A stretch of DNA of 64,000 nucleotides, taken from positions 3,951,001 through 4,015,000 of the forward strand of contig NC_092561.1 in assembly GCF_037975245.1 (NCBI RefSeq), in the 5' to 3' direction. Within the stretch, counting starts at the first letter, position 1; each line of letters begins with the position of its first letter. The position numbers and the translations under genes were made by a program. A model generated the notes under the pieces. The model saw nothing but the letters and a program-made list of their open reading frames with translations. It was not told the DNA's origin and made no database searches. Origin of the DNA: Apostichopus japonicus (taxonomy: Eukaryota > Echinodermata > Holothuroidea > Aspidochirotida > Stichopodidae). Positions 1 to 64,000 of the stretch are shown here, piece after piece.

Positions 1-180
1 AATTGTTTCTATAGCACTCAAATTATATTTGTTATTAATTTATTATTTTCATTTTTACATTTTTGCATTGACTATGACATATAAAGTCTGAAACTGTGCC
101 TAAATTCATCTTTAAACATTGTATGCAACCAAATTATTAATCTATACTGCCAAAGTATCAATTGAATTAAGGGGACATGC

Positions 181-403
181 TTAGGTTACCCTTGCTCCCT
201 GCTACCTACCGTCACCACTTTCCCCCCACCCCAGTTTACCCCATTCCCGTTAACACACCTGTAACCTGGACACGTAAGATACTCCTAGGTTTGGTATCTT
301 GTTGGGATGCTTGGTCAGGATGAGCTTGGGTAACCCTTGCTCCTCCTGCTACCTAACGCCACCCCTTCCCCACCCCCTGTTTACCCCATTCCTGTTAACA
401 CAC
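181..403 (-). repeat. Partial tandem copy of exon 12 3' end and following intron
   Basis: The segment covering the last ~70 bases of exon 12, its donor and the following C-rich intron recurs with a 145-bp period: GTTAACACACCTG occurs at 249 and 394, followed in both by the exon-end sequence. The left copy has a one-base difference (TATCTTGTTG against TATCTGTTG on the plus strand) that shifts the frame if read through. A fragment of a third C-rich intron copy starts near 181. Confidence 0.75.
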
Positions 404-550
404 CTGTAACCTGGACACGTAAGATACTCCTAGGTTTGGTATCTGTTGAGATGCTTGGTCTGGATGAGCTGTTTGCAGCTCTTTATGATACATGTTGAGA
501 GCTGCACTTTCATTATTCTGTCGCAAAGTTCCACCACCACCTGTTGGAAT
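404..550 (-). CDS. cpRas1-like exon 12 (vWA continuation)
   Basis: 147 nt, phase 0-0. Encodes IPTGGGGTLRQNNES and ends NLGVSYVSRLQ, matching the vWA helix-1 region where family members read YVSRLQ followed by Cys. The donor is CAG|gtgtgt. The 3' half plus donor is duplicated 145 bp further left, at about 259-330. Confidence 0.68.
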
Positions 551-3500
551 CTAACAAACCAAAAACAGAAAACGCAAAATGAATTTTACTTTTGATTTGC
601 ATGTTAACTCTTGTTTTATACTTATTTCAGTCTTTGGGGATAACTAACCTGAATCTAGCCTGGACTGAGAACAAGACTCAACAACTTCTAATAGACTCTC
701 ATTTTCTATCTTACCTGTATGTTTGGCCGCTGCCTTTTAACTTCCCCTTTCCATATCTCACACTCAGGCACGTAGCCAATGGGGGGGGACGGATGGGGCA
801 ACCACCCCCTCCACCCCCCCCCCCCTTGAGCATAGTTTTTGTATTTTTTTTATGATATCGCAATTAAATTCAAAATAGAAAATGCTTAGATCTGGGAGGC
901 ATTTTCGGCCACAATTTTCTTGTACATTTCGCACCAACTCATGTTGGCGCTACGCTTAGATAGTTTGCCTACAAGCTTCGCCCCTCCCTTGACAAATTCC
1001 TCACTACGCTAACACTGTTGTGTCGATGCAGAAGGAATGCCTTTTGGAAAACCGTGGCAGTACAAACGTTCATGATTGTCAGTATTCTTATAATTACGAA
1101 ACAAAACAAAAAGACCTCGCTTGGTTGTGGCATACATACCTCTGTCGTTACTGACATGCTGCCAGAAATATCAACACAGAATATGATGACAGTGTCGTCC
1201 CCGCTCTCTGAACCGGGGGAAAGTACGTAAGTCATATCACCTTGAGAAGGAAGATCCACAGCCATCGTGGAGATTAGGTTTTCAAGACCACAAAATTCAC
1301 ATCTCCAAATCTAGTGAGGAAAAGAAAATGCATCAATTTTTACAGGTTTTTTTATTTTTTTATATTTCTTTCCTTCTTTGTAATTTTCATCTTAATCCAT
1401 ATTTGGACGATACTCTTTATCAGATCAACAAGGCTGAAGAAAATACTCTTTTTTTATTTCTTAGAATAAAACAATCCACACATTTCTTAGAAATATAAAA
1501 TGCCACATGGAAAACAGTGTAATATGTTTGAAATGAAGATTAATTTAACAGTAATATATATATACATCCCAGCATTTTTGTCAGACTGCAAACATTAAAA
1601 CAGTACTTATCAGTTACAAGTATGTACTATAGTAGTAGCCAAACCAAGAATACAGGAATATCATTTTATCCAATTATCTCACATCCTTAATTTGCTCTTT
1701 AACATCTTGTTGCTGAAAATACTGTTCACTAGTGTAAAGGTAAATTAAACTCTAGCCAAAGATCCAGTTTTCTACTGTAGGGTTGAAATTGATAGCAAAG
1801 TGTGACCTGACCTAGATAAATCCTTCTAAGAGTGGACCAGTTTCCTACTGTAGGGTAAATGTGATAGCTAAGTGTGACCTGACCTAGATAAACCCTTCTA
1901 AGAGTGGACCAGTTTCCTACTGTAGGGTAAATGTGATAGCTAAGTGTGACCTGACCTAGATAAACCCTTCTAAGAGTGGACCAGTTTCCTACTGTAGGGT
2001 AAATGTGATAGCTAAGTGTGACCTGACCTAGATAAACCCTTCTAAGAATGGACCAGTTTCCTACTGTAGGGTAAATGTGATAGCTAAGTGTGACCTGACC
2101 TAGAAAAACCCTTCTAAGAATGGACCAGTTCCCTACTGTAGGGTAAATGTGATAGCTAAGTGTGCTAAGCCTATAAACCCTTCAACAAAGAGTGGACCAG
2201 TTTCCTAATGTAGGGTTAAATGTGATAGCAAAGTGTGACCTTACCTAGATAAACCCTTCTAAGAATGGACCAGTTTTCTACTGTAGGGTTAAATGTGATA
2301 GCAAAGTGTGCTAAGCCTATAACCCTTCTAAGAGTGGAGGTTACTATGTCTCGACCCATTCTCAAGTGCAATGTATCTGTTTGCCTGTGAGTTTACCAAA
2401 GTCTCAAAACCCACTGCTCATACTTTACAAGCAAACATACTACAATACTGGCAGCAGATAAGATGAGTAAACATTGAGCAAGTTCATCAATTTATAACCA
2501 CCTGAATCAACAAAGCTCTGAAAATGTTTACCTAGACCAGCTTGAAATTATATCCTTATGATTGTTATAAACAACAATAATAGTGCTATCATGTAGGAAA
2601 TAACAAATACCAGTCTCGAGACATTAACATGTTATTACTGTTATAAACAACAATGATGGTGCTATCATACACTGTAGGATATAAAAATACCATTGTTGAG
2701 ACATTAACATGTTATTACTGTTATAAACAACAATGATGGTGCTATCATATACTGTAGGAAATAACAAATACCAGTCTTGAGCAATAACATGTTATTACTG
2801 TTATCAACAACAATGATGGTGCTATCATATAGGATGAAACAAATACCAGTCTCGAGACATTAACATGTTATTACTGTTATCAACAACAATGATGGTGGTA
2901 TCATGTATAGGATGAAACAAATAGAAGTCTCAAGACATGAACATGTTATTACTGTTATAAACAACAACGATGGTGCTGTCATATAGGATATAACAAATAC
3001 CATTTTCGGGATATTAACATGTTATTACTGTTATAAACAACAATGATGGTGCTATCATATAATGTAGGATAACTTAAGACATTGTTAACAAGAGTCAGAA
3101 CAGCAGGACATAAAATACAGAAAGTAATTCTGTAGTAAAATCCAATTCATTCTTCCTTTAATTTACTGAAATGTAAATATGATGAGTTCATTCTAAAACA
3201 ACTTATTTTGAGATCTCTCAAATGACTTTCTGCAAAGACAGTTGTCATAGATACTCAGGAAATATAACTCTATGATGGGTTAAATTGGAAATATTTAGTA
3301 GAATTAATTTTAAACTGTGATTTTGACCTAATTGATCACAAATGTGTTAATTTGTTTTCAAGTATATTAGCTGCCTTGAAGGAAGGAGCTGGTAAAGGAA
3401 GTAAAGATGCCAATTATTGCATAATATTCTATGAATATTCAACACGTATCTTATCGCAACCACAAGACAGAAACGTCTCCATTAATTAGCAAAACACTGA

Positions 3501-6500
3501 CATTTTAGTATCGTACCATGACTGATGCTGGGCTTTTGCATTTCCAAGATTTTTAGCTGTTTTGAGTAAAATCTCAAGTTTATTCCCGACATGTCTCAAT
3601 TTAAACTGCATTTTCTAAGTTGAATTGTTTGAGTTGTTGTCCAGATAAATGAAGACAATTGATTGGTTTTTGAATTAAATTTTAGTCTGGGCAGAATCTT
3701 TGTCAAGACTCAGATGGAATTATTGATTATGCAACATTTGTTGAGGAATGTTACCAGGAGGTGTCTTTAAGTTTTCATCAATCGCATTCTCTTTCAAGCT
3801 TTAATGTGTTTCATGAAGTTGCTGCATAGCAGTGATGAATCATAAGTCTGATTTTGGGTGAGAGAAGGGGGTTGGGGGGGGGTGGAAGTATGCTGTTATG
3901 TTCTTACCATGCCTCTTTCATCTTCTACGACATTACTAAGATGAGAGAGCATCGATGAACACCTTTCACAAGGAACTGGCTTACCCTCCACTACTTGGGA
4001 GGGCTTTGACAGGGTATCAAACTTCACTGCCACGATATTAGTATCCGCCCGCCGCACCTTCTTGGTACCTGCATGGAGAGCAGAGCAATAAACTAATGAT
4101 ATATTTGAAAGAGATGTCTAAACATCAGGAAGTACATATAAGAAGGGTTGGAACAGAAGCGCTCATTGCAATTTATGGTCGACTTATAAGATTGACTCTA
4201 TAGTCGTTAGACGAGACACAACCTTCCAGGCTCGTAGCCAGGGGGGGGGGCGAAGGGGGCAGCCGCCCACCCCCTTGTGCATATTTTTTAATGTTTTTTT
4301 TTTAATGTTTTTATGATATTGCTAGTATTTTCAAAAGAGAAAATGCTAAGATGCAACTTACAAGGCCTGGGAAGTGCCTGGGAGCATTTTCAGCCAAAAT
4401 TTTCCTTGTACGCTTCGCGCCAACCATGGTGGCGCTACGCTTAGATAGTTTGTAATGCCGAATCTACAGTTTCGCCCCTCCCGTGGCAAATTCCTGGCTA
4501 CATGCCTGCAACCTTCATGGTAAAGGTATCATTAAATAGAATGGTGTGACTCACCTAAACTTTTCTTTAATGCCACATAGCTGTAATCATCCTCATTTGG
4601 TTGTGATGTTCGTCTTGAAGGGGGGAGGGGTGGAGGTAATGGACCACTACTTCCTTCTGTGAAAGAAATTAAATGTATGCAAATTAATTTTTTTTTGCAT
4701 CAGAGGGTAATGCAAAACAATAAAATAATTAGAATATTGCACAAATTAAGGCAGTAAAACCCGACAAACGTGATCACCATGGGATACAGATACAGCGACA
4801 GAAGAACAGACAAAATATCACAAAATTGGTCAAATTGATTGATTGATCGAAGTTATTCAACCAGGAATTTCTAACTCAGTGGTTTGTTGTGATGGAACCT
4901 CGACATGCAGCTTACATGCTTTTCAAATGATTGAACTTGTTGAACAGCAAGGAGATGGTATCATCTGATTAAAAATCTTCCTTAAAACCTATTCAGAAAT
5001 AATTAATTAATTAATTACAATAAAAAAGGATTGAGCCTAATTTGACTGGGTCTGTTCCTTTCATTACTTAATGAAGAGTCAATAGTTAGTTAACATCAAG
5101 TTTTAGTTTTGGCAAATTATACAACCATTTAACAAATGTAATATAGCAGACTGCTTCCACCAAAAGGTCCATAACAATTTGCATATGACAATGAAACTGT
5201 TTATTTCCAACATAAAAGATAAGTACATTTTAAACAAGAATTCAATACATATAATCAAATAATCATGGTATTATATTTATTTCAATGAAAACTACCAAAG
5301 ATCTAATATGAATAGGCATCCTTGCGAACCAGTCATTTTCAGTATAAGGAACTGATTTGTGAAGAGCTAAATGATTCCATTTGAGCAAGGGTATAACAAT
5401 CTGTTGCCATGGTAACATTCAAACATAGACTAATTACTTCCTGAGAGATGAATAATTATAACTCTAATGAACCGTTGAAAGCTTATATTCGTTATAACCT
5501 GGTTCTGTCCTTCCTTCTCATATTGTTTTGACCTCAAACTTCAAAATCGTTACCTTGCCTTTATTCATAACCTAAGCCACTCACTGCTATCAGCCTATCA
5601 ATGCACAATTTTTTTCCACAAATTTTTTTCTCAATGCGATACATAGAGAAAACTTTTCTAGTTGCAATTCCGTGTAAAAGCTATTTTGAAATCCAAAAAA
5701 CTACTTGAAAGAAACTATCACAGAACCACTCATCCGTACGCTTAATTAAAACATATCTTAATTATCTACACTGCTTAAAGTACTACTCGAAAAGAAATTC
5801 CTACGGAACCATCAATCACACGTTTGAAAAATATCTGAAATATCTAGACAGCTAAAATTGATGTCTTCAGTACCTCCAACAGCATCATAGACTCTGGGAA
5901 CTTCAGTGTATACAGCTCTCTGGCCCCTGCCTGTTTTCCAGGCTGTTCCTTTCTTCGTTACCTTCTGTTTCTGAGGCATGTTAGGATTGTCATATATGGT
6001 GTCAACACCAGGTTTCTGAACTAGATTAAACCAGAAAATTTAAGAGTTATACTTTGACAAGATTTTATTTGTTGTTCTGGTAGAGATTTTAAAAGGCCAC
6101 ATTTTATGCATTATATTATTAAAACACAAACTGTTGCCTACTGTACCATGACAGTCTAAATTATCTCATCATGTTACATCAGATTCCCTACAATCACATT
6201 ATGATATGGTATCTCTCCCCCACCCCCCCCCTCCCCCAAGAATTAGCCCTTTGAAAAGGAATGAACACATGATAGTGTCATCACCAAGACAAGCTTGTCT
6301 TGTAAACAACACCAACTGTCTGTCTGTCTGTCTGTCCGTCCGTCCGTCCGTATGTATGTCTAAATAAAGACAATGATATCGCACTGTCCGACGTTCTTAA
6401 AAACATGAGACTAGTATAGCTGAATAATGTTCCAATATCCAAGATATTTGCTTGCAAGATTACACACAATAAAGAATGCTTTAAGCAAATTCAAAAGAGA

Positions 6501-9500
6501 ACAGTTGACACCCCCACCCCCCCCCCCCCTCTAGTCCTCTCCCTCTGCTCTCATTAAGCCTTATCGATTCACCTGGTATTAAACACAACTTTTCTTCATA
6601 AATCCAAACTATAACTCAGGCTCCCAGATGGCATTTGAAGAAGACTACCACTTTCAGATACAGTATGCAGTTTACTCAATAGATAGAGAAAAAGAAGCTC
6701 ATATCATTAATATATGATTAATATAATACAAGATCATATTATTCATGTGCATCCATTTTCAACATCCATCCACAAGTTACATGAAGCATACTTAATTCAT
6801 TGATAAATGTGACATTCATAAAAAAAAAATCTTAAAGTAAATAAGTTTGTTAGGTTAGTAACTTCTACAAGACACTGCACCAGGATATTTGCAATGTTAT
6901 TCCATTGTATTTTATACAGTATAGCAAATTACTAAGCCAAGTACATGATAGGATAAACTGATGAGTCCTAACCTTATCAACAGTCAGAGCAACTTTTTTA
7001 AATTTGCTGAGTGAGTTTACAAAATAGAATGCCTGGGAGGTAAATATTAACAATAATACTTGACTTTTGCAGAAGAAGAGATTATATAAAGGTTAGAAAA
7101 ACAGCAAGGTAAAGCAGTGGTGACAAACAGCGTCATATACACTCAATGGTGTTGTTATTAAATTGATCTGTAGCTATACAAACATATAGGTACAGCTCTA
7201 TACAATACTACAACAGAGAACAAGGCATAGTGTATTAATATGCAAAGCCACATACTGTTAGTAAGCATCATATTATACATCTGGTTATAAGTTTCAATGG
7301 AAATTAATTAGATAATTAGGCTAAACTAACAAGTCAATGTTGACATTAATCTATTCACATATATAATCTGTTTCGCACATCTGAACAAAGCTAACGTCAC
7401 CATCAATTGGGAATTCCCCGATATCTCCTATCTTTTCTATCTAATTAGAAGATCTGGGTGGATTTAGACCTTTTTTTATTAAATGTCCAAATGTTCAGGT
7501 AGTTCTGACAAAGTAATATATATATTGGAAAATCCTTCTCAGCTGTTCTCGACATCTAGCTAGACCTAGATATCTCCAACTTGAGTATGGAATAGTGAAT
7601 TATTAATTGGAAACGGTCCTCTAACCAATCTCATCTTACATTGAGATTAATTAAACATTTAATTTCATATCTGGTACCAATATTTTATTAGGGACTGTTC
7701 AAAATTACTTTTTTTTTACTTCCCCAGAATGGGAAGAGGGAACCCTGAAATTAGACGGTCCCTTATCTAGGTAGGCGTTTTCATCCTGTTCTCCTTTCCT
7801 CTGATATATGTTAAATCCCCCCCCCCCCCCACATTACTAAAACTAAACCTCAAAGCAAAGTACTTCAGGACTGTTAATGTAGTAACAGTTGTGTTATGAG
7901 TTAGGCCACAGAGAAAAGAGATAGCAATTTGGTGTTGTAAAGGTGAGGACAAAATTCTCTTCTAAGCATGTATGCATATAGTTGTGTTATGAGCTGGCCA
8001 CAGAGAAAAGAGATAACAAAGTATAAATGGTGTTTTGAGGGTGAGGGCAATATTCTCATATAAGCATGTATGCATATCGTTGTGTTATGAGCTACGCCAC
8101 AGAGAAAAGCAAAAACAAGGTCAAAAATGGTGTTTTGAAGGTGACAACAATATTTTCTTCTAAGCATGTATGCATATAGTTGTGTTATGAGCTAGGCCAC
8201 AGAGAAAAAAGAGAAACCAAGGTCAAAAATGTGTTTTGAAGGTGAGGGCAATATTTTCTTCTAAGCATGTATGCATATAGTTGTGTTATGAGCTAGTCCA
8301 CAGAGAAATGAGTTAGCAAAGTATAAATGGTGTTTTGAGGGTGAGAATTTATTCTCATCTCAGCATGTATGCATATCGTTGAATCAATTGCAATGGATAC
8401 AACCCACAAGCAACACCAGATGAATTTGAAGCCAGATTTAATGTTTGAAGAGAGGCGTTGATCCACATGGAGGAAGCAGGGCGAAAGCTGTTTGTTGCTG
8501 TAAAGTGATCTGGTAACTTACTTGAAAGTGGAGTGTAAATCGAAGACTGTTCACCGGGTAACTTACTCTGGAGGAGTGGTGTATAGGTCGTGTCTGGGAC
8601 TTCTGGTAAGCCAGCATTATCATAAATTTCTGTAAGAAACACAAAACAAATAAAGGTTAACTGCATATGTGAGTGTTTGGGGCTAATTAGTAGATGTTTC
8701 TGTTTATTAGATCTGTTCTTAGTCTCTGCCTTATACTTGACTTACTATATAACATCATCATGTTTTCATTATCTCAGGGATGCCAACCTCTTGACACAAA
8801 AAAAAACAGACTGGATATCCTAAAAAAAATCATATTTTGGAGAGAAAAATCAAATTTTCACGAAAACTTGACACTACCACTGGCCTGTTGGCCCCGGGCC
8901 AGTAAAATGTCAGAAAAATGTTTTACTGGTAAGAACGGGCAAGGAAAATGTTTGCTTTTTCATTAACATTTAATGAGAAAATTGTAAAGCTGCCGATTCT
9001 GCGTATTTCCCGCCCATGTAGGCTCCTTGTTCAACGTGTTTGTCAGGGTTTGGGGGGCTTACTTCTATGCGATTCAGCTTTCTTTAAAAAAAATGAAAAA
9101 TGAAAAAAAAAAAGATGAAAAATCGTGTTTTCAAGAGGCAATATCATATTATCGTATTTCACTTGTTTTATAGTACTAAATACGATAAAATCGTACTGGT
9201 TGGCATCTCTGTTACCTGCATGGGGCTCCTTGCCATTCTTTTCTACATGGTTTTCACCTGTGTTTACTTAAACCCTTCATTACTTTTCTTACATGGTCTT
9301 AAGTTATTATTTTAATTGTCTTTCTTTATTGACTTTCAATATAAGTTATGTCACATGGTGTACTTAATACCACTCCTGTATTTCTTAACTGCAAGACTCG
9401 TCCGTAACAATTTTCATTAACCTATGAACAAGTTTCTTTCGATTACATCATCTTTCAGTATCTCCTGTTTAACTCACGTGTTTCTTGACCTGGTCTCTGG

Positions 9501-11388
9501 CCACCCGATGATGCTCCGAATACCGCATTATCGTAAGCTAAAGCAAATCAATAAAAAACGTTACAGTATGAGCAAATTACTATATGAATGAAAAGATAAT
9601 CAGTTTTGTTTGCAAAGAAACTATAGTACACTATAAGAGACAGAATTCAGGAGAACTTTATTAATTGTAAACAGCAGACATTTAAAGAAAAAAGGAGTAC
9701 ATTTATTTCCTTTGATTATTTCATCATTGATTTGCACATGTGTAAATCATGTGACTGACATTAATATGAAAAACTGATCACTTTTGTTTGCACAGGAACT
9801 ATAGTACTTTATAAGAGACAGAATTCAGGAGACCTTTATTAATTGTAAAGAGCAGCCATTTGTAACATCACAACAATAAAAAGGAGTGAATTTATGTCCT
9901 TTGATTATTTCATCATTGATTTGTACATGTGTAAATCATGTAGTAACTGACATTGAAACATTACACAAAGGGTATATCAAACTGTGTAGTAATTCTGAAC
10001 AAAGTCAAGAGGACATCAAGTACTCCCATTGAGGGAGTCAGAACTAAAGATAAGTACCTGTACATCAAAATATCTTCAACAGAACTTTCATGTTTCATCA
10101 TGCTCTTTTGTCTGATTCTGTAGATCAGAGATTCATTGACTCAATTGTATACTTTATTCAAAGCAGTGTTATGACCTATGACCTTTTATTAAATGACAAG
10201 GACACATTTGATTGCTTTAAAGCTACTTATCAAATTGATTGGGAAAACTTAAAAATTGTCAATATTAGCCTAAATTTTATTATCATATGAAGCTAAATAA
10301 TTGCTAATAATATTCAAAAGTATTTTTATGGAGTTTCTGTATATATTTTATATATATGGAGCTGTCTGTTAGGTTGACTATAATGTATGTGATTCTACAA
10401 TACCACACACATACAGCTGTCTGTTAGCTTGACTATCATGTGTGTGATTCTACAATACCACACACATACAGCTGTCTGTTAGCTTGACTATCATGTGTGT
10501 GATTCTACAAAACCACACACATACAGCTGTCTGTTAGGTTGACTATAGTGTATGTGATTCTACAATACCACACACATACAGCTGTCTGTTAGGTTGACTA
10601 TAATGTATGTGATTCTACAATACCACACACATACAGCTGTCTGTTAGCTTGACTATTGTGTGTGCTTCTACAATACCACACATATACAGCTGTCTGTTAG
10701 CTTGACTATCATGTATGTGATTCTACAATACCACACACATACAGCTGTCTGTTAGCTTGACTATCATGTACGTGATTCTGCAATACCACACACATAGCTA
10801 TCTGTTAGCTTGACTATCATGTATGACGGTGTGGTGGAATTATTAATAGTTGTCCAATTCTTCTGAGCCATGACCATACTTGATAAGTTTTGTGAACTAA
10901 TGACCATAACTTCCTTTAAGTTGAATTGGAGTTCAACTGTTCACATAATCTACTGTACAGTACTTACTTCTTTGTGGAGATCTTGGTTCACCGTTAGAAC
11001 TTGCACCAAAGATGGCATTGTCGTAGACTTCTGTGAAAGTGAAAACATTAGTCTGAATCAGAATCAATGTATCATGTTACAATAGGTAAATACAAACAAT
11101 CAAACATAATGTTTAGATATGAAATGAAACTGAGGAAAATCAATGGTGAACAATGCCAGACACAATAACTTTATATTAGGGGCTCTACTACAACCCTAGT
11201 CAAGCAATATATATATATATATATATATATACAGTATATATATATTTATATAGAGTTGGTTGGTTGGCGTCTATCTTGGCGCAGAGTGCTCATGGACAGA
11301 GCGGAATATATGTTCAACTCAGTTGTCTGATGATCGCTCAATGCGTGAAACTCTGAGTAAAACTACTAGTGTTCCACTAGTCTCAACA

Positions 11389-11438
<50 letters not shown>

Positions 11439-14400
11439 CTGTATTACTGAGGGCCTTCTAAGTACAAAGTTTGTCCTATACTCTAGATTTACAACCTGAT
11501 CAATGCCAAATGTTGTTGTTAATTCGGTAATGACTTTATTGGGTCATCCATTTGCAGGGCTAAGAGCACAAGATTCCTGAAGAAGTCTGTTGACAAACTT
11601 GTAGTAAATGCAAGAACTAATAATTATGTAGAATAGGATCACTAAACCCAGTCAAATCAGACCTAAATTGTTGTTAAACCCTAATAATGATTTCCTAGCT
11701 GGGGAACAGCAAGAAAATATATCATTCTTTATGTCAAACACACACCTCACAGTGAATCATATGACTTACGGTTTGCAACACTGTTGGGTTGGACTCGACC
11801 TTTATGATCGCCACGGAAACCAGGATTGTCATAGTCAGCTATGGAGGAGAAAGATGGAAACGACCAACTGTCAGTGTATAAATCAAATGTTATTATAATT
11901 CAGTTGACCAATGAAAACTTCTGTATACTGTCACATGCAAACTATTATCTAAAATTGACCAATGTCAATCAAAAGGAGAGCTTTGAATTTACATAAGAGT
12001 TAAACTCAACAGTAAATCAGTACTAGATCATATGTACTGTAGGTCACCAGGATCGGTATTGGCATGTGAAATATTATATTGCAACCAGTGCATACAATAA
12101 CTAATTTACAATTCAACAGTACAGCAGTTCCCAATCTTGAGTGGTTTTCCCCAAGATCTATTTATAGTAAATACTTTGAAAGATCTGATAGCTGTAAGCT
12201 GTGTAAGAAGTACAGATGGTAATTAAGTTTTCATATCTTTATCTAATTCTAGATGATAAAGTCAAAGAGATATCATTGTAATTCATTTTAGTACATAGGT
12301 GTAAAGGTTATTTACAACTATAACTACCATGTACAACCGCGTGTCAAGTGACATGAACTAAACAAATGCTATTAACCACGGTATAATATAATACTGTTAA
12401 GCACAGTATAATATAATGCTGTTAAGCACAGTATAATATAATGCTGTTAACCATGGTATAATTAAATGCTATTCTATGTATAATTTAATGTCAACCAGGG
12501 TATAACTAATTAATGCCATTAACCAGGGTGTAATTTAATGCTATTAACCATTGTATAATTTAATGCTATTAATCATGGTATAATTTAATGCTATTAACAA
12601 GGGTATAATTTGATGCTATCAACCAGGGTGTAATTTAACACTATTAACCAGGATACTATTTAATGCTATATTAACCAGGGTATCATTTAATGCTATTAAC
12701 CAGGGTATCATTTAATGCTATTAACCAGGGTATCATGTAATGCTATTAACCAGGATATCATTTTATGCTGTTAACCAGGATACTATTTAATGCTATTAAC
12801 CAGGGGATCATTTAATGCTATTAACCAGGATACCATTTAATGCTACTAACCAGAGTATCATTTTATGCTATTAAAAAGGATATAATATTCACAGTGGTAT
12901 CATATAACGCTATTAACGGGAGTGTAATTTAATACTGTTAACCAGGGTATATATATTTAATGATATAAACCATTGATATCATTTAATGCTATTAACCAGG
13001 ATTAACCAGGGTATCATAATTTGCAGTGTAAATTTTGTGTAGTAGTTTTGCAGTCTCTTGTAAAATACTATATGGTTTCTGTGTATAAAAACTGTTCTAC
13101 AAGTTTGCAGTTGTGTGTACAGTACATTAGCAACTAAGTTGTCCACTTTATACCAGACAATTTACTTCCGGTTAACAGACATGTAGCACTATACTGCACT
13201 GTACAAATATCAGTAACTCAAAACCTTATATAGACATCAAAAAATAGTTATATACAGTATCTCAATACAAGCTGAATTATTTTCTTATCAAGAAATAAAC
13301 CAGACTTTAGATATTTAACAACACAGTGATGTTAGGGAATAATTCATATTCCAATTCCTGGCTTGGCCAAAATGTAACTTTTTTTCTTCTCACATTACCT
13401 AGCTATGTGATGCATGCCAAACACAGTGGTTCATTTCATTGTTGAATTGATATCCATATATGAATGCTGCTAATAACAGACAATACAGTCAAGGTTAACA
13501 AGCTGAGGTAAGGCACACAACTATTGTCCAGGCTGCAATATGAATGGAGTAGTGTGCCATGCAAACTTACTGTATGCCTGTGTGCTATTTCTATTGTGTT
13601 CTTTTGAAAAGTGATTCCTTGGCAAGCCAAATTAACACAGTATTCAAGCATTACATATAGAATGGTGGGCTCATAATTGACGCACTTAAGGAGTTGATGC
13701 TGTTTGCTATGCTCTGAGCCTCTAAGCTCAGACAGGTCAGGTCCCAGAGAGTAGTAGTATCATGTTGAGGTAATTTTGGTTATTTTTAGGGAGTTAGATT
13801 TCCAAATGCCAGAATTTTCGAAATTTCAGACACAGTTAATTTTATTGGTGAACAAATATTAAACTTCTTATAACTGCTAAGTATAAAACTTTGATATCAT
13901 AAAAAAAATACAAAAAATATGCTCGAGGGGGGAGGGGCGGTCCCCCCTTTGCTCCCCCTTTGGCTATGGCAAGCGTTTAGAAATCTTGTAGGAAACAGGG
14001 CAAATTGTAACCCAGTGAACTCATATTGATGTGGATCATATATATATGATTGTACGTACTTACACTCATACACAAGAGATGTACAGACATTATTTTCTAT
14101 TTATATATAGCCAAACAAAAAAACTATGCCACCAAATATTGGAGGGGGGATAATATATACTATATCTCCCCACCTAAAATATTGGGGGTGGACATGTCCC
14201 CCCCGTCCCCCCATGATCGCCACCCATGTGAGAGAACACTTCATATGACAGACTCTGTGTTCTTCCATCACTACAGGTAAAACTATTGTAGCAGCTTTTA
14301 GTGTCATTGAATGCAGTCCAGACTCAAGCCTATGACAATTCAAAGGTGATCAATGGACTTAATTGCAGCTATCTGTGATGTTTTCCCAACTATAGAGATA

Positions 14401-17400
14401 ATGACATACTGTTGTAACAAGGACTTGAACTGAGCCAGGATAAAAACAATTAATTTTAAATTAATTTACTGGTTAAAAAGTTTGCTTATTTAGTCGAACA
14501 ACAAAATGTAGAGAACTCCATTATTGTTATTTGGTAATAACATAAATATAAAAGCAGTGGAAACTTTTAGGAGAGGGTTTCAGTTCTGCTTTACCGGATC
14601 CAACTGGTGGGGGAGGGGGGAGCGGGATTCAACTGGACCGTTGCAAGTATCATGATTGGGGGATATGACCCTCATGCCCCCTGCCCCCCCCTTGGTCCCA
14701 CCACTGTATAAAAGATACCAAAAAGTTAGGAGGAACACCCAATATAGTTATATGATGCCGGAGCCTTTACCACCATGCAGAAGGCTTACACTGTGCATGT
14801 ACTTGTAAAGACCAACCTTATTTACATACATTTAATCAGAGAACAACCATGCATTTATTGCAGTCAATTCTACACTGTAAGAAGATAAGCTTTCATTCAC
14901 ATCGTTTCTATTGTAATCAAGATTCTTTCAAAACAAAAACAAGGAAATTAATCAATGATCTAGATAAATTTGGCCTATCTTGTTGAAATGTACACTTGCA
15001 ACTTCAAGTTAAATTAGCAAAAACGGGGAATTTTAGAAGTGGATATAATCAGAGATCTACATTTAATTTCGTATCAACAAACGTATTAGAAACAGTGAAC
15101 AGAGCAGAACTATTTTCCGATGCAATACATGGAGGAAGCTATGCAATCGAACAACAAATATACATGTCTGCCAAAAGGTTTGGGTGTGTAAGTATCAAGC
15201 ACAGGTAAAAATTACTATAGGAAATACTGTTTCCTTATTTATAAGCTTGCCCCTTACTGAAAGTCTAAAGGAGGAAGTATCAACCTACAGTACTAGATCT
15301 CAAATGTCTGAACAATTGTTACTATCATTTCTTCTAAAGGGAAATACTGCACTGGTGAGGGGAAGAAAAAAATGATGTATGTGTACCAATGTGTGGGAAA
15401 TAGCAGAATATTAAATTATCTGAGTAGAGGTTCAAGTGAAGAATGAGTGGAATTACTTCTTGAAATAATCCAAACAGTTTGATCAGCAATTCACAGATGG
15501 CCCAACACCTCCGACAATACTACCATTATTCTGTCTCAACTATAAACTTCAAAATGACGATTTATAGTTTAGTCTGTGAAATGACTTCTTCTGAAATCGT
15601 TTGAATCGCTGTAAACGATGAAAGGATGTTAACTGAATGAATGGAAAAATGGAACAAGACGATAAAAGGAAACAAAAATCGATCTACTTTAACGACATTA
15701 AACGAATGTTTGTACGACAGTACCTGAAGCCGAACTTCCTGGGATTGCCACAGGCTGTAAACCGCCGTACAGTGCTACATGGATGAAAATTAGTGAATAG
15801 CGATTAAATATGAAAAGATGGTGAAATAGTCAGAAAAATGAGATGGTTAAAATGAAAGAGAATGTGAATTACTGGTTAAGTTCACACAAAGACATATAAA
15901 GAAAGAAACTTATAGAGTACTGTACTTAAAGCAATGGAAACCCAATCCTGATGGCCACGTAACTAATCCCCCTCACCCCGCCCCCCCCCCCCCTTCTCTT
16001 CTCCTTATTGAGATGAAAGTAATGAAACACTGACAACATTTAAAGAAGAAACTTAAAGAGTACTGTACTTAAAGCAAACAATGGACACCCATTAACACAT
16101 TCCAGGTTGCCACATAACTACCGACCCCCCCCCCCCCCTTCTCTTCTCCTCATTGAGATGAAACACTGTCCTACATGTACTGTACTATTCCCTCCCGTCC
16201 AAAAGGTAGTAGTCCCACCAGCAACCTCCCCCTCCCCCCAACAGTCTGTAAATAGTAGATCAGTTTACATTGATAACCATCAGATATATATCAATCCCCT
16301 GTGAGGAAGAATAGTAAAAATGATACCAAAAAATATAACTGGAAAACATCTGGCACTGATCAATTTAAATTATTAATAATTTGAGGTGAAGTTTTGCTCA
16401 ATTAGTGTATACTGATTCAAAAGTGTGACTCGTGGCTCGTCAGAGCACATGACAGGCTGAACAGTGTTAATTTGCATTTTCTTAACTGCCACAGGGTCGG
16501 TATAACCAGTCATGTCCAAGCAAGTCAAATGGAATACAGTGCACCAACTCATTATATTACTCTACAGCTGTAGCTAATATAAAACCAATTAAAAGTGTAA
16601 AACAATACAAAATTATAGCTTCATGGTACAGTAATAGGTCGTCTTTAATAATTCCAACTCAAAATTGGTTTGGTTGCCATAGCCACAAACTACAGCCTAG
16701 CTGGCAAAAGCTAGTGTCAGTTCCTCAATGAAAAAGATATGAAGACATAGTTAAACTCAACTAAAACTGAAAGCAAACTTAGACAAACTTCAGGGCAGCT
16801 TGGAAACCAAATTTTGATCTGCATTGTCTTGGTTTTGATCAATAAGTATGATTGTTGAATCCTACAGCAAGTCTAAACCAATGTTTACCAAGTAACAACA
16901 ACATGGACTCACAATAAAAAAATGTACAATACTTGTAAATGATAATTACTGTAGATAAAAGATATTAGAATTATGAAATAGACTATTACAGTCCCAACTA
17001 TATTTTGTAATATACAGAGCATGCCTTTGTGCCAAACATATTATAATACTAAGCTACCATAGGTACTGTACTAGCAACATGTTAACCACTGCCTGGTGTT
17101 AACACAGTCTGTTTATTTAATAACTTAACCATTGCTTGCATATCGTACCACGCTGTAGGCTATGTCTACATCAGCAGTTTCAGCCAGGAACTGTTTTATG
17201 ATCATATTACAATGCAGATATTATTTGCATAAATTGCAACTTAATGGCAAAGGTAGAAAGACTTACCGTTATTCACCGATAGGCCTTGATATAGGGCAAA
17301 TCTAGTGAAAAGTAGAAAAATAAATAACAGGCTTGAGCAGTCAAATTATGCTAAAAAGAAGTTTATTTGAGGCAGAATTTTGACTAGAGCACAGCCATTG

Positions 17401-18505
17401 TTGATTCCATCTTTGTTGATCGGGTAGATTTTGAATTAAGCCATACGATATTGTTTTCAAATTCTTGTAAAGTTAAAGAGTCATGTGCATACATTTTTCA
17501 TGTACCGAATCAGAATGTTGAATAGTTGCATATATTATTAAAAGGTCAGAAACGTACAAACAATGATTACAAGTTCCCCTCAAAAGTACAGTACAATCCA
17601 GTGTTATTTACAAAGTTCTTATCAACAGAACATCAATTTCATAGTATGTAAGTACTACAATGATCACATTTTGAAGTTAAAGGTTTATGTTCAGTCAACA
17701 TGAGCACATTACACATAAATACCTTCCTAACAGATTAACTTCACAATCTTTTTTAAGTTTTGAAGTTCTACAGGTACAGGTTTATACTGTACTGTGCTGT
17801 AGGTATCACATACACAATGCACAGTTCAAAGTCAAAATTATATATGCAAAGCACTACAGTATCTCCCACAATTTGTGTGATAAAGTGATTCCACTAAAAG
17901 TTAAAATATATAAAACGATTCTTTTAGACCCTGGGGATCTACTTCCTTTTAAGAAGAGTCCATTGTGTAGGACGGTCCTGTTTTATTTATAACTGAATTA
18001 ATGGCTTGTGTTTGCTTGCATCACACAATGTTCAACATACAGTATTTTAATTGGTTTTTTGGTTTATTGGTTGTTAGTAAACTAATTTACCTCAAGAGTG
18101 ATATAATGACTATAGTAGATGCAGTCCAGCATGTACTTGAGCAGGGCAGAATCTCTTGATTTGGCAAGTCACACCAATTTTTTATTATTATTTTTTTGGT
18201 GGGGGGGGGATAAGAATTTCTTCATACAAGGTATATTTATGGAAAGTCACAACTTATGAAAAAAAAATCCTTAAATATAATTGGCCTTGGTATATGACAA
18301 TGTAATGATAGAAGTGGAACAGATACTGCAGATATTTTACATTTTGTTAAGAAACTTGCTGGGGAGGAGTGAACAATTAAATTTATTAAATTAAGTAGGC
18401 TACTGTACTCCTACAGTATACTTACGCCCCCTCCATGTAACTATCATCAATCTCTTCTTCATCAGATTCATCATAATTTAAGATATGGGTGGAAGCAAAC
18501 TCCAT
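404..18505 (-). CDS. cpRas1-like zinc-ribbon/vWA protein with tyrosine-motif tail (3' end outside window)
   Basis: Twelve coding exons can be joined with consistent phases: 18505-18426, 17301-17267, 15774-15724, 11838-11770, 11030-10968, 9537-9478, 8629-8417, 6020-5874, 4656-4555, 4068-3908, 1310-1140, 550-404 (1299 nt, 433 codons). Seen: acidic N-terminus (residues 1-26); YDN motifs at Tyr 58, 81, 101, 122 and 200; further tyrosines in VYTEVP, RVYDAVG and YSYVAL (228-269); PLPPPLPPSRR at 245-255; zinc ribbon CERC (307-310) and CEFC (331-334); vWA start with MIDAS DISGS (374-378). Known: a Sec23/24-like zinc finger followed by vWA and a circularly permuted Ras GTPase is the architecture of cpRas1 proteins of Dictyostelium and scattered animals. 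Inferred: this is such a protein, a signalling scaffold with SH2 and SH3 docking sites. The GTPase part would lie left of base 404. An alternative is another vWA protein with a Sec23-like zinc ribbon. The start was chosen at an ATG with good context (AAGATGG). Confidence 0.68.
765..1008 (+). mobile_element. hAT-type MITE, degraded copy
   Basis: Starts CAGGCACGTAGCCA, has the poly-G/poly-C segment and the GTTGGCGCTACGC core of the intact copies at 4227 and 60286. The right inverted repeat is lost. Flanks CTCACACT (757-764) and CTAACACT (1009-1016) look like a decayed 8-bp target duplication. Confidence 0.6.
1140..1310 (-). CDS. cpRas1-like exon 11 (zinc ribbon and vWA MIDAS)
   Basis: 171 nt, phase 0-0. 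Begins IWRCEFCGLENL (second zinc knuckle) and ends with VIIFCVDISGSMSVTTE, a vWA first strand with a DxSxS MIDAS motif. The acceptor is CCTCACTAG and the donor GAG|gtatgt. Confidence 0.8.
1762..2338. repeat. 72-bp minisatellite, about 8 copies
   Basis: The unit contains GTGGACCAGTTTCCTACTG and TGACCTGACCTAGATAAA and recurs at 1832, 1904 and onward every 72 bp. It lies in the cpRas1-like intron between exons 10 and 11. The left copies are almost identical and the right ones drift, with small deletions. Confidence 0.9.
2561..3070. repeat. ~75-80-bp minisatellite, about 6-7 copies
   Basis: The unit contains ACATGTTATTACTGTTATAA and GATGGTGCTATCAT; CATGTTATTACTG recurs at 2628, 2708 and 2788 and on to 3070. 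Same intron as the 72-bp array but an unrelated unit. From 3071 to 3907 I see no gene or further repeat, only a G-rich run near 3866-3885. Confidence 0.88.
3908..4068 (-). CDS. cpRas1-like exon 10 (first half of zinc ribbon)
   Basis: 161 nt, phase 1 in and phase 0 out. Encodes TKKVRRADTNIVAVKFDTL and EGKPVPCERCSSML. CERC is the first zinc knuckle. This is where the disordered tail ends and folded sequence begins. Confidence 0.75.
4227..4508 (+). mobile_element. hAT-type MITE with 8-bp target duplication
   Basis: 282 bp. The left end CAGGCTCGTAGCCA is the inverse of the right end TGGCTACATGCCTG. Direct 8-bp flanks CAACCTTC at 4219-4226 and 4509-4516. The interior has G and C runs and no coding capacity. 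Terminal CAGG and 8-bp duplications are typical of the hAT superfamily; the element is non-autonomous. Confidence 0.85.
4555..4656 (-). CDS. cpRas1-like exon 9 (proline-rich SH3-type motif)
   Basis: 102 nt, phase 1-1. Encodes GSSGPLPPPLPPSRRTSQ followed by NEDDYSYVALKKSL. PLPPSR fits the class II SH3 ligand pattern PxxPx(R/K). The donor is TTTAG|gtgagt. Confidence 0.72.
4657..5873. other. cpRas1-like intron 8; palindromic X-box-like site
   Basis: No gene or tandem array seen. It contains GTTGCCATGGTAAC at 5403-5416, a perfect 14-bp palindrome matching the RFX-factor X-box pattern. Confidence 0.5.
5874..6020 (-). CDS. cpRas1-like exon 8 (IYDNPN, basic stretch, VYTEVP)
   Basis: 147 nt, phase 1-1. 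Encodes the fifth YDN motif (TIYDNPNMPQ), a basic segment (KQKVTKKG, KTGRGQR) and two more tyrosines in AVYTEVPRVYDAVG. The acceptor is TTTAATCTAG. Confidence 0.72.
6319..6362. repeat. Tetranucleotide microsatellite (TGTC/CGTC/TATG)
   Basis: About 11 units, drifting from TGTC through CGTC to TATG. It lies in intron 7 of the cpRas1-like gene. The rest of 6021-7887 shows poly-C runs (6218, 6511, 7817) but nothing gene-like. Confidence 0.9.
7888..8382. repeat. ~98-bp minisatellite, 5 copies
   Basis: The unit begins GTTGTGTTATGAGCTAGGCC and ends AAGCATGTATGCATAT; copies start near 7888, 7981, 8079, 8180 and 8281. It ends about 35 bp from the exon 7 donor, so its left-hand drift may have shaped that weak donor. 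Confidence 0.88.
8417..8629 (-). CDS. cpRas1-like exon 7 (IYDNAG plus YTPL repeats)
   Basis: 213 nt, phase 1-1. Starts IYDNAGLPEVPDTTYTPLLQ and then has a second copy of the SKLP and IYTPLSSKLPD block, an internal repeat with two YTPL tyrosines. The donor TCTG|gtgttg is weak, but the phase fits exon 8 exactly. A ~98-bp minisatellite ends about 35 bp downstream of the donor. Confidence 0.65.
8775..9211. mobile_element. hAT-like element, TIRs only
   Basis: The left end CAGGGATGCCAACC and right end GGTTGGCATCTCTG are inverse with one mismatch. The interior is non-coding, with a GGCCCCGGGCC palindrome. The flanking 8-mers (CATTATCT and TTACCTGC) do not match, so the target duplication is lost or the ends are misplaced. 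Confidence 0.5.
9478..9537 (-). CDS. cpRas1-like exon 6 (YDNAVFGASS motif)
   Basis: 60 nt, phase 1-1. Encodes TYDNAVFGASSGGQRPGQET. Duplicate of exon 5. The donor is CAC|gtgagt and the acceptor TTGCTTTAG. Confidence 0.75.
9590..9962. repeat. ~179-bp tandem duplication
   Basis: Two copies, each with AACTATAGTAC, AGAGACAGAATTCAGGAGA and TTTCATCATTGATTTG in the same order. Located in cpRas1-like intron 5. No coding potential. Confidence 0.85.
10360..10822. repeat. 55-bp minisatellite, about 8 copies
   Basis: The unit contains AGCTGTCTGTTAG, TTGACTATCATG and ACAATACCACACACATAC; copies start at 10360, 10416, 10471 and onward. It lies between the duplicated exons 5 and 6. Ends about 145 bp left of exon 5. 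Confidence 0.9.
10968..11030 (-). CDS. cpRas1-like exon 5 (YDNAIFGASS motif)
   Basis: 63 nt, phase 1-1. Encodes VYDNAIFGASSNGEPRSPQR. The central ten residues nearly match exon 6, so the two exons look like a tandem exon duplication. The donor is GAA|gtaagt. Confidence 0.75.
11206..11440 (+). mobile_element. TA-flanked element with degenerate hammerhead-like motif
   Basis: Lies between (TA)n tracts at 11206-11250 and 11394-11438. It shares TTGGCGTCTATCTTGGCGCA, GGACAGAGCGGAATATATG and the ACTAGTG/CACTAGT hairpin with the palindrome element at 26.4-26.7 kb. Core CTGATGA (11327-11333), short stem II, and GAAAC (11347-11351) follow the hammerhead order. Stem I has lost a base relative to the other copy. 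Confidence 0.6.
11770..11838 (-). CDS. cpRas1-like exon 4 (YDNPGF motif)
   Basis: 69 nt, phase 1-1. Encodes ADYDNPGFRGDHKGRV and PNSVAN. First exon of the YDN series; the tyrosine is Tyr58. The donor is CC|gtaagt and the acceptor CTCCATAG. Confidence 0.72.
12356..13019. repeat. ~24-bp minisatellite, about 26 drifting copies
   Basis: The unit is roughly TTTAATGCTATTAACCAGGG plus TATCA. Heavily diverged, with insertions; located in cpRas1-like intron 3. Confidence 0.9.
13020..15723. other. Rest of cpRas1-like intron 3; transposon fragments
   Basis: No exon seen. 13880-13975 matches the inner part of the hAT MITE (GATATCATAAAA, ATATGCTCGAGGGGGG) in reverse. 14130-14225 and 14600-14710 are other decayed elements with paired G and C runs. 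Short open frames here lack any coding character. Confidence 0.5.
15724..15774 (-). CDS. cpRas1-like exon 3
   Basis: 51 nt, symmetric phase 1-1, encoding LYGGLQPVAIPGSSAS. The acceptor is CATGTAG and the donor CAG|gtactg. The LYxGL core repeats that of exon 2 (LYQGLS), so the two may be old duplicates. Confidence 0.68.
15895..16165. repeat. ~142-bp duplication with poly-C runs
   Basis: Two copies, each with GAGTACTGTACTTAAAGC, a C run of about 15 and TTCTCTTCTCC then ATTGAGATGAAA. Located in cpRas1-like intron 2. I see nothing else from 16166 to 17266, and nothing in 17302-18425. Confidence 0.8.
17267..17301 (-). CDS. cpRas1-like exon 2 (35-nt microexon)
   Basis: The acceptor is TTTCACTAG and the donor G|gtaagt. 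Encodes FALYQGLSVNN. It enters in phase 2 and leaves in phase 1, linking the first exon to the series of phase-1 exons that follows. Confidence 0.65.
18426..18505 (-). CDS. cpRas1-like coding exon 1 (start codon)
   Basis: Encodes 26 residues plus two bases: MEFASTHILNYDES followed by DEEEIDD and SYMEG. The donor is GC|gtaag. The exon probably extends upstream as 5'UTR to an acceptor at 18540 (pyrimidine-rich stretch ending in TTTAG). An upstream noncoding exon near 20.3 kb is likely. Confidence 0.65.
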
Positions 18506-18921
18506 CTTGGTGTGTTGATGACCATGGGCACAAACCAATTCTAAAGTTGAAGATGCTGCTAATCTTGAAATGACAATTTCAAAAAATTCTACATTTCTAT
18601 TGTTCATAAGTGAAGAGTGATTTAATGCCAAGTATATATAGTCCTTGTATGCAAATTAAGTAAAATATATCATCAAACTGCACATAATGGCCGGGTCATT
18701 ATTTTAATGTTATGTTCTTCTGAAGAAGAAATTTGCTTTCATTGTTATTTTTTTTATGGAGTGTAAATGCAAGAATATTATATTAATATTCATGTTACTT
18801 AATGATTATATAGGCCTTGTCCCAGTCTTCTTAATCCCTAAGCATGAGTGTTTTTCTTCATAAAGAAAGACAACTATATGCAAATTGATTTTCTTCAATT
18901 AATATAGTAACCATTACAATA

Positions 18922-19797
18922 CAGGGCTCATTTTTAAGAAAATTTTGCCTTAATATTTGGTTGTCATAAAGATTTTTGGGTTGCCCAAATGAACGCACTC
19001 GGATTATAAAAATGGCGCCCTTGCACGAGAGCCATAAGTAATACTGAAATGTATCGATTTAGCCTTGTACAGGTGAGTACCGAGGCTGCGCAGGCCTACA
19101 GTAGTCTATCGGCCCGAGGCTTGAGTCTTACTCTCAAGGAATAGTCTTACGGGGGTTGACAAATCTTGGACAGAACTGCAGTGCAGAGTTACAGACATTT
19201 TAAGTGGTGTATGACATCATGTACTGTACGTGATGTGGAAATTCTCTGGTAGTGAAAAATTATTTCCGAATTAATTTCTGATCATTTCCAGAGACAGAGG
19301 ATAGGCCCAGGGTATACAGCATGTACATTACAGCAACATAAATGAGCATGCGTAATGCCCGCATGCACAGTATAATACTGCATACTTGCGTGCAGCTGTG
19401 AGAAAGAAAGCAACCTGGTGATCACGGCCACCAGAGTCTGTACTCTGTACTGTTCCAAGTACATATGGTACTGCACGTAACCATTAGTTCTACAGTATGC
19501 ACGTAACAGCTAAAGCGTAGGATTTTCCCCTCATTACGGAATGTACCAAAATGTGATTTATTTCTTAAGTTGTTTCTAAATATGAATTGAGGGCGATACC
19601 AAAAAGCTACTATAATTTTTTTCAGAGCAGATTTTTATTTTAAAGAATAGGGATTTTCCAAATTTTGTTTGAAGACTAGAACACTTAGGGCAAATATATA
19701 CAAGTCATCCGTCAGACAACCTAAGCAGGGTTTTAGGTTGTCAGACGTGATTTGTTGTAGTCTCGGACGATCAGACAACCGTTATCTTTGAGCCCTG
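18922..19797. mobile_element. Possible DNA transposon relic
   Basis: The left end CAGGGCTCA and right end TGAGCCCTG are inverse; CAATA flanks both ends (18917-18921 and 19798-19802), which is shorter than a hAT duplication. Contains two copies of a GTCAGACAACC-like word. The short ends make this tentative. Confidence 0.35.
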
Positions 19798-20273
19798 CAA
19801 TACCAAATGGTATGTGATGTGCAGGCCTGGGCTACTGCATAGGCTTAGCACAAATAGGCCAGTTGTCAAAGTACAGTATGGTAGTCCTAGTTAATACCAA
19901 TATGGCAATAGTAAGGCTTTTACTTTAGAGTTAGTCCAGGCTATAGACTCAAGGCCTTTCTAATTAAAATATGGCTGGTTTAACATTTGCTAATATGTAC
20001 ATGGCTTAGAAATAACGTCGGGTGCATATGTAGAAAATGAATCGGTACACTGTTCCGAATAAAGTTGACAATATTTTATCTTGAATATTGTATGACTATT
20101 GCCTAGGAAGTGCACATCCCTGTGCTTTCCTAGGGGCAACTAACTTGTGCACAAATCATGTGGAGTACAACAATATAGAATATGTAGGTAACACACTACT
20201 GTAGACTACTTTTCACACTACACTTCTCGTAACGTAAAATAGGAACAAATTTAAAGTGATGCCGATGACTTAC

Positions 20274-20460
20274 GTGAAACGTTGTCCAAAACAAATAATA
20301 TTTCCTACAACTGAAAACGTACGTTAAGACAATATGTGGTAGCTCAAAGCTAGCAAGAATGAGCTGCAGTCCCTCAATCTGCCTTGTCATGAGCAGCAGC
20401 GACCTACTTCGTACCTTACGGTCACAATTATTTGTGGGGATTACCACCGGTTTACAATAC
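20274..20460 (-). other. Candidate 5'UTR exon of the cpRas1-like gene
   Basis: On the minus strand the sequence GACAACGTTTCAC|gtaagt is a strong donor ending at 20274, in the right place to splice to the acceptor at 18540. The upstream limit is not determined. Confidence 0.35.
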
Positions 20461-22665
20461 ATACGGTGGTGTATCTAATTGTTTGCGCTGTCCAAAGTTC
20501 ATACAAACTTTGGGCACGCCCAGATTGTTATTAGATCCGCCTAATATGAATATTCATATATATGAATGGATATCTGCATACCAAAGTAAACTGAATATGT
20601 ATGTTACTATAACAACAAACAATTACTTCCGTAAACGCTGACAGTACACATGTACTGTTTTCACAATGTTATGTTGGTACCGGTTGTACAACTTGTAGGT
20701 AACTGTGTCTATAATTACTTGTGATCTATGAATTTTATTTCGTCCAATATATAAGCGAAGTCTGTAGGAACTGAATTGCTCCAGTCTAGAGAGTAGCGAG
20801 GATTACATCTGCAGTTATTGGATGCCAGAAAGCCAGATAGGTAGGCCAAGTTACAACTTGCTTTAGTTTAGGCCTTAGATATTTCACAATCTTTGGATTG
20901 TATGCTTATCTATCTCCTAAACCTATAGTAATACTAATACTAGTACTGTAGTAGCGGTACATTACCGGCTATATCTGAAACGTTTAAATACGTTACTAAC
21001 CACACGGTCTCGCAAGGAGACATCTGCAGTTTGTGACTTTTAGGCTTCATTTTATAGGAGGAAGTACAGAACTCAGGGCCACTCAATTCACCTGTCTAGA
21101 ACCTAGCATTTTGGTGCTAGGATGCACAGATAGCACATACTCTCTACCCCAGCATATACCATACAGGATATGATAGAGAAGACAAGAAGCTCATAGCAGT
21201 AACTGGCATAGCTATGTTGTAGTTATGTATGGATACCTTGTCTAGGCTAATTGATGTGCACAACTACCTAGCCTAGACAATTTACTCAGTTGTTCACATA
21301 ATTATAATTACTTACAATTAATGTTCTAGATGATAGTAGATCCTAAGGATTGACTGTGCCCAAGTCAATTCTTAGGATCTAGTGCCATTCTGCCATAGGA
21401 TGTTTACCGCCATACCTTTCTGCCACAGGTTTCGAAGGCTCGAAACCTATGGCGAAAAGGTACATTTTAAGAATGGATTTTACACTGGTGTACAGGAATG
21501 TATCGATGAAACTTTCTTTGAATCGCGTGGAAGGATAGATGTACCATCTTCAAGTGTAACGGTTCGCTCGATAGACTGAATTGTAGTTAAGACAAGATTG
21601 GGGGATTCTTACACAGTCTTTTAATTTACAGTCAGTATTGCAAGGTTTGGAACACTGCTAAGTTCGGACACCCCTAAGAAATACACAATTTCACCATGAC
21701 AACCTACAGCATGCGCCAATTTCACGAAAAACTACAAAGCTACAGTTATTTTCTCTCCAAAGTAACCTGTGTGCAAGTATGTACTTACATATTTGTCAAT
21801 AAAAGGAAGTTATAGTTTTGGGGTGTTTTAAGGCTTAGGTGTCTGAAATTCGCAGTGTCCATGCTACAGGTTGATCGAGTAATTTTAATTGTAAGTTTGT
21901 GAGAGTCGATACACTGTCTTCAAATATATAATAGTTGGTTGAATAAATCAAATTAAATTAGACTGATGTTTATTAAAAAGACTGATTCTGATTGTCAATT
22001 TAAAAGACCAATAATGTGGATTTTGTGGACATAGGTAGATTCAAGCGAAGCAATACGTACAGTGCATGTGTTGAAGATGGTTTAACAGTGTGACCAGCAT
22101 ATTGTTAACCAAAAGAAGGTTGGATGAGGGTGTTTGGGAATGGGTTCTGTTGATATGCTCGCACAATACGCTGCCATTTTAATTATGCTATCAGCCGCCT
22201 AATTGTTTCCTCCCTACCCTCCTAACAAAATAAACAGCTCTTATTCCTTGCCTCATTTTTCTGTGAATTTCTTGTTCCCAAGCCAATGCTATTCACTGAT
22301 TCACCCATGAAGCACCAACCCATCCTAACAATCCATTACCTGATATTTCTAACCTTCATAATATAACTCTACTCCTACCCACAATAATGTGCTCTTTTCG
22401 TCATATATAAAGTGCTTTACCGCCATGACGGTAACATGGCGAAATTGCACTAGCGGAAAGTACTGATGGCAGGATGACACAGGCCGAAATCCATCAAACT
22501 TGCTTGGGCTTAACTTTTGCACATATAGTTTCTACATTTCAATATTGCCATACACATAAAAACAGAGCTGCTATGTTAATTTAATTTAATTTTTTTCAGT
22601 CACTATCAAAACTTACGTTAACCATGAAATAGCAATAATTTACCAGTTTTGATTTCATCTTACAG
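20275..22665. promoter_or_regulatory. Divergent intergenic zone, cpRas1-like and SAXO4
   Basis: Transcription starts of both genes should lie here. GTTACTATAACAAC at 20603-20616 fits the loose X-box pattern RYYNYY-N(1-3)-RRNRAC used by RFX factors at ciliary genes. A possible plus-strand noncoding exon ends at 20841 (GATAG|gtaggc). A 13-bp-arm hairpin (CCACAGGTTTCGA / TCGAAACCTATGG, one mismatch) sits at 21423-21451. No coding sequence recognised. Confidence 0.35.
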
Positions 22666-22687
22666 ATTGTTAAATCTATACCTCACT

Positions 22688-22911
22688 ATGGGTCTGTTAC
22701 CTGTTGGACCCCGCACAGCCCATGTGTCTGCCAGTTATGGACCAGATGCTGACAACATGAAGTTCTACTCTACAACATATGCTGCCTCCTATGCCACAGA
22801 GCCATTTGAACCAAGATTAGGAAAACACATCGGAACTGGTTACCAATCAAATTTTCGACCCGGGGTTTATTACAGCCAGCGGATAGATGAACTTGACAAT
22901 CCAGCCATAGG
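22688..22911 (+). CDS. SAXO4: SAXO4 exon 1
   Basis: 224 nt, start codon to GG|gtaagt (phase 2). Carries the conserved family N-terminus including HIGTGYQSNFRPGVYY and ELDNPAIG. The following intron to 23462 shows nothing notable. Confidence 0.92.
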
Positions 22912-25900
22912 GTAAGTTTAAACTACTTTGCAGCTGTTGTATTAATAGAGAGCATAAATTAAAATGCTTGCTTTAAATACTAAATTGATAGTGAAAGTGT
23001 ATGTATTGTATGTATACATCATTTAAGAAGTAAGCTGGATGGTACGTAGCAGCTGCGATTCAAAGAAATTGAAGTTTAGATTCAACAGAGTATTAATTTT
23101 TCCTCTGTTGTAACTTTAAGATATGAGAATGAGTTCATGTGCTTACCAACAAGGGAAACAATATCTGTAATGAATAAATCCTATTTTAAGAAATCATCGG
23201 TTGAAATTAGTTCATTGCTGAGTTGAAATGAGAAGATATTTTGCAGTGAGAGGATTTGAGTAAAGGTTTATATGGGTGAAGGGGAAGTTGAGGGGAGACT
23301 TATCTTTTTGAACTACAGTATTTGAAGTTTCATTGTGGTAAAATTTAAACAACTTATTTCAACAGATGACTGAAATTAACTTCTCATAAGAAAAGCCATT
23401 CATTATTTCTTTAACTTCTGCTATTCCTTTACATAAAATTTTTCTTTTAACTCATTCAATAGAAAAATTCTTCAAGGTAACTACAATTCTATCACAAAAG
23501 TTGACTTCAAACCATCTATAGGGTCAAACGGTAGAGACCGCCTACCTCACCAGCTAACCCAAGTTGGAAGCGGATTTACTCGTCAAGACCCCATCACGTA
23601 TCCAACAGTTGGCAATGTAAGTTTTTAACCGTCCTGGAAATCTTCCAAGTCCTTCTGTGTAGCGTAGTCAGTGCAAGATATATGGTGGGATTGGTGTTAG
23701 CATAAAAGAAACAAGATATGAATTGAGCTGGAACAACATGATGAGAATGAAGGTAGAACAACGTGATGAGAATGAAGGTAGAACAACATGGTGAGGTTGT
23801 AGGTAGAACAACATGATGAGATTGAAGGTATTCAGTGTGTATTCAGTGCAAGATATATAGTAGAATTGGTGTTAGCATGAAAGAAACAAGATGTGAATTT
23901 ATGCAGAACAACATGATGAGAATGAAGGTAGAACAACATGATGAGAATGAACGCAGAACAACATGATGAGAATGAACGCAGAACAACATGATGAGAATGA
24001 AGGTAGAACAACATGATGAGAATGAACGCAGAACAACATGATGAGAATGAACGCAGAACAACATGATGAGAATGAAGGTAGAACAACATGATGAGAATGA
24101 AGATATTCAGTGCATGTTCACTGCAAGATATATGGTGGGATTGGTGTTAGCTTGACAGAAAACAAGATGTGAATTTAGGCAGAACAACATGATGAGAATG
24201 AACGCAGAACAACATGATGAGAATGAAGGTAGAACAACATGAGACGTGACTGTAGGCAGAGAAACATGATTAGAATGTTGTGTATTGTCAGTGCTACATG
24301 AGATCATGGTAGTTTGTGCAACACGATAAGATTGAGCAATTTTTGGTTGCTTGTACAGTAGCAGCAACATGACGAGAGTTCAGTCAGAGAAGCCTGATGA
24401 GGTTCATCTTGTCTTCCTAACTCAAGTCAAATGATTTGAAGACAAGATAGGTGATATGTCTCATGTGGTTTCCGGATTTGATTTAAAACAAGAATGACTC
24501 CTCCCACGATAGGGAAATTGAATAAATTTAGTTATGTATCCTCCTTACTGCTTCCTCTTGCTTAAGCTCAACTCAGCATTTCTTCATTATCTTTGCTCCT
24601 AACAGGTACGTAAAGTCTGTGTCGATACTAGAGACCATGGTCTCGGTCCAGCTATCAGTGGTGTACTACCTAAGCACAGAGCTTTGCTCCATAAACTCAA
24701 GTCTAAAGACCCAGTGTCTCTAGAGAACTCAGCACATGTAAGCTATACTTTCTGATTGTTACAGGAAATACATATCAGTGCTACAGAAATATTGTCTTCA
24801 TAATCAAAACTGCCATCATGAATATTCAGTAGAGACTATGTTTATTTATAACTGTGTCAACCCCTCCCCAAACCCAACCAACCTTCCACAGCAGGTCATA
24901 TTTGTGTCAATCTGCAAATCAGATTCCATATTAGCTTCCAATAGGCCTACAGTATCCTACAAGTCATTCCATTCTTTACCTACTGTAGTACAAAGTGTAC
25001 TTTCAAGATTATTTTCCAAGCTGCATTGAACAATAAACGTTCCTGTCGACCACCCAAGCATACTCTTTCCATTGTATCATCAATAACTTGATTCACCCAA
25101 GCATACTCTTTCCATTGTATCATCAATAACTTGATTCAGTTTTCTCTGTGAGTTCCATTTCCTCATATTGTACATATTGCTTTGATTGGTCATTCTTCAC
25201 TTTCTGTTCAGTTAAGATTTAGGGGAAGCTGGATACTGCATAAATTATTTCACTTTTAGGGAGGGCCTTGGAAGGGGGGGGCTGGAGGATAAGGAATACA
25301 ATTCTTTAACATTTTAAATCTCTACATATATACTAACATGTGAAATGAAACTTGGGAGGGGTTTTGGAGGGGGTTGGAGGTAGTTGCAACAAGGAATTGG
25401 GACAGGATTTTCCACATCTGGTAATCTGTAGATCTTTACTGACTTATGAAAGGATCGTAATATATATAGTAGGTGAAAATTTGAGAAGTATTGCAATGGG
25501 AAAAGGGAGATAGAAGACACTAAATGTATTAAATATTCATTATTACTGATTAAATGTATTTTGATTAAATGTCCTAGGAAGGTATCAAACAGAAAAAATA
25601 GCCATAACTCATTTTATGTATGTTCTCTCCAGGGCCCAAGTTTTATGAGCACAGAAAATAAAGTCAGATACCAAGGAATGCCGACAGTAAGAAGTAAGTC
25701 TTTAATGCATTTGTATACCCAATAGTATATATGTAGGTGGAAGCTGGAAGTTTTTTTACTGTTCTGGATTTCACAACTCATTATGATTTCAATTCAATTG
25801 TCTTTGTCATTACCTCCATTTCATTAACAAAAGTCTGTTCAAAGTATCTCTTTCGAGATCCGGCTTTAGGAATCACAAATAATTTCAAGTTGGTTAGCCG

Positions 25901-28900
25901 GCATCATGTTTGATCTCTAGAGTAAGGCAACATATGTCACCAACAAAGAACTAGTATTGTTCGACACAGGTGACAAACGCCTACAGTGGAATTACGACTT
26001 ACCGATTTCCCAAACCTCTGGACATACAATCAGTGCCCAAAGCCTAGTGGTTAGGGTGTCCACATCTAATAAAAGGGGAGGCCCGGGTTTGAATCCCGGT
26101 GGAGGCTGCAAGTTTTTTTCACTGTTCTGGATTTTCCAACTTGCTACAATTACATGTATGTAAATGTTCAAAGTATCTTTTTCAAGATCCGGCTTTAGGA
26201 ATCACAAATGATTTCGAGTTGGTAAGCATCATGATTGATCTCTAGAGTAAGGCAAAATATGTCACCAAATCAGAACTAGTATTGTTCGATACAGGTGACA
26301 AACGCCTACAGTGTCATAACGACCTTCCTTACCGGTTTCGAACCTCTGGACATAAAATCAGCGTCCATAGCCTAGTGGTTAGGGTGTCTGCGTACAAAGC
26401 GTGAGGCCCGGGTTATATATATATATATATAGATATATGTAGATACTAGATGAGACTAGTGGAACACTAGTAGTTGTAACTCGGAGTTTCACGCTTTGTA
26501 GCGATCTTCAGACAACTCAGAGTTGTCTGAAGATCGCTACAAAGCGTGAAACTCCGAGTTACAACTACTAGTGTTCCACTAGTCTCATCTAGTATCTACA
26601 TATATTCCGCTCTGTCCAATGGACATAGAGCACTCTGCGCCAAGATAGACGCCAACCTACTCTATATATAGATATATATATATATAAATTTATAACATTT
26701 TGTACAATAAACCAGCTGCCTCCATTTCTGATGGTTATCTACACAGTTCTCCATTTGTTTAAACATTGCCCCATCTTAGCAGACTTGTGATAAGCTTATC
26801 TTGGAACCTCAATTGTGGGTTCCCCATCAGGTCTTGATCCACTCGCCAGTTCTGTATGTAGAAGAGCTATGACAAATCTATAGGCCTGACCTATTCCTCA
26901 ACCTTAGCACTTGCAAGAAGAACTTCCTCATCAGAATTCAAATGATCCCATTTAATGTTCAGTTTTATACCTCAGATGTTGTATTACACACAGGTGCTAT
27001 TTAAATATTTGATGGCAATAAAAACTCTGGCATACTGTACATAAGCATACAGCTATGAGACACTGGTTGTTGACTTTTGATCCCTGTTTCCATATGATAA
27101 CTAAATTAATATCTCATGTCACATCAATATCATTTCCAGTTTAAACATAAAACTCTTATTTTGTTTACACTGCCGGGCCTCTTCCAGTGGCCTGCATAAT
27201 ATATTCTTAGTTTTCATGGATGTAGCTCAGCCAACCATGGTGATATATTGAAGATAACACTCTAAAATGATTAAAAACATCTCTTAATTGTTTTCCTATA
27301 TTACATTGTATCCTCTCAATTGATGTCATTATAAATCTCATTAAAAAGATAAATGTATTTGTAACTCTTTCATAAGCTCATAACTTTCATGAACTAACTG
27401 AAAGTAAACAACAAAACAACAGCTCATTTAAATATTTTTAGAGAATTTAAATTATTTTTCTTGCTTTTTATTTTCTTTAGTGGACACCGCTACTAAGACC
27501 ATCGGACCAAAGCAAGGGTCAGGATACACTCACGCATACAACATTGAACCAATCACATTCCATCCGGGCTCTCCTCATACGAATGAATACCCGGTGAGTT
27601 TCATGCTTTACTAATTGGTCTGCATAATGAACTAACATAAAGTGCCTTTATGAGATATCCCTCACACAGAGTTTATTATCATTCCTAATGAAATTATTAC
27701 AAGAAACTAAAGGAAGGGAGAATTAGGGATATTCCCTTTTTCCTGCTTTGACAACAATGGCATTGTTTAAAGAAAAGTTCACATGAGATTAACAATATGA
27801 ATGATTTAGTTTAGTCCATTCAGATTAGAGTTTTAATTTATTGTTTATGTTTTTTACTTTGTTAGATCTTGCCAAATATCCTCTGTGATTATAAATATAG
27901 GGTTGTGAAGTAAATTAAAGAGGTCTGTTATATTTGCAGTATGTTAACATCTCCTTTCATGCATATGTATCAGCACACAATGGTTAATACCGCATATTTT
28001 TTTTTCACAAAAATGTTATTTAAGTAGGTCTGGTATATTACTTTGTTTATTATTTCTAACAAACAAAGCAATTTCAGTGAAAAATGAATGGATCTGCTCA
28101 AATCATTTCAGAAATTTTGGACAATACATGAAACCACTTTTCTTTTTTGTAAAGGGCTTAGACTGATAGCCTTTGATTGATAACTCATAGAAAAGCATAT
28201 TAGTGTTGCTGTACAGGGAGTGAGGTTCAATATGCATTGAAATAATAATAATCAGCAGTTATTTTTACGACACTTAAGCTACCAAAAATGTGGGAGAAAA
28301 ATATTTTATTTCTTATTATATATATTGAAAAAAAAATTCATATTATATTATATTATTGTAAAATATTTCTCAAATTTTTATCTCTTTTACATTTCAGGGT
28401 TTCTTCACCTATCGTCCTACTGGGGTCAGCGTCATGAAGACAGCGTACTTGCCCTCAGAATTCATGAATGTAAGTCTCAACTTTTGTAACTAGATAAAGT
28501 AAATCAGTTCCTTTACAATTACTTCAGTACTTGCCCTCAGAATTCAAGAAATTTCATCACTGCTAGATAAAGTATATCAGTTCCTTTAACAAGTACATCG
28601 GTATGAGCCTGAATAAAATGTATTGTAAATTTAGATATGGAATCCACAACATGATATAATATCAAACATAATTGCGCAATCTACAGGGTATTCCACGGTC
28701 TCTTTGCAAACAAAGGCTTGTTGTTAATTGCCTTGTTCTATTTATTTATTTTGCTATAAATATATATGCGTGGGATTGTCAAAATCTTACTTAAGTACAA
28801 AGAGTGGCATGTGTTATTCTATTCTGCCTACAGTCCTCATTTCTTGAATCAATATGATGGATTAAGTAATCATAATATGTTCATAATTAATCAAAACCTT

Positions 28901-31900
28901 CTCATTTAATTATAATTAGGGAGATGAGAAGTTACCAGTGATCACCAGCCGATCTGTCAGGGATACAGGATTCACTCATGAGAAAGCCAAACCGTTATAT
29001 GTGAACAGAGTAATGGGAGATGTAAGTCAAAATGGATTTTTATGAAGATTTCAAATTAATCACCACCTCTTTAACTAGCCAATCACTCCTTTAAGTTCAG
29101 TAATTATGTTATATTATAGTTTATTATAGTATATATTATAGTCAATTGACATTTAATATCCCATCAATTAAATAATTAATTATCGATTAATCAGAGAAGT
29201 TCAAAATATGTAACTCTGTTTTGTTTAAACTGAGACTTAATTGGCTATCCACGTAAATGAACTAGTATGTTAATCTCTTCCCCCACGGTCTGGTTTTGAA
29301 AAATATCAAAACCGACATCACAAATGGCTCATAAATCTATATGTTATAAATATTCATATGTTTCACTTCTTACAGAATTTCTACAGACAGGGATGTCAAG
29401 AAGAAAATTTAGATTTTAAGTTAACGAAAAGCTGACATTAGTTTAAAATGTCTGTTCAAACACATGCAGAAAAGTGATGTTCGATAAGGAAGCTAGGTCA
29501 TTGGATTTCAGCAGTATCGTGAAATGTTTCTCTTCAAAATGATCCACATTATCAAGAATGATTTCAGAGGGACCACACTTCCCCACCCCACCCTACCCCC
29601 ACTTTCCCAATCTACCCCACCACATCCCCGCCCACCACCACATCCCCACCACCACATCCCCACCCCACCACCACATCCCCACCCCACCACCGCATTCCCA
29701 CCCCACCACCGCATTCCCACCCCACCACCACATCCCCGCCACATCACCACATCCCCACCCCATCACCACCCTACCACCACCTCCCCACTCCACCCCACCA
29801 CCTGCACTTCCCAACCCCCATTTTACACCGTCTCTTCCCACTCCTAGATAGAACAACTAAAATGGCAAATTCATTTACCATTTTGACTATTTACTCAAAA
29901 GATGATCCTGTCATGGAAATGTTACAGGGTTAGTATTTTCTCCAAAGTTTGCAAGTATTGTTATTTAATTTTGTTTTTACATAACTTTCATAAATGTTGT
30001 TAATATTTTTTGAATCAGGCCTACACCAAGCTAGGGGAGGTGCCCTCAGCTGTAGGTGAGAGGACCAAGAAGCTGGACCCTGCTGAATATCTGAACATGA
30101 CGAACCCAAATAATCACTCGACGATCACCAGTAAATCTTTCCAAGGAGAGCAAAGACCATCACCTTCTGAAAGCCAAAGGTTGCAGAGATATTACGTGGG
30201 CAGCAAGGTGTGTTATCATTATGTTTGCAATTATTACAGTAATGGATTGACCAGCAAGGTGTGTTATCATTATGTTTGCAATTATTACAGTAATGGATTG
30301 GGCAGTGGGTTGTGGTCTTAGTTACATAACAAGTAGTACTGTATCACACAGAAATCATACTCAAGCAGTACTATATTACACTGAAACCATATTCTAGCAG
30401 TACCATATTACACTGTAACCATATTCAAGCAGTACCGTATTACACTGTAACCATATTCAAGCAGTACGGTATTACACTGTAACCATATTCAAGCAGTACT
30501 ATATTACACTGTAACCATATTCAAGCAGTACCGTATTACACTGTATACATATTCAAGCAGTACCGTATCACACTGTAACCATATTCAAGCAGTACGGTAT
30601 TACACTGTAACCATATTCAAGCAGTACGGTAGTACACTGTAACCATATTCAAGCAGTACTTTATTACACTGTAACCATATTGAAGCAGTACCGTATTACA
30701 CTGTAACCATATTCAAGCAGTACGGTATTACACTGTAACCATATTCAAGCAGTACGGAAGTACACTGTAACCATATTCAAGCAGTACCATATTACACTGT
30801 AACCATATTCAAGCAGTACCATATTACACTGTAACCATATTCAAGCAGTACCATATTACACTGTAACCATATTCAACCAGTACCGTATTACACTGTAACT
30901 ATATTCAAGCAGTACTATATTACACTGTAACCATATTCAAGCAGTACCGTATGACACAGTAACCATATTCAAGCAGTACCATATTACACTGTAACCATAT
31001 TCAAGCAGTACTGTATTACACTGTAACCATATTCAAGCAGTACTGTATTACACTGTAACCATATTCAAGCAGTACCCTATGACACAGTAACAATATTCAA
31101 GCAGTACTATATGACACAATAACATTATTAAAGCAGTACCATATTACACTGTAACTATATTCAAGCAGTACCGTAGTACACTGTAACCATATTCAAGCAG
31201 TACTATATTACACTGTATCCATATACAAGCAGTACTGTATCACACTGTAACCATATTCAAGCAGTACGGTAGTACACAGAAATCACATTCAAGCAGTATA
31301 CCGTATGACACAGTAACCATATTCAAGCAGTACGGTAGTACGTACTGTAACCATATTCAAGCATGCAGTACTGTATTACACTGTAACCATATTCAAGCAG
31401 TACTGCATTACATCACCATATAAAAGCCACACCGTATATACAAACAATATAAAAGCATCAGTTTAGTAACATTAAGACAGCGTTGTATTACATAACTTTG
31501 TAAATGTATCTCTATAGTGCACTACAAAATGAAGTCAGCACTGTGTTATATTGCTCAGGCAATCCTTACTATTGGTTGATAATGCCAGCCATGAAGTCTA
31601 CCATTGTATACTTAAAGTACAATATGGCAGTTTTTAGTTCCTACTTGTTGACATTACTGTGGAATGTTTTTGGGATTTTCGTCATATATTGAACGTCTGT
31701 GATGACGATAACACAAGAAGCTAATGTATAATTTAGGTTCAAGTATATACACAGCAGCTGTGACATAGCAAACACAATTTGCAGTAACCAAATATGCCAA
31801 GAATAACTATTTCAGCTTCACAAAGAGTTTACTCAGATTCTTTGTAAAGTGAAACACTCTCTTCAATGTAGTAAAGCAGCATTGGAATTATCATAGAAGA

Positions 31901-34146
31901 CTTCCTCATAAAAGTTGAACTTTCTAACAGTTCATTGCTTGTTTGAGGTAGGGGTACTATGCCAGTCACCCCTCCCCCCCCACCTCACCCTACCCCTTTC
32001 AACATACTACATATTCAAAGTGCCTCCCTAAGTATACATTTGTACCATGTTAGCTGTATATTAAAGTTTTTGGTGGGCATACCATTAGTTAATTATTTTA
32101 ATCTAGTGTAATTTAAAAGAAAAATTACGATTGTTTTATGTTTTCAAATTTGAAGTATAGCATGAATTAAATTCTTTCATTTCGACAGGAATTATCAGGC
32201 TACAGTGACAACAATGATAAGCCACAGGTCCAGATACCCACTGAGCCTTATAGATGGATAACCCATTATGATACAAGGTAAATATTATGTTGTATGTGGT
32301 TAATAATATGATTATACCCTACTGGCATTTGCAGTAGGCCTACCTTTATCTGTTCCTTTCACCCAGCAATTTAATGTTAACAAACTTAACTTCAAATTCC
32401 AATTGGGGATATAAAGACTGACAAATGCATGCTACCTACACTGAATATGATATGATGTTGTGCAGAGCTGATAAGATATGGAATGACAGGGGATCAATAA
32501 GGGGGCCCTAGAAAATGATATAAAGAATCAGTGGCGGAGCTAGGCGTATTGGTCAGAGAATGGTCTGTAGGGGCGCTTTTGACTCTATCTAAGCGGAGCG
32601 CCACCACAGGTTGGCGCGGAGCATCCGCCCCCCCCTGACTGTATGGACGCTCTGCCACTGTAAAGAATATATTATAGTGTGTACTCCTTTTTATAATATA
32701 CTTAAGGAGATGAGGAGAGTAAAATTACAAGGCCCTGGTGAGATAATTGTCTCTGGGAACCAATGTGGACCTTGATGCCTCTGTTGTTATTACAATGATA
32801 TATACTGTATGACACATAGGAGGCCCTGGTGAGATAATTGTCTCTGGGACCCAATATGGACTTTGATGCCTCTGTTGTTATTAAAATGATCTATACTGTA
32901 TGTAACATAGGAGGCCCTGGTGAGATAATTGCCTCTTTGACCCAATGTGGACCTTGATGCCTCTGTTGTTATTAAAATGATCTATACTGTATGTAACATA
33001 GGAGGCCCTGGTGAGATAATTGCCTCTTTGACCCAATGTAGACCTTGATGCCTCTGTTGTCAATAAAATATACTGTATACAGCCTTGCAGTCTATGTTAA
33101 CCACTAGGGATATGTATTTATTATCCTTGATGAGAGCATTCTATAATGTTATGAGAGACATATCTGCCAATGTGTCACATCTACTATTCACCTCATTATG
33201 ATGAGTATAACCTTGTGTGTTTTGTCTTTAGATTCTATGATATGAACCCGAAGGGCAAGGCCAGAGCAGGTAGGACATTTGGTACAATCCAGGATCAACT
33301 TCCTGATGGATTCACAAAGAGTACTGCTGTCCACTCCTTTGGTCCAGAGCTGAACACTACAGACCAACTACGCAGACTACATCCCTATGTTGCCAGGTAA
33401 CTAAACCAAACAGAAAATATATATGTTAAAATTTATGGTATCTGATAACTGCAATCAATCACCAAGTTTATGAAACCAAAGACATGATAAACCTTATATT
33501 CAGTTTAGGGGTAGGGGAGGGGGGGGGTCAAAGAGAGGTAGTCGTAAGGGGCTGTGAGTTAGAAGGAATGCACATGACCAAGTTTTAGTTATTGTTTCCT
33601 CAAAATGTTGATTGAGTAAAAAACCCATAATGCAATAGTTAAACTTAGTTTGCAAGTTTGTAAAAACTCTCAGGGTCAGATGGCATTTAGGTCATCATGA
33701 ACAACTTTATTCAGACGTACGAGGTATACCCTCAGTTAATGAAATATCCCTTTATCAGTTCTTATGTGGGCTCTAAGTTTCATTAATTGCATTCCATTAC
33801 AGAATATGAATATAAATTTGTAATTTAATAAACTGACACTAATTACATAAATATTACACAAAATGGAGTTCTAAGTTTTTGTTCAGCGAAGCAACAATTT
33901 GTAGGCCCAAATATCCAAGGAGCTTCTATACAGTGATGTCTATATGTTGACCAAAAAGTGTTTTTCATTTGCCAGTGTAAACTCCAGATCAACTTCTGCT
34001 ACATTTCAACACTGACAAATCTTTATTCATTTACTTTGTCACACAGGAGCATCAAAGCACGAGACCGTTATTACGACGACCACACCCACGACGCCAAGAA
34101 ATCAGTGACCTTTAACCCTGTTCCACAAGTCATGGCTAGTGTGTAA
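22688..34146 (+). CDS. SAXO4: Stabilizer of axonemal microtubules 4 / PP1 regulatory subunit 32
   Basis: Eleven exons: 22688-22911, 23463-23616, 24606-24737, 25633-25693, 27481-27593, 28398-28469, 28920-29021, 30019-30207, 32189-32277, 33232-33396, 34047-34146. They total 1401 nt, 466 residues plus stop; the human protein is about 425. All phases match. The start MGLLPVGP, the block LKFY-like MKFYSTTYAASYATE, GTGYQSNFRP and LDNPAIG match the vertebrate N-terminus, and LRRLHPYVAR matches its C-terminal LRHLHPHVGR. KSVTF at 452-456 fits the PP1-binding RVxF pattern. Known: the family binds PP1 and associates with ciliary and axonemal microtubules. The exon 1 acceptor is at 22665, so the last 22 bases of the 5'UTR share this exon. 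Introns carry several minisatellites and mobile elements. Confidence 0.93.
23463..23616 (+). CDS. SAXO4: SAXO4 exon 2
   Basis: 154 nt, ends in phase 0 at AAT|gtaagt. Encodes KILQGNYNSITKVDFKPS and QVGSGFTRQDPITYPT; the GSGF/Y element recurs in later exons. Confidence 0.9.
23665..24260. repeat. 25-bp minisatellite with higher-order repeats
   Basis: The basic unit is GAACAACATGATGAGAATGA plus about five bases. A longer block with GCAAGATATATGGTGGGATT and GGTGTTAGC interrupts it three times (about 23670, 23847, 24122), giving a nested structure. Minus-strand open frames here are by-products of a unit near a multiple of three. Confidence 0.88.
24606..24737 (+). CDS. SAXO4: SAXO4 exon 3
   Basis: 132 nt, phase 0-0. 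Encodes VRKVCVDTRDHGLGPAISG; the human protein has VRKVHFDTQEHGPQAITG at this point. Confidence 0.92.
25051..25138. repeat. 43-bp tandem duplication
   Basis: CACCCAAGCATACTCTTTCC occurs at 25051 and 25094, each followed by the same downstream bases. Located in SAXO4 intron 3. Confidence 0.85.
25633..25693 (+). CDS. SAXO4: SAXO4 exon 4
   Basis: 61 nt, phase 0 in and 1 out (AGAA|gtaagt). Encodes GPSFMSTENKVRYQGMPTVR, matching the family GPRFMTSEYNSKY segment. Confidence 0.9.
25770..26415 (+). mobile_element. Two tandem copies of a tRNA-like SINE
   Basis: Each copy has TTCACTGTTCTGGATTT, ATCCGGCTTTAGGAATCACA, GATCTCTAGAGTAAGGCAA and a tRNA-like part with A box TAGTGGTTAGGGTGTC (about 26045 and 26364). 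The first has B box GGGTTTGAATCCC (26092-26104); the second is cut in the B box by a (TA)n tract at 26414. The period is about 315 bp. No intact tRNA cloverleaf, so this is not a tRNA gene. Confidence 0.7.
26433..26605. mobile_element. Perfect 173-bp palindrome encoding hammerhead ribozymes
   Basis: The arms 26433-26518 and 26520-26605 are exact reverse complements, with one unpaired base at 26519. On the plus strand the right arm has stem I AGTTGT (26521-26526) with ACAACT (26561-26566), core CTGAAGA (26527-26533), stem II CGC/GCG, GAA (26548-26550), stem III ACTC/GAGT and the cleavage-site base at 26560. The left arm gives the same on the minus strand. Position 7 of the core is variable in natural hammerheads, so CTGAAGA is acceptable. 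Confidence 0.78.
26606..26700 (-). mobile_element. Remainder of the palindrome-bearing element
   Basis: Reads on the minus strand as GTTGGCGTCTATCTTGGCGC and GGACAGAGCGGAATATATG leading into the palindrome, the same order as the 11.2-kb copy. It ends in a (TA)n tract, and (TA)n also flanks the left side at 26414. The rest of SAXO4 intron 4 to 27480 shows nothing else. Confidence 0.65.
27481..27593 (+). CDS. SAXO4: SAXO4 exon 5
   Basis: 113 nt, phase 1 in and 0 out. Encodes TATKTIGPKQGSGYTHAYN and IEPITFHP, equivalent to the human GAKEGSGFTKQ and PIVFQPP. Intron 5 (27594-28397) is AT-rich with nothing recognisable. Confidence 0.93.
28398..28469 (+). CDS. SAXO4: SAXO4 exon 6
   Basis: 72 nt, phase 0-0. 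Encodes GFFTYRPTGVSVMKTAYLP then SEFMN. Its last ~20 bases and the following intron are duplicated 83 bp downstream. Confidence 0.9.
28444..28610 (+). repeat. 83-bp duplication of exon 6 end and intron start
   Basis: GTACTTGCCCTCAGAATTCA occurs at 28444 (in the exon) and 28527 (in the intron), each followed by a CTAGATAAAGTA and ATCAGTTCCTTTA stretch. The second copy has lost the donor. Confidence 0.85.
28920..29021 (+). CDS. SAXO4: SAXO4 exon 7
   Basis: 102 nt, phase 0-0, ending GGAGAT|gtaagt. Encodes GDEKLPVITSRSVRDTGFTH then EKAKPLYVNRVMGD. Contains another TGFT element. Confidence 0.9.
29580..29845. repeat. C/A-rich minisatellite (CCCCACCACCACAT-like)
   Basis: About 265 bp almost without G on the plus strand; units such as CACCACCACATCCCCACC and CACCGCATTCCCA. 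Located in SAXO4 intron 7, about 175 bp before exon 8. All six frames are largely open because of composition, not coding. Confidence 0.9.
30019..30207 (+). CDS. SAXO4: SAXO4 exon 8
   Basis: 189 nt, phase 0-0. Encodes AYTKLGEVPSAVGERTKKLD and ends RYYVGSK before gtgtgt. The donor region is duplicated with a 51-bp period (CAGCAAG|gtgtgt at 30201 and 30252). Use of the second donor would add 17 in-frame residues with no stop. Confidence 0.9.
30201..30300 (+). repeat. SAXO4: 51-bp duplication spanning exon 8 donor
   Basis: The two copies are almost identical; each carries CAGCAAG|gtgtgt and ends near TTACAGTAATGGATTG. 51 is divisible by three, so either donor keeps the frame. Confidence 0.88.
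30340..31425. repeat. 32-bp minisatellite, about 33 copies
   Basis: The unit is close to GCAGTACCGTATTACACTGT plus AACCATATTCAA; variants alternate C/G/T at the GTAC-CGT position. Located in SAXO4 intron 8. From 31426 to 32188 nothing gene-like is seen, apart from a C-rich run at about 31970. Confidence 0.93.
32189..32277 (+). CDS. SAXO4: SAXO4 exon 9
   Basis: 89 nt, phase 0 in and 2 out (ACAAG|gtaaat). Encodes ELSGYSDNNDKPQVQIPTEP followed by YRWITHYDT; human has RYLTTYNQ-like sequence at this point. Confidence 0.88.
32529..32660. mobile_element. 132-bp hAT-type MITE with 8-bp target duplication
   Basis: The ends CAGTGGCGGAGC and GCTCTGCCACTG are inverse with one mismatch. Flanks TAAAGAAT at 32521-32528 and 32661-32668 are identical. 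The inner GCGCCACCACAGGTTGGCGC palindrome is shared in form with the ~285-bp MITE family at 4227 and 60286. Confidence 0.85.
32731..33075. repeat. 91-bp minisatellite, about 3.7 copies
   Basis: GGCCCTGGTGAGATAATTG occurs at 32731, 32823, 32914 and 33004. Located in SAXO4 intron 9. Confidence 0.9.
33232..33396 (+). CDS. SAXO4: SAXO4 exon 10
   Basis: 165 nt, phase 2-2. Encodes RFYDMNPKGKARAGRTFG and ends LNTTDQLRRLHPYVAR, the most conserved C-terminal block of the family. The next intron (33397-34046) has nothing notable. Confidence 0.93.
34047..34146 (+). CDS. SAXO4: SAXO4 exon 11 (stop codon)
   Basis: 100 nt, phase 2 in, TAA at 34144-34146. Encodes SIKARDRYYDDHTHDA then KKSVTFNPVPQVMASV. 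KSVTF is a PP1-docking type motif. No certain polyadenylation signal nearby; ATTAAA occurs about 34615. Confidence 0.9.
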
Positions 34147-37100
34147 CTGCCGAATACCACCAGCCTCTTACGCAGTCCTCTCGTTTACCTTTCAACTTTT
34201 ATCGATTCCTTTCAAAATTAATCCCGTCGGTGCGATTGTCTTCATCAATTTTCCTCTCATAAGATGCTTTGATCTGTAAATGCTTGTCCAAATATTTGTT
34301 TGCATGTGCAATGTCTATACTGTTGAATTTCATAGTAAAACCATGTGATTGAATATCAAAATACCTCTATATTAGTCCTTTACTTACTATTTGTGCAAAG
34401 CCTATCGTATGAAATAATCAGTTTTTGAAAAAATTCATTATGTCTTCTCAATAACAGCAATTAATTATTCATGATGTGTGCTGCATCCAGGTTTGGGTGA
34501 TGTTACTTTGTAAATTTTGTTGAAAAACGCTATTTTTAAATTGGTTACTATCTGATTCCTTACATTATACATTCATAAGATTGAACATTATACATTTTAT
34601 AATGATATTGTTATATTAAAATTAGGTGCAAAAATCTTCTTCTTAACTAAATTTAATTCGTAAGTAAAAGAACAACTTAGAATATAGTTAAGGAGCAAGG
34701 GCACTACAATTTGGTCCATGTACTACTTAGGAAATAAGTCAGAGTTTGAGATAAAAAAAAGGAAATGTATGTTAAAGGAGCAGTCAGAATCTCAACTTGT
34801 GTAAAACTACATATTTTTTGTATTTGATTCAATGTGAAATGCATGAATGTTTATTATATACGATACCTCAAAAATTACCAACATTTATTTTATTTTAAAT
34901 GAAACCCCAAATGTTGCTTTGACTTACAAGCTATAAATATTAATGAAGCATGCTTGCATGTACATGAAAGCTCACAGGTGGTTTGTCCTGAATAGTATAT
35001 GCAACATGGACTAAAACAATGACTGTTTAAGTGTCCAACTAGAGCAAACTCAATCAATCTGGTTTGATCATTTCAGAGATAATTTCAGACAGAGACACGG
35101 AGGTGAATCGATTCTGTCAGGAGACATCGACCACCAAACAGCTCAATCTGTAATTCAGATTTATGACACAATTTTAATTCTTCAAATATTTTGAATGTAT
35201 TGAGAATAAACTAAAACTGGCTGAATTATTCACAAATAAGTCTCAATTGATGATGAAGGGAGCTGCAACTATTGGCAGGTTTAATCATTTTCAACTAGAC
35301 ACTGTTTGTTTTAGTAAAGAGATGGGCTGAAAACCCACTTACATTGCTGGTTAAGTAGTATGTTTCTATTGGACTTAAAATCCAACCTCTGCTACACAGG
35401 TATACACACAAGCAGTATTTACACAAAGGCATTTTTAAAATATTTAGATTACAGAATTAGTGTCCTCTACCTCCACCCCCCGCCTAAACCCTCCACTTCC
35501 CCCATCACATGCCAACTTGATTTAATTTGTACCCGATGTGTGGATGTATATTACTCGGGTACACTTTGCATTTCACACAGATTTCACAACATAACCGGAT
35601 AAATGATCTGTTTTTGTAATCCACTTTAAAGACAGATTGATGTGTTGGGTAATGACATTTCCCACCATGCAATAGAACATGTTGGACACAGTAGTCAGTA
35701 GTGTCACATTAATGTCACAGTATGTACACACAAGATGGTGCAATCAGCTGGTAACCATTCTGATGACATTATGGCAACACCTATTTCAGTCAGCATTTTG
35801 CATGCACATTAGGCTATGAAAGTTTTGTAGGGTCTGGGTGTTTTTTAAACTTTTTTTCCAAAAGTAACTTATTTTCTGGCATTGTTAGCTTACATTGTTT
35901 ATGTCCATGTATGTACTGGCGTGGTGGGAAATGTTACAATTACAAACATTTAACACTGTTGTTTGTAAACCTCACCTTGAGCTTAATATGGTCGCTATGT
36001 TACTATAAAATTTCTTACATGCTATGCAAATGTTTTTTTCCTAATCAGCTGCTCTACATAAATAGCTTTCATCCATATTTTAATATTTCATTCCTTAACC
36101 TTCTTAATCAAGAATGGTCATAACTATATATGTAATGACACTGTGTATATTTTTGCTTGAAATTATCTACTTTCAAACTTCCTGTGAACCTTTCCTGCAT
36201 GCCAACAATCTGAAAAAGAATTAATATATGATAAAGCAAATGTATAACAATGTGTTACACACTCTCTTTTTTGTGAACTCTTTTTTTCTTGTATTTTCAA
36301 CTACCATCATTACACAGTGGAAAACACAGGAAGCTTTCCTGGGAAGCTCTCTTTTACTGGTTAACTTGGATAAATTGTTCCACTTTGACCATCATATTCC
36401 ATTAGTGGGTAAGGCTAGGGGTCTGAGGTAGGCCTCTTACTGACTTGACCAATAGCCTTTCACGAACCAAACTTTCTCACAACATAATTCACATTTATCA
36501 AACTGGTGTGTTTTACAACTACTGATCATTACTCAGCATATTAATTAATGTTAATTTATTTCAGTTGGTTGCAATAATAGGATATAAAGCCTTTTGTCTT
36601 TAATCACACTCGTTAGTGTAGCAGTCTTTACACAGGAATCAAGAAGACAGGACAGGTGGTAATGGTAGAATATTTAGTACTTTATTCCATACTCTCTCCA
36701 TTCAAAGCACACTGTTACCATGGAGATGATACAAACATCTCGACACGGTGTGACTGTACTATAATGATACACAATCCACTCGTCTCAAAGTTGGTTAAAG
36801 GAGCTGCCTCAGATACAAAATTAGCAGCAGTAGTGTAAGAATTGACTGACCAAAGTACAATATATACAAAATAACAAACTACATACCAAACAATTGCACA
36901 GTCATATTGAATGATAAAAAATAAAGAAAAGAGTTTGTGTTAAATTACACAAGATTTGGCTGATATAGGTATAAACTACAAACTATGCAATCATTCTACT
37001 TAAAAATGTTAATAGAAATTGTAAAATATATAAAAGGAGAAAAATACATGATTTGTGGTAGGCCAAGTAAACAAATATGAATGGATCAAACAATTATTTA

Positions 37101-38095
37101 CATAGCAAGTAGATTCAAAGGAGAAACGGTCATTGTTTTATGATGCTAACAGGGCAACATTTAAATCTGGAAAATCAAGTTGCCTTACACATATATATAT
37201 ATGATATGATATGGTCAGCTCATTTTAAGATATCACTAAGAAAGGAGACTCCTTGAAATCCAAAGTCGCCCCTCCCTCGCCCGTCATCCACCCCCTACAC
37301 CCCGAACACAGGATATTTGAATATCCAAGCCACCGACTCTTCAAAATGCTACAGTTTGTTTTTACTTACCACAATACAAAGGTCGTCATGGTAATTTAAC
37401 AATATATATAATAGCCCTATAGTATATGTGGGTTGCTGAGATGTAAATTGATACGTTTATCAAAGTAATATGATATTTACATATCATAAACAGGTCCTTG
37501 TGTATGAGTTTGACACCCAGAATATGTATGTTTAAAAAGTACAAAGTCAATCCTTATCAAGTGGTTTACATCAGCTAAGAAAACATAAGCAACTAAACAT
37601 AGTATGAATATGAAAACCTGGTTACTTCTTTTAGGATATATATCAGACATTATAATATTTGCATTATTCTTAAACTCACCACTGATCAATTTCAAATCAT
37701 GTAAAGAGCTTGCGTCAGATACTGGGGCTGAGGTAATTACACCCACCAAGCCGGAACAATCAAAATTATAAAATAATAAAATCTAGTTAGTTTCATTTTT
37801 ACTGTGAATCTGAGACCATATCTTGAACATATTCTGTGATATTTATCTTTACGATGCTTAGTAAACATGTATCACTGTTTTCAAGTAGATTAAGAACAGA
37901 CCCAGTCTATAACAGATTGGGTTTCTAGGAAGCATTGCATGCACTATTTATAGGTTCTGATTGCCAAGAAACTGAGACAAAAGTGGCACAGCAAGTTGTT
38001 TCAGACCAGGAATTGATACCTGTCATTACTTTTTATAAAGAACACGTTAATAATATCATACTTTTGAAGAAAAGTCACCCAGGAATGAACCTGGG
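34147..38095. other. Intergenic, SAXO4 3' side
   Basis: AT-rich sequence that includes the SAXO4 3'UTR. The open frames here are short and show no coding features. A TA tract lies at 37190. No tandem array, RNA gene or element with visible ends found. Confidence 0.4.
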
Positions 38096-38099
38096 CAAG

Positions 38100-38252
38100 A
38101 AAAAATAAACTACCGAACGACTGATCCGCTCTCAACCCCAGTCCCCTTGCATCGGGACTGTGACTGTGTAATCATCCTCAGGTGTGTATCACATTCTCCC
38201 ATGAAGGGAAACAGATACTACACATGATCTTAGCCAAAAGGCAGTGAAGCGT
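38100..38252 (-). ncRNA. U2 snRNA-like sequence (variant or pseudogene)
   Basis: The minus strand from 38252 begins CGCTTCACTGCCTTTTGGCT then AAGATCATGTGTAGTATCTG. U2 snRNA starts CGCTTCTCGGCCTTTTGGCT then AAGATCAAGTGTAGTATCTG. The branch-site recognition GTAGTA is intact. Beyond about 45 bases it departs from U2: a TCCC/GGGA hairpin, then a CAGTCCC/GGGGACTG hairpin, and no clear Sm site (ATTTTTGG). Probably a U2-derived pseudogene or a divergent variant. Confidence 0.6.
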
Positions 38253-39678
38253 TAATATCATATTTATGTTACCTTCTCATTGAGGTGTAGGTGGCTATGA
38301 TCGCCCTACCAGACTTTCTTTTAATCTGTGACTAATCCTTACTGTGATATAGAGTAAGACAACAGCTGTATACAAATCTATGAATTGATATAAAACTATG
38401 AATTAAATTTGAATATCATTATTACTACAGTATTTATGAGATATGATACGCTTACATAGATACTAAAATATGATTAAAATACTCCATTTTGTAAAAGACT
38501 ATATTCAGAAATAATGAAAATAGTTGGCAGTTTTGGAAACAACTCCAAACATATTTCTCTTTATCACTGTACAACTTACTAATCCTTCTTTGTTCGAAAA
38601 CTGAAGCATTCTCTATTAAGAATATTTCAGTTAAATGGTTACAACCATTATTTTACCCAATATTTGATTAAAATTTACCTCATGCATATTCATACTTTGA
38701 CAAACCATCCATTATTTCAACATAAAACATTTTTGGTGCATTATCATTATAACACATTACATTGGCTGCTCAACAAACCCCAACACATTTCACACTGTCC
38801 CCTCTCCAACCATTTGCACATTAAGGGCAAACAGGGAATAAAAGGTAAAAAAAGGAAACTTTCAAAATACAAATTATGTGTAAAATGAAACAAGAATTTC
38901 AGTTGAGATTGAAAGATACCATATACAGGAAAGCCAGTAAATTTGTGATCAAAATCTGAATTTTTTTTCAAATTCGTAATATATGAATATTACCACATGA
39001 AAAGTGTTAGTAGTTTTTCATTGGATACTTTGATTGGTCCATTTAGTGACTTGAAAATGTAATAGATGGAAAACATTCTTCATGACACATCCTGACAGAT
39101 AAACAAATGTAAAAAATCAGAATACACCTCAATCTTAGGAGATTTAGAACGGTATCCAATCATGTCAATTAGAACTAAACAAACAAAACCTAAACTTAAA
39201 CATCTTCAAAAAAGCTATATTTTAAAGTATTTTCAAAATGATTGAATTTATTTTAACTTACTTGGAGTCTATCAATCTTGACCCAAAAGTCACAGAAACT
39301 GGTAATATTTCCTACCTTAAAACTAGTTGAAACCACTTTTACAAGCCACTTGATGCCACAAGTGTGGCCTACACAATTACACTTTAATACTGATATAGAA
39401 ACAATGATGTCACTACTGCCAGGAATGGGACATCCAAGCCCTTCTGTGTGGGCCACATGATAGGTAAATGATTCACTGAAAAATAGATCATTTACTTGGA
39501 TCATAATAATAATAATCAATTTTAATTTTTGCTATTTTGGAAAAATTGTAATCAATTCATGAATAGTAATAAGCTACAAAGTACATCTTCCTTTTATTTT
39601 CTGTGGCATTGATGATTGGCCACCTGTATCACAGATGACTAGTCACACATTCGTGAAGAAAAAAAACATTTATTTATA

Positions 39679-39926
39679 CAAAGTGGCTATTTTTACGACT
39701 AGGAGTAACAATAATTACCGGTTACGCATGCGCAGTTGCTTTAACGTGGCTATTTTTACGACCAGGAGTACTATTTTTACGACCAGGAGTAACAATAATT
39801 TCCGGTTAGGGTTACCCCTACTACATGCGCAGTTGCTTTATATACTTTACTGCGCATGAATTCGCCGAAGTCGTAAAAATAGTTTATAAATAATTGTTAC
39901 TCCTGGTCGTAAGAATAGCCACGGCC
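39679..39926. mobile_element. MITE with long TIRs and 9-bp target duplication
   Basis: TIRs start about 39683 and end about 39922: GTGGCTATTTTTACGAC against GTCGTAAGAATAGCCAC, continuing through AGGAGTAACAATAATT. TTATTTATA flanks at 39670-39678 and 39927-39935. Internal direct copies of the TIR sequence and of CATGCGCAGTTGCTTTA. Nine-base duplications suggest a Mutator-like element. The flank is AT-rich, so chance agreement is possible. Confidence 0.65.
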
Positions 39927-40650
39927 TTATTTATATGTGGTCACAGGTAGAAGATAAGATCTTCCATCAACTTATGCTTATTCAGTGCTCGATGTTAGAG
40001 CTGGAAAGAGAATAGAGTAACTATTGTAGTACTAGAAGTTATTTATAATCATCAAACAATAACTTTCTTATTTGAACATTGTATGACTGCATTTCTAGAA
40101 GATTTAGAACTATCAGCACTAGTCTATTAAAGCTGTAAGTTTGAAGAATCCCAAAATATATCAACTTGCATTTTTCCTGAGATGATGAATGGTCATATCA
40201 AAAATAATTTTTAACTTGATATCAGCATAAAATTTTAAACTTAAATTGATAGTTTTACAACACAGGAGTTATGTAACAAACAACAAATGTTACAACAAAA
40301 AGTCCTGAAAGTTCCATTTTTTCTAGCCTCAAGTTCAACTCAACTGAAATAAGGAAAAAACAAATCACAAAATGTCAAATGAAATGAACTCTTTGGTACA
40401 AGAGAATTGATCAACCAAACGATGAGAAATCTGTGAGCCTTAAGGGAAAGAACTGCCACACTTAGGACATTTTCTATAACATATATCAGATTTGTTTACT
40501 AAAGCATTGTTTTTGTTACCAATCACTGCTTTAATTATCGGTAAATAGAACTACCCAGACTTATTTGGTTTAGATGGATGCTGAACATGTTATAACTACA
40601 ACTCCTTCACAGTTGATATGTTTTCAGTTCCTATATATTTCTAGATGACC

Positions 40651-42693
40651 ATCAAGGCATCAACCTCATACATGGACCTGTAGCATGTAGTTCTTCACAC
40701 TGTCGTCCTGTACACATCAACCTCATACATAGACCTATAGCATGAAGTTCTGCACACTGTCGTCCTGTACACATCAACCTCATACATGGACCTGTAGCAT
40801 GAAGTTCTTCACACTGTCGTCCTGTAAACATCAACCTCATACATGGACCTGTAGCATGAAGTTCTTCACACTGTCGTCCTGTAAACATCAACCTCATACA
40901 TGGACCTGTAGCATGAAGTTCATCACACTGTCGTCCTGTACACATCAACCTCATACATAGACCTGTAGCATGAAGATTCTTCACACTGTCGTCCTGTACA
41001 CATCAACCTCATACATGGACCTGTAGCATGAAGTTCTTCACACTGTCGTCCTGTACACATCAACCTCATACATGGACCTGTAGCATGAAGTTCTTCACAT
41101 TGTCGTCCTGTACACATCAACCTCATACATAGACCTGTAGCATGAAGTTCTTCACACTGTCGTCCTGTACACATCAACCTCATACATGGACCTGTAGCAT
41201 GAAGTTCTTCACACTGTCGTCCTGTACACATCAACCTCATACATGGACCTGTAGCATGAAGTTCTTCACACTGTCGTCCTGTACACATCAACCTCATACA
41301 TGGACCTGTAGCATGAAGTTCTTCACACTGTCGTCCTGTACACATCAACCTCATACATGGACCTGTAGCATAAAGTTCTTCACACTGTCGTCCTGTACAC
41401 ATCAACCTCATACATAGACCTGTAGCATGAAGTTCTTCACACTGTCATCCTGCACACATCAACCTCATACATAGACCTGTAGCGTGAAGTTCTTCACACT
41501 GTCGTCCTGTACACATCAACCTCATACATAGACCTGTAGCATGAAGTCCTTCACACTGTCGTCCTGTACACATCAACCTCATACATAGACCTGTAGCATA
41601 AAGTTCTTCACACTGTCGTCCTGTACACATCAACCTCATACATAGACCTGTAGCGTGAAGTTCTTCACACTGTCGTCCTGTACACATCAACCTCATACAT
41701 GGACCTGTAGCATGAAGTTCTTCACAATGTCGTCCTGTACACATCAACCTCATACATGGACCTGTAGCATGAAGTTCTTCACACTGTCGTCCTGTACACA
41801 TCAACCTCATACATGGACCTGTAGCATGAAGTTCTTCACACTGTCGTCCTGTACACATCAACCTCATACATGGACCTGTAGCATGAAGTTCTTCACACTG
41901 TCGTCCTGTACACATCAACCTCATACATGGACCTGTAGCATGAAGTTCTTCACACTGTCGTCCTGTACACATCAACCTCATACATGGACCTGTAGCATGA
42001 AGTTCTTCACACTGTCGTCCTGTAAACATCAACCTCATACATGGACCTGTAGCATGAAGTTCTTCACACTGTCGTCCTGTAAACATCAACCTCATACATA
42101 GACCTGTAGCATGAAGTTCATCACACTGTCGTCCTGTACACATCAACCTCATACATGGACCTGTAGCATGAAGTTCTTCACACTGTCGTCCTGTACACAT
42201 CCACCTCATACATGGACCTGTAGCATGAAGTTCTTCACACTGTCGTCCTGTAAACATCAACCTCATACATAGACCTGTAGCATGAAGTTCTTCACACTGT
42301 CGTCCTGTACACATCAACCTCATACATAGACCTGTAGCATGAAGTTCTTCACACTGTCGTCCTGTACACATCAACCTCATACATGGACCTGTAGCATGAA
42401 GTTCTTCACACTGTCGTCCTGTACACATCAACCTCATACATGGACCTGTAGCATGAAGTTCTTCACATTGTCGTCCTGTACACATCAACCTCATACATAG
42501 ACCTGTAGCATGAAGTTCTTCACACTGTTGTCCTGTACACATCAACCTCATACATAGACCTGTAGCATGAAGTTCTTCACACTGTCGTCCTGTACACATC
42601 AACCTCATACATGGACCTGTAGCATGAAGTTCTTCACACTGTCGTCCTGTACACATCAACCTCATACATGGACCTGTAGCATAAAGTTCTTCA
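40651..42693. repeat. 57-bp minisatellite, about 36 copies, open on both strands
   Basis: The unit holds CATCAACCTCATACATGGAC, CTGTAGCATGAAGTTCTTCA and CACTGTCGTCCTGTACA. 57 is 19 codons, so the minus strand reads MRLMCTGRQCEELHATGPC repeatedly (up to 406 codons at 42665-41445) and the plus strand MKFFTLSSCTHQPHTWTCS. No splice, promoter or homology evidence for translation. One-base insertions (about 40973) and substitutions break the frames. Confidence 0.93.
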
Positions 42694-42795
42694 AAGTCTC
42701 CTAATACACATGTGTATTAGACACCACAGTAGATGTCCTACAATAGACAACATATAATTATACATGTCTTCTACTCTTCATTCAAACTTGGGTGA

Positions 42796-43447
42796 GTGTC
42801 CTCACTGAGAGTTAGGATAGCAATACATATCATTGCTACATGACAGTCTACATATCACAAGAGCCTCACTGAGAGTTAGGATACGTTAGCTTGAACTACA
42901 CATCATTGCTACATGACAGACTATGTATCACAAGAGCCTCATTGAGAGTTAGGATACGTTAGCTTGAACTACACATCATTGCTACATGACAGACTATGTA
43001 TCACAAGAGCCTCATTGAGAGTTAGGATACGTTAGCTTGAACTACACATGATTGCTACATGACAGACTATGTATCACAAGAGCCTCATTGAGAGTTAGGA
43101 TACGTTAGCTTGAACTTCACATCATTGCTACATGACAGTCTACCTATCACAAGAGCCTCATTGAGAGTTAGGATACGTTAGCTTGAACTACACATCATTG
43201 CTACATGACAGTCTACCTATCAAGAGCCTCATTGAGAGTTAGGATATGTTACCTTGAACTTCACATCATTGCTACATGACAGTCTACCTATCACAAGAGC
43301 CTCATTGAGAGTTGGGATATGTTAGCTTGAACTACACATCATTACTACATAACAGACTATGTATCACAAGAGCCTCACTGAGAGTTAGGATACGTTAGCT
43401 TGAACTTCACATCATTGCTACATGACAGTCTACATATCACAAGAGCC
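42796..43447. repeat. 73-bp minisatellite, about 9 copies
   Basis: The unit holds GAGCCTCATTGAGAGTTAGG and ATACGTTAGCTTGAACTAC; copies at 42861, 42934 and onward. A separate unit from the neighbouring 57-bp array; ends 200 bp from the DAGLA stop. Confidence 0.9.
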
Positions 43448-43630
43448 TTAACTTCAAGGCTATTGGTTTGTAGTTCCTACCTTAACCCAGATATCAGATA
43501 AACCCTTAGGAAGCCCGAGGGAGGAAGACAAGCTATTCCAACAGCCATGCTGTTGTCAAGTCTCGGCAAGAGCGTTCATATTTTTTTTCAAGAGACATGA
43601 GATGAAATCACCTTTTAATCTAGATATGAC

Positions 43631-43636
43631 TTTATT
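43631..43636 (-). other. DAGLA: AATAAA polyadenylation signal, DAGLA
   Basis: AATAAA on the minus strand only 13 bases after the stop codon. If used, the 3'UTR would be very short; a later site may be used instead. Confidence 0.4.
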
Positions 43637-43649
43637 CTTTGGAGATAAA

Positions 43650-43888
43650 TCAAAATTTTAAGGGAGGAAACTTAGAAGAAGTTCTTGGAGTGGATATTTT
43701 AGGTTTCTTTCTCCCACCACTGAGGGATTCTTCTAAGTTAATTCTGTCCAGCGGTTGGTCTTCGTCGGTGTCCTCATTGAAGAGGGTGTCATCTGAATCT
43801 TCTGCGCTTGAGGAAACGGGACAATACCGAATAAAGCCTTTGAGGTGTGGGCTGGAACTCCCACTACTCACTGGATCCATATCATAAC
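43650..43888 (-). CDS. DAGLA: DAGLA last exon, PPLKF terminus
   Basis: 239 nt, phase 1 in, TGA at 43652-43650. Encodes YDMDPVSSGSSSPHLKGF, an acidic stretch (EDSDDTLFNEDTDEDQ) and the end STPRTSSKFPPLKF. PPLKF fits the Homer EVH1 ligand PPxxF. Confidence 0.9.
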
Positions 43889-46800
43889 CTGAAAAAAAAC
43901 AAAGAAAAAAAAAAGCAAGAATGAGAAGAAGCAGGAGTAAACGTATACAAGAACACTCAGGGGAATTTTTCAAGCTGACTTGGCAAGCCCTCAACTTCTC
44001 CTACCTCCCCACCCCCCCCACCCATCCACACCCTAACTGTCCCTTGTCCTCTCCTACTCCACAGACAGAAGTTCACAAAGCACTTCTCACCATAAACCAT
44101 TTCTCATTTTATTGGGAGGTTTTAGACAATCAAAGTATAAACCAAGGATACTAGATGGGATGGGAGCCTGATGCTCTTTGTTGGTCACTCCTCCCCACTC
44201 TCCTATCCTCTCCTATAGATGAACACATCCATCAGTGAATAAGAAATGATGAAAAGAGAACACAGGAAAAGTCATCATTCACATTACCTTATTACCCCAT
44301 CCCACTTCCCTCCCCTACCCTCCCCCCCCCCTTCAAAACATTCTTCCCCAGAACTCTGATTGACCAAAGGAAAAGTCACAATACTACATCATAAAATCAA
44401 TCACAATATACTTATACAAAGTAAATGAACAATGGCAAGCTGCCTGGGAAATTATAAACACTTGACAAGAGCATTTTCCATTACAGTTCACTGTCTGTGA
44501 CTTAGACTGGAACACTGACTTGAACTCACGTCTAAGTTTTGGCGTTTCCTCCTGAGATTCTGATGTATGCGGGGAGTTCCGTCCATTGTCGTATGTTAAA
44601 GTGTACCTATCCCTGACAGATGTGCGACCTTTGACATTACCGAACCTGTCCACCAATTGAGTACTCTCGGGTCTCTTCAGATGCAAAGTCGGAGAGATGT
44701 TCTTCGAATCGTCCCAGGACATTCGCTTGTTCGATTCTATCACAGCGTTTGTCACAAAAGAGTTGCCGGGCTTCGGATCTGGGAAGATTTCTGTTTCATC
44801 CATATCGTGGAAGACAAAGTAACAGTATCCTTCAGAATGAGTACTTAAACGGTTCTTAGCCTTCTCCTCTGGTATATCCAGGGACCCTCTAGCGCTGCTG
44901 CTTTCTGTGTCGATGCTGGTCAAAGACTCGACGCTAGCCATCGGTGCGGACTTGTTTGATTCCTCGCTCGCTAATCTTTGCCTCCTACGTCTCTCTACCT
45001 CAGCCTGGGCACACTTCCTACACGGAGATACTAACGTGGAGTCGCTCTCAAAGAGATACAGATCTTCGTTTCCTGGTCCCCAGGATCTCCTCGATACGAC
45101 ACCTGGTCTGGATGCATATGCATGAGATGCAAATCTACTTGAATTAATGGATCCAGAACCTCTCTGTAGAGTTGACCCTGGACTTGCATAATCAGACGTG
45201 GAGGTTTTTTGTTGGCCAGAGTAAAGTTTCAGAGAATTATCAGCTTGCGGACCAGAATATGCATTAGGTAATGATGACGAATGAGATGATATGTGCCTCT
45301 CATCTGTATTAGTTTCTGTCGATTCTGGGATGGGGTGCATCTGTAGACAAGAGGATGGTGGGGATCCACTGGAATGTGATGGTTCATTGGTAACATCCTC
45401 CCCAATGACGCAAAGACGAGACACAACTTTGTTGGCCCAGGTGGGAGCCTTACGGAGCTTACTGAACTCAACACACTGAGGAAGGAAGGAAGTAAGTAAA
45501 GAAATAAGTGCAATGCCTGTAATAATAAAACTTTTAAAAAAGTAAGAATATCAAGAATGTATCATATCATGTCTACCTAGTTCAACCTGCAATCATATCT
45601 ACCTAGTTCAATGGTCAATCCTATTTACTAGCTTGCATGCTGGATATCAAATGGGATAATCTGCTTACATTTTAAGAACTGAACAAAAATTTAAATATGC
45701 AAACTTTAATATGCTAAAAATCCAATAGTGGTTTTGTAAACATTCAAAGATATAATTGATTACAATGATGTTTACCTTATTTAATGCTTTCTGCATTCCT
45801 TTTGGCATATGATCATCAACAATCACTGGAGATATTAATACTTCTTGGAAATCTGTTTGGTCCCTCCGTATTACATAATAACCAACAGACTTCTTGTCCA
45901 AGCTGATGTAAAATAAAAAAAAAATTAAATTAAAGCAAAAAGGTAAAAAGTCTTAAAGGTAGACATTCCAACTAGCTTGTCTTTATATTAAGACAGCACT
46001 GGGCAGCACTGAGCATGCTGTAGTACATGATACTTACCTCAGCTTCAGTATATTATAGAAATGGTTTGTTTGAAGGTCTAAAATTGTGACACTTGAAAAC
46101 TTCTGGATATAAATGTAAAATAATCAAACACACAAAACAAATTGTGAAATCTGTAACATACCCTTCTCGCTTTGGGTTATTCCTGACAATATGGAGAATA
46201 TTTCCTGGAGGATACAGAAGATTGTGGCTGGTGAGGTTGAGAGATGGATTCGTTGGATGAGCGTTGCAGGTGAGTTGACGACCGGGAGGTGCCTCTAATG
46301 TACCGTCATGGGGAGCAATGTTATCAGGATGAATACGACAGCAACAGCAAAGTTCACCAAGGATAATACTCCACTGTAAACAAGGATCATCAAAAATATT
46401 TATCTTTTAATTTGTTAATTTGAAACTTTTGAAGATAGTTCTGACATAGTGGTTTTAGCAATCAATGCTTTCCACAGACCACAGCTCTCTTGAGATGGGA
46501 TCCGAGGAAGACTGCTTTAACTCTGTGGTTCTTTCAACTTATAATCAGTTTTTTTCCAGTAATGCTAATATGTGGTACAGATACACTACCTCAAGATGTT
46601 GGCCTCGTTTGAAGATTGAACATAACAAGGCATTTCTCTACTATAATGTGTTTTCCAGTTATGCTAATCTGTGGTACAGATACCCTACTTCACGATCTTG
46701 GCTTCGTTTAATGATTGAAGATAACAAGGAACTTCTCTATTCTAATGTTCTTTCCAGTAATGCTAATCTTTGGTACCGATACCCTACCTTAGGATGTTGG

Positions 46801-49800
46801 CTTCGTTTACAATCCAACATCACATGGCACTTCTCTATTCTAATGTTTTTTCAAGTAATGCTAATCTGTGGTACCGATACCCTACCTTAGGATCTTGGCT
46901 TCGTTTGATAGCTGCCAGTAAATCCGTTCGGAGCAGCTCCATCTGGGATAATCCCACCCTAGCCACCACATCTTTGCCATTTATAACTGAGGTAGTAAAT
47001 TCTTTTGTATACTCAGCGGCTGGGAGGCTGGAAAGAAAACAATTTCAATCATATCAATATCTTTTATATCTTTGTGAAATGATCAGGAAGTCATGAACTA
47101 ATTTAAAGAACTCATTTCACAGGTAGAATTATTTCTGCAACTATAAGTCCAATCCATTTAATTTGTACATGTGTTAGTTATTCCACTCAAAGAATTATTT
47201 TCCTAGCTATAACTGGTTGCCTTGCAAGATCTGCTTTGAAAGGTACATTCAAATTTGCTGCTAGAAATAGTAGTACAGCTAGCAGCCTGTTAAATGTACT
47301 GCTCAAATTTAATTGTTAAGTCCTAAGGCATATCTTAGGTCAAATTAATGATGTTGTTAAGTGTGGTTGTATAGCTGCAAGTTGTTCTCTAATGACATTA
47401 AGTTCATAGAAGCTTAAATTTCAAGGTAAAATTTGTTAAATCTGGACTAGTTCTCTTACAGTTACATCCAAACTTGACGACTAATGTCAAAGCTATAACG
47501 ATGACTGCACTGGATCGCCATTGGCTCCCTCCTACATAGTCAAAAATCAGTTTCTTTGCACAATAATTGCTACATAATAACTGCATGCTAAAACACAATA
47601 ATTACATACTAACATTCAGTTCTACTGATATAAATACAGTCCTAACAACTAACATCAGTTCTCAGGTGCTACAGAGAGAAATAATTCTCATGTTTCAACT
47701 AGTTCTTCAGCAAGAATAACAGACATGAAGTTAAACTTTTCCAACTTACAAATAATTTGAAGTGGAGGAGAACAGCCTTCATGGTGGCATATATATATAA
47801 AAGTAACCAAATTGCATCAATGCTATTTTCCCATAAAAAATGAGTTATTCTCCAATTGTTTCGTAACAAAACAACATCAATAGTTTACACAAATGGTCAG
47901 AGATGCATACATCTTGGTTTGATATGCTTCCTTCATGGATTTCTTAATTCTAGCATTGGCACCACTGTATTTTGTTTACCTCAGTAAACCCCCAGGAGGA
48001 GCAAAGCAAATGACTTGGAGGGTGGGGTAGTCCGGTTTCAGCAGTATGCCAAGAACAGCAGCTGCACCAGCCCCAAGGGAGTGGCCAACAATTAATAATT
48101 CATAATCATCGCTGTCCTGTAAAGCAAAATAAATTTATAAAGTCAGGCATAGAGCTGGGCAAAACACATCTCAGAAATTATTGAATATTCAATATATATT
48201 TATATATATATATATATTTGATGTTTTCTACATTTTGTGAAATAGTGAACTATGTTGTAAGTAGTATGAGAAATGTATACCAAATCCATTCAAACATTCA
48301 CTGTTAACCTCAATGCACAAACACACAAGAACACACAGTGGCCAAAATCTGTTTATTGGACTTTACGTAGTAAACAAAGTAAAATTAAAATATGTCAAAG
48401 AGAGAACCAACTAATTAAAAACTGTCTGCTTATAAACTACAAAAGGCCTATTTAGGAGAAATTATGTGTAAAAGTAAGTTGGCCTGGCATTTTGATCCTG
48501 GCAGGATCTTCTTCAAAAGCTAAATGACATCATTTAGCCTTTGAAGAAGATCCTGCTAGGATCGTCAGGCCAACTTACTTTTACAAATTCTCCTCCACAG
48601 GCTCTCTAGTGAATAAGCAGTTTGCTAACAGTTTTATTTTATTTTTTTATTTAGGAGAAATTATAACAGTTAGAAGGTCTGACAAGGATCTTATTCAGGA
48701 ATAGATTGTTCTTATAGAATTCCTCTGATTAATATCCTGCTATGAGTTAAACATCAGGCCACCTTACCTTTATACATAAAATGATTTCAACAGCCTTCAC
48801 TTATCAACTCTAGTAATCCTGCATTCTAATTGGCTATAAACTGTGAGCAAGGTGTTTGCTTATTTCACTACAATCGATTGTTATACATATTAGCCTACTG
48901 TCCAAGACACCAGAGGCAGCTCTGAATTTTCCCAGGCCTCTTGTCAGCCTTTTCATGGGTTGAACAGGATGGAAATTAATTCACAAAGAGTACGCTTTTC
49001 TCTTGTTTCAGTATATAAAATCCTTTAAATGGAGAAACATAAAACGCTTTTCTTCATCAGTTAGTTTGCTCGGTGGATTTAATCTGTCACAAACGGCCGG
49101 GGAAGTGCAGTTTATATCCCAGAGTAAATAACGTGATAGTCCATAAATACTCACCACGGGTAAACAAGAGAATGCTTGGGTGAGTATAGCTTCATCCTGG
49201 AGTTTATCTTTGATGTAGACAGCAGCTGCAATCATTCCCTGTAATAAAACGGAAGCGGATTAGTGTGAGAAGGATGAAGGATGACATTGCTTTACCGAGA
49301 GACTTCTCAGAAAATAAACATTGGTAAGAGAAGATGAAGGGATAACAAATGTCAAAAGAGGCCTAGACATGTCTAGACAGAAGGATACTTGAGAGCAGAG
49401 ACAAAAAAGAGAAAAATAATCCTGTTGAAATCAACCTTTTTACTACAATTCTGAATTTAATGGGATATTCCGGAGAACTTTGATTGTTTGCTTCACAAAA
49501 TTGCTGGAATTTTTCTGCATTAGTGGGTGGAAACCAAATCCTCATAGCATAATGCATGACGACAAATATATACAAAACTTGGCGACATCTCGTCAAGCTG
49601 TATCTTGTTTTTTTGTCTTGAAGTTTTAATAAAATAAGACACTTCTTTCAAAACCAAAGCTTTTTTTTCTTAGCAACACAGCTATGCACATTCCTGCAGT
49701 GCTATGACAAGGGTGTAAATATCAAGTATTTTTAATTTGCATGTTAATTAATTCTATTTTTATCATTCCTATAAGCAAACTAGAATATCAGAGATGTTTT

Positions 49801-52800
49801 AGCTCAATTGTGATTTGTAAACTAGTAACTATGGCCACGTATCACAGGCTAACTGAGGCTAAAGACACAGCAAGGCTGTGCCTAATAGCCCTGTTAAACG
49901 TCTTTGCTATTGTGTTTTTGATCCAGACAAATTAAAATGCATTATTATGCTCCCCAAAGAAATTAATTTCAGCATGATTAAAGTCCGAAGAAATAATTGC
50001 CTACCTTACAAGATTGTGTACGGTTTTGACAATTTATCTTTCACTGACTTTTCATGTTTTGCTAATAGTAGTTGTACCAGAGGTCATTGTCTTAAACTCC
50101 AAAAGTCACAAAGTAGGATTAATATTCGGCATAACTCTTTTATCAAATAGGGTTGTGAATAAGTGGAACGGTTTGCCTGAGAAAGTTGTACTTGCAAGTA
50201 GTATGAATGAGTTTAAGAATGCTTTTGACAAGCACTTTAAGCATTGTAATCAGGTCTGAGTGTTTGTGTCTTCAGTTTTTTTTCTCTCTTATAGGGCCCT
50301 TGATGGGGAATTGAGAGTCCCTCCTGATCCTTGTTTTCTACTAAACTAAAATAAACTAACCTTATGTCCCAGGAAGCCAGGTGGGCAGCCTTCCATGGGT
50401 ATTGGACAGGTATCGGCACACAGATCCGTCACAATGTCAGAAACTGATGAAGTACCACGGATCGCGAGGATCACCTTCTTATGCTCATGATCCAGGGCTA
50501 CAAAAAATGGTGTTTCCCAGACCTGAAGAAAAATTTACAGCTAGAAATTCAGGAGCTATCAATGATTGCAGTGAGATGCTTTATAAACAATAGGCAATTG
50601 TTTGGATATGTTTTGTAAATAACAGACTTAAAATGAGGCAAACAGGAAATGATAAACTGACAAAGCTTTTGAGGAATGAAATAAAATAATGTATCGCTTG
50701 AAGGTATTACATACAGAACCTATTACTCTCTGACACCATTAATCTATGGCATCATTATAGCAATATGATTAGATTGATTCAGTTGGAATGCCAAATGGTC
50801 AATAAACAATAGTGTCCAAGATAGGTCCTAACTGTTTACTGATATAAACTATTATGCCAAGAAATCAATTGGTGATTTAAAATATGATTAAATTATACAT
50901 TTTATTAAGAAAAATATTGATCAAATAATATATTCATTCGCTCAGATAATTAGTCATGAATGTATCAAATCATACCCAGGAAATGACAAATTCTAGCATT
51001 TTAAACTGAAATTGCTATTATGAATATCATTTCAAAATATGAATTAAATATAATACATTCATTTCCGCACATAATAAGATATCAGTTTAAATTAATCAAA
51101 ATGAATAATCCGATAAATGTAAACTAATATCACTCACAAGGATCATTTTCAAATATTATTAAATAATTTGATATACATTCATTTTCTGAGATAATTAGAC
51201 AATGGCATATAATTATATCAAGAAATTATTTAATCCTTTAAATATAACTAATATTAATTACAATTTTTATTTTTAAGATACAACTGTAATCAAATATTAC
51301 TTCTAAATATTATTTTAAAGGATTGAATATATTGATATCATTGTTATCACTTAGACTCCTGTATATTGATCACTGTATACCGCTTATCACCATCTCTGGT
51401 ACGTTAAGTCTTTTACGGTTGAACTATTCATTCCTTTGGCATCACATAATCCACTAATTTGTGATTAATTTACTCTAGATTACATCAGAATCTGACCTAC
51501 TGTACATGTAAATCTACATTTTAAAGTCCTAGTTTATCATCTTCTATTACGGCCATCTTCTATTATGGCCAAGTTATTACATTTTTATGATTATTATTAT
51601 TACAATCCATGTTTTGGTTTGTGTTTTTCAACCTTAATTTGCAGAATATCTCAAAAACAATCAATTTTCTGATAAACCATTATCACATTACTTCATTGTA
51701 TTTATCACTCTCCATCCACCACATCCCTCCCTGTTTCCCTTAATTTTTTGAAAAACTTTAAGTTTACAGGCCCATTTCTATTTCTTTCATTTCTGAAGGA
51801 GAAGCAGAAATTGTGATCATTTTTGTGAACTTTCTTCAACAGGTTTCTTGTTGTCTACTTTAGTTCAAAAATTAAACTATTATATCTATTTCCTTTAAAA
51901 AAATTTGTTACATTTGAAAAACTTTTTTTAGCTTTATAAACAAACACTTCATGCCATATTAATTGCTGTAATTCTATACTTTTCACTAATAAGCTGAATA
52001 CTGTACGTATTGCCAACATGCTGTTAACATACCAATTAATAATAATTATCACTAACATGAAATTAAATATCTCTGACTGAATTGTGATTTTATACACAAA
52101 GTTATACCTTTCGTGCACAAACCACCAATTATATGCATCTATTAAAAAGAGATAAAATTAGTAGGCACAAATAAAGCCACTGGTTACCATGGAGATGCAT
52201 AAAACATATGCAAGCCATATAGCTATATAACGCATCCCCGTGAGTTGTTACTTCCAAAGAGAATAGACGTATTCTACGACTATGAAAAATGAATACGAGC
52301 TGCTTTGTTCCTTAAATTTGTCATCATTATGCAGAAATAATTTATCCAGTTCCATATCACAAATGCTACACAAAATGGTCAAGTTGCTGTGCAAGTGTAA
52401 AGGTGTAGAGTATAGCAGTTTTCTACATAGGAACTATAGTATCCAATGGGAGAAAAAAAGTTACAACCCTTGAAAGTACTAAACAAAATTTGAATACTGA
52501 ATTAATTTTCCCGTTGTATTAAACCTATCATGTGCTAGAAATTTCCAAATAACAGTCAGCTCATGTTTAATAATAATAATAATATTGAGGATTTATAAAG
52601 CGCAGACATATCCATCAATATTATCCTGGTCAACGATAACCTGTCAAACATAGAGACAATCCCTCCACATGGCAGCAGCTAAACAGCACCCAGATGACAG
52701 TTTTATCTCACAGGTCCCCATTTATACACCTGGGTGAAGAGAGGTAATGGAGATAAAGTGCCTCGCTCAAGGACACAACACAATGATCTGGCCAGGACTC

Positions 52801-55800
52801 AAACCTGCAATCCTTAGATCACAAGTCCACTGCCTCAACCACTTGACAACAATGCTGTCATGTTTAAACTTCAGTAAACATTTCATTTCCACAGCCAAAT
52901 AATGAACCTTACATAGATATTAAAATGTCTACAATTTATAAATGTCTGAATAATACAGAGGATCAGAAACTACAAGAAAGTGAATTTGTTTAAACTTTGA
53001 AATGTTAGCAAGTTCAAAAATTGAGATAGAAGGTGAACCTTTAAGTTTTGTTCCTTGTTCTACTTTTGCTCCCTAAATGTTCAAATTAAATTATTTTCTT
53101 CGCATATGAACACTGAATGTCACAAAAATCATCAATTAACCTGTTTTGGCCTTTGTGTGCATTTTCTTCATTTTGTTTGGTTTTGCTTTTTGGCTTTCTA
53201 ATTTTTGTGAGCCATCTTAGAATATCATTGTATCTATTTACATCTATTTTGGAATAATTGAAAGAAATGAAAAGCAGGAGCAGTGATTTATTCCTTAATA
53301 ATGGGCTACAGTTTTTTTACAACAAAGAAAACAAAAATGATAAACATGTTTCCCAACTAGTTATTTTCCAGTGCATCATATCAATATTGAAGACACTGTA
53401 CTTGTTTGCAGCATTTTTGTCGTTTAATTTTGACGTTGATATTTTCTATTCTCTTGTAGTGGACGTTTCCATATAGACATTTCCATTATGGACATTTCCA
53501 TTATGAATATAGAAAGTCCAACTTACAAACAAAGCCTTCTGCAAAACCAGACAGGTCTGATGAAAATGGTCAGTCTGATGTGTAAACAATGACTTTTGTA
53601 CACAAAGGGTATATTACATTGTGAATAATATTTTGAAAACATATGAAATATCAATTTGAATGGGCTTCTCAATGACTGCTTCAAACGTACATTAAGGTAC
53701 ATCACTCACATCTCCTCCAAAACTAAAGCATTTGACATAACCTGTGAGACAACTCTATTATAAGCTACATCCCATCAATAAATGTTTTCCTTCGTTTCTT
53801 AGGCTTTCAGAACAGTTTGATACCTAAAATGAAGTATGAGACCGGTCCACCCCCCCACCCCCACCCCCGCCCCAGCCCTCCTCCATCCCCTCTAGAACAG
53901 AACAAGATGACAATGTGTTAGCACACTACTTAATGAAACCCACTACTGATAACAATAAACAATAATTTCCTCTCTCTCTCAGCTAAGCCTTGATATTCCT
54001 GATAAGTCAAGACACATCCCTCTTTAGTGTATACATCACACCATTAAGCCTTAACATACATTACAGCTATATATCTATCTGTAACAGTTACCTTTCCATC
54101 ATAACTCATATTTGTCATTCCTAAATAAATTTACAAGACTTTATCACCATTTGGGGAAAATTCTTGATGTAACAGTATAAATAATTCTTCTCTTTATTTC
54201 TTCTTTATAACAATTTTTCGCCCCTTTTAATCTGCAAATTTGATGGCAAACATTGAAGCTGCTTTGCAAGCTCTTCCCTGACATAACTGGAGTATTCTTA
54301 TCTACCAATCTCTTACAACTGACAAACCTTTTTTTTCCTAATCGGTTGCTATGGAAAAAAATCCTGTTTCGTTCCTGGAAGTCATTTGTGTGGCTAAGTG
54401 AAGCTTACTTTTTAATGATAAACGCTTTATTTACACATTTATCCTGTCAGTAAGTAAACCTGTTTACAAATACCAGTCAAATGCAGTAATGAAATTCTGG
54501 AATGGTAGCTGCTTTCATGAAGTGTATTGATTGCAAAAAAATAGAGGATTTTAGAATCCTTTCAGGTGAATGAATGAAATAGCATTCCTACTTGGCCTAT
54601 ATCCTAGTTTAAAATTACGATTTCTTTTAATCCAATGTCCTAAAATAGTCCCATTTAAATAAAGGAATAACTTGCAGCACTGAACGTATGATTTTTTTTC
54701 ATTGCAATTCTTAAATGAATCAAAAGTACACCAAACACAGACATCACTATTGCAATGGAAAATAATTCATGAGAGAAGAAAGGTTTAGGGAACAAATATG
54801 AAAAGGACTGCTTTCTTTTTTATCGTTTGTACATGTCTGCAGACAAGCATGTGACTGGTGGAGAAGCTGGGTGGGTAGACAGGGTCTCTTTTCTCTGACA
54901 AAACCACCACCACTTATAATGTTAATGATCACTTCAACATTATTGCTGCACCAGTGGGTAATTAGGAAGAGTGAACCCTAACTCAAAACCATTTAAGATT
55001 GTCACTACACTAAAAAATAAATTAAGGTTAGGTGTAAGGGAACCCTAACAATAACCCTTACCTTTTACCCCTATTAAATCTAACTCCTTCATCATTATCT
55101 CTACATTAGTGGATTGAGGTTAGGGGTAAGGGAACACTCACCCTTACCCCTATTAAATCCAACCTCTTCATCATTATCTATACATTAGTGGGTTAAGGTT
55201 AGGGGTAAGGGAACATTAACAATAACCCTTATCCCTATTAAAGCCTACCCCTTCATCATTATCTCTACATTAGTGCACTGACTTTGTATCAAAGGGAGTG
55301 GGGGGGGGGGGGTAAGTATTTAATACTTCATGTTTCAAATCTAAACTTTTGTTGACAGAACACTTTACTGTATTTGTATACTTATATACAAAAGTCATAT
55401 CAATAATTTCATATTTCAACCTTTCCTTCATTGATCAATAATTATGTTTCAACATTTTCTTTATTGATCAATAATTTCATATATCCAACATTTCCCTTTT
55501 TTTTTACCAGGTATAATTATTAGCCAGCCATGGCCTAGGAAATGCACTGGGATGATAATTTATACCATAAAATAATTAATCAATTAATTGATTATTAAAA
55601 AGACCAAAACAAGATGAATTTAATCAGTTTCAGAAACTTCAGATGAAACTATGCATTTGCTTCTGAAGTTTTCAAATATCATACATTTCAAAAGATATGT
55701 GATTGTTCAATAAGATAAAATAATTCTCTAGAAAGTTTCATGCTGTCAAGATTTTCATGACCTTTAACATGAGATGAAGTCAGCAACTATTTCAGAGATC

Positions 55801-58800
55801 ATGCAGCGAGGAGGCTATGATTGCAGGACTGTTCATTAATTAATTAATTAATTAACTATATGTCATGATAACAATCATGTCATTTTTATAGGAGCTAGGT
55901 GTGTCTACTGAAAGATACACTCTCATGAATAAAACTGTGAGTGGTGGGTTCTATGGTTTACACCACAACACAGTTATTCCATCACATAATAATAATACAC
56001 TGGAGATTATGCAACACAACAACAGAAATGCTAATTTCATCTTCAGTGATGAAAAACTATACCAGAAAATATTAACACAACATATAACATATGTCATTTC
56101 TATAAATGCAACTGAGAATTGGTTAAACAAGAGCATTTTCAGGATTTTCAACCCACTTCTTTCAAATCTAATCATATCAAATCTTGGTCAAAATGATTAT
56201 AATTATCATATTTATTCATTCATGTTGCTGAATTAGAAACTAGCATATGCCACTCCCAGACTTGTGTAAGTTTTACTTACTTAAGTCTTTTTTATTTATC
56301 AGTGTTGCATAACCTGAAAACCAGTTTCATATTTTCTGCTATTATTTTCTTCACATCCTATCATCCAGTCGACCCACATAGCTCCCTTTGTAATTATATG
56401 AATTGTCTACATGAAGCAATCATTCCCCTTGGGTATTCAAACCAGCAAGACAGTATAAACACACCTCATTAGTATGAAATATTAAACATATCAAACATTC
56501 TCAATGAAGAAAGTGACTGGACTAACAAGACTACCAGTGGATTGCATTGCAAGAATTCTTGTATGTAGGCTACATGATTGCCTGCAATACTTTCGAGCTA
56601 GCCTATTAGCTTTCCGTCACTTTACATACCAATACGTAGGGTGAACAACCTCTTGGGCATTTTGGCTCAGAAATCTGAGTAGAAAGAGATGGGGAGATTT
56701 TCATCACTTGAAAAGAGATATATTTGGCTTTTGTAATTTCACATCTAAAGTGCAAGATTAACACAAGGGTCCATCAATTTACACAGACTTGCAACTATGC
56801 ACAAGCTTTTTTTGTAGTATATAGATGTGCAAAGCAACTGGCCACACAAAGATATAATTCACAGCGCAAATTCAAGAGTTTGGTCTTCAACTAGCAATAC
56901 CAAAAGAGGCAAAAGAGTGTGCACAAAGTAACCATTTTTTCTGATCAAGATATTTTTGCATATATATTGTAAGCCCAAGCAATTTGATTCGATGGGTCAT
57001 TCCCTTAACAATGCTGTAAGGTGACCATGTATCCAAGCAATAAGTAGAGGCAGCAGGCAAGTTAGCTTTCCACTGACTAATCACAAAAGAGAATTAGTAC
57101 GAAACTGAGACTTGGTAAAACAATGACAATTCCTTAACGATGTCAAATTAAGAATATTTGTCATCACTTTTGTTAGCCATTTGAAGTATCTGTTTCTGGC
57201 AATTAGCTCTTTCTGGAAAATTTTAAGCTTCAGTTAGTATTTACTCCTGCATCTTTAACAAAGTGGCTGGGAGTGGAAGACTAACTTGACACACACTTGA
57301 CACAGACATGCATACCATGATGAACTTGTGGGTGCATGGTGGTAAATATTCATGCAATGTAAGTAACCATGGTGACAGAGTACATGCATGCAATGATGGT
57401 GCAGTGTAAAGATGTTCAAAACCAGACATGCTGAACACTTGAAAACCGTATGAATATGATATCGTGGAATTATTAAAGGATATATATATATGATAGATTT
57501 GACAGAGAATTAATTGTTGTTATTATGTCATCCACAGCATATCTAACTATGTCTTTGGTTGAATCATTTTAGACTGCTACCGGTTAATATTTGAGCAAAG
57601 GTAACGACTGTTGGGGCAAAACATTTTCAGAGTTGTTTGTTTCTGTTTATCTATATGCAACAGAAAGGAACTCAGATGACAATAAAAAGCTATCACTTAC
57701 TGCTTCCTATTTAATATTAATGATCATAATAATAATTATTAAAATCATTATTTCAGTAAGGGTATGACTTCAATTTTCATAATTGCCAGGTTATTTTACT
57801 TTTACTGTAGTAGTGATATCATACTTACAAAGTTAATCCCTGACAGACCCCCCACACAAGACATTTTTCAAGGGTGAACAGACAAGCAAGTAAATTCTCT
57901 GCACGAGACAACCTGCTTGATGACAACAATATTGTCATGGTGTATGATTCATAACCTTGTTGAGTATCCACTACTTTCCCAAGAAATATTTTAAGAAAAG
58001 TTACAAAATGAACCAATGCATGAAACCAAAATTCTATGTTCAGTGGTAAACAAAACCTCATTGTTTATGGCAGTGATGTAATTTACATCAGGTTTGCATT
58101 TTCGTCTTTCCCAGGACTATGCACCAATAAAATATATTCATGAAGGCTAAACTGAGATCCAATTCACATCTCTCCTTCCCATCCTCCACTCCTTATAGGA
58201 CAGATGTGGGTGGATGGGTGGAGTAGCATTCCTGGGGTTTCATGATTTAAACTTATAGCTGTCATAACTGACATAGGCATAGGAGCCCAATTTGATTTGG
58301 AGCGGCTGTAACGACTTGCCCGAAAATATAACCAACATTTTTTCAACATGTTAATTTGCATATCATATAAGCATGCATCGATAATTGCATCGCTCGCCAA
58401 TAACATACAATCATTTTCCGTGTTATTACCCTTCCATAATGGTTATAATTATTGGGGAAGTCAATACAATAATATTATGATAATTATAAGAAGTTTAACC
58501 ATTGAAAAACACATTGCAAATTATTTTTCTTTCTGTAGGTGCCCAAAAAATTCTCAGCATATTGCCCAAATTTTCACAAATTTGGTTGGGGGCTACAGCC
58601 CCCCCAGCCCACCCCCCGCATCCTACACCTAGGATGACTAATGTCTTTCATTCCCACCCCCTCCACTCCCAATAGGAGGACAGAATTGGGTGGGTGGAGT
58701 AGCATTCCTGGGGTTTCATGATTTAAACTTACAGCTGTCATGACTGATGACTTTCATTTTGTCCACATTTTTAGCTATTTCTTCATTTTAAATTCCATTA

Positions 58801-61800
58801 TCAGTAAGTAATGTCACAACACCTCCTCTCTCACCTCTGGTCCCCTATCCCAATCCCCCCTCCCCTTTCCCATCTTAGTTTGTTCCTGAAAACATCTTTA
58901 CTTTGGCTTTAATCTAATGTCAGCAATCTGTCAGACTTTCAGTGCCACAAAGTCACGATTTAACATGGATATGGAGCAGTACTATCACTAAAAACGAATG
59001 CACAACAATTAATCACTACTTTTATTTTTTCTCACAAGTTTTCTAGATATCCCTTATCACCTCAGCCCCATCGGGAATTCTCTCCCAACCTGCTGTACAT
59101 GTCACCAACGCCAATAAGCACTTAGTAAATTTATCGCAAGCCACAACCGTGAAATATAATGAATAGCAGTGGCAGTTACTTATGCTGTGCAGCAATCCGT
59201 GCTGAAATGTCTAATAACGGGGAGCAAACTTGAGCATTATAACTAAGTCGGGCAGAGTTGCTATGTAACGTGTGATGGATGAATACGCTGGTATTTGCAG
59301 GTTGTGGGTTTATCTCAACAGAGTCAGGGAGTAGTTTCAGTGGATATAATCTTGTGCTAATAAAGTCATCTCTCCAGAGGAGTGGTCATGGAGAAAATTA
59401 CTGCTTGAGATTAAATTACATCTTGGAATGTGTGAAGATCAGAAACGGAACCTCTGATAAATACTTTATGAATGAAAGTGTGTTTGGAGAATATGTCTCA
59501 GTTAAGGAGAGGATAAATGTGTCGTTTCTATTAAAGGTTTGTTATAAACTAATTAAGTCGAAAGTTATTTTCACAAGAAATGTTGATGAAATATGGTACC
59601 AGGAAAAACAAAATTAAGTTTGAACGAGACTTGAAACACAAGCTTCTTCTCAAAGATTTTCTTTCGTTTAAATTCAAGGGCTATTTGGAGATGCTACAAA
59701 ACACAATTTCACAGTAAAGTAGCAGATTTGGAAAAAAATTTCTTAATATTCTCCCTGTAGCTGTTTTTTCATCAGATTTGTAAAATGTGGCAGGAAAATC
59801 CTACAATTGTTGGTAATTTAACACATTTTTTTCAAATTGTTTATAAGGTAATTAGGTGTCCTCAAGTGAACTAGGTTTGCTGTCCATTTTCTGCCATCAT
59901 CCTCACCCTCCCCTTCCCCCCTCCCCTCTCCCTCTCCCCACAATCATCTTGAAGGGTCATTCTATCTCCCCTTTGACTTAATAAGTTGACCTCAATCTTG
60001 ACATTGGTCCTGTGAAATTGCACTAAGAGTAAAGCAGTACAATGACAATGTACACTGACACATTAAGGTATAGTGTGCAGTATGTGCACTGGAGTATAGA
60101 ATACATGTCATACACATGCACACGTAAGTTTGAATGTGATATATAAACAATAATCACATGCTACCAGAAATAATATTACAACAAGACACTGTCACAACTC
60201 ATTGTATATTACAGAAGATTGTTTCAAAGTAAAGAAGCCTTACATATTATTCTACAAACTTAGCATCTTTTCAACCCACTGCAATCAGGCACATAGCCAG
60301 GAATTTGCCAAGGGAGGGGCAAAACTGTAGATTCGGCATTGCAAACTATCTAAGCGTAGCGCCACCATGGTTGGCGCGAAGCGTACAAGAAAATTTTGGC
60401 TGAAAATGCCTCCCAGATCGCTGGAAATGGCACTTCCCAGGCACTGTAAGTTGCATCTTAGCATTTCCTCTTTTGAAAATACTAGCGATATCATAAAAAC
60501 ATTAAAAAAAATTTTTTTAAATATGCTCAAGGGGGGGCTGCCCCCTTCGCCCCCCCCCCCCCCCTTGGCTACACGCCTGACTGCAATGTGAAACATTTAG
60601 CCTTCTTTAATTGTACTGAAGATTTTATCTGATGATATGCAAGGAGAAAAATTCCTGTTTTTCATTAACTTTGCCATTTCTTTTTCACTTCAATTATTGA
60701 GGTCGTTATAGAGACACTTCTAAAGACCATTATCAGACTACAGAAGAGAGTGTTAATGAAATTAATGCAGTACTAAGATGATAAACATGGCAGTTTTAAA
60801 TGTCAGTGGTTCTTATCTAGTATAAATTGCATCCTCTTCAAATCACAGAAAAAAAAAACTTTTTTCTTTAAAAAAAAAAATCAATCAGTTTTTGTAGTTT
60901 ACTCCGAAAAGAAAAGACTATTTATTATCATTTTATGATATTATCGTATTTTTCTTTAAGGTACTGTACTTCAACTCCATCAAGAGAATTCGTTTTCATA
61001 AATCTTACATGTACTAACACAAACTTCTACAAACTTTAACTAAGAATTCTTTATATAAATTTAGCAACTGGCTGACAATGACACTATCAACCAAATTTTA
61101 AAATGTTATTTATTTGCTAAATCTTTCAATGACAGACATAATTCTGTGATTCATATCAACAAACTGTTCCTTTATTTAAAAGAAAAGTGGGGGAAAAACA
61201 ACAACTCTAATTGGAAAAGACCGCAAGATAAAAAGCAAAAATAAAACAATAAGCAAAAAGTCAAATTGAAGCAATTCTATGGATTAATACATTATGGTTA
61301 CTAAGAAGATCTACTTTGCAGAACGTGAATTAATAATTGGATAAAAAGAATTAATAGGCAAAAGAGAAATAATGGTGCTTTACAGAAGGTTAAATTGTTC
61401 AGTGAGCAAATGGATTAATGCATCCAGCATATTCAGCCCAAGAAATTACATAAATTTCTCACCTAGCTTTTTAATTTAATTGGGGGAATCTCTCAAAACA
61501 GAGGAAGTAACTTGAGGTAAGTTTTGGGACAATTCTGCCCCCTACCATATTACAATGCAATTTATTTGATTCGCTAGTCAATTTTTATTTCACATCTCGA
61601 GAAACAACTCCAATGTTTTGAAGATCTGCGATAATTATGTTTAATACAACTTTTTAAAAGTGTCCAGATAAGTTTCATCAATAAATTGGTAACATCAATT
61701 AATCAATTAAAATTTGATTACATTTTGAGTTTTTGACAATTTTGTTAAGGATATTGAAATATCAACACAAAGAGCTGCTTTAGAATTCAGTGATCACATT

Positions 61801-63841
61801 TGGGCAAAATTTATTCCAAGAAATTAGACATAAATTAATACTTTTTACATTAATCAGCTTGTCAGATGCCATCTTCTCAAAATTGTTCAATACTTTTGGG
61901 TTAGACTAATGTACTTTAATGTTTCAGAAAATTTCATGATATAGGGAATAAAACTTTCGTTTTCTGTGCTATCATTATCCAATTTTCCAAAATTTTTCTC
62001 AGCACATTGCAATTGTGAAGATGCTTTTGTTATCATTCACGCAAAAAAAACAAAATTATTGTTACATCGTCAAAAACAAGAACAGATGGGAACATGGTCT
62101 GGAAAAAACGTTGTCTTGAATTTAGTTTCTAAAGACTGATTTCAGTTTTGCAGGGATATGCTGCTCTTCAGTTCTGATGAATGTATGGTGATACAGTTAA
62201 TCAATTTCACAGATGATTTCAGTTTCAATAAATCATTTTCCAAGGCATATGTCAGCTTGATTGATGACAGGCCAGTTGGTTTTTTCTTGTTTTGTTTATT
62301 TGTTGTTGTAAACAACAGATATTAATCTGATGGACATGGAAAATATTAAATTACATGAATGTCTCTGTTTTCTGGGATATCAGCCAAAATAGGCAAAAGA
62401 AGGATCATTTAACCTAAAAAAAGTGTCATGTGATTAAACTTTAAAAAGCATTACATGATATTTGAAAATTGCATATTAAGGCATAGTTATTAGTTTATGC
62501 TTTGAATAAGTGTATTAAATAAGCTTTATCGTGACATTTATCTATTCCTCTTTAAATGAATTTTTAGTTCGTGAAACCCTAAATATCTATTTTGCATAAA
62601 ACCTGATTCTCTTTTGTGTATCATTCCTTTACAGAAGTGGGCTGGGGAGAGGGAAGGGAGGCCATTTGCTCACAAAAATTCATGCAAAAAGAATGAAAAT
62701 GAGATATATAAATTTTGCCAAAAAAAAAAAGGTATTTTTCGGAAGTAAAAGAAAAGTAAAATAAACCAAAAGAGAAATGAAAAGTGATGATGCAGTGAAA
62801 GCATACCGCAGAGTGTAACTGGGTGACAACCCTAGCTGCTCCATCTTTGCCACAATAGCATTCACACACACACGCTAAGCAGTTCTCCAACCATCTTTGC
62901 AATCTCGGGACTAGTTCTGGGTACGCAGACCCTTCCATACATTTTTGGTCCATTTCTTCCTGGAATGAAACACTCGATTCTAGACAAGCGGGTGAGCCAT
63001 CTGGGGAGGATATATTGGGGGCGGTATAACCGTGAGGGCAGTGTTCACAATGCAATCCACTGCTACTCCTGCCTACTAAATTCAGCCCTTCTGTGTCCAG
63101 CCCATAGTCACGGCTGAAACTGGAGGGATAGCAGCCTTGTAATTTTGATTTACTGACCGCTGAATGGAAGGTACCAAAGACTATATCGTTTGGGTCTAGC
63201 CCAGAGAGTTCTAGTAGGGCTGTGTAATTGCACTGACAACAGGCCTGCACACGTCCTGTCTGGTCTCCACGCTGCTGGCTGGTAATACAAGAAGATCTGT
63301 CCAAATGAAAACAATTGAATAGATAAGTGACACAGCACCTGCTTTTGCTTGATTAAATTAACTAAAAGGATAAAATTACTGCAATCTTCCATAACCTGAA
63401 CTCCAATATTCAGTCTTAACAAATTCAAGATTACACAACAGGTGCACTTAACTGATACATAGCTTTACCACCAACAAAAAAACAAACTTATGAAAACAAA
63501 TTCCTACTGATATATGCAAATGAGCATTGAAATCTATCTCAATATATACCAGGTTATCTACAAAATTCTTAAACTTTATTTCATACAGAACTGAGGGGAG
63601 AAGTTATGTTTCAACAAATTAAGTAGATTCATGAAGAGATATTGTTCTATGGTAACCTGGTTAAATAAATCTACTGAAATTTGCAGATGAGATGAAAGTT
63701 AATTAGATAAAGTAATAACCTGCAACTCAATAGCTTCAAACATTTGAAAGATCCATGTAACATTGCATAACCTGAGCACCCATATGAAGCAATTGCATAT
63801 TTCCAGTAGTGATGCAGCTCGGACAAAATGGAACAGTCATC
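43650..63841 (-). CDS. DAGLA: sn-1-specific diacylglycerol lipase alpha (5' exons outside window)
   Basis: Ten exons: 63841-63720, 63296-63158 (or to 62807), 50522-50361, 49238-49155, 48116-47980, 47027-46886, 46373-46162, 45902-45776, 45475-44530, 43888-43650. 2310 nt with the short second exon (769 residues plus stop), all phases consistent. Visible: HHYWKYAIASYG, VWETPFFVALDH, AIRGTSSVSDIVTDL, nucleophile GHSLGAG, catalytic Asp in GKDVVARVG, catalytic His in YPPGNILHIV, then VLISPVIVDDHMP and a ~390-residue tail. Known: the enzyme cleaves diacylglycerol to 2-arachidonoylglycerol at membranes. The long tail, GHSLGAG and a tail block (APMASVESL) like vertebrate DAGLA (APLATMESL) favour alpha over beta. 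The four-helix membrane part is missing because it lies to the right of the window. Confidence 0.93.
43889..44529. other. DAGLA last intron
   Basis: Pyrimidine-rich on the plus strand with several C runs. Nothing gene-like seen. Confidence 0.4.
44530..45475 (-). CDS. DAGLA: DAGLA large C-terminal tail exon
   Basis: 946 nt, phase 0 in and 1 out (CTTAGAC|gtgagt). Ser/Thr-rich and probably disordered. Begins CVEFSKLRKAPTWANKVVSR. Contains LVSPCRKCAQAEVERRRRQR, APMASVESLTSIDTE and YCYFVFHDMDETEIFPDP. The tail length is similar to vertebrate DAGLA; beta lacks it. Confidence 0.9.
45776..45902 (-). CDS. DAGLA: DAGLA exon, end of catalytic domain
   Basis: 127 nt, phase 2 in and 0 out. Encodes DKKSVGYYVIRRDQTDFQEV then LISPVIVDDHMPKGMQKALN; human has FNEVIISPAMLHEHLPYVVM. 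Confidence 0.93.
46162..46373 (-). CDS. DAGLA: DAGLA exon with catalytic histidine
   Basis: 212 nt, phase 0 in and 2 out. Encodes WSIILGELCCCCRIHPDNIA, a loop region, then LLYPPGNILHIVRNNPKRE. Four consecutive cysteines could be palmitoylated; in human a CCCC cluster lies after the histidine instead. The loop corresponds to the regulatory insert of the family but is divergent. Confidence 0.92.
46548..46915 (-). repeat. DAGLA: ~98-bp array copying exon 3' end and donor, 4 units
   Basis: TTGGC of the exon end recurs at 46599, 46698, 46797 and 46895 (true exon), each beside GATACCCTAC, which is the donor gtagggtatc on the minus strand. All three intronic copies retain GT; the nearest keeps AAG|gtaggg exactly. 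Plus-strand open frames through here are repeat by-products. Confidence 0.88.
46886..47027 (-). CDS. DAGLA: DAGLA exon with catalytic aspartate
   Basis: 142 nt, phase 2 in and 0 out. Encodes EYTKEFTTSVINGKDVVARV then GLSQMELLRTDLLAAIKRSQ; human has EYSKEFVTAVVLGKDLVPRI. Its 3' end plus donor is tandemly copied in the intron. Confidence 0.95.
47980..48116 (-). CDS. DAGLA: DAGLA exon with catalytic serine
   Basis: 137 nt, phase 0 in and 2 out. Encodes DDYELLIVGHSLGAGAAAVL then LLKPDYPTLQVICFAPPGGL. GHSLG is the nucleophile elbow. Confidence 0.96.
48455..48598. repeat. Imperfect inverted repeat, hammerhead-like relic
   Basis: Arms of about 65 nt: AAGTTGGCCTGGCATTTTG on the left pairs with the GTCAGGCCAACTT side on the right, around AAATGACATCATTT. 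Each arm read outward has GAAGAAGATCCTGC, a GATCC/GGATC stem and then CCAGGCC or TCAGGCC. That is the order of Penelope-type hammerheads, but the GAAAC core box is damaged. Located in a DAGLA intron. Confidence 0.55.
49155..49238 (-). CDS. DAGLA: DAGLA exon, helix before nucleophile elbow
   Basis: 84 nt, phase 0-0. Encodes GMIAAAVYIKDKLQDEAILT then QAFSCLPV, matching human GMVLSAEYIKKKLEQEMVLSQAF. Confidence 0.93.
49878..50357 (+). mobile_element. 3' fragment of a LINE (CR1/L2-like), frameshifted
   Basis: Plus-strand frames encode CTRGHCLKLQKSQSRINIRH and then, after a one-frame shift near 50140, NRVVNKWNGLPEKVVLAS and NEFKNAFDKHF. This is the C-terminal signature of many non-LTR reverse transcriptases (TRGHxxKL, RVxxxWNxLP, FKxxLDKxF). 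The 3' end has a CTAAACTAAAATAAACTAA tail that runs into the DAGLA donor at 50360. Antisense to DAGLA and not functional. Confidence 0.8.
50361..50522 (-). CDS. DAGLA: DAGLA exon, start of catalytic domain
   Basis: 162 nt, phase 0-0. Encodes VWETPFFVALDHEHKKVILA then IRGTSSVSDIVTDLCAD and GCPPGFLGHK, aligning without gaps to human VYETPFYVAVDHDKKKVVIS. The donor AAG|gtta abuts a LINE tail in the intron. Confidence 0.95.
52566..52862 (-). mobile_element. tRNA-derived SINE
   Basis: Starts with (TAA)n, then TTTATAAAGCGCAGACATA, CCCCATTTATACACCTGGGT, AAAGTGCCTCGCTCAAGGAC and a tRNA-like end (GGACTCAAACCTGCAATCC, the B box on the minus strand, and TCAACCACTTGAC, the A box). This is the form of widespread animal SINEs; orientation minus, tail at the left. 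Confidence 0.75.
55010..55277. repeat. ~92-bp minisatellite, about 3 copies
   Basis: The unit holds GGTTAGGGGTAAGGGAAC, CCCTATTAAA and CTTCATCATTATCTCTACAT. Contains paired GGGTAAGGG and CCCTTACCC words able to form hairpins. A G run of 14 follows at about 55300. In 55380-55500 TTGATCAATAAT recurs. Confidence 0.85.
58186..58745. repeat. Direct repeats around an inserted element
   Basis: GGAGTAGCATTCCTGGGGTT and the following TCATGATTTAAACTTA occur at about 58219 and 58698. Between them 58274-58636 looks like a DNA element with inverse ends TAGGCATAGGAGCC and GCATCCTACACCTA and no coding capacity. No clear target duplication found. Confidence 0.5.
60286..60579 (-). mobile_element. hAT-type MITE, intact, 8-bp target duplication
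   Basis: 294 bp. Ends CAGGCACATAGCCA and TTGGCTACACGCCTG; flanks ACTGCAAT at 60278-60285 and 60580-60587 are identical. Inner GCGCCACCATGGTTGGCGC palindrome. Opposite orientation to the copy at 4227. Open frames on both strands of this element are not genes. Confidence 0.88.
62807..63157 (-). CDS. DAGLA: DAGLA in-frame 117-codon exon extension
   Basis: The reading frame stays open past the gtcagt site for 351 nt to a second donor GCG|gtatgc, again in phase 0 and again coding HSA before the junction (QLHSA against TFHSA). The extension has ten cysteines (LHCEHCPHGY, ENCLACVCECYC) and is visibly richer in G and C than the surrounding intron. No equivalent insert is known to me in vertebrate DAGLs. 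Alternative: fortuitously open intron sequence. Confidence 0.6.
63158..63296 (-). CDS. DAGLA: DAGLA second visible exon, core form
   Basis: 139 nt, phase 2 in and 0 out at donor GCG|gtcagt. Encodes RSSCITSQQRGDQ, CCQCNYTALL and DPNDIVFGTFHSA. Human reads DIVYTSCHDA before VYETPF, so the short form joins without gap. Confidence 0.82.
63720..63841 (-). CDS. DAGLA: DAGLA first visible exon
   Basis: 122 nt, phase 0 in and 2 out. Encodes DDCSILSELHHYWKYAIASY then GCSGYAMLHGSFKCLKLLSC, equivalent to human [20 protein letters not shown]. The donor gttatt is suboptimal, but phase and homology across the junction fit. Confidence 0.85.
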
Positions 63842-63884
63842 CTATTAAGAAACGAGAAAAGAAACAAAATATTTACTACATTCA

Positions 63885-64000
63885 AAATCCACTTGCCACC
63901 CTCCCCAACTTGCCACCCTCCCCAACTTGCCACCCTCCCCAACTTACCACCGTCCCAAACTTGCCACCCTCCCCAACTTGCCAACCTTCCCAACTTGCCA
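63885..64000. repeat. ~18-bp C-rich minisatellite at right edge
   Basis: AACTTGCCACCCTCCCC repeated six or more times and running off the window. Begins about 45 bp upstream of the acceptor of the DAGLA exon at 63841. Confidence 0.9.

Follow-up and report, generated by a model that had tools for sequence, protein, structure and literature searches.

Does this locus encode a single chain in which Grb2-recruiting YxN tyrosine motifs are fused to a circularly permuted Ras (cpRas) GTPase, as a preliminary description had proposed, or does the tyrosine-rich part of the gene stand in the place of that GTPase? The DNA analyzed, referred to below as the window, is a stretch of 64,000 nt from Apostichopus japonicus (GCF_037975245.1, NC_092561.1, hereafter C1, positions 3,951,001–4,015,000). 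An exon model, built by eye and by script from the genome sequence, gives a protein of 723 residues encoded on the minus strand by a gene that is open and consistently phased, starts at 18505 and exits the window after 404. Both of these ends had been placed exactly in the preliminary description, 18505 being the A of the ATG and exon 12 ending at 404. Eight further exons were modelled outside the window, and the gene extends at least to C1:3943264. All joins of the model keep the frame, every exon with a YDN motif has AG/GT borders and a consistent phase, and seven symmetric phase-1 small exons, carrying one to three tyrosine motifs each, lie ahead of the zinc-ribbon exon (Table 1). The observation of a tyrosine-motif gene holds, and the gene itself is probable.

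Table 1. Exons of the gene within the window, with their intron phases and main features
Exon	Position in window	Strand	Phase in	Phase out	Features
1	18426..18505	-	0	2	start codon and acidic MEFASTHILNYDESDEEEIDDSYMEG
2	17267..17301	-	2	1	AFALYQGLSVNN, motif ALYxGL
3	15724..15774	-	1	1	ALYGGLQPVAIPGSSAS
4	11770..11838	-	1	1	first YDN (residue 58), ADYDNPGF
5	10968..11030	-	1	1	second YDN (81), QVYDNAIFGASSNG; duplicate of exon 6
6	9478..9537	-	1	1	third YDN (101), TYDNAVFGASSGG
7	8522..8629	-	1	1	fourth YDN (122) and two YTPL
8	5874..6020	-	1	1	fifth YDN (165), YTEVP (193), YDAVG (200)
9	4555..4656	-	1	1	proline-rich PLPPPLPPSRR and YSYVAL
10	3908..4068	-	1	0	KxRRAD block and first zinc-ribbon CxxC (CERC)
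11	1140..1310	-			second CxxC (CEFC) and vWA MIDAS DISGS
12	404..550	-			vWA continued; last exon in the window

The N-terminal 238 residues contain 15 tyrosines and five YDN motifs, whose codon triplets lie on the minus strand at plus-strand coordinates 11833, 11025, 9535, 8624 and 5994. Four of the positions first reported for these motifs (58, 81, 101 and 122) are exact; the one given as 200 is a YDAV, and the fifth YDN is found at 165. The other tyrosine motifs named at that time, VYTEVP (193), RVYDAVG (200) and YSYVAL (229/231), are all present in the model. A sixth YDN, VLYDNKGG at residue 654, lies outside the window in the exon at C1:3945198-3945154. Within the first 30 kb of the window the triplet occurs nine times on the minus strand, four of these outside the model, and four times on the plus strand. 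The composition of the tail does not explain the five YDN, since none of 200,000 shuffles of the 238 residues reached five (mean 0.056); five motifs of the looser YxN form were reached in 19 of 50,000 shuffles. Tyrosine makes up 6.3% of the tail versus 1.9% of the remainder of the protein. The five motifs are nevertheless not independent, because exons 5 and 6 are duplicates (z 11.6, and z 6.2 with the YDN removed). Duplication of exons inflates the motif count, so that the count alone is no demonstration of selection for multivalency. Exon 7 contains an internal repeat (z 4.8), and alignments link exons 4, 7 and 8 with z values of 3.1 to 6.1, scores that include the YDN letters by which the exons were selected, the retest without these letters covering exons 5 and 6 only. 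Exons 2 and 3 are not claimed as duplicates (z 3.6, with 13 of 2000 shuffles equally good). Exon 7 also offers a choice of two donor sites in frame, one following 8567 and the other 8522, by which its second YTPL could be added or dropped.

Downstream of the tail, the model contains both the Cys4 ribbon and the vWA MIDAS that had been noticed from the letters alone. The ribbon (CERC...CEFC) is split by the intron between exons 10 and 11 and precedes the vWA domain, whose MIDAS, DISGS, is of the DxSxS form. The preliminary description had suggested profile searches for Ras, vWA and zf-Sec23, and the Pfam scan of the 723-residue model agrees with it in part: Sec23_trunk (PF04811) is above its cut-off with an E value of 8e-8, VWA_2 and zf-Sec23_Sec24 (E 2e-4) fall under theirs, and Ras is absent at E values up to 1. 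The NCBIfam scan gave nothing above a cut-off, and a search of the genome with zf-Sec23_Sec24 listed two matches, both on C6, the split ribbon of the window gene not being listed. Searching the genome with the ribbon and vWA sequence yielded 18 matches, nine of them the gene's own exons and nine in the cpRas clusters on contigs 8 and 10, the identity to the cpRas loci being 29–45% per match. Moreover, exon 10 shares 38% identity with a cpRas paralogue's ribbon exon (E 2e-9). The proposed relatedness to the cpRas1 family is therefore borne out by a homologous zinc-ribbon and vWA half. Viral contigs compared with this half gave five stretches that fit a pattern, with no relative among them.

On contigs 8 and 10 of the same genome there appear to be at least six loci of the cpRas type, since six times among the matches listed two Ras matches form a pair whose order is permuted. 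Two of these loci were read through, the paralogue on contig 8 as an assembled gene and that on contig 10 as open frames, and both have the order G3-G4-G5-G1-G2, as published for cpRas, where it stands N-terminal to the ribbon. The order G4-G5-G1-G2-G3, for which the preliminary description had recommended looking, characterizes the YRG family instead. Neither of the cpRas genes that were read has a YxN in its N-terminal half (293 and 280 residues). In the window gene, the tail of small exons occupies the place that the circularly permuted Ras domain has in these paralogues.

The GTPase itself was sought at the locus by several routes. Four cpRas pieces were compared by tblastn with 82 kb around the gene, covering its upstream sequence to 45 kb from exon 1, its interior and its downstream sequence, and the best match had an E value of 0.52; in the control, all four were recovered in the paralogue locus with E values of 9e-12 or better. 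Extension of the gene to the left of 404 likewise reveals no GTPase within the 10 kb that follow the final exon of the model, and the lack of a downstream GTPase domain is a result that the preliminary description had itself named as refuting its proposal. Neither strand of the locus matches DTAGQ or DxAGxE, and the sole P-loop-like match lies on the plus strand, at 57600. No Ras match near the window is found among those listed in a genome search (150 of 282 candidates scored, E values to about 1e-4), and the Pfam scan that found no Ras in the model assigns Ras to the N-terminal half of the paralogue at 1.4e-45. The claim that a Grb2-recruiting YxN array and a cpRas GTPase share one chain agrees with the cpRas1-type character of the ribbon-vWA half; with the Ras search, Pfam and the cpRas-piece probes all negative at the locus and YxN lacking ahead of the ribbon in both cpRas genes that were read, we reject the fusion at the level of sequence for the 82 kb covered, barring a trans-spliced cpRas block, and give it next to no credence.

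It could also be asked whether the tyrosine exons form a separate gene, or an unused or pseudogenic stretch, ahead of a ribbon-vWA gene. The long introns would suit such an arrangement, as would the weak likeness of exon 1 (MEFAS...) to the N-terminus of cpRas (MEFGS...). Homology of exon 1 is not accepted on this likeness (z 1.9, where 278 of 5000 shuffles did as well, and z 2.3, where 154 did), which remains a lead, and a probe with the N-terminus of the cpRas paralogue did not find the exon. Against a separate gene or pseudogenic stretch, the frame is kept at all joins of the model, and the seven 1-1 exons lead into a ribbon exon entered in phase 1, as is the ribbon exon of the contig 8 paralogue; we regard such a separation as very improbable. 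No other border agrees between the window gene and this paralogue, exon 1 ending in phase 2 versus 0 and the ribbon exon in phase 0 versus 2, which counts against the reading favored below.

Based on these comparisons, we rather favor a reading in which the gene encodes a GTPase-less relative of cpRas1 (cpRAS-VWA), a Sec23/24-type ribbon-vWA protein with a putative multivalent phosphotyrosine docking tail, which may be a signalling scaffold. The tail would be disordered and cytosolic and would be phosphorylated by Src- or Abl-like kinases, becoming a multivalent docking platform whose YDN sites could be bound by Grb2-type SH2 domains. Two of the five YDN are YDNP and might also serve pYxxP readers, the YxxL/V motifs might serve other SH2 domains, and the PxxP stretch SH3 domains. 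The ribbon-vWA half would anchor the platform to a partner of its own, and tyrosine phosphorylation would provide control in place of a built-in GTP switch. Judged from sequence, regulation by tyrosine kinases and recruitment of Grb2 are possible. Candidate readers are present in the genome: one Grb2-like SH2 locus (KYFIWVVKFNSLNELVEYHK) retains a Trp at the position of GRB2 Trp121, a residue that we take to select pYxN, and a second has Tyr where Trp is expected. By sequence reading, a Src-like SH3-SH2-kinase locus is present as well. An SH2-SH3 locus at C9:23.27 Mb, considered as a Grb2, was discarded, its pieces reading as a Src-like kinase. YxN peptides of CD6 and CD28 bind the SH2 domains of GADS and GRB2 with a Kd of about 1–4 uM (PMC5440646); YDN does not occur in that article, which gives no backing for Asp at +1.

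The same tail may be read as a fast-evolving disordered region in which tyrosine exons were duplicated neutrally, the ribbon-vWA half being the working part and the motifs no SH2 ligands. The duplicated exons and the two equivalent donors of exon 7 agree with this, as do the poor conservation described for linkers and N-terminal regions in this family and the uniqueness of the tail, all eight matches of a genome search being the gene's own exons and no other copy being found. That search missed exon 2. On the other hand, the two clear duplicates keep their YDN though other residues differ, and the tyrosine enrichment and the adjoining PxxP stretch speak against neutrality, which we hold to be possible but unlikely. 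A bolder version of the docking-tail reading would be a domain swap: an echinoderm paralogue that lost, or never had, the Ras switch would have gained a YxN tail by tandem phase-1 exon duplication and would summon Ras through Grb2-Sos, as a LAT-like condensing scaffold on a Sec23-like vWA core. This we consider improbable; if true, the protein could supply a scaffold that is missing from the picture of tyrosine-kinase signalling in echinoderms, for instance in egg activation, in which Src-family kinases and PLC-gamma act in the sea star.

What cpRas1 proteins do was hardly apparent when the family was described (Elias & Novotny 2008, PMC2430557), and our literature search found no later functional work on them. 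A relative with candidate phosphotyrosine ligands in place of the GTPase would be a concrete handle on that role, and the gene hints at a way for a scaffold tail to be extended one exon at a time. In agreement with the preliminary description, which knew of no such array in the cpRas1 family, the literature search found none published; the words "tyrosine" and "SH2" do not occur in the main text of PMC2430557.

Compared with known systems, the window gene shares with cpRas1 (cpRAS-VWA; Elias & Novotny 2008, PMC2430557) the Cys4 ribbon and the Sec23-trunk-type vWA half, whereas it has no detectable cpRAS and carries a tyrosine-motif tail ahead of the ribbon. Zinc finger and VWA proteins without cpRAS are described from Lottia, Capitella, Strongylocentrotus, Dictyostelium, Entamoeba and ciliates (PMC2430557). 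By its sequence the window gene fits these GTPase-less relatives, with which, as far as their description allows comparison, it has in common the ribbon and VWA, a cpRas-like C-terminal half and the lack of any cpRAS vestige, but for which no tyrosine array is mentioned. The ribbon and vWA-like trunk also recall Sec23/Sec24 of the COPII coat, Sec24 chains matching the ribbon region at an E value of 0.005, although the window protein is much diverged and the Pfam scan shows no other Sec23/24 domain. LAT-type adaptors have tails with multiple YxN and a membrane anchor. The window gene resembles them in bearing several YxN in one tail, a likeness claimed for the motifs and not for the sequence, and differs from them in that its tail is attached to a ribbon-vWA protein.

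The gene lies on the minus strand; the window spans C1:3951001-4015000 in a searched genome of 671,581,487 bases and 35 contigs. Its model comprises 20 exons, 12 of them inside the window, with GT-AG borders and an unbroken frame, and reaches 723 residues, the C-terminal end of the protein being excluded. The borders proposed in the preliminary description proved exact, 18505 being the start codon and 404 the end of exon 12. Pfam analysis of the protein gave Sec23_trunk (8e-8) above the cut-off, VWA_2 (4.7e-5) and zf-Sec23_Sec24 (2.2e-4) below it, and no Ras match; weak PDB matches to Sec24 chains (E 0.005) extend across the ribbon. A genome search with zf-Sec23_Sec24 returned two places on contig 6, the window gene not being among them; its ribbon is split by an intron.

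The order G3-G4-G5-G1-G2, upstream of a zinc finger and a VWA domain, is given for cpRAS proteins in passages of Elias and Novotny (PMC2430557), which also report a GTPase-less kind from Strongylocentrotus, Lottia, Capitella and others. Our genome search for Ras, with 150 of 282 candidates scored and matches listed down to E ~1e-4, revealed among the matches listed at least six pairs whose profile end precedes the profile start on their own strand, and none at C1:3.93-4.02 Mb. The at least six cpRas-like loci form two clusters occupying both strands; the two that were read, of six, contain DTAGQ, NKSD, ETSAK, GSGGVGKSS and PTIEE or PTIED, with the ribbon last. The contig 8 protein matches Pfam Ras in its N-terminal half (1.4e-45); the N-terminal tail of the window gene gave nothing above a Pfam cut-off. 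Searching contig 10 with probes from contig 8 recovers each of the four cpRas pieces (E 9e-12 to 1e-34); the contig 10 copy matches the seven probes at 86-100%, the vWA probe itself being from contig 10. Across 82 kb around the window gene the cpRas probes gave no E value below 0.5, whereas the window gene itself was recovered with the probes for the ribbon (2e-9) and the vWA domain (2e-10). The proposed fusion to a permuted Ras GTPase is thus not supported, no GTPase being recognisable in these 82 kb or in the modelled protein, and the window gene is therefore of the GTPase-less kind.

Features in and near the window, and permuted Ras matches (positions without contig are those of the window)
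Feature	Position	Strand	Remark
VLYDNKGG exon	C1:3945198-3945154	minus	left of window; C-terminal half; extra YDN, residue 654
PIYDLVG exon	C1:3943434-3943264	minus	left of window; same gene, C-terminal half; next exon to the VLYDNKGG exon
Intron open stretches	C1:3947725-3948168, C1:3944300-3944641	minus	window gene; resemble C-terminal parts of non-LTR reverse transcriptase, by eye
Degenerate tandem repeat	12380-13040		in intron; unit ~22 bases, TACCCTGGTTAATAGCATTAAA-like, by eye
Long minisatellite	40652-42716	minus	CMRLMCTGRQCEELHATGP repeats; open in three adjoining/overlapping frames
Long Ser-rich open frames	43650-45550	minus	one TYDNGRN motif
One of these open frames	44384-45550	minus	298 of its residues matched no Pfam family up to E 0.1
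Permuted Ras pairs	C8 18.52, 18.55, 18.64, 18.67 Mb		genome Ras search, matches listed
Permuted Ras pairs	C10 19.055, 19.081 Mb		genome Ras search, matches listed
cpRas-like clusters	C8:18.515-18.68 Mb, C10:19.04-19.09 Mb	both

Among the neighbouring features, the Ser-rich frames probably represent the upstream neighbour gene, and the minisatellite is unlikely to be a gene.

The first 238 residues, the tail, contain 15 tyrosines (6.3%), versus 9 in the remaining 485 (1.9%). Five YDN motifs had been described; this count stands, as do residues 58, 81, 101 and 122, whereas the fifth is at 165, since residue 200 belongs to YDAV. The motif is in excess: when the residues of the tail were shuffled 200,000 times, five YDN never occurred (mean 0.056 per shuffle), and five YxN occurred in 19 of 50,000 shuffles. 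The tail also contains ALYQGL, ALYGGL, YTPL (twice), YTEV, YVAL and PLPPPLPPSRR, which we take to be candidate SH2 and SH3 ligands. Exons 5 and 6 represent a duplicated pair (z 11.6, and 6.2 with YDN removed), and exon 7 aligns with exons 5, 4 and 8 (z 6.1, 3.1 and 4.2, YDN letters counted); the array therefore owes part to exon duplication rather than to five independent events. Every exon from 3 to 9 is of phase 1-1, so that loss or doubling of any one leaves the frame unharmed. Exon 7 has two in-frame donors of identical sequence, GTAAGTTACC, 45 bases apart. A neutral explanation, in which the tail consists of drifting repeats, receives about a third of the probability.

Most likely, the gene encodes a cytosolic ribbon-vWA protein bearing a candidate phosphotyrosine docking tail. 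The tail would be disordered, its tyrosines would be phosphorylated and bind Grb2, docking would be multivalent, and Sos could provide a link to Ras. A suitable SH2 domain is present: with a human GRB2 query, Grb2-like exons were found on contig 19, and the Grb2-like locus L008 keeps a Trp within KYFIWVVKFNSL, presumably the selector of Asn at +2. The SH2 exon of a second Grb2-like locus, L007 on contig 19, has Tyr in its place, possibly a split in SH2 specificity. A contig 9 locus reads, from its pieces, as a Src-like SH3-SH2-kinase. GADS and GRB2 SH2 domains bind YxN (PMC5440646), YDN not being mentioned in the YxN passages of that article. Open-licence literature listings on cpRas, and on VWA with Grb2 or YxN, showed no description of such a tail, in agreement with the preliminary description. 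According to PMC11593052, twelve tyrosine kinases are represented among sea star egg transcripts, along with Grb2, PLC-gamma and Cbl homologues; the pathway is likened there to T cell activation.

Exon 1 of the window gene (MEFAS) resembles that of cpRas (MEFGS) at z about 2 only, and was not matched by the cpRas N-terminal probe over the 82 kb. The tail may have taken the place of the cpRas block, or the ancestor may have been without such a block. Comparing the window gene with its contig 8 paralogue, the ribbon exon is entered in phase 1 by both, whereas exon 1 is left in phase 2 in the former and 0 in the latter, and the ribbon exon in phase 0 and 2, respectively.
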